From positions 129,653-193,652 of the forward strand of contig KN834822.1 in assembly GCA_000827265.1 (NCBI GenBank): 64,000 nucleotides of DNA, in the 5' to 3' direction. Position 1 is the stretch's first letter. Every line of letters begins with the position of its first letter. Below the pieces are notes generated by a model. That model had not been told where the DNA came from. It made no database searches and saw nothing but the letters and a program-made list of their open reading frames with translations. The position numbers and the translations under genes were made by a program. Below, piece after piece: positions 1 through 64,000 of this stretch. The stretch is from Collybiopsis luxurians FD-317 M1. Taxonomy: Eukaryota; Basidiomycota; Agaricomycetes; Agaricales; Omphalotaceae.

Positions 1-364
1 TTTTCATTTTTGATCATGTGTATTGGGAGTTAGAATACAGATGGTTTGATTGATCTACGAGTAGTAGTTGCGTCTATCTTTGTATATAGGATGTTTTCTC
101 CATCTTACATTTTGACATATATGGAGTTTAGATTAATCGAGTATGCCTTTTACTCGTTTCTTGTGTTCCGAGGAGACACACATCGATATGAGATATTGTG
201 CTTGGCTTCTGGCTCTTGAATGTGCAGTGGGCGGGAGTTAACTTGGATAATTTATCAGAATCTGTGAAACCTTTCGACACGCAGAACGAATGGGACAGAA
301 GAACGCTAGAGCGTAAAAGTTCACTTGGACGGATGAAGCAAGATATTCAACATTTGGACGGATG

Positions 365-395
365 AGGTAGATCAGAGATGGGGGCTGCATGCAAT
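365..395 (-). pseudogene. tRNA-Pro 3'-half relic (very decayed)
   Basis: The block sits at the same place in the cassette as clearer tRNA-Pro relics at 46925 and 18461, just 3' of the divergent small gene. Only traces of the T-arm and anticodon-stem 3' strand remain, followed by the shared tail around 400-445. It is assigned by alignment to those copies; on its own it would not be recognised. Confidence 0.3.
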
Positions 396-494
396 GGAAT
401 ACTAACAGCCCTCTGCGATCAGAACGAATCATTCCATGCAGAAGGGCGATGAATGATGTATCAGCGAAGAAAAGAGAGGGGAAGGATGTATACA

Positions 495-893
495 CACCTT
501 TGCCAGTATACAGCGTTCTCACCGAATCCTTTGATTCTCTCTTTCGATGGGTCCCGATTCTCTCTTGTGTTAAGTCCACAGTTCTCGAACAATTGGACTC
601 GCGTTCATTACGGCAAGTATCCTGTTTAGAGCCTAGAGACCGAAAAGGGCACAGATGAGACTGAGAACGAGGGCTTGGAATTGGAAAAGAGGCATAAGAA
701 TTGGAGGCAGTCGAGAAGGCACTGTCGAAGGCTGTGGTAGAAGCTACAAGTGGGTCGACGGGCATGACTAAAGAGGAAGGGGGCTGGGAGGTATACGTAA
801 ATAGTCAGTGCCGAGAAGTGAACAGAGCAGTAGTACGGTCCGGGTTTTCTCTCAACGCGTAGCTCTCGTTATCAGCACGATTCCTGCACCCAT
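495..893 (-). pseudogene. small divergent membrane-protein gene, copy R1, decayed
   Basis: This is one of several decayed copies of a small gene lying head-to-head with the membrane paralogue downstream. The start codon (complement of 891-893) opens MGAGIVLITRAT, matching the MGAGILLITRATS start of the copies at 42087 and 47771. The frame then breaks. A Ser/Ala-rich stretch (VASTTAFDSAFSTAS) and a piece of the following hydrophobic segment are still readable. The middle is deleted: sequence coding for the second hydrophobic segment joins directly to the 3' end near 600-620. The copy at 41695-42087 has the same deletion. No known domain is recognised; the best copy (18608-19269) suggests two membrane segments. 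Inferred to be non-functional. Confidence 0.5.
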
Positions 894-1114
894 CTGACTC
901 CGAACTTTTTTGACATTCAAGTGAGTTTCGGAGTTTATCCAGGGTTCCTTGGCGGAATATCTTGCAGAGAGAAAGGCGAAGAGTGGGGAGTAATGGGTCC
1001 TATGTTTGGTGTGGATATCGGCGAGTGCCAATAGGTGACCATATATAGATCTGCGACAGTACTACTTCGAATCTTTCGGAAATTAAATCGTTACGAATAA
1101 TGTGATTCAAATCT

Positions 1115-1215
1115 AATCATCTGCAGTGCACTGCTGAGTTTGTATTATTGATCGACAGCATTCTTGCTCAACCTCGAGGCTCGAGCACGGCATGCTAATG
1201 CTGTTAAGCTTGAAC
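1115..1215. promoter_or_regulatory. conserved block between divergent genes (copy 1)
   Basis: This block is nearly identical to 42310-42412 and 47998-48094, always 90-200 bp upstream of a membrane paralogue. It contains the palindrome CAGTGCACTG (about 1124-1133), an overlapping CTCGAGGCTCGAG element and GCATGCTAATGC. Because it is better kept than the dying gene on its left, it is inferred to be the promoter or upstream activating region of the membrane gene, possibly once bidirectional. Confidence 0.5.
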
Positions 1216-1303
1216 TGATCTTAAATCAAAGCCGCCAGTTCATCCAGCTGTTCCACCCTTGCCCACTTCGTATCTTGGCATTTTCCATTTCTCTATCTTG
1301 CGC

Positions 1304-3167
1304 ATGATCATTCCATCTATAACTCACCTTCACGCTTTAGTGGTACGGTCCGCTACTACAGATGTCGAAGCGGGCAGTGCATCCTCATCGACTTCAGACT
1401 CGTGTAATGATATAAATGATTGCCGCACCCTACTTCAGATCGTCTGGAGCTGTGTCAGTGTTCTCATCGCCTGTACTTGGGTCTCGGTTCATCCAAACGT
1501 ACCCGGACCTCATGACAGCTCCTGGAAAGTGTTACGCCGCAAGATAGGGCTGATGATTATTGCTCTGATTGCGCCGGAGCTACTGGTTTTGTGGGCTGCT
1601 CGACAATGGTTTGCGGCGAGGAAGCTCTCAGAGCGTACGTATTTTGGGTAGACATCTTTGACTGCATTGCTTACCTTTCGAGATAGGGTATCCAGAATGG
1701 ACAAGGACACATGCCTTCTTTGCCCTTATGGGAGGTTTTGCACTTTATAAGGGCAAGGAATGTGTCGCTGTTCTTCGATATGAGACTTCCTCGTGGATGG
1801 ATTGGCATATTTCGGAAAGCTTTCAGGAGCCTAGCACTACTGGCATCAACAACAATGCTGGGTCCACTCATGGCGATGACCTTCGAATTCCACTTACTGC
1901 AGGTGCTAGTATGTCTTCCGATGATGATCCCAAGCAACGACTTGTTGCAGACAATGAAGTGGAACCCGAGGACCATCCTTTGGCAGCCTCCTACACTGCC
2001 GTCAAATGCAATAATCCTACATTGAGCCATAATGATGGCACTGATACTATCGTCTCCACTAACTCTAATCTCAAATTCGGTACCCAAATTGAGGAAGACT
2101 TGAAAGACCATCTTTTGGGCAGTCTGAATCCTGGGAGCAAGCTGAACAACCCCCATTCAATCAAATCTCAGACTACACCCACTCTGTGGATTGCAGGCAA
2201 GCTCGCTGAGCTTCATGCTAGCCCCGGCTCTGATCTGGGTTCATTTTTGGCCCACAGTAACCTCATTGGTAGAATTCCAGAGGCCGAAATTAAGGATCGG
2301 AGTCACAGTGATGGCTTCTCCAAGCTAATCGCAGTCATGCAGACAACTTGGTTTGTGGTCCAGCTGCTTGCCAGATGGATCGAGGGCTTACCAGTCACGG
2401 AGCTTGAGGTCATGACTCTCGCTTTTGCAGCGATGAATGTCTTGATCTATTTCTTCTGGTGGGATAAGCCTCAGGGAGTGGGATGTCCTGTCCACATTGT
2501 GCGGAAAAGTGCAGATGAAGATGTCATAGACCCGCTGGCAGGTGCTTCTGCACAATCAAAAGAGGGATGGATAGCTACTGCATGGAATGGGGTTCAAGAT
2601 ATCCTGCATAATGTTCTTAATCCAGTGTGCAAGTTCTTCAATCAACCCTATGAAGACATCCTGCTCAATGCTCTTTTATTTCTTTGGCTGATCATCAAGG
2701 TTCCATACAACCTTGCCAGCATAATTGTCAAAGTGATCATAACAGATCACCCTGGTATTAGAGAATCCAAAATGGTGTCATCATTCGAGCGAACTACCAA
2801 GTTGGAACCAAAAAATGCACAGGATAAATTTATTGCTTATGGTGCAGCAGTTATGTTTGGTGCCATTCATTGTGCTGCCTGAACATACAAGTTCCCCAGC
2901 ACTGCTGAGGAGGTATTGTGGAAGGCCTGCTCCCTTCTTGTGACTTGTGCCCCAATGTATCTGGCCTTGTTCAACATAATTGGTAATATATGTCCCAATT
3001 TGCCTGAATTGGTGAGCATATGCCTTGGATTGATTTACATAGCTATGGTATTCTTTTACATTCTTGCCCGACTTTCTCTCATTGTCCAGCCATTTGTGGC
3101 CTTGAGAGATTTGCCTCCGGGCATCTTCAATGTGGTCCAGTGGACAAATTTTATTCCACACATCTAG
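1304..3167 (+). pseudogene. multi-pass membrane paralogue, copy 1 (one nonsense codon)
   Basis: Member of a family of polytopic membrane proteins that I recall as abundant in Agaricomycetes and without assigned function. The model is exon 1 1304-1634, a 52-nt intron (GTACGT to GATAG) and exon 2 from 1687. It opens at the ATG of MIIPSITHLHA. Seen in order: a conserved CRTLLQIVWSC and TWVSVHPN region, a hydrophobic ALIAPELLVLWAARQW, a variable acidic stretch, then HSDGFSKLIAVMQTTWF, VTELEVMTLAFAAMNV, WWDKPQGVG, a second variable stretch, and a conserved hydrophobic C-terminus ending in FIPHI. Codon 2881-2883 is TGA where all paralogues have TGG in AAW(T), so the last about 95 residues are cut off. 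The rest of the frame is open, so inactivation is recent. Confidence 0.85.
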
Positions 3168-3539
3168 GTTCTAATCTCAACCTGTACAAGTTACCAGCGC
3201 ATTGTGTAGTATTCGTGTTCTCAGAATTCTTTTTCTGTTTCTGTGCTCTTACTGGTATTATATTTTGTTCTTTAGTATATTTCCATTTTACATTTTGCTG
3301 CAATTAAGGGATGCATAGAAAGTCATAAATGTGAGTTCAGATTTGTACTGCTTTTTGCAACACGAAACAGCATCCCAGGTGCAGGGTAAAACATCCAGCT
3401 TCCTTCCAGTGAAACAGGCTCCATGTTGTTCAGAAAGAACCCTTAAGGAATCATGTACGCCTTATGTTTTTCTCAGATTCGACTTGAAAGTATTATAGGA
3501 TATTGGTATACCTCGGATCATCAGGCATGCCGCATTCGC
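3168..3539. other. 3' flank of membrane copy 1
   Basis: The first roughly 200 bp resemble the 3' untranslated sequence after the other membrane copies (GGTTCTAAT and T-rich stretches). I see no gene between this and the amidase relic. Confidence 0.4.
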
Positions 3540-5230
3540 TTTCACAAAAGTGCTAAGAAGTTACGAGCTGCAGTTAGCGGAAAAAATTGACCTACCAGAG
3601 GCCATTGCTCGGAACAATGGAAGCTGGATTCCAGAGCAACCAATGTGTCAAGCTCGTACTTTGCCAAAGTTCCGTCAATCCCTGGCTCCCAACTCAAACT
3701 TATTTTTCTCTCCAAAATCTCTGAGATATCAGCTTCGTACCCAGCAGTGTTATTCGATTGAACCAATCTGCTATCTCCTCAGGTCACCCCAATGAAATCA
3801 AGAATCGCACATGGAATCTTACACGGAATAGTCCTCATACCCTTTCTGCTGCTCTTGCTCCGGATGTTCTTCAATAAACTTGATAATATCCTCCACTGAT
3901 CTCACTCCGGTTGGGCTCTCAGCCAAATTTGATAAGTACCTGTTCATATTGATCTTGAACTCTACTGATAAATTAGCTCTTTGTCCTCTCAACCATTCTC
4001 AATGAGCTTGTCAATAATTCCGCCGGGTCGACAATAATAGCACATCTTTTTCATCGTTTTACGGCTTCCTCAAAGGCGGCGACAATAATTGGATGTGTTG
4101 GTCATCGAAGAGCACCTTTTGTGGAACTCCGATTTGTTTTCCTGCTGAAGCGTTGATGTCCAGTGCATTAGTGTACTCGGGAAGCTGGACAGGTTGAGAG
4201 AGAGTGATTTTGTCGACGTCGTCCGGATCAGGGCCTGCATTGGCTGATAAAAAGATCGCAGCCTCAGTGACCGTTCGTGCTAACGGACGGATACTATCTT
4301 GATGAGAACAAATTGGAACGACTGAAGAATCATCATCATTACTTCATACTCTTCACTGCAGGAGACTAGAAAAACCAGTTGTCCATTACCTCCTGCTCTA
4401 GATGTCAATCCGATTGTGATACCTACTATATTATTTCTACCAACAGGAAAGTGATACTTCCAGATGTATCGGATTCAAGTGACGTTGCAGGTAACCCGAT
4501 GGAAGTAGCTACTGGAGAACCGAAAGATGATCCAGCGGGATTACCATCCGGATATTACGCGTTAGTTCCTGTAGTTATCCTCCCGTCAGCTTGTGACTTC
4601 GAAGTTGACCCATTCGCAATGGATATGCTTTGCCCAAGGTACAGGTGCTAGATCGATTGACCTTGGAAATTTGTATTAAGATGTTGGGAAGCTGTGGATA
4701 TAAGCTTCCTACTCAAGATGATAGCCCCGGCTTTATAGAGCTAACCAAAGCATCTATTCCACCTGGTACGAGGGATCCTTTCAAAGCGTAGGATCTTGCG
4801 GTCGTCTCCATGACAAGCGATTGAGTTAATTATATATATAGCACCCCATGAAAGAAAGAGTTTGAAATGACTTACCATCAGCTCCATCTGTAACTATATT
4901 GGCCTGACCAACTTGAGTTTGAGTATCGAAATGTTGATTTTAGTCTTCGTGACCGATCATCCCTTCAATAAAATGGATATACCATGCAAAGGGCCTCTCC
5001 TCCTTTTTATCCTTCGCAAGGCAGGCTCATTGAAATTGACTTCTTCGAATCGCGCAAAATATGTCTCGAGTAGATCATCAGCATCTTATCGATGTGGAAA
5101 ATAAGAGGAAATGTGGAACCTTGACGAAGTCAACGCTGCTGAATAGATTCTTGTCCAATCGTTCCTGTAACTCTGATACGGTAGCTTTGTAAAGATAAGG
5201 GAGCTTAAGTTGTGTATCAAGAGAGTTCAT
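3540..5230 (-). pseudogene. amidase-signature family pseudogene
   Basis: Read on the minus strand in several frames, this is a fungal amidase (amide hydrolase with a Ser-Ser-Lys triad). In order: an N-terminal LYKATVSELQERLDKN and SSVDFVK, a probable 59-nt intron, YFARFEEVNFNEP, GPLHGISILLK (catalytic-lysine region), METTARSYAL, GNPAGSSFGSPVATS with SDTSGSI (the glycine/serine signature), NNIVGITIGLTSRAG, RPLARTVTEAAIFLSAN, GPDPDD, LPEYTNALD, IGVPQKV, then NRYLSNLAESPTGVRS and GIDGTLAKYELD near the C-terminus. Several frameshifts and stops separate these blocks, so it is dead. It lies antisense between membrane copy 1 and its KH relic, and no other unit has it. The exact 3' end is uncertain. 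Confidence 0.8.
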
Positions 5231-5725
5231 CTTGAAGAAATTGGGTGAATCTGTTTCACGAAGCAGTGAAAAACTTCTGAATTCTCGGAGGCGTCGCGTT
5301 CTGTGACGTATGGAGCGGCGCCGGACCGAGGTGTCTGACGGGACCTTAGCGCCCAACGCTTTCTCCTCAACTACCACTGCCGCCATCAAAACATTATTTT
5401 CTTATTGCAATACTTGCATAGCATGACACTCTATTTGGCCCTATCATTCGAAATCTAATGCTTCCGCCGACTCTTCCATCCCGTCTCTCTCCTCGGTTCT
5501 TTGGAGGAAGGCTTTACGGGAACCAACCCCTTCGTGCTCTCTCATATCGCCAAAAGGTGCGGTCTACTCTTTGGGTTTTGTATTTTGTCTGCTTACTGTT
5601 GAACCCGTGGCACAGGCTCAGAGCTCTCAACGATAACACTGGAGTACATCAATGTGCCGGAACGTCGCAACTCTGATCGATCCATGTCTTCATTCTCTTC
5701 CCTTCCATCCGCCTCACACCTCCCA
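5231..5725. other. unassigned segment, part shared with 12449-12606
   Basis: About 5311-5440 aligns with 12449-12606 (both contain GCGGCGCCGGACCGAG and the trinucleotide-rich CTCCTCGACTACCACC region). The stretch 5440-5720 has short open frames but nothing I recognise. It may be remains of a gene brought in with the amidase or of the KH gene's 5' region. Confidence 0.3.
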
Positions 5726-7100
5726 ATATCAACTGAAGGAATATCGCATCCGAATCGATACAAGCATACAGAAAAGGATCCATCTCTGTATTCACATCGC
5801 GGCTGCATTAAAGCATGTGCTCGACCGGCTGATATAGTAGATGCAAGAGTGTTTGGCGATTGGTATGCGGGGTTTAGTGGAGGATGGGGAGGAGAGGGTG
5901 AGAAGGAACTGGTCTGAGGAAAAGATGCCGGTTTGATTGAATAGAGTCAGGAATTTTAACCTTCGAGCAAATGTTATTGTGCCTAGCGTGAGCTCAGCAT
6001 TTTTATTTTCTGGCCATTTGTGGGTGATTGACATTGTTTTATAGGGATCGTTTGTCAAGTCCATTCAACAATGGCTAGAAACTCAGGGACAGATTACGGG
6101 TGTTGGATACAATTTCATTGAGCAGGGGGAAGGGAACGAAAATGACGAATCGGTGCATATCCATATAGCGTGAGTCTGGTATGCTCTATCATTTTGTTTT
6201 TGTCTATCCCGACTTTCCTTGCTTCCTTTCTATCTTTCCCTCTCCGTAGGCGTACGCGTTTCTTCCACCCTTTTCTTTCGCTATACCAGTTTTCCTGGAA
6301 ACTAACTTTTTTTCTCTAGTCGTCCTGAGGATTTACAAGTCGAATGAGCAAAAGTAGCGAACTAGGATCTTTTCCTTATCGTCATGGAAACGCCCAAACA
6401 CCCAGGTTTTCTCTAAGCGCAGCAGGTAGGGCTACATCGTGTACATTCCCCCATGATTTTCGTTCCCATGATTTCCACTGACTATATTACGCACATTATA
6501 GACCCAAATACGCTTACATGTTGCTCAACACCGGCGTGGATTATGCTGCGCTTTATGGGAATGGATACGGCTCCTCCGCCTCCAAGGTGATGGTCAATTT
6601 ACACCTATTTACATCCCCTCTACCTCCTCAAGGCGTTGACGAGTGGGCTGCAAGATCTGCAGAGCAGCATTCTGCGTATCGGTGAGTTTGCTCATCTATT
6701 TTTTTGCTCTAAGGGAGGGAAGTATTTTTGAACCCCTCTTTGAGTATTGGAATTTTTGTTGTACTTTCGTCATTTTTTGTTTTTATTCGCTTAATTTACA
6801 CTCCTCTCTCTCACACAGGGCGGTATAAGGCTATGACATCGACTCTCCGGAGTTTAAGACTTGGGCGGCAGACCAAGCTAAGCAGGTTGAACAGTATTAT
6901 GCTCAAGCTGGGGTAAGGGCAGGAAGAGAAGCTGCGTACGCTGGATATGGAGTACCGAGGTAGGTACCTGTGTCTGTGCCTCCTGGTACGGATACATCTG
7001 GTGCGGCAGGAGGAACGGTGCTTCCCTGTAAGAAGCTGAAATGCGATGAGTGAGGCAAAGAAAAAGAGTTTCGATTGGACGGATGACGAACGCCTGGGCA
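5726..7100 (+). pseudogene. KHDC4-like KH-domain gene relic, copy 1
   Basis: Aligned to the intact gene at 50430-52169, this copy keeps recognisable pieces of every exon from exon 2 on. These are the CATCCGAATCGATACAAGC block of exon 2 (around 5748), the GGATCGTTTGTCAAGTCCA start of exon 3 (6046), the GTCCTGAGGATTTACAAG start of exon 4 (6325), the Gly/Pro-rich exon 5 (from about 6500) and the C-terminal exon (from about 6825). Intron positions and donor GT motifs are kept, but frames are broken by small indels and stops, and exon 1 is missing. Non-functional. Confidence 0.7.
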
Positions 7101-7532
7101 TGATAGAACAGATTGGGCTTTCGGGGTTTGGATGGGCTCGTTCAAGAAGAGGTCATCTTTGTTGTTTATTGGAAACAGATACATATGACAGGTTAATATA
7201 GATTAACGGATTTAAGAGTAGCCGTTGCGTCCATCTGTCTGTGTGTAGTAGGCTCGTGATGCTTTTCTCTTTACAAATTGAGGGATGGGATGTGCATTGT
7301 TCGAGTAATCAGGTACGCTTTTTTCTCTTGAGGGACTTGTATCAATATAAAGATGTCGTGATGGGCTGTTGTATGTACGGTAGGCGGGAGTTTTTTTGGA
7401 TAATTCGTTTGAATCTGTTGAACTTTTGCAGTACACACAACACAATAGAATTTTGAGACCGGATATTAGAATGTGAGAGCGTGAAGTGGAAGTTAATTTG
7501 GACCGATGAAGATATTCAGTGTGGTGACGAAT

Positions 7533-7570
7533 GGGGTACACCAAGAGATTTGAACCAGGGATCTTCCGCA
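7533..7570 (-). pseudogene. tRNA-Pro 3'-half relic
   Basis: On the minus strand it reads as a decayed tRNA 3' half: anticodon-stem 3' strand, variable loop, then a T-arm with GGTTCAAAT and a degenerate acceptor strand. It matches the 3' exon of the intact tRNA-Pro genes at 52747 and 53415, at the same place in the cassette. No 5' half is visible. Confidence 0.5.
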
Positions 7571-7669
7571 ATGGAAGACTAAATCCCACCCCAATCAGAA
7601 CGAAATGTTCCATGCAAAGGCTTGTGAATCATAGATTAGTATAAAACAGAGACGGGAACGAGGCAGGCA

Positions 7670-7760
7670 CACCTTTGCCAGGATACAGGGTTCTCACACA
7701 TTCTTTGATCCAATACATAGATATGTCCCGGTACTTTGAAGCATCCGGAAAGCAAATCAT
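7670..7760 (-). pseudogene. divergent small gene, 3'-end remnant
   Basis: Only the 3' end (complement of the CACCTTTGCCAGGATACAGG and TTCTCAC..CTTTGATCC block) survives. The body of the gene found in other units is deleted. The conserved intergenic block follows in altered form at about 7790-7860. Confidence 0.4.
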
Positions 7761-7959
7761 TATGGATGATCGGATTATCTGCAGTGCTGACTGGCAGCCT
7801 GCATTCTCAATCGGCCTCGAGGCTCAACCGCTCAAGCATGGCATGTTGATGCTGTAATAAGTTCCAGCCAATTTTGAAACAGAGGCGCCAGATTATCCGG
7901 CTACTTCACCCTTGCCCATTTCGTCCCTTTGCATTGTGCATTTCTCTCCTCGCTTGCGC

Positions 7960-9780
7960 ATGATTATTCCGTCTATAGCTCACCTTCAGGCTTTCGTGGT
8001 ACGGGCTGCCTCTACAGTTATAGAAGCATCCTCATCAGTTACCAACTCGCAGTGTAAAGATATAGACAACTGCCGTACTTTGTTTCAAATCGTCTGGAGC
8101 TGCGTCAGTGTCCTTATCGCCTGTACTTGGGTCTCGGTTCACCCAAACCTGCGCGGACCTGATGATGGCTCCTGGGAAGTGTTTCGGCGCAAGATAGGGC
8201 TGATGATTATTGCTCTAATCGCGCCGGAGATGCTGGTTTTTTGGGCTGCTCGACAGTGGTATGCAGCCAGGAAGCTCTCGGAACGTACGTATGTTGACTC
8301 AATGTCTTTGATTGTTGTCCTTACCGGAGAGATAGACTATCCAGGATGGAGCAGGACGCATGCTTTTTTTGCCCTTATGGGAGGTTTTGCACTTTACAAG
8401 GGCAAAGACTGTGTTTCTGTTCTGCGATTCATTCCTTTGGGGGTATCAGGGGGTTCTGAATCACACCGGCATATTATGGGTAACTTTGAAGACTTGGGGC
8501 GCAGCATTAGCGATGATCCCCTGTCCATTCACAGCGAAACCATTCAAATTCCACTTACCACACCTGTGAACATGTCTTCCGATGGTGATCTCAAACAATC
8601 CCCTGTTGTGGACAATGAAGTAGACCACCCTTTGGCCGCCTCTCATACTGCCGACAAACACGAAAGTCCTGTATCTAGTCACAACAATAACTCAGATACT
8701 ATTGTAATCTCCACTGATTCTAATCTCATGTCTGGCATTCAGACTGAGGAAGCTTTGGCCAGTTCCTTTACTGGGGAGGAGCTGAACAATGATCACACAA
8801 CTGGTACTGATACCTCACCCATTTTGTACATTGCTGGCAAGCTCGCGGAGTGTCACGGCTCTCAATTTGATCAGCGGTCATTTGCAGCCCATGTCAAGCT
8901 CATTGCTAGAATTTCAGAAGCCGAGATTGAGGGTCGAAGTCACAGTGATGGTTTCTCCAAGCTGGTCGCAGTCATGCAGACCACCTGGTTTGTGGTCCAG
9001 CTCTTTGCCAGGTGGATTGAGGGCTTACCAGTCACAGAGCTTGAGGTCATGACTCTTGATTTTGCAGCAATGAATGTCTTGATCTCTTTCTTCTGGTGGG
9101 ATAAGCCTCAGGGGGTGGGAAGTCCTGTCCGCATTGTGCGGAAAACTGGAGATGAAGATGTCATGGACCTTGTCACAGACCAATCAAGTGCTTCACCCCA
9201 GCAAAATGTGGGATGGATGCTTTTTACCTGGATCTGCCTTTGTCACTTCCTGAGACAAGTTCCAGACATCCTTTTCTATGTTCTTGTGTCTCCACTGGTT
9301 ATCATTGTTCAAATTGGGTCTTGGGCTGGGGCTCTCTATGACATGATTGCCGAGGATAATCCTTACATCAGAGACTCCGAAAGGGCAGTGTTATCATTTG
9401 AGCAAACAACTGACTTGGAACCAAAAAATGCACAGGATAAATTTATTGCTTACAGTGCAGCAGTGATGTTTGGTGCCATTCATTGCGCTGCCTGGATATC
9501 TAAGTTCCCCAGCACTGCTGAGGAGGTACTGTGGAAGGTCTGCTCCCTTGTTGTGACTTGTGTTCCAATGTATATGGCTTTGCACAATATAATTGAGAAG
9601 AAAGCTTCCAATTTGCCTGACTGGGTGGACGCATGCCTTTTCTTGGTTTACATAATTACAGTATTCTTTTACGTTCTTGCTCGACTTTCTCTCATTGTCC
9701 AGCCATTTGTAGCCTTGAGAGACTTACCTCCGGGCATCCTCAAGGCTGTCCAATGGACAAATTTCATCCCCCACATCTAG
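7960..9780 (+). CDS. multi-pass membrane protein, copy 2
   Basis: Uncharacterised Agaricomycete polytopic membrane family. It starts at MIIPSIAHLQAFVV, the first ATG in frame with the conserved exon. Exon 1 ends at 8284 and exon 2 starts at 8336 by comparison with paralogues. Here the 51-nt intron has no stop and is a multiple of three, so both spliced (589 aa) and unspliced (606 aa) products would be in frame. Membrane segments: QIVWSCVSVLIACTWVSV, IGLMIIALIAPEMLVFWAA, VAVMQTTWFVVQLFARWI, LEVMTLDFAAMNVLISFFWW, FIAYSAAVMFGAIHCAAW, VCSLVVTCVPMYMAL and a last VFFYVLARLSLIVQPF, ending in FIPHI. The region between the GGFALYKG motif and HSDGFSKL is hydrophilic and differs from paralogues. Open throughout; probably a functional copy. 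Confidence 0.85.
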   Translation: MIIPSIAHLQAFVVRAASTVIEASSSVTNSQCKDIDNCRTLFQIVWSCVSVLIACTWVSVHPNLRGPDDGSWEVFRRKIGLMIIALIAPEMLVFWAARQWYAARKLSERTYVDSMSLIVVLTGEIDYPGWSRTHAFFALMGGFALYKGKDCVSVLRFIPLGVSGGSESHRHIMGNFEDLGRSISDDPLSIHSETIQIPLTTPVNMSSDGDLKQSPVVDNEVDHPLAASHTADKHESPVSSHNNNSDTIVISTDSNLMSGIQTEEALASSFTGEELNNDHTTGTDTSPILYIAGKLAECHGSQFDQRSFAAHVKLIARISEAEIEGRSHSDGFSKLVAVMQTTWFVVQLFARWIEGLPVTELEVMTLDFAAMNVLISFFWWDKPQGVGSPVRIVRKTGDEDVMDLVTDQSSASPQQNVGWMLFTWICLCHFLRQVPDILFYVLVSPLVIIVQIGSWAGALYDMIAEDNPYIRDSERAVLSFEQTTDLEPKNAQDKFIAYSAAVMFGAIHCAAWISKFPSTAEEVLWKVCSLVVTCVPMYMALHNIIEKKASNLPDWVDACLFLVYIITVFFYVLARLSLIVQPFVALRDLPPGILKAVQWTNFIPHI

Positions 9781-10033
9781 GTTCTAATTTTGACTTGTAC
9801 TTACCAGTGCATTGTTTGTAGTACTCTTCCGACATTTCTGTTTTTTTTACTCCTACTGTTACTATATTTTGGCTCTTCAATACAGTTTTTTACATTTTGC
9901 TATGATTCAGAAGGTCCTAAGTGTGAGTTTGCATGCATACTTTTTTTTCATTGGACAACTCATGAGTTGAGCTGACTGAACCAGGTGCAGCTAATGAGCT
10001 AGGGCTTGGTTAAGAAGGCTCAGGAGCACTTCG

Positions 10034-10045
10034 ACGCGTCGACAC
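10034..10045. promoter_or_regulatory. decayed MCB-like pair upstream of KH copy 2
   Basis: ACGCGT at 10034-10039 is followed 2 nt later by ACACGG. The intact gene has ACGCGT twice at this spacing (50309-50322). Confidence 0.4.
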
Positions 10046-10141
10046 GGTCATCTTTTTTGTGCGATTTTGAAAGCTCACGAGTATGATTGCTCCATTACAT
10101 TCTGTGACAGCTCGCATTCCTCTTTCTCAAACTCTCCCATT

Positions 10142-11573
10142 ATGTCGGCCTGAAATAACTCAGCAGCAGCCGGGGGATCCACAATATGGCCGTCAGAAGC
10201 AGCTACGGTAATCGTTGCGAAAATTCCAGCTCAGCTCGTTTCAGGAAGAGGTGCAATAGCCGACGGGTTGAACGATGCGGCTATTAACGATGTGAAAAAT
10301 AGGTATAGTGTTGATTCAACAAGAGGTGGCGGGGCCCATTTCCATCTAAAATTGTCTTGTTACAACTCTTATACTGATGCAATCTTTTTTCTCTTTTCCA
10401 GATCCAAGACCAAACGGAAGTTCTTGACCGGGTGTTTCAAACGGTACAACAGGGCAAGGGGAAGGTGGCCTGAGGAGAAGATGCCTGTTGGGCTGGAGAG
10501 TTTGGGGAATTTTCGAGTTAGGGACAAGGCGATCCCGATCGTTTCGTAAATTTTTCTTTTTGACTTTGCAGTTTTTGATATATATTGACGTTATTTTTAC
10601 AGGGGTCGTTTGTCGACTAGAGACTGGGACTCTGGTACAGATTAAAGGTGTTAGATTCGGCTTTGTTAAGGACAGGAGACGGAGGGAGAGCCGTTACATA
10701 TTAATAGAACGTAAGTACACATTTGTCTACCCTAACTTTCGCGGATCCCTTTTTACTTCTTGGTCGGCGTACTTACATTGCTTTCTTGCTTGTCTTTTAT
10801 TTTACCCGTTTTTGAATGCTCATTCCTTCTCTAGTAAACTTGGGGAATCGCAGGTCGCACGAGCAAAAGTACTGACCAATGACCTTCCCCATATCGACCA
10901 CGCGCAGAAAACGGAACTGTATTGTGTACATTTTCCTGTGTTCTTCTTATGTTCCTATAATCTCCACTAATCACATACTGCGCATTATAGGCGCAATAGC
11001 AGTATGCCACATACACCGCTCAACCGCAGGGCGGGCATAGCGGAGCATTGGAAACGCCTGAAGCTGGATATGTAGATGGGGGATATGGGATTGGATATCC
11101 GGCTCCTCTGCCTTTGGGCGATAGTCGATTTGCACCTCTTAAGCTGCCGGTGAGTTAGCTGCAAGCTCTGCTCCTGTTGCAGGATCTGCAGAGGAGTATA
11201 TTGCGTATAATTGAGTACTCCCCATTATTTTTTTTCTATCTCCCCCCCTTCGCATCATAATTCGAAGTTTCACTTTATAATTCTTTCGTTGTTCCTAATC
11301 TTTATACACATAACCGACCCTCCCTCCCTCACAGGGTGGCATAAGCCACAACGTCGACTGTCCCGAGTTTAAGGTTTGGGTGGGCGGCGGAACAAGCTAT
11401 GCCAATTGGATAGTATTACCCACGAGCTGGAGTGAGGGTGGGAGGAAGAGCTGGGTATCCGGGGATGGGCTGGCAGGTGGGAACCTTCGTCTGCGCCTCC
11501 TGGTATGATGTTTCCGGTGCAGCAGGAGCAGGAGAAGTGGTTCTTCAACCCCCACCTTTGCCTGCATGAGTCG
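10142..11573 (+). pseudogene. KHDC4-like KH-domain gene relic, copy 2
   Basis: The start region still reads ATGTCGGCC followed by the Ala/Gly-rich exon 1 with GLNDAAINDVKNRYS near 10268. Exon 2 retains WPEEKMPVGLESLGNFRVR near 10470-10525. Exon 3 shows the GGTCGTTTGTC start and RLETGTLVQIKGVRFG near 10605-10655. The RSHEQKY-region exon 4 follows near 10840, then a Pro/Gly-rich exon 5 and a GGGTGGCATAAGCC exon 6 start near 11334. Frameshifts and stops occur in every exon and the middle of exon 2 (first KH domain) is deleted. Same order and introns as the intact gene, so this is a dead duplicate and not an independent gene. Confidence 0.75.
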
Positions 11574-12099
11574 CGAGAGAATTAGAACGAGGAGAGAGCA
11601 AGGGAGAAGATGGATTTTGATTGGATACGTGACGAACGCCGAGCAATGAATGAGTTTGAATGGGGCCTGGGCATGGTTGGATAGATCGGGCTTTCGCGGA
11701 TGGATGGGATCATACAAGAGGCGATTTTCAATTTTCAATTTTATTGTGTGTATGGGGAGCTCGGATGCAGAGGATTTGTTAATATTGATTGATCTACGCA
11801 TAGTAGTTGCGTCCATCTGTCTCTGTGTCGTAGGATGTTTTTTTTATATTACAAGTTGATATATGTGCAATATAAATGAATCGAGTACTCCTTTTACTCT
11901 TTTCCTGTCTGGTAAGGAGACTTGCATCGAAATAAGATGGTGTTTGGGCCTTGTCTGTGAGGTGGACGGGAATTAATTTGCACGATTTGTTAGAATATGT
12001 TAAACTTTTCGATACGCACAACGAATGGGACAGACAAACATTAGAACATAGACAGTTAACTTCGACGGATGAAGCAAGATGTTCAACGTTCAGACCGAT

Positions 12100-12130
12100 G
12101 GGGTGGATCAGAGATGGGGGCTTCCTGCAA
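12100..12130 (-). pseudogene. tRNA-Pro 3'-half relic (very decayed)
   Basis: Same sequence class and cassette position as 365-395 and 41560-41590. It is recognisable only by alignment with the better relics. Confidence 0.3.
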
Positions 12131-12224
12131 TGAAATACTAACAGCCCTCCGCGATCAGAACGAATCGTTCCATGCAGAAGGGCTGTGATGTATCAGCGAA
12201 GAAAGGAGAGGGAAAGGATGTATA

Positions 12225-12420
12225 CGCACCTTTGCCTGTATACAGCGTTCTCACCGATTCCTTTGATCCTCTCCCTCGATGCGTCCCGACTCCATGTTGT
12301 GCTGAGCCTACGGTTCTTGTACAGTTGAACCGACGAAGCGCATTTCAAACTGTGATATCTCAACTGATGCAAAACGTCAAGAGAACGAAAGAAAAAAGGA
12401 AGAGAAACACCACATACTTA
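12225..12420 (-). pseudogene. divergent small gene, 3' part only
   Basis: The complement carries the conserved 3' end, and a donor-like GTAAGTATGTGG at the position corresponding to the donor in the copy at 18608-19269. The 5' exon with the membrane segments is missing and is replaced by the unassigned block shared with 5311-5440. Confidence 0.4.
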
Positions 12421-12594
12421 CACGACCTCGGAATAATGCAAAACGTATGTACGAAGCGGCGCCGGACCGAGTTGGGCCTATTTTCTGTTTAGCGCCCAAT
12501 GCGTTGACGGACAGTCGCACTCGCAGGCCTTTCTCCTCGACTACCACCACCTCCATCATCGCAGACGTTGTTTTCTTATCACTATACCTGCATA

Positions 12595-13830
12595 ACATGA
12601 CACTCTACTCAAGGAACATGGCTTCCGAATCAATCCACAACTACGAGAGAGCCCATCTCTGGATCTACATATCGCGGCTCCGTCAAAGGAAGTAGGCGCA
12701 AGAGTTGCTAGCGATCGATATGCAGGGTTTAGTGGAGGATAGGGAAGAGAGGGCGAGGAGGGACTGGTCTGAGGAGAAGCTACCCGTTTGGTTAGAGAGT
12801 TTAAGGAATTTCAACCTTTAAGTAAAGATTATTCGGCCTAGTGAGTTCTGCATGTTTTTGTCCTTGCTTTGCGGTTTCGTGTATGGTTGACGTTATTGTC
12901 CAGGGATCATTTGTCAAGTCCATTCAGCAAGAGCCTGAAAACCGGGGACAGATTATGGGTGTTGAATCCAGTTTCATTGAGCAGAAAGTGATAAGCCATT
13001 GTGTATTCATATAACGTGAGTGTTTTTGTCTTTCTCAACTTTTGCTGCTTCCTTTCTCTATTTCCCGCTTCGTAGGCGTACGCGTTTCTTCCATCCTTCT
13101 GTTCCGTTGCACCTGTTTCCCCGAGATCTAATTTTTTCCTAGTGGTCCTGAAGATTTCAAGTCGGATTAGCAAAAGTACGATCTTTTCTCTACTGTCACA
13201 CAAAGCCCAAGGTCTGCTCCAAGCGCAGCAAGTGTGGCCACATCGTATACGTTCACGCATGTTATTCGTTCCTATGATTTCCATTGGTCATATAATGCGC
13301 GTTATAGACACAACGACAATATGCTTCACACGTTGCTCAATACCGGCGTGGGTTATGGCGCAGCATCGGAAACGTGGGGAATATGGGAATCTGTCTCCAG
13401 GTGATGGTCGATTTGCACCCCCTCAAGGCGCTGATGAGTAGCTGCGTGCCGGTGAGTTTCCTCATCGATTTTTTGCTCTAGGGGAGGAAAGTGCTTTTGA
13501 ACCCCTCTTCGAGTATTTGGAATTTTCGTTTTACGATTATTTTTTCTCTTTCATCGTTCTTCATCTTGATACGCGTAACTTACACTCCTTCTCTCGCAGG
13601 GCGGCATGCAGTTACGACGTCAACTTTGGGTTCAAGGCTTGGGTGGCGGAATAAGCCGAACAGGCTGAACAGCGTTTCACTCGAGCTGGGGCGGGGGTGG
13701 GAGGAGGTGCTGGGTACCCTACATGTGCCTACTGATATGAATTCTTCTGATACGGCAGGAGCAGGAGGAGCGGCTCTACCAACTCACTTCCACTGCATAG
13801 GAGCATTGGAACGTGGAGAGAGGAACAGAA
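12595..13830 (+). pseudogene. KHDC4-like KH-domain gene relic, extra copy 2b
   Basis: A second KH relic in a row, without a membrane gene in front. Exon 2 is present from the GGAACATGGCTTCCGAATC block (12613), including a decayed KH-linker at about 12770-12830. Exon 3 begins GGATCATTTGTCAAGTCCA (12903), exon 4 begins at TGGTCCTGAAGATTTC (13143), exon 5 near 13320 is shortened and exon 6 begins GGCGGCATGCAGTTACGACG (13599). Exon 1 is replaced by the unassigned block. All frames are broken. It shows that unequal exchange or deletion removed a membrane gene between the two KH copies. Confidence 0.65.
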
Positions 13831-14304
13831 AGAAGAAGTTTGATTCGATGGGTGACGCACGACGAATGAATTTGAACAGAGCCTAGGCATGATTGGACAG
13901 GTCGGGCTTGCGGAGACTTGCGGGGATCGCTCAAGTAGCGGTTGTTATTTGTTTATTGGGAGGGAGGATGCATATGATACATTGATATCGAATTTACTAG
14001 TAGTTGTGCCTACCCGTGTCGTAGTGTGTGTTTTTTTACCTTGCAAAGTAATCGAGTACGCCCTTTTCTCTTTTCTTATGTGCTGAGGGTTCTCATTGAC
14101 ATGAGCAAGATGTCGTGTTGGGATCCTCGTTCCATGTACGGTAGGCGGGAAACTTTTTTGGATGGTTCGTTTGAAACTTTACATTTTCTCAGTACGCACG
14201 ACGAAAGGGACTGTTGAGAACGGAAAGTAAAATGTCAGATTGTGAAGTCAAAGTTGACTTGGATGGATAAAGAAAAAAAAAAAAACTCAACATTGTGACG
14301 GACA

Positions 14305-14340
14305 GGGTACACCAGCGATTGGACCGGAGGCCTCTTGAAA
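14305..14340 (-). pseudogene. tRNA-Pro 3'-half relic
   Basis: The minus strand shows a T-arm-like GGTCCAATCGCTGG and an acceptor-like GTGTACCC, in the same cassette position as the other relics. Confidence 0.4.
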
Positions 14341-14436
14341 TGGAATACCAACAGCCCACCACAATGAGAACGAGCCGTCGTTCAATTTCAAAGGCTTGTG
14401 AATCATATATCAGCGTAGAAAAGAGGGAGAAGCATA

Positions 14437-14560
14437 CGCACCTACTACACTCTTTTATCCTCTTCTTCGATACGTCCCAAATCCAATTCCCTGTTGCGCC
14501 GAGCCTGTGGTTCTTGGACCATTGGATCAGCGTGGCGTGTTTCAAACCGCGGAGGAAAAG
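14437..14560 (-). pseudogene. divergent small gene, 3'-end remnant
   Basis: Only the 3' terminal block common to the other copies remains (complement includes GGCTCGGCGCAACAGGG). The 5' exon is deleted, as in the remnant before copy 2. Confidence 0.4.
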
Positions 14561-14878
14561 GGCTAACAGAAATACAATAAGATCCTATGTATGTCTGGAC
14601 TCTGCTGTGAAATCGTATTGCTATTACATAAATAGTATAGATCTACGCCATCGCCAAAGCTTCTAGAAAGCATGGCAGTGCTGATCTATTAGTATTGACT
14701 GACACTACATATTACTGTGACAGCATTCTTGATAACCTCGAGGCTCAAGCGTTCAAACATAGCATGCTAATGCTGTTAAGCTTGCATCGATCTTAAACAA
14801 AGCCCTCCGTTTATCCAGCTGCTTTGTCCTTTCCCACTTCTTCTCTTAGCGGTGTCCATCTCTCTGGCTATTCATGAT

Positions 14879-16414
14879 ATGATCATTCCCTCTATAACTC
14901 ACCTTCGAGCTTTCATGGTACGGTCCGCCACAGCCGATGTAGAAGTGGGCGGTACACCCTCATCGACTTCAAATTTGTGCAACGATATAAACAACCGCCG
15001 CACTCTATTTCAAATCGTCTGGAGCTGTCTAAGTGTGCTCATTGCCTGTACTTGGGTGTCGGTGCACCCAAACGTGCCCGGACCTAATGAAAGCTCCTGG
15101 AAAGTGCTACGGCGCAAGATAGGACTCATGGTCATTGCTCTGATCGCGCCGGAGATTCTGGTTTTATGGGCTGCTCGACAATGGTTTGCGGCAAGGAAAC
15201 TCTCGAAAGGTAAGTACTTTGAACACTAAAGGTTATGTCGCTTACACATCTACATAGGGTATAAAGGATGGACCAAATCGCACGCATTCTTTGCTCTTAT
15301 GGGAGGGTTTGCTGTTTACAGGGGTGAGGATTGTATTGCTGCATTGCGTTTCATTCCTCAGGGGTGTAGATACACTCCCATGGAAAAAACCATCTTGGAA
15401 AACTTTCCGAACCCGGACACTGAAACCAAGCATGCGTCTGCCACTGGGTATGCTGCTGTCGACCGAGATGATCATTCAGATCGGAAATTCCATGATCATT
15501 CTTTCGCGGCTCATGTCGATTTGATTCGTAGCATGAAAGAATATGAAATCAAGGACCGTAGCCACAGCGATGGATTCTCCAAGCTGATTGCAGTCATGCA
15601 GACCACCTGGTTCGTGGTCCAACTGTTCACTAGATGGGCAGAGGGGCTTGCTGTCACAGAGCTCGAGGTCATGACTCTTGCTTTTGCAGCAATGAATGTC
15701 TTGATCTATTTCTTCTGGTGGGACAAGCCTCAGGGAGTGGGATGTCCAGTTTGCATTCAGCAAGGGTCCACAAACACTGGCAAGATAGCTCTTACTGAAC
15801 AAAATGAGGGATGGATTGCCTCTGAATGGAGGTGGCTACAAAACATCTTTAGAAATGCTCTAGATGCAGTGAGCAGATTCTGGAAACAGTCCCATGAAGA
15901 CATCCTACTCGATACTTTCTCATTTCTTGGGCTAATCATCAAGGTTCCATATCACCTCGCCGACATAACTGTTGAATTAATCATGGGGGACAACCCCAAT
16001 ATTGGTGAACCCACAGCGGTATCATCTTTTGAGCGAACTCTCCAATTGGAACCAGCTAATGTAATGGATAAATTCATTGCATATGGTGCAGCAGTTATGT
16101 TCGGTGCCATTCATTGTGCTGCCTGGACATCCAGGTTCCCCACCACTGCTGAGGAGATACTGTGGAAGGTCTGCTCCCTTCTTGTGACCTGTGCACCCAT
16201 ATATCTGGGCTTATTTGATGTAATTACTGACATGGTTGTGGATCTTCAAAACTCATGGAGGATCAGATTCCTTGCTGTACTTTACATGATTGCAGTATTT
16301 TTTTACATTCTTGCTCGGCTTTCTCTCATTGTTCAGCCATTTGTGGCCTTGAGGAGTTTGCCTCCTGGTGTGTTTGAAGATATTCAATGGATAAATGCCA
16401 TTCCACACATCTAG
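14879..16414 (+). CDS. multi-pass membrane protein, copy 3
   Basis: Intact member of the same uncharacterised membrane family. The model is exon 1 14879-15209, intron 15210-15257 (GTAAGT to CATAG) and exon 2 15258-16414. It gives 496 codons with no stop (495 aa), about 100 residues shorter than copies 5 and 6 because the first variable region is short. Conserved blocks: TLFQIVWSCLSVLIACTW, ALIAPEILVLWAARQW, THAFFALMGGFA-type motif, HSDGFSKLIAVMQTTWF, VTELEVMTLAFAAMNV, WWDKPQGVG, LEPANVMDKFIAYGAAV, and a final FFYILARLSLIVQPFVAL plus AIPHI. The start is the ATG of MIIPSITHLRAF; an ATG 5 nt upstream opens only a two-codon frame. Probably functional. Confidence 0.85.
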
Positions 16415-16564
16415 TTTAGATTCTGATTTGCACTTACTAGGGCATGTATGTAGTATTCTTTGGACTCTTCTCCTGGCCTGGGCTCTTTCCGGTACCATTC
16501 TATTTCAATTTCAATGAATTTCTCTTATACTTCTTGCTGGTTTCTTGGGATTAGCTATGGCTGA

Positions 16565-18115
16565 AAAGCTCTCAATTCATCCAAAATGCTCCTGCTTGGG
16601 GGTTTGCAGCAAGCCGGCATTGCTTCAGAAACAACTGCGGCGATTGCAGCGAGATTTTCAGCTTATTTTCCTTCAGGAAGGGGTGCAATTCTAAAAGATA
16701 CAGCTTTTATGCATGATATTGATATCAACAATGCAGAAAAAAGATATTCGGTGTACTAGAGTTCAACTCAACAAGAGGTGGGCATATCCTCATCTGATTG
16801 GCTTGTTAAAACTCTCGTACTGACAATTATTTTTTTTTCTCTTTCCTACATTCAAGGTTGATCTGGAGCCTCGATATTAACCAAAGCAGTATGACATGCA
16901 AATCGATCCAAAGATGCAGGAAAAGACTCACTGTTGTACCTATATACCATAGCTTTGTTGAGGGAGGTTTTTGACTGCGTGATACAAAAGTTACGAGAGA
17001 GTGAGAGGGATTGGCCTGGGGAGAAGACATCTATTGGGTTTGAGGCTACTTGTATTAGCAATCTCAATGTTAGGGCCACTTTCTGATCTCTTTTGCTGTG
17101 CGGTTTTTGTTATTTATTGATGCCATTATTGGAGGGGTTGTTTGTCAAGTATATTCAGCAACAGACTGGGACTCAGATACGGATTAAGGGTGTTGGATCT
17201 GTTTTGGTTTAACGATGGGGAACGAGAGTAACAAGTTGTTGTACATTCATCTAACGTGAGTCTCGTATACAGATTTGTTTCACTCTCATGCTCCCTAATC
17301 TTTGCCGATTCCTTCTCACTTTTCTTTGGCGTACCCATTGCTTCCTTGTCTGTCTTTCATTCTACTGGTTTTCTGAGCACTCATTCCTTTTCTAGTGGAC
17401 CTGAAGAATCAATTGAGCAAAATTACTGACCAACAACCTCATCTTGTCATCAGTGCAGAGCATGCGGAAGCCCAACTACGTATATCTCGGTTTTTTTATT
17501 TCCTATGATTCCCACTAACTTACAGACTCTGAATCATACTCTAGGAATGACAACAAAGCACTGCAAATGCATCCCAATCCCAAGAAGGATGAAGAGCACC
17601 AGGGACACCTGCGATTGGTTATGGAGCTCCTCATGGATCTGTGGGAATGGGTATCCAACTCCTTCACCTCCGGGCAAGAGTTAACCCATGCTCCCCTGCC
17701 TCTTCAAGTGCTGATTTGTCAGCTGCGAGTGCTGCTGCTCACAGCACAGGATCTGGAGCATGTACCAGTAAGTTTCCTCACTGATCTTCCCTCTAATAGA
17801 GGAATCATTTTATCACCTCTCCTCAAGATATTTGGTAGTTTCATTTTACTAATTTTGCCTCGTGTCATTTTTCATTCTTAAATACATAACTTACATTCCC
17901 TCTCTCACAGGGCAGCATACGGCTATGACATTAATTCTCCCAAGTTTAAGGTTTGGGCAGTGGACCAAGCTCAACAAATTGCACAGTATTTATCTTAAGC
18001 TGGAACAGGAGCGGGAGGAAGAACTGAGTATGCCAGGTTTGGGCTGGCAGGTGGGGCACCTGTGTCTGTGCCTCCTGGAACAAATTCTTTATTGGGAAGG
18101 AGGATATCTATTACA
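16565..18115 (+). pseudogene. KHDC4-like KH-domain gene relic, copy 3
   Basis: Exon 1 is traceable from the Ala-rich start through the GCATGATATTGATATCAACA block at 16712 (matching HDIDINDA of the intact gene). Exon 2 is traceable near 16855-17080, though much decayed. Exon 3 begins GGTTGTTTGTCAAGTATAT near 17136, exon 4 begins at TGGACCTGAAGAATCA (17396), exon 5 near 17540-17770 and exon 6 starts GGCAGCATACGGCTATGAC (17911). Frames are interrupted throughout, and CpG content is low compared with the intact copy. Non-functional. Confidence 0.7.
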
Positions 18116-18460
18116 ATGACATGTTAATCTTGATTGATTTACGAGTAGCAATTGTGTCTATCTGTCTTTGTGGGTCGTATGTGTTTTCCTTACTCTATGA
18201 ATTGATGTATATGCAGTGTAGAGTAATTGAGGATGCCTTTTTCTCTTTTTCTTCTGTGCAGAAGGGACTTGTATTGATGTAAAGGTGTCTTGTTGGGCTC
18301 TTGTATGTATGGTAGGCAGGAATTAATTTGGACGACTCATCTGAATCTGCTAGATTTTTTCAAACCCACAATGAAAGGGACTGTTAAGAGCAGAAAATGT
18401 TGGGGCACAAAGTTGAAATTGTCCTGACAGATGACGAAAGATGTCCAATGTGGTAGGAAT

Positions 18461-18497
18461 GGAATACACCAGCAATTGAACCAGGGACCTCCTGCAA
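18461..18497 (-). pseudogene. tRNA-Pro 3'-half relic (clearest)
   Basis: The minus strand reads TGCAGGAGGTCCCTGGTTCA followed by a degenerate acceptor strand, against TGCAGGAGGTCCCCGGTTCA in the intact tRNA-Pro genes. The T-loop TTCAATT is kept and the acceptor is mutated, so it cannot fold as a complete tRNA. No 5' half is visible. Confidence 0.6.
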
Positions 18498-18607
18498 TGG
18501 AAGACTAAATCCTGCCCAGTTCAGAATGGATCTTCCACTGTGCAAAGGCTTGTGAACAATATATTTGTGTAGAAAAGAGAGAGAAAGGATGTATATGCAC
18601 CTTTGCC

Positions 18608-19269
18608 AGTATACAGAGTTCTCACCACATCCTTTGATCCTCTCCCTTAATTACACCCCTAATTCCCTGTTGTGCTGAGCCTGTGGTTCTTGTACAGCTG
18701 GATCGGTGCAGCGCATTTCGAACTGTGAAATTTAGACTAATGTGAATGTCAGCAAAGCGTCCAGAGAATGAATGAAAAAAGAAGAGAGATATCATATACT
18801 TACAAGATCTCATAGCAAATGTACTTGGAAGATATTGCAACTGCTTGTGCAAGTGTCGGAGGGCTGAGGTTCGGTGGATGCAAATTTCCTGGTCTTCAAT
18901 GATAATAGTTTCCAGCTCAAAATACACAGATTCATTGATCTTGGGTCTTGAAGTAGGCCGTAAGGCTGAGATTCCAGCGTTCATTGTGGCCAGTACCCAG
19001 TGTAGTGCATAAAGACAGAAAAGGACAGCGACTAGACTGAGTACAAGTTTCCAAGAGCTTGGAATTGGAAGGTAGGCATAAATTGAGGCCGCAGTTGAGA
19101 TTGCACTGTCAAAGGTTGTAGTTGAAGCTACAACTGGGTCAACAGTATGCAAGATATGAATGTACCAGAGCAACAGTGTGTTCAGAGGAGGGAACAGGAG
19201 AAGCAGTAGTACTGTCCAGGTATTCTCTCAACTTGTAGCTCCTGTTATCAGCAAGATTCCTACACCCAT
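18608..19269 (-). pseudogene. small divergent membrane-protein gene, best-preserved copy
   Basis: Read from the ATG at 19269 it encodes MGVGILLITGATS, then a TGA (GGA in the copy at 42087), then a leucine-rich membrane segment and LLLWYIHILHTVD. After that come VASTTTFDSAISTAAS, a second membrane segment (KLVLSLVAVLFCLYALHW), a polar region with ELETIIIEDQE, and LRHLHKQLQYLP. A GTAAGTATAT donor at about 18800 suggests the first exon ends there, with a further exon near 18620-18720. No known family is recognised. It is the only copy whose frame is broken by a single nonsense codon, so it gives the best view of the ancestral protein: small, at least two membrane passes. The membrane gene it should diverge from is missing here. 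Confidence 0.55.
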
Positions 19270-20479
19270 CTGACATAAATTCCAAACTTTTTTGTCATCC
19301 AAGTGAGTTTGAAAGTTGGGGTTTTTTGGCAGAATATCTTCTGGAGAAAAAGGCAAACAGCATGGAGTATTAGTAGGATCCTATATATGTCCGCTGTGTA
19401 TACCGGAGTGCAATACTCTGAAGCCTAGAAAGCATGCTGATGATCTGATTATCTGCAGTGCAAAGTTTGTATATTTGTGGACTTCCCCTTCTTTCTACTA
19501 CTACTGGTTTCTTCTTTACATAAATAAGCAAGATCCTTGCGCAAGTTCAGCTACAAACTGATTTGCATCGCGCAATGCGTGGGTTAAGTCGATTGAGTTA
19601 ACAGCTTAGATATATGACAATATTTTTCTATGTGGGGGACAGATCTTAAGAGGGTTCAGGAGCATTTGGATGCATCAATGTGTTCATTTGAATTGTACCA
19701 TGTTGGAGGTCACAAGGGATGTGATTGCGCCAATGATAATATTGACAAAGTCCTGCAATGACCAATAGTCAGTGGGTTTCCTGCTGTACGAAGTTTGACT
19801 CTGCAGCCCACGTCTTATTGTTCAAATTGAAAGTATGTTTATTGTTTGTTATTTTAGCAAAACAATCTGTTCTTTAAACTTTGGGTGAAATGGAAGTGTG
19901 AGATGGAGTCATAATTTAAGGATTGGGTCCAATGGCCTGGAATTGCCAGACTCAAGCTGAACTTTGGACTGGCAACCAGTAAGTGCTGGCTGGCAAAATT
20001 TAATATTTTTCCTTCCACCCAGTGACGAGCAGACCTATAGTAGAAACTTTTCTGCTCCATATGACGCTCTATCAGAGTGATTAATCACATTCAAGGCAAA
20101 AAAAGCCTATTCCAGTTTTCCTTGATGCCCTCTGGCTTTTTTTGCTCTCTTGGGTGAAATCTAGCTTCGGCTCTCTGTTCCTTTTGGCTCCCATTTCTCT
20201 CACTCCTCCATCTTATCTAGTGCCCCACCCTTTGCACCATATGGGATATGAATAGGCAGGGGAAGCAAAAGTACTGTTTGTCATTATGATTGCCGGAGTT
20301 GCATAATAACCTAACCTACATTCATTATGTTCAACTTTACCTGATATCATTCCTAGTCCCCATCTGTTTCATTGTTTGATGTTGAATCAACTATGTAGGA
20401 CTGATATCATTCAACTTGCAATTCCTGAGCATTTTGCTTTTCTCTTTGGGTTCTCATTACCTCACTGGAAAAGCAAAAA
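19270..20479. other. intergenic; cassette remnants, no gene seen
   Basis: The first 60 bp are the usual flank of the divergent gene. Positions 19640-19740 align with the region upstream of the KH gene (AGGAGCATTTGGATGCATCA in place of the MCB pair). No membrane gene lies between, so it was deleted. From 19740 to 20479 I see nothing I can name. Confidence 0.4.
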
Positions 20480-21440
20480 GCTTTTGACACCTCAGCCAAG
20501 CAGTGTCTGGAATAGCTTCAGGTGCAGATTCATCTACTTCCTTTATCATCTCTTCTTCTTCAGTCCCATACATGTCATTGCTAACATCCCTCTCCTCCTT
20601 AGTAGGCTTAGCAAGTGATTTAGGCCCCCCGAGTACTGACACCATGCATACATCTGCAAGTGAGCCTACTTGTACCACTGCCTTATCCACCACCAACTCC
20701 ACCTCCCCAACATCCCAACTTCCACTTCCCTCAACAACCCCGCTACCCCTCCCACCAACTTGACTACCTCCTCTGTGTTCACAGCATTGAGTCAAATGCA
20801 TCCTCTACCGCTAACTCAAGTTCATCCAGTTCATCCTTCTCAAGTTCTACAGGTGCAAGTTTGAGCAGCACTGGTTCTAGTGCAGCCAGTATCATGTCAA
20901 ATTTGAGCAGCACCCTCTCTCCACCTCTCTCCAAGCCACCATCACAACCACTGATGCCGACACCAATGGTCAACATCTCATTACCATCATCACCACTAAA
21001 TCTGGTGTATCAGCTGGGTCTGTCATCACTACTGCTTCCTCCTCCAGCAAGAACATCCATTTATCAGGTTTAAGTTTGAAATTGAACATAGGAGAGATCA
21101 TTGGAGGTGTAATAGGTGGTGTGTTGGGGGGTCATTGATTGTAAAATTGCCGTGCTGTTTCTTGTGTTGAGGAGTCATTGGATAGGAATTTTAATCCTGA
21201 TAGGACTGTAAGAGCTGATGGTGGGGGAGGAAGAGGTGGAAGTAGAGGTGGAGGAGGTGGGGTGGGGGAGAGTTTCACCGATATGAGTGAGACATGTGGG
21301 TACGTGTATGCATATGGGGGAGGGGAGAAGGCCAAGATGAAGTAGCTGGCAAGGAGCAAGTCAAGTGTTGGAGAAGGAAATGGTGGTGAGTGAAGGTGAG
21401 GGTGAGGGTAAGGGTACATCATTGGATATTCCTGTGGACA
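20480..21440 (+). pseudogene. mucin-like single-pass membrane protein, disrupted
   Basis: Ser/Thr/Pro-rich sequence in shifting frames (SSTSFIISSSSVPYMS, then SSSSSSFSSSTGASLSS, then TTASSSSKN). It is followed by LNIGEIIGGVIGGVLGG plus a hydrophobic run and a juxtamembrane RNFNPDRTVRADGGG. This order (glycosylatable stalk, Gly-rich membrane helix, NFDPDR-like tail) is typical of fungal single-pass surface proteins of the sensor or mucin kind. At least three frameshifts are seen. The cytoplasmic tail is cut at 21443 by the retrotransposon; Gly/Met-rich frames at 36290-36400 might be the rest. Confidence 0.55.
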
Positions 21441-21442
21441 GG

Positions 21443-22071
21443 TGTTATGCCCTACGCTATTTTTTCCGCTCTTTCCAACCACTACACTCACCACATGACT
21501 CGATAATAGTCTTACCAATCAATTCGGCTCTCCAAATCTGACACACATTTCACGAGGCGGACTAACCAGTTGCTCATTCCAAACTTCTATTCACAAGACC
21601 ACATGTCTTCCCGCAGAGTATAAAAGCCTTGTACCTACATCTCTCACAATAATGCTGTTATTACCTGAACTATCTTGATCTGTATTGTTTCTGTTCTCTT
21701 GTTCACTAGTCTATAATATTATTCTGCTTAACACCAAGTCGAGCAAACCCCATTGACACCGAGTCACTGGCATATCCACTTCTCACTTGTCGAACTGATT
21801 GACAAGACTATTTGACTGCCGTAGCCTTTTGAATATTCCGTCTCGTAGGGTAAATGGACACCAAGTCACGAACCTCCCAAGTCAACCCTCGTTAATACCG
21901 TCTTAACGAGTTCTTTCAATATACTATTTCTAGTTGCACTGAGCTACTAGGTTTATTATTTGACACTCAAGGATCATTCCTCCACATCCAATACCAAACC
22001 TGTACAGGACTCGTTCACCTGTTGTACGTAGCGACTCCCCATTGCATATTCTGTCTCAGCTGTGGTATAAT
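21443..22071 (+). repeat. 5' LTR
   Basis: Begins TGTTATGCCCTACGC and matches 35307-35935 along its length. It may extend to 22076, where TTAACA closes an inverted repeat with the initial TGTTA. The pair differs by roughly 30 substitutions in my hand comparison, nearly all transitions. No clear primer-binding site was recognised after it. Confidence 0.85.
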
Positions 22072-22079
22072 TAACAGCA

Positions 22080-25000
22080 TTCTCTCCATCACTGAGATGT
22101 CTGGGGAACCTGCGAAACATTTTGTAAGTGAACAAGAAAGACGGCGTCAAGAACAAGAATGCCAAAGAGCAGCGAGAGCCACAAGGTTCCAGAGAAGAGA
22201 GGAGTGATGTGGAGCTTCTACACTGGATGACCGCTCAGTTTCATCAGCACCTGCGAGAGGTGCCATACCCTCAAGAACGGGGGAAATTTTGGAACATAAT
22301 GATAGAAACCCATTTGACCTGGAAAATCCTGTTGAACATGAGTCTCCTCATGTTCTGGGACACCTGGTCTTGACACCATATATTTTGAGTTGCTCCCAGT
22401 GAGGTCAGCCATATCATATGGCAGCGAGAGCTGACTCGAGGCTAGCCATGAGGCCAACACAAAGTGCCCCAATAACACCCGAGAAAGGAAGGGAACAAGA
22501 AACAATTCATTTATCGGAATTAACTCATTCCCCGGAAGATCCTTGAGGCTTTAATGTGGGAGTCAGCTCGACATGCCCCTTCCACACACCAACTCATCCT
22601 GAGAACGAGGATTATTATGAAGATATTGGCATATCCCCAATGACACGATATACATCTATAGGAGCGAGACACAAGGTCATCTCCCCATTAGAACATATCA
22701 GATGTCCACTTCCTCTCACACCAAGAGAAGGAGAATCTAAATTTGCATTGCAACAATCAGAACGAGAGACAAGTTGGGGGTTATACTCGTTGGGGCCACT
22801 CTCATTAAGGGGCCCACGGTCTCCATTCAATTTAAAACAGTCTACTCCGATAGTAGAAAGCGACGCTATACAGGCTCAGGGATTGTTGAGCCCAATCCCC
22901 GATATAGGTAGAAGAACTGTCTCGTCGCTGGAGCAAAGCAGTCCGTTACCTGCTCCTCCAATGACAGAAGAATTCATGAAGGAGACACAGAATTGGAACC
23001 ACGAGAGTTCCTTAATGTCCCCTCCCTATCAGAATGTTCGTGTCATACTGTCAACAGAATTAACATATCAATTGGTTGATTTACTTTAAATCAATCAATG
23101 CACACGTTTCGAATTAATAAAGGCAATGCAATATTATATTCGAATTATTAATGGTCGAGACCCAGAAATGAAGGACAATTTCTGGGTACTAGCTGCCTAT
23201 TTTCAGAAATGTCTAATGCAATGACCTTCCCAGCTACCTAATGGAATAAATAATGAAATATTCCAGTTGAAAGAAGTATATGAGGGAGCCCTATGGCTAT
23301 CACAGCTGATTATGGATCCCAAATGAATGGAAATGGTGAACGAGGCCACCATGAGGTGTCTCGAGTCAATACAAAAATCTCGAATCGATTTTCCACTCAA
23401 TACAATAGTGGATAACAAAGAGAGAAAAACGCTGAACTCTCCTACATTATCACTATTAGATAAAGTGGAACAAGGACAGTCCGCGAGAGCAGACAACCTT
23501 ATTGGGGGTTACAGTTATACCAGTCAATTTCGGGACCAGCAGAAAATAGCTCAGGTGGCAAAGGAGTATTGTAGATCTATGGGAAATACTACTACTCCAA
23601 GTTATGAGGATCTGGAAGAGTCGAGGCAACTCCCACCCACTGAACTAGACTGCAGGCTGCTAATAGTACCCGAAGAAAGGGGTGAACACCAGGTGAGAAC
23701 AGCTGACAGGGTTTGGGAACTCAAACCCTCCTCAGGAAAGTCTCGAAAGGAGGAGAATGAATTCTTTTCAGAAAGAACTGCGAGACATTTGGCATTGCAA
23801 AATGCCAGCGACACGCTGATGAGTGCGATAAATCCTCAAGACAAGGATATTCACCTAGCGAAGCAGTACAAGGAGAGAATCCATGGAGATGTGGGAGGCT
23901 CATGGGTACTAAGAGCCCAGATGGAATCAGCGACAGATGAGCCAGAAGTTGCTATGACCACAGGGGATCTTCATACAAGTCTCGAAACCCAAACCAAGCA
24001 GGAGATTTTCTCTCCCAGAGCAGAACATTTGCAAGCTGGAAGCTCAAAAGTACATATTGGAGGTGAAATTCCTCTCAATGCAGCTCTACAATTGGAAAGA
24101 TGGGCTGCCTGAGACAAGTATGCTGTATCGACGACTCGTTTTGCTAATGAATCTCACCCTGTGGGTCAATATCCTGAACAAACAGTGACAGAGCCCAATT
24201 TGGGATGCTCATTATGGCCGAATCACTTGGGATTCAGGACTGACAGTCTGACATATCATAGAAGAGAAACACCCAAAACTTTCCATGAGAATAATCAGTT
24301 GGAAGGACCGGGTTGGAATGCAAGGGGTTTGGTGAATTCCCCAAATACCACCAGACCTGGAATTCCTTTCTCATCTTGATATTCAGATCCTGGAAACACG
24401 GCCCGAGTTGGTGAACAGCAAAACCAATGGGAGACGTCGGGACCAGGTCAGGTAAAATGGTGGAATATGGCATATGCCCCACCCTCAGGGGAAAGGAACA
24501 AATTCGAGAATGAAGGATTTAACTTCGTGAGAAGTTGAGATGACTGGGATCTCTCATTTTCCGAAGACCAGCTTCGCCCTTCAGCTCTCAAGACTCATCA
24601 CCCAATGCCCCCACTAGAGAAAAAGGAATTCACCCCCCTACGAAACGTAAAGGGTAGAGGGAAAGTGGTTAATCCTTTCGCTAGGGAATTGAGTCGCCAG
24701 ACTTCCGAACCACCGAGAATCACAGAAGTCCCCCCTCAACAGCCTGCAGTTCAACAAACAGTGCATGTCCCACCACCAGTAGTTGTGGAAACCATTCCGC
24801 AGGCTGCAGGATTCACTCCACCTGTATTTACAGCTGCTCCTAGGCAATACATCCATCTGACTGGCAGAAATTTTGACTCAATACCTGCAATTCCACATAG
24901 AACACCAGGACAAGTAACGAATGATTATCACCCTATCGTCTCGACGTGTCAGGAATCTGTGAGAGTTCCAGCTGAACAATATTGGAGATCGGGGACTCGA

Positions 25001-26530
25001 GAATATAGACCCTATGTAGCGGAGCCGATATATGACTACTCGAATCGTGCCAGTACCTACAGAGGGTACAGGGTAGCAGGAGCTCCAGGAGGAGCTCCAG
25101 GAGGACCCCCATATGGAGGAGTCACGCAGACAGGAGGAATTAGTGATGGAAATTTGGAAAGAGAAAGAGGTAGTAGAAATGGCAGTTTTAGAGGGGGATC
25201 TGGAGGTGGTGGACCAGGGGGACCAGGGGGACCAGGAGGACCAGGTAGCCCAGGAGGACCACCCAACGATCCTGACGATTGGGGTTCAAATCACGACGCA
25301 TATTGGCACCCGGCAAATGGATGGGTAGCTGTACGAGGCCCCAGAGGCGAGAGAGGAGAACTGGGTCCTGCAGGACAAGATGCGAGTCAGATTCTGGAAT
25401 TCGATCAGCAAAAAGATTGATTAAATAAGGAAGCAAAACTCAATGTCAAAAAACCTGACCCTTTTGACAGTTCTGATAGGTGGAAATGGGAACCTTTCCT
25501 CTCGCAAGTCCATCGCACTTTCATGGCCAAACCTACTATCTACGAGAACAACTCAGATAAAATTGGTTTTGCTGTCTCGTATCTGACAGGGGCAGCAGCT
25601 ACTCACTACAATAATTTGCTGAAACAGGAAGAGGCTGGGATCCCCATCCCTGCTCTCCATACTTGGATTGATTTTGTCACAGAATTCACATTGTATTTCA
25701 GATTATTCGATCCTGCATGAGACGCACAGGTGAAACTGGCCTGGATCAAACAGATGGACAATGAATCATTTGCGACATTTATTATTCAATTCCAGGAATA
25801 TGCATTCAAGATGGGATACAATGACACGGCATTAGTAGCAATGCTCTGAGGGGCGGTAACAAGGAGTCTCAACATGACAGTAGCGGCTCAAACTCATCCC
25901 CCTCAGAATTATCCACAATGGGTACAGCAATTCCAGGAGTTGGACAATTCGATTCATGCAACCAATGCAGCTCATTCTCATGGAGGAAATTCTGGTTTCG
26001 GGACATATAATCCTATGGCCCCATTGAGTCCTCAAAACTCTAACCCGCAACAAGGATCCAATAGTAATAACCCCCAACAGGCAGGGGATCAACAAGGTAG
26101 GAATCAAGATAATTGGACCACTTAACAAAGAGGAGCTGCAGCTTGGGACAGTAATGTAAATTCGGACAATATTAGTGGTATGGTATATGGACAATCTGAA
26201 GACTTTGCGAGCACCTCGAGTCAGAATGGAAATAGTGGAGAAAGCTTAGAAAATCAGGGAGGAAACAATGGAGTCTCAAAAAACCCAGGAGACGAAGAAT
26301 TCCAATGGGCAATTTGAGCTGCCAGGACCCCTGAGCAAGTCGAGGAGTTCCATTGACATCGTAAACTGGGACTCTGCTATAATTGTGGTGGATCAGATCA
26401 TATTGGTAAAGATTGCAAGAATAGGGAGAATTGGGACCCTCCAAAAAATGGAACTTCAAGTATAAACAATCAATGAAGTGACCAGTTGAGGGCTGCAACC
26501 TTTACTCTAGAAGGGGACCCGCCTAACGAC
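22080..26530 (+). pseudogene. gag: Gag region with collagen-like linker and zinc knuckle
   Basis: Open stretches separated by stops form one degenerate Gag coding region. From 22130 to 24110 it is hydrophilic with no clear domain. At 24605-25420 it becomes Pro-rich and then a Gly-Gly-Pro collagen-like repeat (25190-25265). The Gag capsid-like domain follows from about 25440 (KPDPFDSSDRWKWEPFL, TYLTGAA-like region, FATFIIQFQEYAFKMGY), with TGA codons where Arg is expected. A CCHC zinc knuckle lies at about 26370-26430 (CYNCGGSDHIGKDC). Gag coats the element RNA. The long N-terminal part is unusual, and its boundaries are uncertain. Confidence 0.7.
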
Positions 26531-27035
26531 GAGATTTGGAATGTCGAGATAGAAAACGACTCAGGAAAAGTGGAGGGGATTCCAGAGACACACTGAGAGC
26601 AGCCTGGAATCCAAAAAACCCTGCTCAAGCAGTCTGTCATGGGGCAGTAATAGAAAAAACATCCCCAGCTCGTCTCTTGTCTTGCTCTAACAACTCATTT
26701 CTCATCTCAACATGTTTCCCTTTCTCTGATTCCAAAAATCTAAGCTATAATACTCTTATTGATTCAGGCATGACTCGTTCTTTTATCAATAAAAACCTTG
26801 CAGAAAAATTCCCAAAGAATATCTCCAATTTAAATACTCCAATTCCACTTGAATTATTCGATGGTCAACCAACTTTGGTAGGGGATATAACAAAAATCTT
26901 TAAAGATACTATCAGCTTCGCCGACGGTTCAATTCAAACAGTCAAATTCCTAATAACCCAACTACACCCAACAGCTCCTATCGTGTTAGGCTTACCATGG
27001 CTCAAAGGATTCAATCCTGAAATAAATTGGAAGGA

Positions 27036-27882
27036 TTTGACTTTGACATTCCAAGGAAGAGAATGAATTTCAGCTTCACTGGTTGATTCGTTCACTGGTA
27101 CATGGAACTTGAATACTAGCGAGATGCAGGATACCTCAGTCCCTGACTCGAAACACAAATCAGCTTATAAAGAACAAGAAAATGTGGATGTAGACTCGTC
27201 GGTTTTGGAATTCAATGAATGGTTGCTTTATACAAATTGGGTTCATGATTACGACAAGGATCTCGAAAAATGGAAAAATAAATATAATATAGGGGACAAT
27301 GGAAGTGGATACTCCGAGAAAGCATTGAAAGCTTGGGCAGAAAGGATTGACGAAAGAAGTTCGAAACTGCCAGCATACAAGCAGAAATGGAGGTGGATAT
27401 ATAAACAAGTTGGAAAATTGCATCAGGATTCTATTCCACAAGGCCTGCTGACAAGGGTATTAAATATCTCAAAAACCTCTGCACTCTAACAACGGAGAAA
27501 ATGTACGAAACAAGGGATGAAGATAGGAAAACCCGAAAAGGTCGAAAGGAGAATGGGTCCAAACCTCCCAGGCAAGGCAGTAAGTCTCATCAGTGCAGCT
27601 GCAATGGACACTATAATATGAGATGGGATGCCTGCCTATTTCCTGCATATCACCACAGTCTTGAATCAAGTGAATAATGATGATACCACTAATACAGAAA
27701 AATCTGCAATTCATGAGTCGATTTGAGGAAATAGGGAAGCTACAGAAAAACTTCCGACAGAAGCAGAGACTGGAGAATCTCAAAAAGACAAAGAAGAGAT
27801 ACTCAAACATGTTCCCGAGAAGTATCGAGACTTCTTGGATGTGTTCTCCCCAGGAGAAGCGAAGGTCTTACCTCCACACCGT
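27036..27882 (+). repeat. left copy of 847-bp duplicated pol segment at gap
   Basis: This segment, ending exactly at the N run, is repeated at 27903-28749 with the same length and a few percent differences, mostly transitions. See the gap entry. Confidence 0.95.
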
Positions 27883-27902
27883 NNNNNNNNNNNNNNNNNN
27901 NN
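27883..27902. other. assembly gap (20 N)
   Basis: Twenty undetermined bases. The 847 bp before and after are near-identical and collinear, so the left contig ends, and the right contig begins, in the same sequence. This fits an unmerged overlap or two haplotypes better than a biological tandem repeat. Confidence 0.95.
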
Positions 27903-28749
27903 TTTGACTTTGACATTCCAAGGAAGAGAACGAATTTCAGCTTCACTAGTTGATCGTTCACTGGTACATGGAACTTGAATACTAGCGAGACACAGGATAC
28001 CTCAGTCCCTAGACTTGAAACATGAATCAGCTTATAAAGAACAAGAAAATGTGGATGTAGACTTGTCGGTTTTGGAATTCAATGAATGGTTGCTTTATAT
28101 GAATTGGGCTCATGATTACGACAAGGATCTTGAAAAATGGAAAAATAAATACAATATAGGGGACAATGGAAGTGGATACTCTGAGAAAGCATTGAAAGCT
28201 TGGGCAGAAAGGATTGACAAAAGAAGTTCGAAACTGCCAGCATACAAGCAGAAATGGAGGTGGATATATAAACGAGTCAGAAAATTGCATCAGGATTCTA
28301 TTCCACAAGGCCTGCCAACAAGGGTATTAAATATCTCAAAAACCTCTGCACTCCAACAACAGAGAAAATGTACGAAATGAGGGATGAAGATAGGAAAACC
28401 CGAAAAGGTCGAAAGGAGAATGGGTCCAAACCTCCCAGGCAAGGCAGTAAGTCTCATCAGTGCAGCTGCAATGGACACTATAATATGAGATGGGATGCCT
28501 GCCTATTTCCTGCATATCACCACAGTCTTGAATCAAGTGAATAATGATGATACCACTAATACAGAAAAATCTGCAATTCATGAGTCGATTTGAGGAAATA
28601 GGGAAGCTACAGAAAAACTTCCGACAGAAGCAGAGACTGGAGAATCTCAAAAAGACAAAGAAGAGATACTCAAACATGTTCCCGAGAAGTATCGAGACTT
28701 CTTGGATGTGTTCTCCCCAGGAGAAGCGAAGGTCTTACCTCCACACCGT
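27903..28749 (+). repeat. right copy of 847-bp duplicated pol segment at gap
   Basis: Starts directly after the N run at the position equivalent to 27036 and runs on into reverse transcriptase without a break at 28750. Confidence 0.95.
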
Positions 28750-31721
28750 CCGTACGATTTAAAAATCAAGATGGAAGGAGACTCAGCCCCTCCCTTTGGG
28801 AAACTCTATAACATGTTGGAAATGGAGCTAAAAGCCCTAAAAGACTATATCAATGATATGCTAGGGAAAGGGTTTATTAGAGCCTCCAACTCACCTGCTG
28901 GGGCTCCAGTTCTATTTGTAAAAAAGAAGGATGGAAGCCCAAGGCTTTGTGTTGACTATTGGGCCTTAAATTGAATCACAAGGAAGAATAGGTATCCCTT
29001 ACCCCTTATAGGCCCACTTGTCAACCAACTATGAAAGGCAAAATATTTTACAAAACTCGATTTGAGAGCAGGATATAACAATGTCCGAATAGTGGAAGGC
29101 CACAAGTGGAAAACAGCGTTTCGTATGCAATACGGATCCTACGAAATGTTGGTCATGCCTTTCAGGTTAACAAATGCCCCTTCGGCTTTCCTATTTTTTA
29201 TGAACGACATTTTCCATGATTTACTGGATGTATGCATGGTTATTTACTTGGACAACATTCTCATTTATTTGGATGACAAAAAAACCCATGAGGAACAAGT
29301 CCGAAAGGTACTACAAAGGCTACAAGACAACCACCTACATGCGAAACCAGAAAAATGCAGTTTTGATACTGACACAGTTGAATATTTGGGGGTAATAATA
29401 AATCCCAATGGGGTGTTGATGGATCAGTCCAAAGTCAAAGCCATAACATCTTGGCCGGTTCCACGGAATATAAAAGAACTGCAGTCATTCTTGGGTTTTG
29501 CAAATTTCTATCGCAGATTTATTGACAACTATAGCGGCATAACGAAAGCCCTAATGTCACTACTGTGAAAGGATGCCATTTGGCATTGGGACAAGTTGTG
29601 TCAAAGGTGTTTCGATTTATTAAAAGATGCCTTTACACATGCCCCAGTGCTATGACATTTCGACCCAGAACTTCCGATTATTCTGGAATGTGATGTGTCG
29701 GATTGGGCAATAGCGGGAATATTGTCTCAGCTGGAACCGAAAACTGGAGAAATACATCCAATTGCTTTTCATACTAGGTCCATGATACCAGTGGAAATAA
29801 ATTACAATATTTACGACAAGGAGCTACTGGCTATTGTGGAATGTTTTAAAGTTTGGAGAGCCTATTGTGACGGTTCGAGATTCCAAATCCAAGTTTATTC
29901 TGATCACAATAACCTGCAGTGGTTTACGACTACCAAACAGCTGTCGGCGAGACAAGCGAGGTGGTCAGAAGCCTTATCAGGATTCGACTTCCGAATCAAC
30001 TATAGACCCAGAACTTTGGGAGCAAAACCAGATGCTTTGATGAGACGAGCAGATGTATACCCAAAGAAAGGAATTGATAGGGACTCTGCTAGAGCAGGAA
30101 GAGAGCAAATATTGATTCCTCCAGAACAACTCAATGCAGCATTGCTTTTGAATGAGGATTTGTTATTAGAATGGATTCGAAAGGCAGAACAAGACAAATT
30201 CATGCGAGACACCATAAAGCAGATTTGAGAAGGGAAGATTAAAAATGTGGTATTCAAAAATGGGTTACTTAAATGACAAGGTCATATATATGTCCCTAAC
30301 GACACAAACCTTTGACGAGACGTACTATCTGCCTATCACGATCACGCACTCAGAGGACATCCAGGTGAGAAGAAAACAAAAAAGATACTCAATCAGTTGT
30401 TCTTTTGGAAAGGAAGCAGCAAGGACGTACATCACTACGTACAAAGCTGCCATACTTGTATAAGATCCAAGGCTAGAAGAACTCTCCGATATGGGAATCT
30501 GAAACCTCTACCCATTGGGCAAAGACCCTGGAGCTCAATTTTGATGGACCATATAGTTCAACTCGCGAAAGCAGGAAAGGAACAATTTGACGCAATCCTA
30601 GTAGTAGTAGATCGGCTCACGAAACAAGCCATCTATATTCCCTGTCACACAACAGACACTGCAAAGGATTTCGCAAGACTATTCCTCGAAAATGTATTCT
30701 CAAAACATGGGCTACCAGTGGATATTGTCTCGGATCAGGGAAGCTTGTTCATCTCCCAGTTTTGGAAGGAATTGTGTAAGATACTTGGTATCGAGTCTCA
30801 TCTCTCGACAGCATATCACCCTCAAATGGATGGGCAGACAGAGAGAACTAATCAAAGCCTCGAAGGATACCTAAGAATCTATATGTCTTATGACCAAGAT
30901 GACTGGGATGCCTTATTACCTATCGCAGAATTTGTATACAACAACACTCCCCATTCAACTACAGGATTAACACCCTTCTTTGCAAATAAAGGATACCATC
31001 TGAAACTTTCAATTAACCTATCAAAGGTGAACGACTCAGAAGCAAACCAGTATGCTACTGAATTAAAAGAAATATACAAATATTTGAAACAACAAATATA
31101 CAAAGCGAACGAGGCAGCAGCGAATCAGTTCAATCGCCACCATGCCGGAAATCCCAATTGGAAAAAGGGCAACCAAGTCTGGCTGGACATGGGTAACATC
31201 CGAACAAGAAGACCTACCAAGAAATTGGATCACAAGTGGACAGGACCCTATACGATACTCGATAAAATAGGATCTCATGCGTATCGACTTGAGTTACCGG
31301 GGGACCTACAACAAATCCACAATGTATTCCATGTCGATAGACTAAAACCCCACCACACAGATCCTTTCCAGCGAGTCGTATTGCCACCTCCACCAATCTT
31401 CATTAAAGGAGAACCGGAATATGAAGTCGAGTCAATAAAAGACAGTTGTCCAATGGGAGAAATGGACAGAGGAATCCAGTACTTGATCAAATGGAAAGGG
31501 TATGACGAGGAGTCCTGGATTCCCTGGAAAGGTATGGTAGGAAGTATTGATTTAATTTGCGAGTGGGAGAAAGCACATCCGAGGAAATGAAAGTTACCTC
31601 TTGAGCTCCTCAAAGAACTTGAAAGCCTAGCCCTGTGAGACGAGGAGGAAAGGGAGTTGAGACAAGCAGCTGAAGCTGTCATTTAATCGGGAGAAATGAC
31701 TCTCAAAATTGAAACCTCAAC

Positions 31722-31737
31722 CTTAAAGGGGGGGTAA
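31722..31737 (+). promoter_or_regulatory. internal polypurine tract-like sequence
   Basis: AAAGGGGGGGTAAAAG lies about 135 bp after the pol stop, where a Ty3/gypsy polypurine tract (plus-strand primer site) normally sits next to the 3' LTR. It shares GGGGGGGTAA with the tract at 35294-35306. Between the two lies the antisense gene module. Confidence 0.55.
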
Positions 31738-31892
31738 AAGCAATACTTCAAGTTTTCATTTCCAATTTCTCGACACGTTTCTCTCTATTATTATCAAAAA
31801 TCATAACAAATTCATAATTCCATTTCAGGGAAATAAAGCATACAGTGGGCATAGATTGGGATATACAGGTACAGAAGGTTGGAACAGAAGGA

Positions 31893-32836
31893 CTAATCAA
31901 AGGACGACTCAATTAATTCATCATGTTCGGCTCGAACGTCAAAAGGGATTCCAAATACTTCCTCCAGTTCCCGGGCATATAAATCCTCAACACGCTCGAT
32001 CTCCATCTGTTCCCGTATATCCTGCAGGGTCAGAGCCATATGGAGGCTGGGATCTGCCAATTCATCTTCATTCTTTTTGACCAATGAATAGGTCAAAGGA
32101 TCCTCCCCGGTGCGAACAAAGTAGGCATTAGGGTGACCAGACAAAAAGATCACTACAGGAGATGTATTGTGAGTCTCGATGAGAGTACTGGGAAGGGAAG
32201 TGGTATTGAGAGAAGGAACAAAATTGGATAGGGAATCGGGAGTGGAGTCACTCTTTGTCTCGAAAGCAAAGGAGTCAGAGGAAGGACCACCCCATACATC
32301 CATAGGGGCAACAGTGCTAGTAGTCACTGGTTCCAAGGACAGATCTCCAATATTCAAGAGACGACAAAGCTCCTTGTAAACGCCGTGAAATCGAGATAAT
32401 TCAACTCCATGCCCCTGGGCCAAAGCTTCAGCAGCAAGTTGGAGGTTGTGGGACTTGATGAGAGAGTCTTGCAACTCCTTAATAACCCGATCTTGCTCCT
32501 TAATGGTCACTTCAGCAGTTTCATGAAGATATCTGATTTCCTGGGCGTCTCACTAGGAAGGATCAGTGAGCCATGGAAACCCTACAACAAGTTGAAAAGA
32601 CATACAGATGACTCGAGCATCTTCTCTTCAAATTCCTGCATGGTTCGACTCAAGAGTTCTCGCAACTCATGAATCTCATCGGATTGACCCTCGACAACCC
32701 TCTGCAGTTGCCCAAACTCACAACGAGCTTGGTTCACAAGGATGTCCTGATCAGATACGACTTGAGAAATACTCTCAGCAGCATCAGTGAGATGATCTAG
32801 GAACAAAGCAGAGTCAAAGGGAGAAGGGGAAGCCAT
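31893..32836 (-). pseudogene. antisense gene B inside retrotransposon (coiled coil)
   Basis: Exon 1 is 32836-32606 and begins MASPSPFDSALFLDHLTDAA; the intron has GTATGT and CTAG ends; exon 2 is 32552-31893. Together they make 297 codons with phase kept. The only interruption is TGA as the first codon of exon 2, where CGA is likely. Heptad-like charged helices (VVEGQSDEIHELRELLSRTM, then IKEQDRVIKELQDSLIKSH) predict a coiled coil for the first 130 residues. The second half is acidic and Ser/Thr-rich and ends ...HDELIESSFD. I do not recognise a family. It lies downstream of gene A in the same antisense direction, between pol and the 3' LTR. Possibly captured host sequence or an element-specific accessory protein. 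Confidence 0.6.
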
Positions 32837-33145
32837 GACAAGGGAGGATCTTGAAATGAGGATAGGGAAATAGTCTCGAAAAGTGCCCTTTTATTGAAAC
32901 AAGGATGCCCGATATGAGCCTAAATAGGGACAAAACGTGCAACCACATGCATACACCTCATGGAAAATTTTGAATACTTCGATTCTCAGGAGATCTCTTA
33001 TTTTGAACCCGGGGCAATTTCTTATTCACACAAAGGAGGGGCCCAAAAAAGAAAGAAAGGATTTAATTCGGAAGGAAGTACAAAAAGAAGAATTTCGGAA
33101 TAGGAGGGAGCTATCTAGATACAAGAAGTTTACAAGCCAAAAGTC

Positions 33146-35109
33146 CTACAAACTACTAGAAGAAGGTTTTGAAGGCAAGGCAGCAGCAAACTGCCCTCGA
33201 ACTGACTCAAAAAGCTGCCAAAGCTGGGCAAGTTCTTCATCTCGCGACTTCGACTCTTCTGCTGCGACTCGACAGGCCTCTTCACTGGCAGCCAATTTCT
33301 TCTTCAAACTCTTGATCTTGCTCTTTTGCCCCTCCAACGCCTCTCTCAATTGCTGAATCTCCTACAAAAAATTCCATTAAATCCTAAGTCAGTCGAACAA
33401 GGAGGAAGAAACTCACTGATGACAGAACATCACCCTTGAAATGCCTCACGAAGGATTTCAGACAAGTTAGCTCCTCGTCCTTCTCCTCCAACTGACCGTC
33501 CCGTGAAGACACCTGTTCTTGCAAATGGAGATTCTTGGTCTCCAAACGATCTGACTTCCGCAACAAAGCTTGATACTCCCAATAGGCTCAGAGGAGCTCA
33601 TCTTGCTGAGCATCAATGATATTGGCGGAGGATAAATTGATCATCGAGAGAGACTCGACAAACTGGGTTAACCTGGAATTCAAGAAAGGGGTGGGAGGTT
33701 TGGAAGAGGGATGTTTCTATGAAGGGGATGCAGAAACAATTAGTGATACAATGAAAGGCCGGAAATGAAGGAGTTACTCACCATTTGCTCCTCAAGATCA
33801 TTAAAAATGCCTTGAACCAATCCATCCGCCAAAGCCCAGAGATCTTGCTCCATCATTACCTTACCGCAACCGGACAACAGCTCAGCAACTCGCATAACGA
33901 TGCGTTCAATCGCAGTGCGAATCACTAGAAACGGAGTTAGTTAAGATGACTGTACAAGTAAAAAAAAAACAACACTCAAAAAGAAAAACTTACTGTCATC
34001 TCGAGATGGGATAGTACCGTCGGAAGGAACTGGTTTGACGAGAGGTTCAAAAAACCAAGTTTTCAAACCGGAAACCTCACAATAAGATCGCCTATCGTTG
34101 ACTTTCCATACGACTGCAGGCTTCGTCGGAGTGGGAGCAGGCGCTGCAGGAACAAGAGCAGAGGTGGAAGGGACCTCCTCTGGGTAGTCCAATTCCATGG
34201 ATTCCATAGCGTCAGGAGCCTCCATCTTGACATCAATATCTACGGGGTCACGAACGACCTCCTTTCCTTTGTGAGACGGAGCTGGAATGACTTGCTCGCA
34301 ACTCGGCTCCCCTAGAAGCTCCCTCTCTTGCCGAAGGAGCTGACTCTTGCAAAAGGCAGTCGAAGAGACAACTAGAATGATGATGAGCACTTATCCTATC
34401 ACGATACACTGGACTTACCTGCTTTTCTTTTGCCTTCTGGAACCTTTGGTCTATCCGATGACAATCCTAACTCCTCAGGATGACTACCATAGTAAGGAAC
34501 ATTTCGTAACCCCATTGTTAAAGCAGTCCATTCCTCATCCCGAATAGTAAATAATCCCTGACTTGAGACAAAACGATATGCAATGATGAGGGGGAGTTTG
34601 GCAAGGATATGGAATTGAAGGAGTCAAAAGACACTCTTGAAGGAACAGAACTTCTTGCTAGAAGGATAGTTCACTTTGCAAGTGGCACAGGACAAGGAAT
34701 TGGGGTGAAGGGAGCAAGTGGATTGAAGGTTATGCGATGCGCAGTATTCGCAAGATGGGTAATGTCTGAAAATGTCCTTCCACTCATCAGCAGCTACCCT
34801 ATCCAAGACCTCGGAACTCGAATTGGCGAGATATGCATCTTCGTAGATGGGCTGGAGACCGGTAGGAAGGATAGAGGGAATGCGATCTGTAATAGAAATC
34901 GAGGGATAGCTGAGACGTGTACTGCACTCAAAGGCCACACATCGCATCTTCTTGGCTGCTGGGGGAGCAGAGGGAAGAGCATTGGAAAATGGAACCATGG
35001 ATGCCGATTGAAGGGACTGCAAAATTTTGATAATCAGTCGGGGTTGTGACCCTCCTGAAGTACTTGATGACACGATAGGCTGGTCGGAAAATGCTTGAGA
35101 AGACAACAT
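33146..35109 (-). pseudogene. antisense gene A inside retrotransposon (Cys-rich plus coiled coil)
   Basis: Five exons by my model: 35109-34419, 34371-33994, 33924-33782, 33716-33417 and 33361-33146. All have GT and AG ends and matching phases, totalling 1728 nt (575 aa). Only two in-frame stops occur, both TGA where CGA fits (34624-34626 and near 33586). The N-terminal part has a Cys cluster (CEYCASHNLQSTC, then CATC and KKFCSF) like zinc-binding motifs common in Agaricomycete proteins. The middle is Pro/acidic (EEVPSTSALVPAAPAP). The C-terminal 170 residues are a coiled coil (LETKNLHLQEQVSSRDGQ, SKIKSLKKKLAASEEA). The frame is open upstream into the LTR, so transcription could start in the 3' LTR antisense promoter. 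Function unknown. Confidence 0.65.
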
Positions 35110-35293
35110 AGTGGTAAGAGGAAAAGAAGAAATTGACTCAAAAACCCAGAGTGCCAGCTTTATAAGGGCTTCGGACTTAGAGTTTTCGATTGAAATTCGG
35201 CAGCCGGCACATTGAAAACTCAATCTGATGGCATGGCAGTCACAACACTGTGTCGCATCAAAAGCTACGCATCCTTTTGAGGGCTCAAGGCCC

Positions 35294-35306
35294 TTGGGGG
35301 GGGTAA
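35294..35306 (+). promoter_or_regulatory. polypurine tract beside 3' LTR
   Basis: TTGGGGGGGGTAA immediately precedes the 3' LTR start TGTTATG, the expected place for the plus-strand primer of an LTR retrotransposon. Confidence 0.75.
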
Positions 35307-35935
35307 TGTTATGCCCTACGCTATTTTTTCTGCTCTTTCCAACCACTACACTCACCACATGACTTGATAATAGTCTTACCAATCAATTTGGCTCTCCAAA
35401 TCTGACACACATTTCATGAGGTGGACTAACCAGTTGCTCATTCCAAACTTCTATTCACAAGACCACATGTCTTCCCGCAGAGTATAAAAGCCTTGTACCT
35501 ACATCTCTCACAATAATACTGTTATTACCTGAACTATCTTGATCTGTGTTGTTTCTGTTCTCTTGTTCACTAGTCTATAATATTATTCTGCTTAACACTG
35601 AGTCGAGCAAACCCCATTGACACCGAGTCACTGGCATATCCACTTCTCACTTGTCGAACCAATTGACAAGACTATTCGACTGCCGTAGCCTTTTGAATAT
35701 TCCATCTCGTAGGGTAAACAGACACCGAGTCACAAACCTCCCAAGTCAACCCTCGTTAATACCATCTTAACGAGTTCTTTCGATATACTATTTCTAGTTG
35801 CACCGAGCTACTAGATTTATTATTCGACACTCGAGGATCATTCCTCCACATCCAATACCAAAACCGTACAGGACTTGTTCACCTGTCGTACGTAGCAACT
35901 CCCCATCACGTATTCTGTCTCGGCTGTGGTATAAT
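35307..35935 (+). repeat. 3' LTR
   Basis: Matches the 5' LTR over 629 bp, ending ...TGTGGTATAAT. The expected closing TAACA is replaced by AAAAT-type sequence. Nearly all differences from the 5' LTR are C/T or G/A. Confidence 0.85.
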
Positions 35936-37010
35936 AAAATACTTTCTATTCATTGAACCTGCTACAAGCTTCTAACAACAAAGGTAGTAAAGGTCCTAAC
36001 AACAGGAGGGTTGGGATATCCTTTCTGGAGGCAGAGTTGGATACAGACTTGGAAATGGATATGGACTGGAGATGCAACAGCTCATGCATCCGAATGCAAT
36101 GTGGAAGGAACAAGTTGCTGGATGAGAAGAGATGGATGATGAGCCTGAGCCCAAGACTTGAGCGGGAGCTTACAAGTCATAGTCTGGCCCTGAGTTGGCA
36201 TGGCATGTATTTGGATAGGATGTCATGGGGGGTGGGACTCTTGTGCCGAGTCTTGGACTGTATAGCTTGTTTTTCTTGTTGCTGGGATTTGCAGAATTGG
36301 AGGGGCTTGGTGGGATGGAGATTGAGGTAGGTGTGGGTATGGGTATGAGTATGGGAGGTATAGGAGGTATGGGAGGACACCAAATGGTCATCTGTCATCT
36401 GCAATGGTGTCGATGTCCACAGGTAATGGGCACAGACCTAGAGCAAATACAGCAGGGGTGAGGTACAGGTACAGGTATGGAAGACCTCCACTGTTCCATG
36501 GGTACAGCACTGATACCCCCAGTATCTACAGTGGTATGGTTTATGCATCCACCGTCTTCCTTTAATCTTTCTGGGAAATCTGCTGCATTCCCTGGGTATT
36601 TTTTGCAGTCTGAACCTGGACCTGGACTTGTACAATTGCCTTCACCTGGTGTGTACTGTGTATACTGCACATCCTGGACATAGATGGAATCTGAATAATG
36701 GAAGGAGGCTATCCAACAGTTTACTGCCTGCAGATTTGGGATCTAATGGGAATGGGAACTCAAGCTTCAAGAGGGTTTCTGCACTGATGCTGGGTCCTAC
36801 ATTGGTTGTATTGCAAATACATTCCTCTTGCTTGTGGATTTCAGTCTTTAATCCCTGCACACATTTTTTTCTTGTATTTGTTGTCTCTTACTTCAAGGTA
36901 TCTCGTACACACACACTCACTCATACATACATGCATACATGCATCTCTCATCTCAAGCACACAAATCCTGGATTTTTTCCTTGACATTATTTTGTGTTTT
37001 ACTTATCTCA
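35936..37010. other. right flank of element; possible tail of mucin-like gene, microsatellite
   Basis: Contains a Gly/Met-rich frame at about 36290-36400 (VGVGMGMSMGGIGGMGG) that could be the rest of the cytoplasmic tail of the gene cut at 21443. A simple repeat (CACACACACTCACTCATACA and CATGCATACATGCAT) lies at 36905-36945. I see no complete gene. Confidence 0.35.
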
Positions 37011-37100
37011 CAAGCTGACATAGAGTAATTGATTATGCCTTCTTTCTCTTTTTATTGTGCTGAGGATGTGCATCAAAATATGGGAGTTGCGGGGAGGCCA
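37011..37100. repeat. inter-unit cassette remnant
   Basis: The stretch with AGAGTAATTGATTATGCCTT and GTGCTGAGGATGTGCATC matches the region after KH copies (for example 18213-18290), so a piece of the array survives on the right of the retrotransposon. Confidence 0.45.
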
Positions 37101-37242
37101 TCTAGACTTGCAGGCTCTCCATACGCTAGACTTCACTTATCTTATCTGCCGAGAAGCCACTTTGCTGGCTCATTAGGGGTCATTCTTTGCCCAACTTCTC
37201 TCCTCTTTAATTATTATCCTTTCACTTTTCTACTTACACATC

Positions 37243-38254
37243 ATGAAATGCATCATTATTGCCTGTGATGGTACCAACCAATATGATGTCTCCACCAATG
37301 TCAAATGTATCTGTTATGCCCTCTCCTACTCATCCAACAGCATCAAGCAGCTTACCTTCTACCAATCCGGACTTGGACCTGAAGACCTTGGCTCAAGTGG
37401 CTTTGTTAAAGCTTATGCTCAGGCATTGGGAGAAGGGATTGATTGGAGAATTGATGAGGCTTATGCCTTTATTATGAACAACTATCTACCAGGTGACGAA
37501 TTATTGTTTTTTGGGTTTTCTCATGGAGCATTTGTGGCTCAAGTTCTTGCCAATTTTGTTGCTCAGGTTGGAATCTATCAGAATCCCCAATATGCATGGG
37601 ACTTCAGACCTGCTTTGGAGACATGCAAAGATGGTACCCTTGACAGAGATATTGAGACCTATCAATATGACACTACACAAGATGGAGAATGGGTTTTGAA
37701 GGTACATAGGGTTGAGATTGAAGTAGTAGGTTGCTGGGATCCGGTAGCAAGTTTGGGGGTTCCATGGACAGGTTCTGGTGAGGATAAACATCTCAGCCCT
37801 AGCCTTGTGAAAGGTAAGCATCATATATGTAGCATTTTGTGGCTCAAGTATCTGACAAGAGCAAATATCTAGGGATCAAACATGCTTTTCAAGCTTTGGC
37901 ATTAGACAAATATCGACATCCATTCTCACCTACATTGTGGTTTTTACCCGAGGACGCAGAGGTTGCAGAAAGTTTGTTTATGCTGTTCTTTTGTGCATCC
38001 AGAGCTGACTTAAGTACTGTGTATAGCAATTCACCTTCAACAGTGCTGGTTTCCTGGTGCACACTGCAATATAGGTGGGGGATATCACAATCAAGCTCTT
38101 GCTGACCTTGCGTTCTTCTGGATACTCAATGGCTGCAGTCAATTCCTCGCCTTCGATCCAAAATACATTAAATCAGTTGTGAACACTCACTATCAACCAT
38201 GGAAACTCAATAGTAACAGTGGCCGTTCCAGTCAGCTGGAGCATGCCAATGGGT
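37243..38254 (+). pseudogene. DUF2235 (Tle1-like) alpha/beta hydrolase, degraded
   Basis: The start MKCIIIACDGTNQYD matches the CDGT opening of the DUF2235 family. ELLFFGFSHGAFVAQVLA holds the GxSxG nucleophile motif and VVGCWDPVASLGVPW the GxWDxxxSLGIP motif. After a probable intron (GTAAGC at 37815) come IKHAFQALALDKYR and PTLWFLPEDAE, then in another frame WFPGAHCNIGGGY with the catalytic-His region, and ALADLAFFWILNG. Family members are predicted lipases or hydrolases. The blocks fall in different frames; some changes can be introns, but I could not join all of them cleanly. The stop lies in the sequence where the truncated membrane paralogue begins. Confidence 0.65.
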
Positions 38255-39121
38255 AGAAGTCACAGTGATGGCTTCTCCAAGCTGATTGCGGTCATGCAAA
38301 CAGCCTGGTTTATGGTCCAGCTGTTTGCCAGATGGGCCAAAGGCTTACCGGTCATGGAGCTCAAAGTCATGACTCTCGCTTTTGCAGCGATGAATGTCTT
38401 GATCTATCTCTTTTGGTGGGATAAACCTCAGGGGGTGGGATGTCCCATTCACATTGTGCAGAAAAATGCAGATGAAGATGTCATAGACCGACCAGGTGTT
38501 TCTCCCAAACAAAAAGAGGGAACAATAATTATTGCATGGAATTGGTTTCAAAACACCTTGGAAGATGTCTTCAAGATAGCATGCAGATTCTTGAATCAAA
38601 CCTTCAAGAGCATGCTGCTCAATGTTTTATCAGTCCCAATTCCAATCATGAACTTGTTGGTTGATTTCACAGTCACAATTACTAATTTGATCCTGGTAGA
38701 CTTCGATATTATTGGAGAATTCAAAGTGGTGTCATCATTCGAGCGAACTGCCAAGTTGGAGCCCAAAAATGCACAGGATAAATTTATCGCTTACAGTGCG
38801 GCAGTGATGTTTGGTGCCATTCACTGTGCCGCCTGGACATCCAAGTTCCCCAGTGCCACTGAGGAGGTACTGTGGAAGGTCTGCTCCCTTCTTGTGACTT
38901 ATGCTCCAGTGTATCTGGCTTTGTTTAATGTAACTGATAAGACAACTTTTAATGTGACTAAATGGCTGGAGGGATACCTTGCAGGGGTCTACATAGGTAC
39001 AATAATCTTTTACATTCTCGCTCGACTGTCTCTCATTGTCCAGCCATTTGTGGCCTTGCGACATTTGCCTCCTGGTGTGTATGAAGCTGTCCAATGGACA
39101 AACTTCATTCCACACATCTAG
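38243..39121 (+). pseudogene. multi-pass membrane paralogue, copy 4, 5'-truncated
   Basis: Begins abruptly at RSHSDGFSKLIAVMQTAWF and continues open to FIPHI at 39121, about 293 codons from the nearest ATG. The signal-like start, the first two membrane segments and the first variable region are missing, replaced by the end of the hydrolase relic. The second variable region (QTFKSMLLNVLSVPI) resembles copy 6 (QTFKGMLLDVLSIP). The frame is intact, so loss of the 5' half may be fairly recent. It could be expressed from the upstream gene's promoter, but this is unproven. Confidence 0.8.
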
Positions 39122-39365
39122 GTTCTAATTTCAACTTGTACTTACCAATGGATTGTTTGTAGTATTCCTTGGGCTTTTTCTTCACTTGTTCTTCTTCTGC
39201 TGGTGCTCTATTTTGGCTCTTCGGTAGATTTCTTCTTTATGTATTCTGCAGATTAAGAAAAGTTCTTTGTCTGAGTTCAGGTACACATCGGACAATGCAC
39301 GAGATGATTGTTGAGCTGTGTGGTTACAGTTAATGAAATAGGACTACGCATGAAGCAGATTTTCG

Positions 39366-39379
39366 ACGCGTCGATGCGT
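39366..39379. promoter_or_regulatory. decayed MCB-like pair upstream of KH copy 4
   Basis: ACGCGT at 39366-39371, then ATGCGT at 39374-39379, where the intact gene has ACGCGT. The change is a single CpG to TpG transition. Confidence 0.45.
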
Positions 39380-39471
39380 TCACTTTGTTACGCTGTTGAA
39401 AGGTCACGAGGTAAGTACATGATCGCGCGTGACAATTTGTGACAGCTCTTCGTCTCTCTTAGACTCTCCTC

Positions 39472-41100
39472 ATGGTGATCTTGGACGGCTCTGCAGCAAC
39501 CGGGGAATCCACAAAACAACCCTTAGAAGGTACTGCGGCAGTTGCTGCCAAAATTCCAGCTCAGCTTGCATCAGGAAGAGATGCAATAGCCGGAGGGTTG
39601 AACGATGCGGCTCAACGATGTGAAAAATAGGTGTAAGTTGCGCTAGTGTTTGACTCATCAAGAGATGGTCCCATTCTCATCTAATTGGCTTGTTACAACT
39701 TTCATACTGATGCAATTTTTCTCTTTCCCAGACCCAAGACCAAACAAGAGCTTCGATACCGACTAAAGGAATTTGGCATCCGAATTGAGTCAAGCTACAG
39801 ATAACGACCTGCCGCTATATTTCCTTATCATCCCTCCCCCGAAGGAAATTCTTGATCGGGGTATTCAAACGGTACGAAGGGGAAGGTGGCCAGAGGAGAA
39901 AATGCCCGTTGGGTCAGAGAGTTTTAGGAAATTCAATGTTAGGACCAAGGTTATTGGACCTATTGTGAGGACCTGCGTCATTTTGTAAACTCTCCTTTTT
40001 CTTTTTTGTTACTTTGCGGTTTTTGTGAGTTATCGGTGTTGGGATTATTCAGTACATTCAGTGAGAAACTCGGACTCCGGTACAGATTGAGGGTGTTAGA
40101 TCCGGCTTCGTTAAGGACACGGGACGGGGAAAGAGTTGTCATATATCCATACAATGCGAATACACATTTCTAGCTTTAGTCGATTCCTTTTTACTTCCTC
40201 GTCGGCATACGTATTGCTTCCTTGCTTGTCTTTTATGTTATCCATTTTTGAATGCTTATTCCTTTTCCAGTAGACCTGAAGAATTGTAGGTCTCACGAGC
40301 ATAAGTACTGACCAACGACCTTCCCTTTATTGTTGCGCAAAAAGAGAGCTTCTCTCTACGCGCAGGAAATAGAACTACATCGTGTACGTTTGTGGGTGTC
40401 TTATGTTCCTATAATTTCCACTGACCACATATTGCAGCATCATAGACATAACAGTAATACACTGCATACACCGCTCAACACCAAGGCGGGCACAGCGGAG
40501 CATTGGAAATGCCTGCAGCCCAATATGTAGCTCCTGTTGCGCGCGGGGGATATGGGGCTGGATATCCAGCTCCCCTACCTCTGGGCAACATTTGTCTCCT
40601 CAAGCTGCTGGTGAGTCAGCTGCCGGTGCTGCTCCTGGTGCGGGATCTGCAGAGCAGTATGCTGCATATAGGTGAGTATCCCCATCAATTTTTGCTCCAA
40701 AGGAGGGAAGTTTTTCTATCTCCCCTCTTCGAGTATTCGAAACTTGTATTTTATCATTATATTTCCTCTTTCGTTGTTCCTCATCTTTATACACATAACT
40801 TATCCTCCCACTCTTACAGGATAGGATACACCTACAGCATCAAATCTCCCAAGTTTGAGGTTTGGGTGAGCGGCGGAATAAGCTATACTGATTGAACAAT
40901 ATCATGCTCGAGCTTGGAGTCAGGGCAGGAGGAAGAGCTGGGTACCCTGGGCAGGAGCTGGCGGGTGGCCATCTTTGTCTGTGGCTCCTGGTATGCATGT
41001 TTCCGGTGCGGCAGGAGCAGGAGAAGTGACTTGTCCACCTCTGTCCTTGTCGCATCAGTCGTTAGATAATTGGAACGAGGAGAGAGCAAGGTTTTGATTG
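39472..41100 (+). pseudogene. KHDC4-like KH-domain gene relic, copy 4
   Basis: Exon 1 keeps the start ATG and a region matching GGLNDAA near 39590-39615 but has lost HDIDIND. Exon 2 still reads IPPPKEILDRGIQTVRRGR and WPEEKMPVGSESFRKFNVR at about 39830-39945, without the linker between them. Exons 3 and 4 are present near 40050 and 40270, exon 5 (Gly/Pro-rich, EMPAAQYVAP) near 40500-40670 and exon 6 from 40820. Frameshifts are scattered throughout. Dead duplicate of the gene at 50430. Confidence 0.7.
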
Positions 41101-41559
41101 GATGCGTGACAAACAATGAGAGCAGTGAGTTCGAACAGTGCCTGGGCATGATTGGACAGATTGGGCTTTCGCGGATGGGATCAGTCAAGAAGTGTTTTTC
41201 ATTTTTGGTTGTGTGTATTGGGAGTTAGAATACAGATGGTTTGATTGATCTACGAGTAGTAGTTGCGTCTATCTTTGTATATAGGATGTTTTCTCCATCT
41301 TACATCTTGACATATGTGGAGTTTAGATTAATTGAGTACGCCTTTTTACTTGTTTCTTGTGTTCCGAGGAGATGCACATCGATATGAGATGTCGTGCTTG
41401 GCTTCTGGCCCTTGAATGTGCAGTGGGCGGGAGTTAACTTGGATAATTTGTCAGAATATGTGAAACCTTTCGATACGCAGAACGAATGGGACAGAAGAAC
41501 GCTACGGCGTAAAAGTTCACTTGGACAGATGAAGCAAGATATTCAACATTTGGACGGAT

Positions 41560-41590
41560 GAGGTAGATCAGAGATGGGGGCTGCGTGCAA
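41560..41590 (-). pseudogene. tRNA-Pro 3'-half relic (very decayed)
   Basis: Nearly identical to 365-395, in keeping with the block duplication linking the two regions. Confidence 0.3.
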
Positions 41591-41694
41591 TGGAATACTA
41601 ACAGCCCTCTGCGATCAGAACAAATCATTCCATGCAGAAGGGCGATGAATGATGTATCAGCGAAGAGAAGAGAGGGGAAGGATGTATACACACC

Positions 41695-42087
41695 TTTGCC
41701 AGTATACAGCATTCTCACCGAACCCTTTGATCCTCTCTCTCGACGGGTCCCGATTCTCTCTTGTGTTAAGTCCACGGTTCTCGAACAATTGGACTTGCGT
41801 TCATTGCGGCAAGTATCCTGTTTAGAGCCTAGAGACCGAAAAGGGCACAGATGAGACTGAGAACGAGGGCTTGGAATTGGAAGAGAGGCATAAGAATGGG
41901 ACGCAGTTAAGAAGGCACTGTCGAAGGCTGTTGTTGAAGCTACAAGTGGGTCAACGGGCATGACTAAAAGAGGAAGGGGGCTGGGAGGTATACGTAAATA
42001 GTCACTGGGAAGTGAACAGAGCGGTAGTACGGTCCGGGTTTTCTCTCCACTCGTAGCTCTCGTTATCGGTAAGATACCTGCACCCAT
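41695..42087 (-). pseudogene. small divergent membrane-protein gene, copy R4
   Basis: The start at 42087 reads MGAGILPITRATSGEKTRT and the frame stays open for 217 codons, but only because of frameshifts. The expected second membrane segment is out of frame, and the same internal deletion as in copy R1 is present. VASTTAFDSAFLTAS is conserved. The long open frame is therefore misleading and I regard the copy as dead. Confidence 0.5.
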
Positions 42088-42309
42088 CTGACGTACATTC
42101 TGAACGTCTTTTGTCGTCCAAGTGAGTTTCGGAGTTTATCCAGGGTTTCTTGGTGGAATATCTTGCGGAGAGAAAGGCGAAGAGTGGGGAGTACAGGATC
42201 CTATGTTTGGTGTGGATACAGTGAGTGCCAATAGGTGACCATATATAGATCTGCATCAGTACTACTGAATCTTTCAGAAAATAAATTGTTACGAATAATC
42301 TTATTCAAA

Positions 42310-42412
42310 TCTGATCATCTGCAGTGCACTGCTGAGTTTGTATTATTGATCGACAGCATTCTTGCTCAACCTCGAGGCTCGAGCATGGCATGCTAATGCT
42401 GTTAAGCTTGAA
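42310..42412. promoter_or_regulatory. conserved block between divergent genes (copy 5)
   Basis: Same block as at 1115-1215 and 47998-48094, including CAGTGCACTG and CTCGAGGCTCGAG. It lies 90 bp upstream of the membrane gene start. Confidence 0.5.
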
Positions 42413-42501
42413 CCAATCTTAAATCAAAGCCGCCAGTTCATCCAGCTGCTCCACCCTTGCCCACTTCGTCCCTTGGCATTGTCCATTTCTCTATCTTGCG
42501 C

Positions 42502-44343
42502 ATGATTATTCCTTCCATAACTCACCTTCACGCTTTAGTGGTACGGTCCGCTACTACATATGTGGAAGCGGCCAGTGCATCCTCATCGACTTCAGACTCG
42601 TGTAACGATATAAATGATTGCCGTACTCTACTTCAGATCGTCTGGAGTTGCATCAGTGTTCTTATCGCCTGTACTTGGGTCTCGGTTCACCCAAACGTAC
42701 CCGGACCTGATGACAGCTCTTGGAAAGTGTTTCGGCGCAAGATAGGGCTGATGATTATTGCTTTGATTGCGCCGGAGATGCTGGTTTTGTGGGCTGCTCG
42801 ACAATGGTTTGCGGCGAGGAAGCTCTCAGAGCGTACGTATCTTGTGTAGACATGACTGCATTGCTTACCTTTCGAGATAGGGTACCCAGGATGGACAAGG
42901 ACACATGCCTTCTTTGCACTTATGGGAGGTTTTGCACTTTACGAGGACAAAGAGTGTGTTTCTGTTTTACGATTCACGCCTCCTCACTACACCGGATGGA
43001 TTATGGCTCACTTTAGAAACTTGGAGCACCGCAGTGTCACCAATAACAATCCTCCATCCATTCAAAATGATAGCGCTCTAGCTCTACTTACTGCAGAAAC
43101 CGGTACTTCTTCCAATGATGGCTTCGAACAACACTCCAGCGCGGAGGATGATGCAGAACTCAAGGATCCCCGTTTAACTGCCCTCCATCCTCCTGTCAAC
43201 CATGATAATCCATCTACTCATGACGGTGACAGGGACGCTATCGTAATTTCCACCGACTCTAATCTCAAACCGGGTGCTCACACCGAGGACCAGAAAGACC
43301 GTCATTTGGGCACTTCCGATCCCGAGGAGGAGCTGAACAAGCAACATTCAATCAAAACCACTCCGTACATTGCTGGCAAGCTCGCCGAGTGTGATCCTGC
43401 CACCGAATTTGATCAGCGGTCATTTGCAGCCCACCTTAACCTTATTGGTAGAATTCCAGAAGCCGAAATTAAGGATCGGAGTCACAGTGACGGCTTCTCC
43501 AAGCTGATCGCGATCATGCAGACATCCTGGTTTGTGGTCCAGCTGCTTGCCAGATGGATCGAGGGCTTACCGGTCACGGAGCTTGAGGTCATGACTCTCG
43601 CTTTTGCAGCGATGAATGTCTTGATCTATTTCTTCTGGTGGGATAAGCCTCAGGGGGTGGGATATCCTGTCCGCATTGTGCAGAAAAGTGCAGATGAAGA
43701 TGTCGTAGACCCGCTGGCAGGTGCTTCTGCCCAACCCAAAGAGGGATGGATAGCTACTGCATGGAATGGGGTTCAAGGTATCCTGCATAATGTTCTTAAT
43801 GCAGTGTGCAAGTTCTTCAATCAACCCTATGAAGACATTCTATTTGATGCTCTTTCATTTCTTTGGCTGATCATCAAGGTTCCATACAACCTCACCATGA
43901 TAATCGTCGAAGTGATCATAACAGATTTCCCTGATATTGGAAAATCTGAAATGGTGCCATCATTCGAGCGAACTACCGAGCTGGAACCAAAAAATGCACA
44001 GGATAAATTTATTGCTTATGGTGCAGCAGTTATGTTTGGTGCCATTCATTGTGCTGCCTGGACATCCAAGTTCCCCAGCACTGCTGAGGAGGTATTGTGG
44101 AAGGTCTGCTCCCTTCTTGTGACTTGTGCTCCAATGTATCTGGCCTTGTTCAACATCATTAATGAGACTTTTCATATGCCTGACTGGGTAGCTGGTTGCC
44201 TTGTATTGGTTTACATAGCTATGGTATTCTTTTACATTCTTGCCCGGCTTTCTCTCATTGTCCAGCCATTTGTGGCCTTGAGAGATTTACCTCCGGACAT
44301 CTTCAAAGCTGTCCAGTGGACAAATTTTATTCCACACATCTAG
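42502..44343 (+). CDS. multi-pass membrane protein, copy 5
   Basis: Intact family member. Exon 1 42502-42832, intron 42833-42880 (GTACGT to GATAG), exon 2 42881-44343; 598 codons (597 aa). It opens MIIPSITHLHALVV. Conserved blocks as in the other copies: RTLLQIVWSCISVLIACTW, ALIAPEMLVLWAARQW, HAFFALMGGFALYED, HSDGFSKLIAIMQTSWF, LEVMTLAFAAMNVLIYFFWW, LEPKNAQDKFIAYGAAV, VFFYILARLSLIVQPF, and FIPHI at the end. The first variable region (about residues 150-280) is acidic and Ser/Thr/His-rich and predicted disordered. The second variable region (NGVQGILHNVLNAVCKFFNQ) matches copy 1 closely. No stop or frameshift is seen; probably functional. Confidence 0.87.
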
Positions 44344-44713
44344 GTTCTAATATTGATCCATACTTACCAGTGCATTGTGTTGCTTTTATGCTCCTACTGG
44401 TGTTATATTTTGGCTCTTCGATATGTCTTCTTTACATACTGCAGCAGTTAAAAAAGGTCCTTTGTTCAAGTTCAGATACATGCATTGGATAACTGCTATT
44501 TTGACGCATTCAGTGTATTATGTGGTATTCTCTGAATTCTTCTTCTGTTTCTGTGCTCCTACTGGTATTGTATTCCGGCTCTTCAATGCACTTCTTCTTT
44601 ACATATTGCAACGATTGAGAAATGTCCTGTGTCCGAGTTCAGGTGCTTGGACCACGAGCGAAGCACTTAAGAAACTTTCGCTGCAGAATATGCGTCGGAT
44701 AACGAGCATTTTG

Positions 44714-44727
44714 ACATGTCGACGCGT
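44714..44727. promoter_or_regulatory. decayed MCB-like pair upstream of KH copy 5
   Basis: ACATGT at 44714-44719, then ACGCGT at 44722-44727. The first box differs from ACGCGT by one CpG to CpA change on this strand reading. Confidence 0.45.
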
Positions 44728-44831
44728 TCACTTGTTTATATAAGTAAGGTTGAAAGGTCTCAAGATCCATGATCGTGCAGCAGCCGTGACATTTTGTGAC
44801 ATCTTGTATTCCTCTCTCAAACTCTCCCATC

Positions 44832-46518
44832 ATGTCGACCTCAGCAGCCGCCGGGGGATCCACAAAACAAGCTTCAGAAGCTGCAGCTGCGGCAATTGCA
44901 GCGAAGATTGCAGCCCAGTTTGCTTCAGGAGGAGGTGCAATGGCCGGAGGGCTGAACGATGCTGCTTTTACGCATGATATTGATATCAACGATGCGAGGA
45001 ATAGTTATATGTTGTGTAAGAGTTCTACTCGGCAGGAGGTGTGTTCAATTTCTTTTTTTCTATTTACAACGTGTTTTTTACTCGAGTTCTTGTTCTCGTT
45101 CATAGATTCAAGACGAAACCGGAGCCTCGATATCGACCAAAGGGACGTGGCATCCGAATCGATCCAAAGCTACAGAAAAAGATCCGCCTCTGTATTTGCA
45201 TATTATGGCACCGTCGAAGGAGGTTCTTGATAAAGCGATAGCGAAGGTGCAGGAGTTTCTGGCGATTGATACGGGGAGCTTGGTGGAGGATAAGAGAGGA
45301 GGAAGTGGCCTGAGGAGAAGATGCCTATTGGGTTGGACAATATTGGGAATTTCGACTTTCGGGTGAAGTTCATCGGGCCTAGTGTGAGTTGGGCGCGTTT
45401 CCTGTCTTGCTTTGCAGTTTCGTGGATAATTAACGTTGTTCTATAGGGATCGTTTGTCAAGTATGTTCAGCAAGAGCCTGAAACTCGGAGATGGATTACG
45501 GGTGTTGGATCCAATTACATCGAGCAGGAGGAAGAGAACGAAAGTGATGGGTCGTTGTATATCCATATAACGTGAGTCTAGTATGATCTTTTATTTGTCT
45601 TTTCCAATTTTCGACACTTTCTTTCTATCTTCCCCTCTTTGTGGGCGTACGTGTTCTCTCCATCTTCCTCTTTCCTTAGACCTATCCCCTAGAACTAATT
45701 TTTTTTCACCAGTGGTCCTGAAGATCTGCAAGTCGGATTAGCAAAAGTTATACCCTACGATCTTTTCCTTATCGTCACGCAAACACCGAAGTTTTCCTCC
45801 AAGCGCAGCAAGTTGAACTACCTCGTGTCCGTTCACTCGTGTTTTGCGTTCTCATGATTTCCACTCACCATAGAACGCATATTATAGACACAGCGACAAT
45901 ACCCTTCATACGCTACTCAATACCGGCGTGGATTATGGCGCAGCATCGGGAACGGGAGGAAATGGAAATGGATACGGCTCCTCTGCCTCCAGGTGATGGT
46001 CCATTCGCACCCCCTTTACCTCGAGGCGCTCATGGGTTAGCTGCGGGGCCTGCAGAGCAGCATGTTGCGTACCGGTGAGTTTCCTCATCGATTTTCGCTC
46101 TAGGGCAGGGAAGTGTTGAAGCCCCTCTTGGAGTATTTGTAATTTTTGTTTTACTATCATTTTTTTCCCTTTCGTTGTTCTTCATCTTGATATGCATAAC
46201 TCACAATCCTTCTTTCACAGGGCGGCATGTGGTTACGATGTCAACTCATTCCAGTTCAAGGCTTGGGAGGTAGAACAAGCCAAACGAGTTGAACAGAATT
46301 ATGCTCAAGCTGGAGCGGGAACGGGAGGAGGAACTGGGTGCCCTGGGTATGGAGCGGCAGGGACGGCAGGTGGGGAATGTGCCTACTCATACAGATTTTT
46401 CTGGTGCGGCAGGACCAGGAGGAGGAGTGGCTCTCCCACCTCCACCCTCACCTGCACGAGTTTTGAGAGAATTGGAACGAGGAGGGAGGACGGGCGAAAA
46501 CGAAGTTTGATCAGAGCC
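44832..46518 (+). pseudogene. KHDC4-like KH-domain gene, copy 5, recently inactivated
   Basis: The closest relative of the intact gene. Exon 1 (44832-45039) is nearly identical, from MSTSAAAGGSTKQASE to HDIDINDARN. Exon 2 keeps the first KH domain (IQDETGASISTKGTWHP, PLYLHIMAPSKEVLDK), but a deletion of about 11 nt after LVEDK (near 45295) shifts the frame. Exon 3 begins GGATCGTTTGTCAAGTATG (45448), exon 4 near 45713, exon 5 is shortened and exon 6 begins GGCGGCATGTGG (46220). Later exons also differ from the intact copy. Likely a pseudogene, though a truncated first-KH product could still be made. Confidence 0.75.
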
Positions 46519-46924
46519 TAGGCATGATCGGACAGATCGGGCTTGTGGGGATGTATTGTCGTTCGTTTATTGGGAGGATACATATGATACGTCAATATCG
46601 ATCGATTTACTGGTAGTACTAAGTAGCTGTGTCTACCTGTGTCATAGTGTTTTTTTACCTTACAAGTTGACATTGAGTAATCCGGTACGCCTTTTTCTCT
46701 TTCTAGTGCGCTGAGGACTTGCAACAAAATCGAAATGAGTACAATGTTATGTTGGGCTCCTTGTTCGTTGTATGTACAGTAGGCAAGAATTGATTGATGA
46801 TTCATTTGAATTTGTTAAGAATTTCAGTACGCAGGTTTTGTTGAGAACGGAAATCAAGATGGGAGAGTGTGAAGTCGAAGTTGACTTGGATGGATGAAGA
46901 AAAATATTCGATGTCTTAATTGAT

Positions 46925-46960
46925 GGGGTATAGCAGAGATTGAACAGGGATCTCCTGCAA
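46925..46960 (-). pseudogene. tRNA-Pro 3'-half relic
   Basis: The minus strand carries TTGCAGGAGATCCCTGTTCA followed by a decayed acceptor. It aligns with the 3' exon of the intact tRNA-Pro genes. Confidence 0.5.
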
Positions 46961-47054
46961 TGGAAGACCAAATTCCAGCGCGATCAGAATGAATCTTCCA
47001 CGTAAAAGGCCTGTGAACAATATATCAGTGTAGAAAAGGGATCGGAAGGAGGGA

Positions 47055-47771
47055 TACGCACCTTTGCCAGCATGCACGGTTCTCATCACATCCTTCGATC
47101 CTGTCCCTCAGTGACGCCCTAATTCCCTGTTGCGCCGAGCCTGTGGTTCTTGTACAGTTGGATCGGCGCAGCGCGTTTCGAATTGTGATATCTCGACTAC
47201 TGCGAATGTCAGCGAAGCGTTAAGGGAAGGAACTTTGAAACGAAAGAAAAGAGAGTCATTGTATACTTACATGATCACCTAGCAAATGTACTTTGAAGAG
47301 ATTGCGATCACTTGTGCAGGTGTCGGAGGGCTAGGTTCAACGGGACGGCGGATACGAATTCCCAGGTCTTCCGCGCTAATAGTATCCAACTCGAAACACA
47401 CGGTTGCATCGATCTTGGTACATGAAGTAGGCTGGAGGCTGATATTCCCGCGTTCATTGCGGCAAGTAACCAGTGTAGAGTATAGAGACCAAAATGGGCA
47501 ATGACGAGATTGAGAATGAGCTTGGGAGAGGTGGGAATTGGAAGGTAGGCGTAGATTGAGGACGCAGTCGAGATTGCAGTGTTAGAGAGGCTGAAGTTGA
47601 ATCTACACGTTGGTCGACGGTATTGCGAGATTGGAGTGTGTATCTGAACAGCAGCGTGTCGATAATGAACAACAAGAGTAAAAAGGGCGTGAGAAGTGAG
47701 CAGAGCGGTAGTACGGTCCGGGTTTTCTCTCCACTCGTAGCTCTCGTTATGAGCAAGATTCCTGCACCCAT
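47055..47771 (-). pseudogene. small divergent membrane-protein gene, copy R5
   Basis: The start reads MGAGILLITRATSGEKTRT, then a hydrophobic run (CSLLTPFLLLLFIIDTLL). A frameshift follows and the second half continues in another frame: SLSNTAISTASSIYAY, then a membrane segment (KLILNLVIAHFGLYTLHW) and LAAMNAGISAS. The complete order matches the copy at 18608-19269, without the deletion of R1 and R4. The single frameshift near 47600 could be recent. A GTAAGTATAC donor-like site lies near 47270, so the gene may be spliced. Unknown function. Confidence 0.55.
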
Positions 47772-47997
47772 CTGATATACATTCCAACGCTATTTGTTGT
47801 CTAGGTGAGTTTCGGAGTTTATCCAGGGTTCCGTGGCGGAATGTCTTGCGGAGAGAAAGGCGAAGAGTGGGGAGTAGTGGATCCTATGTTTGGTGTGGAT
47901 ACCGGCGAGTGCCAATAGGTGATCGTATTTAGATCTGCGTCAGTACTACTTCGAATCTTTCGGAAAATAAATTGTTCCGAATAATCTTATTCAAATC

Positions 47998-48094
47998 TGA
48001 TCATCTGCAGTGCACTGCTGAGTTTGTATTATTGATCGACAGCATTCTTGCTCAACCTCGAGGCTCGAGCATGGCATGCTAATGCTGTTAAGCT
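47998..48094. promoter_or_regulatory. conserved block between divergent genes (copy 6)
   Basis: Same palindrome-rich block (CAGTGCACTG, CTCGAGGCTCGAG, GCATGCTAATGC) 94 bp upstream of the membrane gene start. Confidence 0.5.
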
Positions 48095-48187
48095 TGAGCC
48101 AACCTTAAATCAAAGCTGCCAGTTCATCCAGCTGTTCCACCCTTGCCCACTTCGTCCCTTGGCATTGTCCATTTCTCTATCTTGCAC

Positions 48188-50043
48188 ATGATTATTCCAT
48201 CTATAACTCACCTTCACGCTCTAGTGGTACGGTCAGCTACTACAGATGTGGAAGCGGGCAGTGCATCCTCATCGACTTCAGACTCGTGTAACGATATAAA
48301 TGATTGCCGCACTCTACTTCAGATCGTCTGGAGTTGCATCAGTGTTCTCATCACCTGTACTTGGGTCTCGGTTCATCCAAACGTGCCCGGACCTGATGAC
48401 AGCTCCTGGAAAGTGTTACGGCGCAAGATAGGGCTGATGATCATTGCTTTGATCGCGCCGGAAATGCTGGTTTTGTGGGCTGCTCGACAATGGTTTGCAG
48501 CAAGGAAGCTCTCAGAGCGTACGTATTTTGTGTAGACTTTTTTTGACTGCATTGCTTACCTTTCGAGATAGGGTATCCAGGATGGACGAGGACACATGCC
48601 TTCTTTGCTCTTATGGGAGGTTTTGCACTTTACGAGGGCAAAAAGTGTATTTCTGTTCTACGATTCATTCCTGACAATTATAGCTCTGCCAAGGTCCCTA
48701 TTTGGGCACACTTTGAAAACTTGGAGCGCCGTACTGTCATCAACGACAATACTCCGTCCATTCATAGTGATAGCACACTGGTTCCGCTTACCGGGCATGC
48801 TAGTATGCCTTCCAGTGATGATCTTAAACAGCCTCCTGCTGCTGACAATGAAGTAGAATCTGAGGGCTGTCCCTCGGCCCCCTCCCACACTGACGTCGAA
48901 CACGATAATCCTGTATCTAGTCATGACAACGATGATACTCTCGTGATCTCCGCTGATTCTAATCCCAAATCTGGCACTCAGACTGAGAGAGGGGAGCTGA
49001 AAGTCCCTCTTTTGGCCAGTTCCGATTTCGAGGGGCGGTACAACCAAACCCATACCACACCCACTCTATACACTGTTGGCAAGTTTGCCGAGTGTTATGC
49101 TACTAGATTTGATCGGCGGTCATTTGCAGCCCACCTTAATCTCATTGCTAGAATTCCAGAAGCCGAGATTAAGGACCGGAGTCACAGTGATGGTTTCTCC
49201 AAGCTGATCGCGGTCATGCAGACAACCTGGTTTGTGGTCCAGCTGCTTGCCAGATGGATCGAGGGCTTACCGGTCACGGAGCTTGAGGTCATGACTCTCG
49301 CTTTTGCAGCGATGAATGTCTTGATCTATTTCTTCTGGTGGGATAAGCCTCAGGGGGTGGGATGTCCTGTCCGCATTGTGCCGAAAAGTGTAGATGAAGA
49401 TGTCGTAGACCCACTGGCAGGGGCTTCGGCCCAAAAAGATGGATGGGTAGCTATTGCATGGAGCTGGCTTCGAAACATCTTGGGAAGCATCTTCGAGATG
49501 GTCCGTGGATTCTCGCGTCAAACCTTCAAGGGCATGCTGCTTGATGTTCTCTCAATCCCATCAATAACCATAGAGTTTCTGATGGACTTTGTGAACACAA
49601 TTGCCAGCGTGATCCTGGAGGACAATGCTAGTATTGGAGAATTCAAAATGGTGTCATCATTCGAGCGAACTACCAAGTTAGAACCAAAAAATGCACAGGA
49701 TAAATTTATTGCTTATGGTGCAGCAGTTATGTTTGGTGCCATTCATTGTGCCGCCTGGACATCCAAGTTCCCCAGCCCTGCTGAGGAGGTATTGTGGAAG
49801 GTCTGCTCCCTTCTGGTGACTTGTGCCCCAATGTATCTGGCCTTGTGCAACATAATTTGGAATATATATCTCAATATGCCTGACTGGGTGGAGGGATGCC
49901 TTGTATTGGTCTACATAGGTACAATATTCTTTTACATTCTCGCCCGGCTTTCTCTCATTGTCCAGCCATTTGTGGCCTTGAGAGATTTGCCTTCAGGCAT
50001 CTTCATAGCTGTTCAATGGACAAATTTCATCCCTCATATCTAG
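48188..50043 (+). CDS. multi-pass membrane protein, copy 6 (unit with intact neighbours)
   Basis: Intact. Exon 1 48188-48518, intron 48519-48571 (GTACGT to GATAG), exon 2 48572-50043; 601 codons (600 aa). It opens MIIPSITHLHALVV. Membrane segments: TLLQIVWSCISVLITCTWVS, IGLMIIALIAPEMLVLWAA, LIAVMQTTWFVVQLLARWI, LEVMTLAFAAMNVLIYFFWW, FIAYGAAVMFGAIHCAAW, LLVTCAPMYLALCNII and YIGTIFFYILARLSLIVQPF. It ends IPHI. Two variable hydrophilic regions (about residues 140-285 and 345-420) separate the conserved blocks; the second contains QTFKGMLLDVLSIP, like copy 4. Its neighbour downstream is the only intact KH gene, so this is the best candidate for the founder unit. Confidence 0.88.
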
Positions 50044-50308
50044 GTTCTAGTTTTGACTTCTACCGATCATTGCATGTTTCTACTTTTTTGTACTTTTTCT
50101 TCTTCTGTTCTTCTGCTCCAACAATACTCTAATTTGACTTTTTATCTTTATATGCTGCAGCACTAAGGAAAGTCCTTTTTCTGTTGTCCGAGTTCAGGTA
50201 CATACTTTTCTGCGTCGGATAACGCGTGAGTTGTGATTGAGGGTACAGCTAACGAGATAGGGCTAGTTATGTATGAGGTAGAGTTTAAGAGGGCTCAGGA
50301 GCATTTTG

Positions 50309-50322
50309 ACGCGTCGACGCGT
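50309..50322. promoter_or_regulatory. paired ACGCGT (MCB-type) boxes upstream of intact KH gene
   Basis: GACGCGTCGACGCGTTC holds two ACGCGT hexamers (50309-50314 and 50317-50322) about 110 bp before the start codon. ACGCGT is the MluI cell-cycle box bound by MBF-type factors in yeasts. Assigning such a role here is inference. Confidence 0.5.
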
Positions 50323-50429
50323 TCACCTCGAAGTTCGACGTTCGCACGATTAGTTGAAAGGTCACGAGATTCATGATCGCGCCGTGACATTTTGTGACAT
50401 CTCGTATTTCTCTCTCAAACTCTCCCATC

Positions 50430-52169
50430 ATGTCGACCTCAGCAGCGGCCGGGGGATCCACAAAACAAGCGTCAGAAGCTGCAGCTGCAGCTGCGGCGAT
50501 TGCGGCGAAAATTGCAGCCCAGTTTGCTTCAGGAGGAGGTGCAATGGCCGGAGGGCTGAACGATGCTGCTTTTACGCATGATATTGATATCAACGATGCG
50601 AGGAATAGGTATATGTTGTGTAAGAGTTCGACTCAGCAGGAGGTGTGTTCGATTTCTTTTTTTTCTATTTACAATGTGTTTTTTTTACTTGAGTTCTTGT
50701 TCTCGTTCACAGATTCAAGACGAAACCGGAGCCTCGATATCAACCAAAGGGACGTGGCATCCGAATCGATCCAAAGCTACGGAAAAAGACCCGCCGTTGT
50801 ATTTGCATATTATGGCACCGTCGAAGGAGGTTCTTGATAAGGCGATAGCGAAAGTGCAGGAGTTGTTGGCGATTGATATGGGAAGCTTGGTGGAGGATAA
50901 GAAGGAGAGGGCGAGGAGGAAGTGGCCTGAGGAGAAGATGCCTGTTGGGTTGGAGAGTATTAGGAATTTTAATGTTAGGGCGAAGGTTGTTGGGCCTAGT
51001 GTGAGTTCTTTTTACGTCGGTTTTTTCTTACTATTGCTGTTTTTTTTTTCTTTGTGGTGTTGTGAATGATTAATTTTGTCTTTACAGGGATCGTTTGTCA
51101 AGTATATTCAACAAGAGACTGGGACCCGGGTGCAGATTAAGGGTGTTGGATCTGGTTTCGTTGAGCAGGAGACGGGGAAAGAGAGTGATGAGCCGTTGTA
51201 TATTCATATAACGTGAGTTTCGTTTAAACATTTGTTTCGTTCTCGTCCTCCCCAGCTTCCTTCATACCTTTTTTCATCGGCGTACGCGTTGTTTACTTGG
51301 TTGTCTTTCGTTTTACTGGTTTTCCGAACGCTCAAATTCCTTTTCTAGCGGACCCGAAGAATCTCAAGTGGCACGAGCAAAAGTACTAACCGACGACCTC
51401 CTCCTTGTCGTCCGTGCAGAACACGCAAAATCTCAAACTCTCCTCCAGGCGCAGCAAATGGAGCTTCATCAAGTTTGTACTTTTAACCGTTTTATTTTTC
51501 TTCGTATACTAACTACATACACTCTGCCCCATCGTTCCTAGGCTCAACAACAATACGCTGCATACGCGGCTCAGTATACAGGAGGGTATGGGGGAGCGCC
51601 GGGGACGCCTGCGGGTGGATATGGGAATGGGTATCCTGCGCCTCCGCCGCCTGGAGATGCGCCGCCTCCGCCTCCAGGTGATGGTCAAGCGCCACCTCCG
51701 CCTCCTCAGGGTGCGGATGCCTCTGGTGCGGGTGCGGGGTCTGCGGAGCAGTATGCTGCGTATTGGTGAGTTTTTTTCGTTGTTGTGTTGTTGTTGTTCA
51801 TTTGCTTCTTTAATACCTGAAAATGAACGGCGACTTACTAGCTTGTTTCTCTCGGTCTATAGGGCTGCATATGGGTACGATGTCAACTCGGCTGAGTTTA
51901 AGGCGTGGGCTGCGGAGCAGGCTAAACAGGCTGAGCAGTATTATGCTCAAGCGGGAGCTGCTGCTGGGGGGGCGGGAGGAGCGCCTGGGGCAGCAGGTGC
52001 GGGGTACGCTGGGTTTGGAGCTGCGGTGGGTGGTGGGGGGTCTGCGCCTCCTCCGCCTCCTCCTGGTGCGGATGGATTAGCTGGGGCTGGGGCTGGGGGA
52101 GGAGCGGTGCCTCCGCCACCTCCTCCGCCTGATGCGCAGGCGCCTCCGCCGCCGCCGCCGCCTGCGTGA
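50430..52169 (+). CDS. KHDC4/BLOM7-like KH-domain RNA-binding protein
   Basis: Six exons: 50430-50642, 50713-51000, 51088-51212, 51349-51472, 51542-51765 and 51863-52169; 1281 nt, 426 aa, all GT-AG with matching phases. The N-terminus is Ala/Gly-rich. A first KH-like domain (about residues 40-135) contains TQQEIQDETGASISTKG and PLYLHIMAPSKEVLDKAI. WPEEKMPVGLESIRNFNVR leads into a second KH domain (about 160-240) with VVGPSGSFVKYIQQETG, VQIKGVGSGFVEQETG and PLYIHITGPEESQVARAK. This arrangement matches KHDC4 (BLOM7), a nuclear RNA-binding factor linked to pre-mRNA splicing in animals. The C-terminus has Pro-rich repeats (APPPPPGDAPPPPPGDGQ) and Tyr/Ala-rich repeats AAYGYDVNSAEFKAWAAEQ and AEQYYAQAG. 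Paired ACGCGT boxes lie upstream. All other KH copies here are broken. Confidence 0.88.
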
Positions 52170-52746
52170 AATTGGAAATTGGAATTCTAGGGATTTGAGT
52201 TGGATGGGCGGTGAATGAGAGTGAGTGATGTTGAGGTTTGGTGGTGAGGAATGCAATGAGGCAGGGCGGGGCAGGGCATGGGCGGTGGGTTTGGGGAAAG
52301 GATCGGATAGATGTGAGATGTAATGCGATGTGGGAGATGAATGGGATTATTCAAAAAATGGAGGATGTTTTGTTGGACGTTGGGTGTTGGGTTTTGGGCG
52401 TTTTGGTTTGATGGGACGGTGAAGGATGGGAGTGATACGTGATACCGTTTACGTGAAACTTGATAATGGTGATTGATTTGATTGATTGAGCGGTTGATAG
52501 GAGGTAGGGGTGGTGTTAGAGTACGGTGTACGGTGTACATAGTATAGTGTAGTATGTGTTTGCATTCAGGAGGGTTGATTTTTTTCGTAAGTCTGTCTAA
52601 GTGTGTATGAGGTTGAGGAACTTGTATTGGATGGTTGAGGTATAAAGAGAGACTTGTCCGAAAAACCGATGTGTGTAGTTCTTTTTTTTTTTTTTTTTCC
52701 AAAGCGTACAGGGAAAGAAAAAAAAAACATTCAAAGACAATAAAAT
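52170..52746. other. 3' region of KH gene; part of tRNA-region duplication
   Basis: No gene seen. Sequence around 52285-52375 resembles 53110-53200 (shared AAGGATCGGATAGATGTGAG), so each tRNA-Pro gene sits in a copy of the same duplicated stretch. A poly-T run lies at about 52682-52699. Confidence 0.45.
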
Positions 52747-52848
52747 GGGGTGCACCCGGGATTGAACCGGGGACCTCCTGCAGCGGTAGGGCGTAACTAA
52801 ATGACCCACTTACCCAAAGCAGGAATCATACCTCTAGACCATGCACCC
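52747..52848 (-). tRNA. tRNA-Pro(UGG) with 30-nt intron
   Basis: Minus strand: acceptor GGGTGCA pairs with TGCACCC, with discriminator C. The D-arm region is TGGTCTAGAGGTATGATT. The anticodon stem CCTGC/GCAGG encloses T-T-TGG-G, giving anticodon UGG (complement of 52814-52816). The T-arm CCCGGTTCAATCCCGGG is canonical. An intron (complement of 52783-52812, 30 nt) begins one base after the anticodon, the usual eukaryotic position. A TTTT run follows the 3' end as a Pol III terminator. Confidence 0.93.
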
Positions 52849-53414
52849 GCGTGTGTAAAGTTGGGAGGAGCGGGGTGTTTAGGGGCTCTGATGTCTCTGG
52901 TGCGTCTATCGACATACCGCTTCGAGCTTTTCCGGTTCTTCCACTGCCTCGGCTTGATGGGCGGACGCCGCCGCTGTGCCTGCTTGTCTGGATTTGAAGG
53001 GTTAGGGGTTTAAGGGGGAGGGAGATAGGGTGGGGGTGGGACGGGGTTTGGGTTGAGTTTAGTGGATGGGTGGTGAGCGAGCGGAGTGGGATGAACATTT
53101 TTGGAAGAGGCAGTGGGATTGGGGCAAGGATCGGATAGATGTGAGGGTACATCGTATGGAAGATGCTATGGGGTCGTTTCAAGAGGACTTTCATGTACAC
53201 TGCCATCCAGGTTACACACCGATGCGTTGATGTGTTTGATTGAGCCTGATTTAGGGAGTGGTGTGTTTGCTTTACCCTGGAGTTGGCGTGCAGTTGTGGT
53301 GTGGTTTGGGTTTGGAGTTTGGGTTTGCTATTCTCTATTGAACTTTTATGGTTGAGGTAGAGCGTACTGTTTGAGAGAAAAGGAAAAAGCAAAGCTCAAT
53401 TACCACAACGTTAT
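52849..53414. other. spacer between the two tRNA-Pro genes
   Basis: No gene seen. The right part repeats sequence found downstream of the KH gene (see 52170-52746), with clear divergence. Confidence 0.4.
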
Positions 53415-53512
53415 GGGGTGCACCCGGGATTGAACCGGGGACCTCCTGCAAAGGATTCTACGTCATTCGCGAGCGACCCAAAGCAGGAATCATACCTCTA
53501 GACCATGCACCC
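53415..53512 (-). tRNA. tRNA-Pro(UGG) with 26-nt intron
   Basis: Mature sequence identical to the gene at 52747-52848, with anticodon UGG (complement of 53478-53480). The intron (complement of 53451-53476, 26 nt) has no clear similarity to the first gene's intron but occupies the same site after the base 3' of the anticodon. A T-rich Pol III terminator (CTTTTTCCTTTTC) lies downstream. Confidence 0.93.
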
Positions 53513-54148
53513 GTACTTACAATTTCCACGTTCCCAAATCATATAATGTTCATAATTAATTTTAATTCGATGACTAAATACCTGACGACGCCCGAAACTC
53601 AATCGATTAGGCACTGGACCACCTGGGATTTCTGAATTCTTAATTCTGGCAGCGTGCGTTTCGGCGCTGTCTTGTCACGATCTCTGAAACCATCGTATTG
53701 AAAAAACAAATCAAACAGGACATATACGGTATGTACAGAAAACGGACGGACGGACAAGTACCGTGATCTGATTCTATTTACTGTTTTCTGTTTCTCTTCT
53801 CTCTCTTACACACGCCGTGATTCATTGGTCCCATCGTTCATCGACGTCAGACTCGACGACGATCTCTCTCACGACTGGATATACTATTCCTAAAAAGTAC
53901 GAGTTACGACTACGCAAGACTCGACTGGAACGACGGGAACGAACCGGGTAGATTTCGAATTGGAAACTTGAAGGGTGCACGACGCACGTTGCAATTGGTT
54001 GGTTTAGGGGAGATTTTTTGTTGAGTATTTGTTGATTGGATACACCAAGGAAAAAGAGAGGGTGTTGGGTACGTTGCAGTTGAGCTTTTGAGTACTTTTT
54101 TCTTTCTTAGGTGTTTATATTTAGAAGGCACACACACGCAGTTAAACC
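53513..54148. other. intergenic, 5' region of the Rho GEF gene
   Basis: Probably holds the promoter and 5' UTR of the downstream gene (pyrimidine-rich stretch CTGTTTCTCTTCTCTCTCTT near 53785). No other gene seen. Confidence 0.4.
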
Positions 54149-57100
54149 ATGCCAGAATACAGCGACGGCTACGCAGAATACGCAGCTTACGCTGCAGCCT
54201 ACCCAGACGAGATCTCTCCAGATGGGCCTACACCTGAATATACACCGAAACAATCCCCTCCTCCTCCCCCTCCCCCTTTACCTCCAGGTGCTGCTTTACC
54301 CCCACCACCGCCCCCACCACTGCCGACTCATTCCTCATCCTCGTCGTCTTCTATACCCAGTCATTATTCCACTTCGTATACCCCCGCTAACAACCATCCT
54401 AACACTAGTGGTCCACCCTCATCGGCGGTGCCCACGACGTCCAACGCTGCGGCGGGAGAGCAGGATCTAGAAGTCTTATTCGACAAAGTATGGAACGGGT
54501 ACGGTGCGGGAGGGCTCAATCATGTCGTTTCTCCTTCTACCGAAGTCAACGCGAATGGGTATGGTAAAGACACCAACACCACCAACACCAACAATAACTA
54601 CAACAACCCCAGTCCGACGAGTACCCGCAGCGGGAGGGGGAACGATTCGTTTATTAGCGCTACTACACCTTCGTCTACAATGGGTTCTAGTGTCCCGAGT
54701 CGTAATACGTCTTACACGGCGTCGTCCATCGCGAGGAGTAATACCACCACTTCTTCCACGTCCTCGTCTTCGTCCTCCGTTACATCCCCCGCCTCAGCAG
54801 TAGGAACGAATCTACACATGTCCATGTCCGTACCTCCCCCTCCTCCACTACCCATATCCGATTACCCACCCCCTCCGACACCTTCGACACCCCAACAACA
54901 ACAACAGCAGCAGCAGCAGCAGCGGCCCCCCGCGAGTGCAGGCATCCGAGGGAGCAGACCCCTCCCTCAACCCCCAGGTTCCGCAACCCCTGCGTCTGCG
55001 GTCGTGCGGATGAGCACGTCTTCGGTTAGTTTAGGTACGAGTGGGAGGAACACCCCGATGTTGGATTCGCCTGTGAGTGTGAGGGGGAGGCAGTTGCCTG
55101 TTGCTCCGACGGCTAGTTCCGGCGGCGGCGGGGGAGGGGGAGCAATGTCCCCTGTATCCTCGATCAACTCCCCAAGCGCGTATTTCGACTCGCATTACCA
55201 TCCGTATCATCATCCCGCGCAGTCGTCGCCCATGTCGGCTGCGCCTAGTTCGGCGGGGTTGGGGCCTTTGGGGATGGGTGGGATGGGTGGGTTTGGGTTC
55301 GGACCCGGTTCGGGTTTTGGTTCGGATGGGTATTGGGAGGAGGATTCGTTAGGGGGAACGGGGACTTCGTATGCTTCTCCGACGTCGTATAACCCTTCTT
55401 CGTCGTCTGCGTTTCCTATTTCTAATACCAACTCTAACACTCCTACGAATACCAATTACCCCGGTAACCCCTCAAACCTCAACCCCAACACAAATTCATA
55501 CTACTCCTCCTCCGATCCCAATAATCCCAATAACCCCAATAACCTAAACAACACCAACACCAACTCGTATTACGACGAATACGAATACTACGACGAAGAC
55601 GACGCGAGTTCGTACGATGATCCTTCGCGATTTGTTAATTTTTCGCTGTTGAGTCATATTGCGGTGCAGTTGAAGGATAAGGTGCCGAGGGGGACGCATG
55701 TTAAGGGGAGTATTCCGTATCCGGGGGCGTTTACGGGGAAGGATGTCGTGGTGAGTGTTTGGGTTTTTTTTTTGGGTTTTGATTTTGGTTTGGAGGGGGT
55801 GGGTTGGGTTTGGGGGGTTTTTTTTTTGGGGGGGGGTTGGTTCTGGGGATAGACGAGATACTAACGGAAAACATTTTTTTTCTTCTTTTCTTCTGGGTTC
55901 TTTTTCGGGAAAAATCCTCAATCAATGTTAATAGTCAACGATACAATCATTGATTCAGAGAGAGTTGGCGATTAATCATGGGGTGTCGACGTCTGATCGG
56001 AGGGCTGCGTTGCAGGTATGTTTGTGGTTTTTGGTTTTTTTTGGTTTTTTGTGGTGTGATAGTTGTGCGATGGTTGCTGATTAACACCTCCCTTCTCCTC
56101 CTTCCCTCCACTCCTCCTCCCTCCGTTTCCCCTCCTTCCCCTCCCCCCTCCCCCCTTCCTTTGCTGCGAACAGGTCGCCCGCTCCCTCCAATCCCAACTC
56201 TTTTTCTACGAAGTCGAATGGGGAGGCCGAGTCCTCCAAGATGGAGTGGAGGATGTGTATATGTTTTTGGATGATTTGGATGGTGGTGGTGGGGGTATGT
56301 GTTTTTGTTGCGTTTTGCGTTTTGCGTTTAGCTCATTATTCATCGAACGAAAATCCTATTGCCCATCGAACATCCTATTGCCCATCAAAAAATCCTATCG
56401 CTCATTGAAAAATCCTCACACCTCCCCGACAGGCTCCTCATCCCAACAACCCTCCTCAACGTCCTCGCCCACGACCAATGCGTTCACGGAGCTCCCTACG
56501 GGTGTGGTGACCGCCTTGACAAAGTGTTATTCTCCGGATTGTGTCGAGGGATCGGCGTGTTATAGTCCGAGGTGTCCTAGGAAGGTGAGTTGGGGTTTTT
56601 TTGGTTTGATTTTTTTTTTGGTTTTTGGTTTTGTTGTCCTTGAGAGGAGGGAGATGCGAGGGGAGGGTTGAGGGGCGAAAGGATGTGGTCAAGGTATGGT
56701 ATAGGTGAAAAGAGAAGAGAGGGTGAAGAATGGCTGGGTGGTTTTTGGCCGTGCCTTGTTGGTTGGTTGGTATGGGTATGGGTATGTGTATAGGCGGCGG
56801 GACAAAGTGGGCGGTACGGGGTTGCTGGGATTGTTGGGCTTGCTGTGCGCTGTTGGGAAGGGGACTCCCTTGTTCGTGGATGTGTCCTTGGTAGCGCCCC
56901 GGCGGTTGCTTGGTGCCTTACCCTGTTCGTTGGTTCGGAGTATGGTATACAGTGATTGGGACCTGATTTGACCTGATCTGCTGTGCTCATGGTGTCATTG
57001 TGTATCGTCTCGGATTGCGTGGTTTTCTCTCCGTACCTTGCCTACCGCTGTGTACTGGCGTGACCCGTTCTTTCTCACCACCTTACCTTACTGTAACACT

Positions 57101-60100
57101 CTGACTGACTGACAATTCCCACCTTGCGCAGGGCGATTCGATCCTCGGTCCTACCCCCGGGGGCTCCTCATTCACCCGCTCGACCTCGGCCGTCGCATCG
57201 TCCATTTCGGATCCTACCGCGGTGGGATCCTCGAGGTCGGGGTATGCGAGGGAGAGGGGGGAAGAGTGGATTAAGAGTGTGCCGAAGGAGGTGTTGGATA
57301 GTTTACCGGAGAGTGAGGTGAATCGACAGACGTGAGTTTTTGGGTTTTGGTTATGGTTTTGGGTTTGGGTTTGGGGATGAGCTGATTGATTTTTTGCTTT
57401 TGCTTCCGTTCATCTTCCCTTCATTTGCACACCCTTCATTTTACCTTCCTTCCTGTCCTCTCCCCCTCGTACATCTCCGCTCCCCCTCTACCCATCTCCG
57501 CAGAATCATCCACAAACTCATCTCAAAAGAAGAACAATACCTCGCCGATCTGGACATCATCGAGACCGTGTTCATCCGTCCGCTAAAAGAATCCAATCCA
57601 CCCCTCATCAAAGCTCGGAACTTGTCCACTGCCAACGCGAATGGAGCCAATGGTTTGAATGGGAATGGGAATGGGGCGAACGGGACGAATGCGTATGGGG
57701 TTAATGGGAGTGGGATCAATGGGAATGGGAATACGATGAATGGGAACGGGAATGGGCCTGTTTCTTTGACGACGCCTGTTTCTGGAGGTCCGAGTGGGAG
57801 TGGGCAGTTTGGGTTTGGGTTTGGGTATGCAGGGGGTGCGGGTGCAGGTGGAGCCAATGGGTTTGGTGGAGTCAATGGGGTGTATGGTACTGGGGTTAAT
57901 GGTGTGGAAGAAGGAGGGGGAATGGCGGAGGATAGAGATGCGTTGTTTCAGTTTGTTGATGTGGTGTTTAATAACATTCTGGACCTCCGCGAGACGAATC
58001 GGCGGTTGCTGGAGATTTTGTATGTGAGGCAACGGGAGCAGGTGGGTATATTCTCTTGTTGTGTTCATCCGATGCTCTTCTAAAGGCACATAACCACTGT
58101 AGTTTCCTATCATCCAACGTATAGGGGATATCTTCCTTGAAGCGGCCACGGAGTTGTTTAGGGTGTGTTATCCAACGTATATTGGGGGTTGGCCGCAGGC
58201 GGAGAAGAGGTTGAGGGAGGAGATGGAGGTTAATGGGGAGTTTAGGATTTGGGTTGAGGTGAGGTTTTTTTCTTGGATAAATGCTCTTCTCGTTGGTGTC
58301 GTACTTGATTACTGACGTACCCTTACTCTATCTTTCCTCATTCTCCACGCCCTACCCACACCCTATTTTTACCCACTCTCACTCTCGCTCCCATTCTTGT
58401 GAACGGGAACGGGAACGTTCACCGCCCACAGCAAGCTGCACGCCAAGCGCAACAACTCACGTCGTCCTCCAATGCCATCGGCGCCCCTCCCCTTTCGTCC
58501 ACATCGAGCGGAGGTAGGTCTGCAGAGTCTCCTTCCTCGTCTTCGTCTTTCGGCCCAGGGATGGGGGCAGCGCAGGCGTTTGGGGGATACGGATCGTCTC
58601 CGTATGGATCGTCTCCGGGTGATGATGGGCAGATGGTTTCGCCTGCGGCTGTGGTCAATTCGTCTGGTATGTGGGAGTTTTTTTCTTGCTTTGGATTTGG
58701 CTGATGACTTTATGCCTTCCCCCCTCCCCTTCTCCTGCTTCCTCCTTGCTTTTCATCCCTCCTCCCTCCCCGGCTTATTGGTACCGCAAGCCCCTCGCCT
58801 AGACCTCAAACACTACCTCAACCGACCCTCGGAGCACCTCCAAAAGTATCCCGTACTCTTGACTGCGATTTTAAACGAGACGGTTGAAGGGAACCCGGAT
58901 GCGGACTTTTTGCATGAGGCTATTGAGGCGCTGGGTGGGTTGCAGCAGGTGCGTGTGTCGTGGTGTTTGCATGGCGAATTCTGATTTCTTGCTTTTCCTT
59001 CCCTCCCTTTCTCGTTTTCCGTACCTCTTCCTACGTTCTTTGTTCTTCGTTCCTCTTTCCACGCTCTCCTTTTCTACATTCTCCCCTCCGCTCCCTTCCC
59101 TTGTACTCCTCTTCCTTCTTTCTCCTCCCCTCACGTTCCCTCTTCCCTCCCTGCCCCCACAGGTCGCCCAACTCCGGACCTTCCAACAAGCCATGGGTCG
59201 AGGTATACCCGGTAAATGGGAATGGCACGACTTGGTAGCCAAAGATGTTATGGAAAGCTTAGATAGGCGGGAGCGCAAGAGACAGAGTATCATGTTCGAG
59301 TTGATTAAAGGAGAGATGGCGTATGTGAAGGATTTGGAGAACATTGATGTTGTAAGTGGATTGGAATTGTTTCAAGTTGCGAAAAACTGTCCACTAATTA
59401 CTCCCTTCTTGTTTCCCCGTTCATTTCACTTTCTCCTTACGCCTACGCCTTCCGTTCCTCCTTCGTCCTTTCCCTTCCCTTCTTCCGCCTCCTCGTTAGA
59501 TGTACATCCAACCCCTCCGCGATGCCGACCCTCCTGTCATCCCTCGCGACCGCCTTGACACATTCATCTCGGACGTCTTCCACAATTTCAACGAACTCCA
59601 TGCGCATCATAGGAGACTAGTTGAAAAGTTCCATGAGATCCAGAGGGAGGAACATCCTGTCATACGGTAGGTCTATCCTTCAAGCTTCCGTTGGACCCAG
59701 GATAACACCCTCGTCCCACTGGTAGATCCATAACTGCAGCCGTCTTTGACGCCGCACTCAACTTTCGTGACGCCTATATGGAATATATACCGAATTATCC
59801 TATCGCGGCGTATAGAATTGACGATGAGATGGCGAATAATCCGGCGTTCAAGACGTTTGTCGATGTGAGTTGAGGAGCTGGAGTAGATTTGAGCTGGGAA
59901 CGACGTAATCTGATTTTTTTTCTTCTGGTTATTAGCAATGCGTGCGACACCCCGACGCTCATCGACTTGATATGAAGAATTTCATTAACCGACCTATTCC
60001 ACGGTTGTTGCGATATGAGTTGCTTCTCAAAAGTAAGTGTCTGGTTTTCATTATTTCTGGGATGTGTGCTGATGCAGATTTGTTTGTGCTACTCCCCTTC

Positions 60101-62599
60101 TCCTCCGCGTCGTTCCTATCTTAACGCATCATCTCCGATCTGATTCTGTTATATGACTGCCTCCTTCTACCAGGCATTCTGGACGAAACCCCCGAAGGCC
60201 ATGAAGATCGCGGGGAAATTCCTCAAGTCCTTGAAGTCATCAAAGCTATCGGGAAGGACACCGAACCCGGTGTGGTCAGTGCGAAGCAGAAAGTCGAGTT
60301 GTGGCGGTACAATAGCAACATTGTGTTCAAGCCCGGAGAGTGGATCGTAAGTCATGCTCCTGCGTGAGATGGTCACAACTCACTCCACTCGTTTTATGTA
60401 GGACATGGATTTGTTGGACAAGAATCGGTCGCTCATACATACCGGGAGGCTGCTCCGTCAACCGGACGGCGGACTGGAATGGAGCGGGTGGAGTGAACTA
60501 TTTGTGTTACTGTTTGATAACTATCGTCAGTCATTGTAGTTTCCTCTTGCAGCGCAGATCCCTGCTCACCTCTTGGTTGCAGTTGTGATGACCAAAGCCC
60601 GGGAAAAAGACGGAGTCACGAAATATTTTGTCAACAGACGTCCGATTCCCCTTGATCTTCTCACTCTCGTCAACTTCATTGACCCACCGACCCAGCGCGG
60701 AGCCGGTCTCTTGCGCAATCTCCGTGGTGGCGAGCGACATAATACCGACTCATCCAATCCCTCAAACTCGACCTCTCTTACTACCTCTTCCTCTACCGGT
60801 GCCTCTGGCGCCTCAGCCAATACTCCTAGCCCCGCAGCAGACACCTCCCGTTCTGATTCTCGCTCCGTATATCCCTGTACCATTCACCACAACGGTCGGA
60901 TGGGTGGCAACTACATACTATACGCCGAATCTTCCGCAGCTCGTACAGAGTGGAAAGAAAAACTTGAAGAGGCTATTGGGTTGAGGAAGGTTGTGCAGGA
61001 GAGCAACAAGGTGTTTGAGGTTGAGATGTTGAGTACGGACACGTTTTTGGTACCAAGCATAATAGGCGGTGGTGCGCAGGCGGCGAGTGTAGGGCCGAGC
61101 TATGACAGCACGTTCACGGGCAAGGTCACTTGTTCGGTACCATTTAATACACCGGATGGGAGGGGGCTGGTGGCCATTGGGTGTGCGGAGGGGGTGTGGA
61201 TTGGGTTTAGGCATGATTCGAGGTGTAGGTAGAATCTTAATTGATGTTCGTCGGGCTCAGGCTGACATGTTTTTTTTTAGCTATGCGTCGTGTCTTGCAC
61301 CTCAAAATGGTTACTCAGTGCGCGATGTTGGAGGACTTTGGTATCTTCTTGGTGTTAGCAGACAAGGTATACTCAACCTCCCATGTTTTTTTTTCCCCTG
61401 GTAACTGATGAAATTTGCCAGTCTTTGTTCGCATACCACATTGAAGCCCTCGTACCCTCGTCGCCATCGAGTTCAAATTCATCGCAAACGCCACAAAAGT
61501 TGAGCGGGAATAAAGACGTTTACTTCTTCAGCGTTGGTACGCTACATGGACGAACACTTGTCATCTATATGAAGAAAAAAGGAGTAGGTCTCACATCTCC
61601 TGTACGGTCTCCGTTTGCTGATGTGTCGCTCCAGCTCGACAGCATCTTCCACGTCGTTGAACCAGTCCTTGAGCGCATCAATGAACGTTCTAGAGCTCCC
61701 CAAGGCCTGATGGGTTCTCGTTTCGGCTTCCGACAAGCAAAATCAGATTGGTTCAGAGCCTATCGCGAATTCTTCTTGCCTTCTGAATCGTATGATCTCA
61801 TCTTCTTGAAAGTGAAGATTGCGATTTTGTGTGCCAAAGGTTTCGAGATCATGGACTTGATGGAGTGAGTTTGCTCTTGACTATTTCTAGATTGACATTG
61901 GCCTGACTAGTCATTGTGTACCCAGTCTACAAAGTGTTACGATACCTCAACGGGATGATCCCCGACATGCACCGCTCGCCAAAAGATGGGAGGGTTGTAA
62001 GCCACTCGGAATGTTTAGGTCAACAGATGAAGAGTTTTTACTGTGTTATACTGGTTTGTCTGTGGAACTACCTCAATGTTTCCATCTCTGATTTCTCACT
62101 GGTAGAATTTGGACTATACGTGAATAAACATGGGGACCCCAGCCGTCATACCGGTTCTATCGAATGGGAAGGTACCGCTGAACGTGTAGCCCTTCACCCA
62201 CCCTACATTCTCCTTTTCGACTCACGCTTCATTGAAGTGCGGCATATCCAAACCGGTCGCCTTGCCCAGATTATTCCCGGCCATGACGTACGCTGTCTGT
62301 GGGACGGTCGGGGTGTGAATATGCCAAATCAACCTCCTGGGGGCCCCAACGACTCTGATGAACATATCGTACAGGAGGCAAGGGTTCATGCGGTGATGAA
62401 CTCCACTGATCCTGTGAGACAACAGAACAGTGTGAGATCCTCGAGAGCGGTAGCGCAACATGTGTTTGAGCTAATACCGACGATTCCGCTGTATCTTCCT
62501 GGATCGTTGGCGTCACCATCGACAGCGACATACTTCCCGCAATCCATGTCGCCTCCACATTCACCTACGTTAAGGCCGAATACGATATACCGCTCGTAA
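54149..62599 (+). CDS. Rho1 GEF, Rom2/Rgf1 family (DEP, DH, DH, PH, CNH)
   Basis: Twenty exons: 54149-55750, 55935-56015, 56174-56294, 56433-56584, 57132-57331, 57504-58041, 58103-58258, 58432-58666, 58791-58948, 59163-59351, 59500-59666, 59726-59864, 59936-60032, 60174-60346, 60402-60525, 60583-61224, 61281-61366, 61422-61864, 61926-62053, 62106-62599. They sum to 5925 nt (1974 aa) with every phase fitting. It activates Rho1-type GTPases by GDP/GTP exchange (cell-wall integrity and polarity in yeasts). N-terminal 490 residues: low-complexity Pro/Ser/Asn and poly-Gln. DEP about 495-600. First DH about 719-1080 (HKLISKEEQYLADLDIIE, LDLKHYLNRPSEHLQKYP) with an Asn-Gly-rich insert. Second DH about 1120-1320 (FELIKGEMAYVKDLENID, LDMKNFINRPIPRLLRYE). 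PH about 1340-1500. CNH about 1560-1930. Two DH domains are unusual for this family. Intron 4 (547 nt) is long. Confidence 0.9.
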
Positions 62600-63002
62600 T
62601 CGGGAAATGTCTTGGATGAGACCTGCTATTTCATGATGTGGTAATGGTTTTCTTTGCCCATTTTTCTGCCTAATGTCGACCGAGTCATACATTGCTATTC
62701 TGCTAATCCGATAATGTTGTTCTTCTACTTGCCTCATACCTGCTGTTGTTTTTTCGAATCGTATGCATGCCCTGTTAAGATTAACGTTATTTTCCCTCCT
62801 CGCTGTATAGTATCATAATGAATCAATCAAATAGCTCGCTGCTTATTTGGTGTAGAGAACGAAGCAAGAAAGGAATATAACACATGTGTTAGACGGGAAT
62901 AGAGGATGGTAAGCACTTGTGCACTGTCTGTGGTACCACGATAGAATGGGTAAGTAGATGTCAGAATAGAGCTCGGTGTCGCGCTCCCTGCACCCCTGTG
63001 CA
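62600..63002. other. 3' region of Rho GEF gene, no gene seen
   Basis: AT-rich 3' flank with possible AATAA-like signals. Nothing coding was recognised up to the second retroelement. Confidence 0.4.
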
Positions 63003-63660
63003 TGTAGCACGACAAGTTCACCACGACGGTGAACTTGGAAAATGGTTAATCCATGGTCAACGACGTTCCGATCGATAATACTTACTGATATAGGAATTCA
63101 CTTACTTAGTTTAGATACCCGTACGGTTTTTCACTCAGCCGTCTCGTGCGGTTGAGTTTCACTTGGACATTCGGCTCCTGAACGTAGTATATTTATTCCG
63201 ACTTACCACATATTTAATGTACGATTTCGCCTATAGAAAATTAATTAATTAACTTTTCCCTTTCCCTCTTCCTCTCTAAACCTCGGAACGCCTCATCGCA
63301 CTCTATCTAGCTCCGGTTTTATCCCTCTAAACCGTGAGCAAGTACGATATCTTGGAGCCCACCGCGAGGGGGGCATCCATTCGGGTTTGAGACCCCTCAA
63401 TAGGCCTACACAACGGCCAACCCACGTCGTCCAGGACTACGAAACCGTTTGACTGTAGAAGAAGAAGTGCTATTAGCACAGTTCTACAGAGGTGAAGTCC
63501 AGTTCGATTTTACGGACCTTTTACTGCCTATCGAGTACCGAAGCAGCTCATAACAACTTATCCCCTTTGCACGAGGAAGCTGGTGAATCAGAATACCAGT
63601 CCTATCCTGCTAACCCTGATACCACAATCTATATAACACCTCGTACTTCACCAACCAACT
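63003..63660 (+). repeat. probable 5' LTR/leader of a second Ty3/gypsy-like element
   Basis: It lies directly 5' of a Gag start. Near its left end is a perfect 9-bp inverted repeat (AAGTTCACC, 5-nt loop, GGTGAACTT; 63014-63036). The exact ends cannot be set because the other LTR is outside the window; the start at TGTAGCACGACAAG is inferred. Confidence 0.4.
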
Positions 63661-63725
63661 CTATTCTACCCTCACCTCAAACATCGACACATATTTTCCC
63701 AACGAGTAACCCTATATTCTTGACT

Positions 63726-64000
63726 ATGTCTACACCTACACCCCTACCAGCGCGCAACGAACGTTCCGCCCCGAAGTTTGATCCGGACTTCGAGGAGCAA
63801 CTTCCGATCTTCTTCGGGGAATTTGAAGCTGCAGCCAAAGCGGCAGCAATCCATAACGACCCAGAGAAGATGAAGAAAGAAGTGCTTCGGTATGTAGATG
63901 CGAAGACTATGAGGTTCTGGAGGTCCCTTCTGACCTTCAAGGACGACACTAAGTCATGGGATGAGTTCAAGACAGAAGTCCTTGAAAATTATCCCGATGC
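63726..64000 (+). CDS. gag: Gag of second retroelement, 3' end outside window
   Basis: Starts MSTPTPLPARNERSAPKFD and continues open to the window edge (91 codons). FEEQLPIFFGEFEAAAKAA, followed by VLRYVDAKTMRFWRSLLTF and WDEFKTEVLENYP, is the pattern of the Gag capsid N-terminal region of Agaricomycete Ty3/gypsy elements (short F-x-G/E-x-L-x-x-FF motif, then RY-D and FW, then W-x-x-F-K and YP). Unlike the element at 21443 it shows no stop in this part, so it may be younger. Confidence 0.65.
   Translation, partial: MSTPTPLPARNERSAPKFDPDFEEQLPIFFGEFEAAAKAAAIHNDPEKMKKEVLRYVDAKTMRFWRSLLTFKDDTKSWDEFKTEVLENYPD

What the first reader, a model, noticed from the sequence alone, without database searches (positions are those of the whole stretch)
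31893..35109. Two spliced antisense genes carried inside a Ty3/gypsy retrotransposon
Between the chromodomain end of pol and the 3' LTR, the opposite strand holds two multi-exon genes: A with five exons and 575 codons, B with two exons and 297 codons. Every exon junction has GT-AG ends and matching phase, and the totals are multiples of three. Only three stops break the frames, all TGA where CGA would fit. Such order is unlikely by chance, so these were once protein-coding, transcribed against the element and possibly started in the 3' LTR. Gene A has a Cys cluster and a coiled coil; B has a coiled coil. Antisense ORFs are known in some plant LTR elements. I do not know of a described spliced pair like this in basidiomycete chromoviruses. 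They could be captured host genes or regulators of the element.
Basis: partly seen in the sequence, partly recalled or inferred. Interest (0 to 1): 0.88.

Follow-up and report, generated by a model that had tools for sequence, protein, structure and literature searches.

The report
Spliced antisense gene pair in retrotransposon
A mushroom retrotransposon carries, on its opposite strand, two real intron-containing genes that many copies share, and one of them is far more variable and shuffled than the parts of the element compared with it, as if its exact sequence matters in some contest among copies or with the host.

Summary
Gene A (5 exons, 575 aa) and gene B (2 exons, 296 aa) lie antisense between integrase and the 3' LTR. 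In 39 aligned copies each splice-site dinucleotide is kept in 38 or 39. Gene A is under purifying selection (dN/dS 0.20; 0.13 without CpG codons). Intact models of exactly these lengths exist in GenBank (Collybiopsis luxurians). Of 85 exon-1 loci, 69 keep B and oppositely oriented integrase downstream. A sister subfamily keeps both genes; a lineage with 62-63% identical integrase keeps an antisense A homologue. TATA-like boxes precede both genes, between 3' LTR and pol, not in the LTR.

New finding: gene A is the variable part of an otherwise homogeneous element: dS 0.89, against 0.14 in B and 0.20 in integrase. Its exons occur in 18 class combinations with mutually incompatible trees.

Best reading: element-encoded coiled-coil accessory proteins, probably nuclear regulators. 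Function is inferred; no RNA data. Novelty: new variant of a known kind (antisense accessory ORFs).

The parts
21438..21442 (.). target-site duplication ACAGG, left
   Evidence: sequence printed; matches 36002-36006
21443..22074 (+). 5' LTR (the part that aligns to the 3' LTR)
   Evidence: 632 nt aligned, 94.8% identical
30397..31590 (+). integrase / C-terminal end of pol (SH3_Tf2-1, rve and H2C2 over the Pfam cut-off, Chromo below it)
31893..32552 (-). gene B exon 2, with TAG stop
32553..32605 (-). gene B intron (53 nt)
   Evidence: GT in 38 of 39, AG in 39 of 39 copies
32606..32836 (-). gene B exon 1 (ATG at 32836)
32889..32894 (-). TATA-like box of gene B (ATAAAA)
   Evidence: TATA-like match in 39 of 39 copies
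33146..33361 (-). gene A exon 5 (TAG stop; coiled coil)
33417..33716 (-). gene A exon 4
33782..33924 (-). gene A exon 3
33994..34371 (-). gene A exon 2
34419..35109 (-). gene A exon 1 (ATG at 35109; six-cysteine cluster)
33146..35109 (-). hypervariable, recombining segment, co-extensive with gene A (edges near 33000 and 35100)
35159..35164 (-). TATA box of gene A (TATAAA)
   Evidence: TATA-like match in 37 of 39 copies
35307..36001 (+). 3' LTR
   Evidence: (most copies' matches end at about 36001)
36002..36006 (.). target-site duplication ACAGG, right

Best explanation
A and B are accessory genes of a Ty3/gypsy element of Collybiopsis luxurians, kept by selection and expressed from integrated copies by their own promoters against gag-pol. 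Because they lie antisense, the sense genomic RNA cannot splice out their introns (they read CT-AC on that strand), so the introns survive reverse transcription. Shown: spliced coding structure, purifying selection on A, fixed place in the element, deep retention of A, internal TATA-like boxes, and hypervariability plus exon shuffling confined to A within the stretch compared. Inferred: that they are transcribed, and that the proteins act as nuclear, coiled-coil-assembled regulators of the element. A would bind nucleic acid through its six-cysteine cluster, with B a more conserved partner, tuning sense transcription or copy number, in the manner of HTLV HBZ/APH, maize Grande gene23 or Ty1 copy-number control. 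The diversity of A would then reflect selection on specificity. I put about 0.97 on 'real selected element-borne gene pair' and about 0.5 on 'regulator'; the score below is for the whole.
For: Splice sites, starts and stops conserved in 39 copies. A dN/dS 0.195 (33 copies), and 0.129 on codons without CpG columns (26 copies); INT 0.216 (32 copies); B 0.394 and 0.250. Transversions peak at codon position 3: A 0.057/0.033/0.104, B 0.0075/0.0047/0.0123. Synteny: of 85 A loci (six fragment rows of 91 dropped), 73 have B on the same strand and 69 also INT on the opposite strand, median gaps 2.1 and 3.0 kb; of 42 A loci entered, 15 have a listed LTR, all 197-199 bp from the ATG. GenBank models of 575 and 296 aa; 41 of 51 B models have an A model within two locus tags, against 0.8 on average in random draws. 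Sister subfamily: INT 81-82% identical, A exon 1 about 46%, B 41-42%, same layout. INT-62/63% lineage: A homologues antisense, ending 3.3-3.6 kb past INT at C7, C109 and C2; window value 3.5 kb. Coiled coils.
Against: No RNA data. No Pfam, PDB or fold assignment; both models are poor (mean pLDDT 48 and 50). The Zn_clus family was not matched. The dN/dS frame control fails for B on its own (a sense-strand frame gives 0.390 against 0.411, 17 copies). No stretch between 30.8 and 36.0 kb co-varies strongly with A type beyond nearby linkage, so no cognate site was seen. None of the 39 copies has a stop-free A, and 6 of 39 have a stop-free B. B was not detected in the INT-62/63% lineage. 12 of 85 A loci have neither B nor INT listed nearby.
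Confidence: 0.55

Rival explanations
1. A and B help in replication rather than regulation: particle assembly, nuclear import of the pre-integration complex or target-site choice.
For: Both have long coiled coils; A is retained with pol over deep divergence; selection on A is about as strong as on INT (0.194 and 0.216).
Against: A gene expressed only from integrated DNA on the other strand seems an odd way to make a particle component (inference); gag, RT and INT of listed copies are homogeneous while A is not.
Confidence: 0.3
2. Captured host genes carried as passengers.
For: Intron-bearing like host genes; an intact A-like gene (C24:378612, L049) and several more distant A-like loci have no integrase listed nearby.
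Against: 69 of 85 loci keep the whole module; A is found in three element groups; purifying selection among element copies. L049's nearest relatives include element-borne loci at 37-38% identity (C7, C109).
Confidence: 0.07
3. The hypervariability of A is neutral: old element lineages recombined, and the rest of the element was homogenised by recent sweeps, or the segment mutates faster.
For: Introns inside A are nearly as diverged as third codon positions (0.23-0.31 against 0.35); dS is raised all along A while dN/dS stays at or below 0.34 in every window; recombination is pervasive.
Against: The boundaries coincide with gene A (near 33000 and 35100) and not with gag, RT, INT, B or LTR; divergent classes are kept under constraint.
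Confidence: 0.4
4. Only the antisense RNA matters (double-stranded RNA); the proteins are incidental.
For: Transcription against gag-pol would make double-stranded RNA; antisense RNA is known in other elements (PMC7264820, parts 1 and 2 of 3 read).
Against: Codon-level selection, frame-preserving indels and splice conservation.
Confidence: 0.03

Closest known systems
Plant antisense aORF-3R elements: maize Grande gene23, rice RIRE2, Silene Retand (PMC7264820, parts 1-2 of 3 read; PMC11963269, passages)
   Same: Antisense coding region between pol and the 3' LTR in most copies; own upstream promoter and nuclear protein reported for Grande; function unknown
   Different: Here two genes with five introns in all, no TRP28 domain, a fungal host, and one gene hypervariable and exon-shuffled. 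In the text of PMC11963269 the word 'intron' does not occur
Botrytis Boty-like elements with the antisense gene brtn (Zhao et al. 2011, seen only as a citation in PMC8365987 and in the review PMC7264820)
   Same: Fungal LTR element with an added antisense gene
HTLV-1 HBZ and HTLV-2/3/4 APH (PMC10186651, passages)
   Same: Spliced antisense transcripts with mostly nuclear products that lower sense expression or replication; HBZ has a leucine zipper
   Different: HBZ/APH start in the 3' LTR; A and B have internal TATA-like boxes; no sequence link was found
Yeast Ty1 copy-number control (PMC7055915, abstract)
   Same: Self-encoded restriction that depends on subfamily sequence and spread by horizontal transfer and recombination
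   Different: The Ty1 factor is derived from Gag, not an antisense spliced gene

Membership tests
LTR element with antisense aORF between pol and 3' LTR | antisense ORF in that place | tested here: met
LTR element with antisense aORF between pol and 3' LTR | present in most copies | tested here: met
   69 of 85 A loci keep B and INT in place; of 91 INT rows entered, 18 lack a B row nearby: one full-length family member (C47:103219), the rest more divergent families or fragments
LTR element with antisense aORF between pol and 3' LTR | own promoter | tested here: inconclusive
   TATA-like boxes in 37 of 39 and 39 of 39; no transcript data
Retand lineage | TRP28 (PF04195) domain | tested here: not met
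   Pfam scans of A and B, no such match
Boty-like elements with brtn | homology to brtn | not testable with these tools
   brtn sequence not in the papers seen
Chromovirus (Ty3/gypsy) | chromodomain at the C-terminal end of integrase | tested here: inconclusive
   PF00385 at 21.8 bits, cut-off 25.1
Fungal Zn2Cys6 cluster (PF00172) | match to the Zn_clus profile | tested here: not met
   no hit in A; no A locus among the 30 genome matches, of 97 candidates scored; cysteine spacing x2-x8-x8-x2-x10 read
HBZ-type antisense regulators | promoter in the 3' LTR | tested here: inconclusive
   TATA-like boxes at 35159-35164 and 32889-32894 lie outside the LTR, but start sites are not mapped
HBZ-type antisense regulators | nuclear protein repressing sense transcription | not tested
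   needs an experiment

The most novel reading that the evidence does not exclude
Gene A is a self/non-self locus of the retrotransposon: each copy's A protein represses or marks elements of its own type, rare types escape, and exon-by-exon recombination among co-packaged genomes makes new types. That would be a eukaryotic counterpart of phage immunity groups, carried on an antisense spliced gene.
Probability: 0.22. Interest if true: 0.9.

Novelty: new variant of a known kind. Interest (0 to 1): 0.74.

Why it matters
Antisense accessory ORFs of LTR retrotransposons have long been described without a known function (PMC7264820). This family gives an unusually clean case: the introns imply that the genes work from integrated DNA, selection is measurable, three element groups can be compared, and one gene alone is hypervariable. 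That turns a vague 'regulatory role' into testable predictions about specificity, copy-number control or escape from host silencing.

Tried and rejected
Chance ORFs and chance splice sites: rejected. Start in the 3' LTR: not supported. Canonical Zn2Cys6: not matched. Coding on the sense strand in the same place: 21-25 stops per copy opposite A and 8-14 opposite B in 33 copies. A partner site co-varying with A type in the 3' half (37 copies, 200 permutations): exon 1 shows r 0.34 and 0.29 at 35.2-35.6 kb, falling to 0.08; weaker signals remain unexplained: exon 5 with 30.8-31.4 kb (r 0.25-0.27, 3-4 of 200 permutations as high), exon 5 with the 32.6-kb bin in B (0.38, 0 of 200), exon 1 with the 31.6-kb bin (0.21, 6 of 200). 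Relatives in viral contigs: none. Named species other than C. luxurians: none among 64, 57 and 66 hits (each scored only about 8000 candidates); seven short proteins without a species name (jgi or ena sources) match: P0105, P0112, P0116, P0118, P0125-P0127. Fold search not run, as both models are poor. Literature searches.

Full report
What was checked. The window lies in a 64-Mb genome whose proteins are those of Collybiopsis (Gymnopus) luxurians FD-317 M1, a mushroom of the Omphalotaceae (identity inferred from shared contig lengths and sequences). The element runs from a 5-bp repeat at 21438 to its twin ending at 36006, with LTRs 94.8% identical over the aligned 632 nt. Its integrase matches SH3_Tf2-1, rve and H2C2 over the Pfam cut-offs; the chromodomain scores below its cut-off.

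Gene models. Both models of the finding reproduce exactly (exon coordinates under parts). Forty-one matches to window 32000-35000 were returned, 40 of 90 candidates having been scored. I aligned the window and 38 others; the two pieces on C34 (L047) were left out. All ten splice-site dinucleotides are kept in 38 or 39 of 39 copies; intron A2 varies from 52 to 75 nt, while summed exons stay divisible by three in 34 of 39 (A) and 35 of 39 (B). Internal stops are nearly all TGA and mostly at columns where other copies have CGA, as expected of CpG decay after insertion. No copy among the 39 has a stop-free A and 6 of 39 have a stop-free B, but GenBank holds stop-free models of exactly 575 aa (P0001) and 296 aa (for example P0065, P0069) from the same species. 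P0072, on a contig of the same length as the window's, is the window's own B, called with a different acceptor that avoids the stop (my reading).

Selection. Pairwise dN/dS over 33 copies (six of 39 dropped for frame changes or large gaps) is 0.195 for A and 0.394 for B. It is 0.216 for INT in 32 copies with complete integrase, and 0.194 for A and 0.388 for B in 26 of those; on codons free of CpG columns it is 0.129 for A and 0.250 for B. Frame controls used every second copy (17): in A the true frame is clearly the lowest (0.196; others 0.307-1.388). For B it is not: one sense-strand frame gives 0.390 against 0.411. B therefore rests on frame-preserving indels, splice sites, stop counts (2.5 against 8-27), the intact models and the sister homologue.

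Place. A protein search with the first 161 residues of A gave 91 rows; I used 85 after dropping six short fragments. Of the 85, 73 have B downstream on the same strand and 69 also have integrase on the opposite strand; 4 have B only and 12 have neither (77 of 94 B rows and 91 of 106 INT rows were entered, the rest being short or more distant). Three of those 12 still have an LTR 198 bp from the ATG. Of 42 A loci entered (of the 85), 15 had a listed LTR upstream, all at 197-199 bp; only the best 40 of 214 LTR candidates were scored.

Depth. In a sister subfamily (C26, L048) integrase is 82% identical, A exon 1 about 46% and B about 41%, with the same order and recognisably the same exons of A; the end of exon 2 and the B intron are unresolved there. 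In a lineage with integrase 62-63% identical (C7, C109, C2), homologues of A lie antisense and end 3.3-3.6 kb past integrase, against 3.5 kb in the window. C7 matches the sister's A directly (26%, E 5e-7); C7, C109 and, weakly, C2 (22%, E 6e-5) match through L049. B was not listed there. L049, an A-like gene at C24:378612 open for at least 513 codons, has the same layout (cysteine cluster, then C-terminal coiled coil) and aligns to the A profile (hhalign E 6e-6, probability 85%). No integrase of this family was listed near it, but only 104 of 304 candidates were scored. Several further L049-like loci (for example C99, C26:214448, C29, C78:195420) were not followed. Near four integrases about 51% identical (C30, C54, C9, C149:37527) no A homologue was listed.

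Proteins. A has six cysteines (C-x2-C-x8-C-x8-C-x2-C-x10-C, read from P0001), five of them invariant or at least 90% conserved in 31 sequences, an acidic proline-rich middle, and a C-terminal coiled coil (Pfam near-misses at 446-558; heptad periodicity; helices 417-498 and 504-565, the most confident part of a poor model). B has a long N-terminal helix (9-125) and a conserved C-terminal part of unknown fold. A putative nuclear signal (KRK) is my reading and was not tested.

Promoters. TATA-like motifs lie about 50-55 nt upstream of both ATGs, in 37 of 39 (A) and 39 of 39 (B) copies, inside the internal region. Start sites are not mapped.

The new observation. Divergence between copies forms a plateau co-extensive with gene A. 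Without CpG columns it is 0.13-0.23 per site in bins starting from 33.0 to 35.0 kb and 0.02-0.06 elsewhere between 30.8 and 36.0 kb (37 copies). dS is 0.89 in A, 0.14 in B and 0.20 in INT. The RT and gag regions of listed copies are 90-95% and 88-96% identical to the window (the best 40 of 114 and of 81 candidates, so the most divergent may be missing), whereas A of some of the same elements differs at about a third of sites in exons 1-3 (for example C149, L045). At one cut-off that I chose, exons 1, 2, 3-4 and 5 fall into 6, 6, 8 and 3 classes, which I count in 18 combinations among 39 copies, while B and the A-B spacer each form one class. Trees of exon 1, exon 2, exons 3-4 and B (38 copies) each reject all the others (AU test, largest p 2e-4). 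Similarity between blocks decays over about 1 kb. So old, functionally constrained A variants are being reshuffled in an otherwise homogeneous element.

Mechanism. Shown: selected, spliced, element-borne antisense genes with internal TATA-like boxes, and a hypervariable A. Inferred: transcription and a nuclear regulatory role. The layout resembles known antisense accessory proteins: nuclear and with its own promoter in Grande (PMC7264820), and lowering sense expression in HTLV (PMC10186651, passages). Ty1 shows that self-encoded control can depend on subfamily sequence and spread by recombination (PMC7055915, abstract). That would give rare A types an advantage. I did not find a cognate site, which counts against the boldest form, though the 5' half was not tested column by column. 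A neutral account of the plateau (old lineages, recombination, recent sweeps in the flanks) remains open.

Novelty. Antisense ORFs between pol and the 3' LTR are known in plants and in Boty, so this is a variant of a known kind. In the searches listed under Tried and rejected I saw, from titles, abstract beginnings and the passages read, no report of a multi-exon antisense pair in a basidiomycete element or of a hypervariable antisense gene; the library holds only open-licence papers.

Noticed in passing
window 27145-27444 and 28012-28311: The window copy's pol holds a direct duplication with 867-bp spacing (95% over the listed 300 nt; a further stretch 99% identical), so this copy is rearranged.
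   Followed up: partly
window 22060-22150: The 5' LTR aligns for only 632 of 695 nt of the 3' LTR; its last part reads differently, while the ACAGG repeats on both sides agree.
   Followed up: no
window 1728-2882, 7912-9780, 15299-16414, 38219-39121, 42922-44343, 48613-50043: A tandem family of similar ORFs (most ending ...ARLSLIVQPFVALR...) with no Pfam match in the two members scanned; the element sits inside the array.
   Followed up: partly
window 37243-37872: ORF matching the Tle1-like phospholipase catalytic domain (PF09994; the older name DUF2235 is recalled), near one of the tandem ORFs.
   Followed up: no
window 60573-62599: ORFs with PH_5 and CNH domains, probably one Rho-GEF-like host gene (the GEF label is my inference).
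   Followed up: no
L049 (C24:378450-380150): A single-frame A-like gene of at least 513 codons without stops and with no integrase of this family listed nearby: either a host relative or a gene of another element.
   Followed up: partly
C7:1019458-1024210, C109:111230-115777, C2:884639-889173: A more distant gypsy lineage (integrase 62-63% identical) with an antisense A homologue but no detected B.
   Followed up: partly
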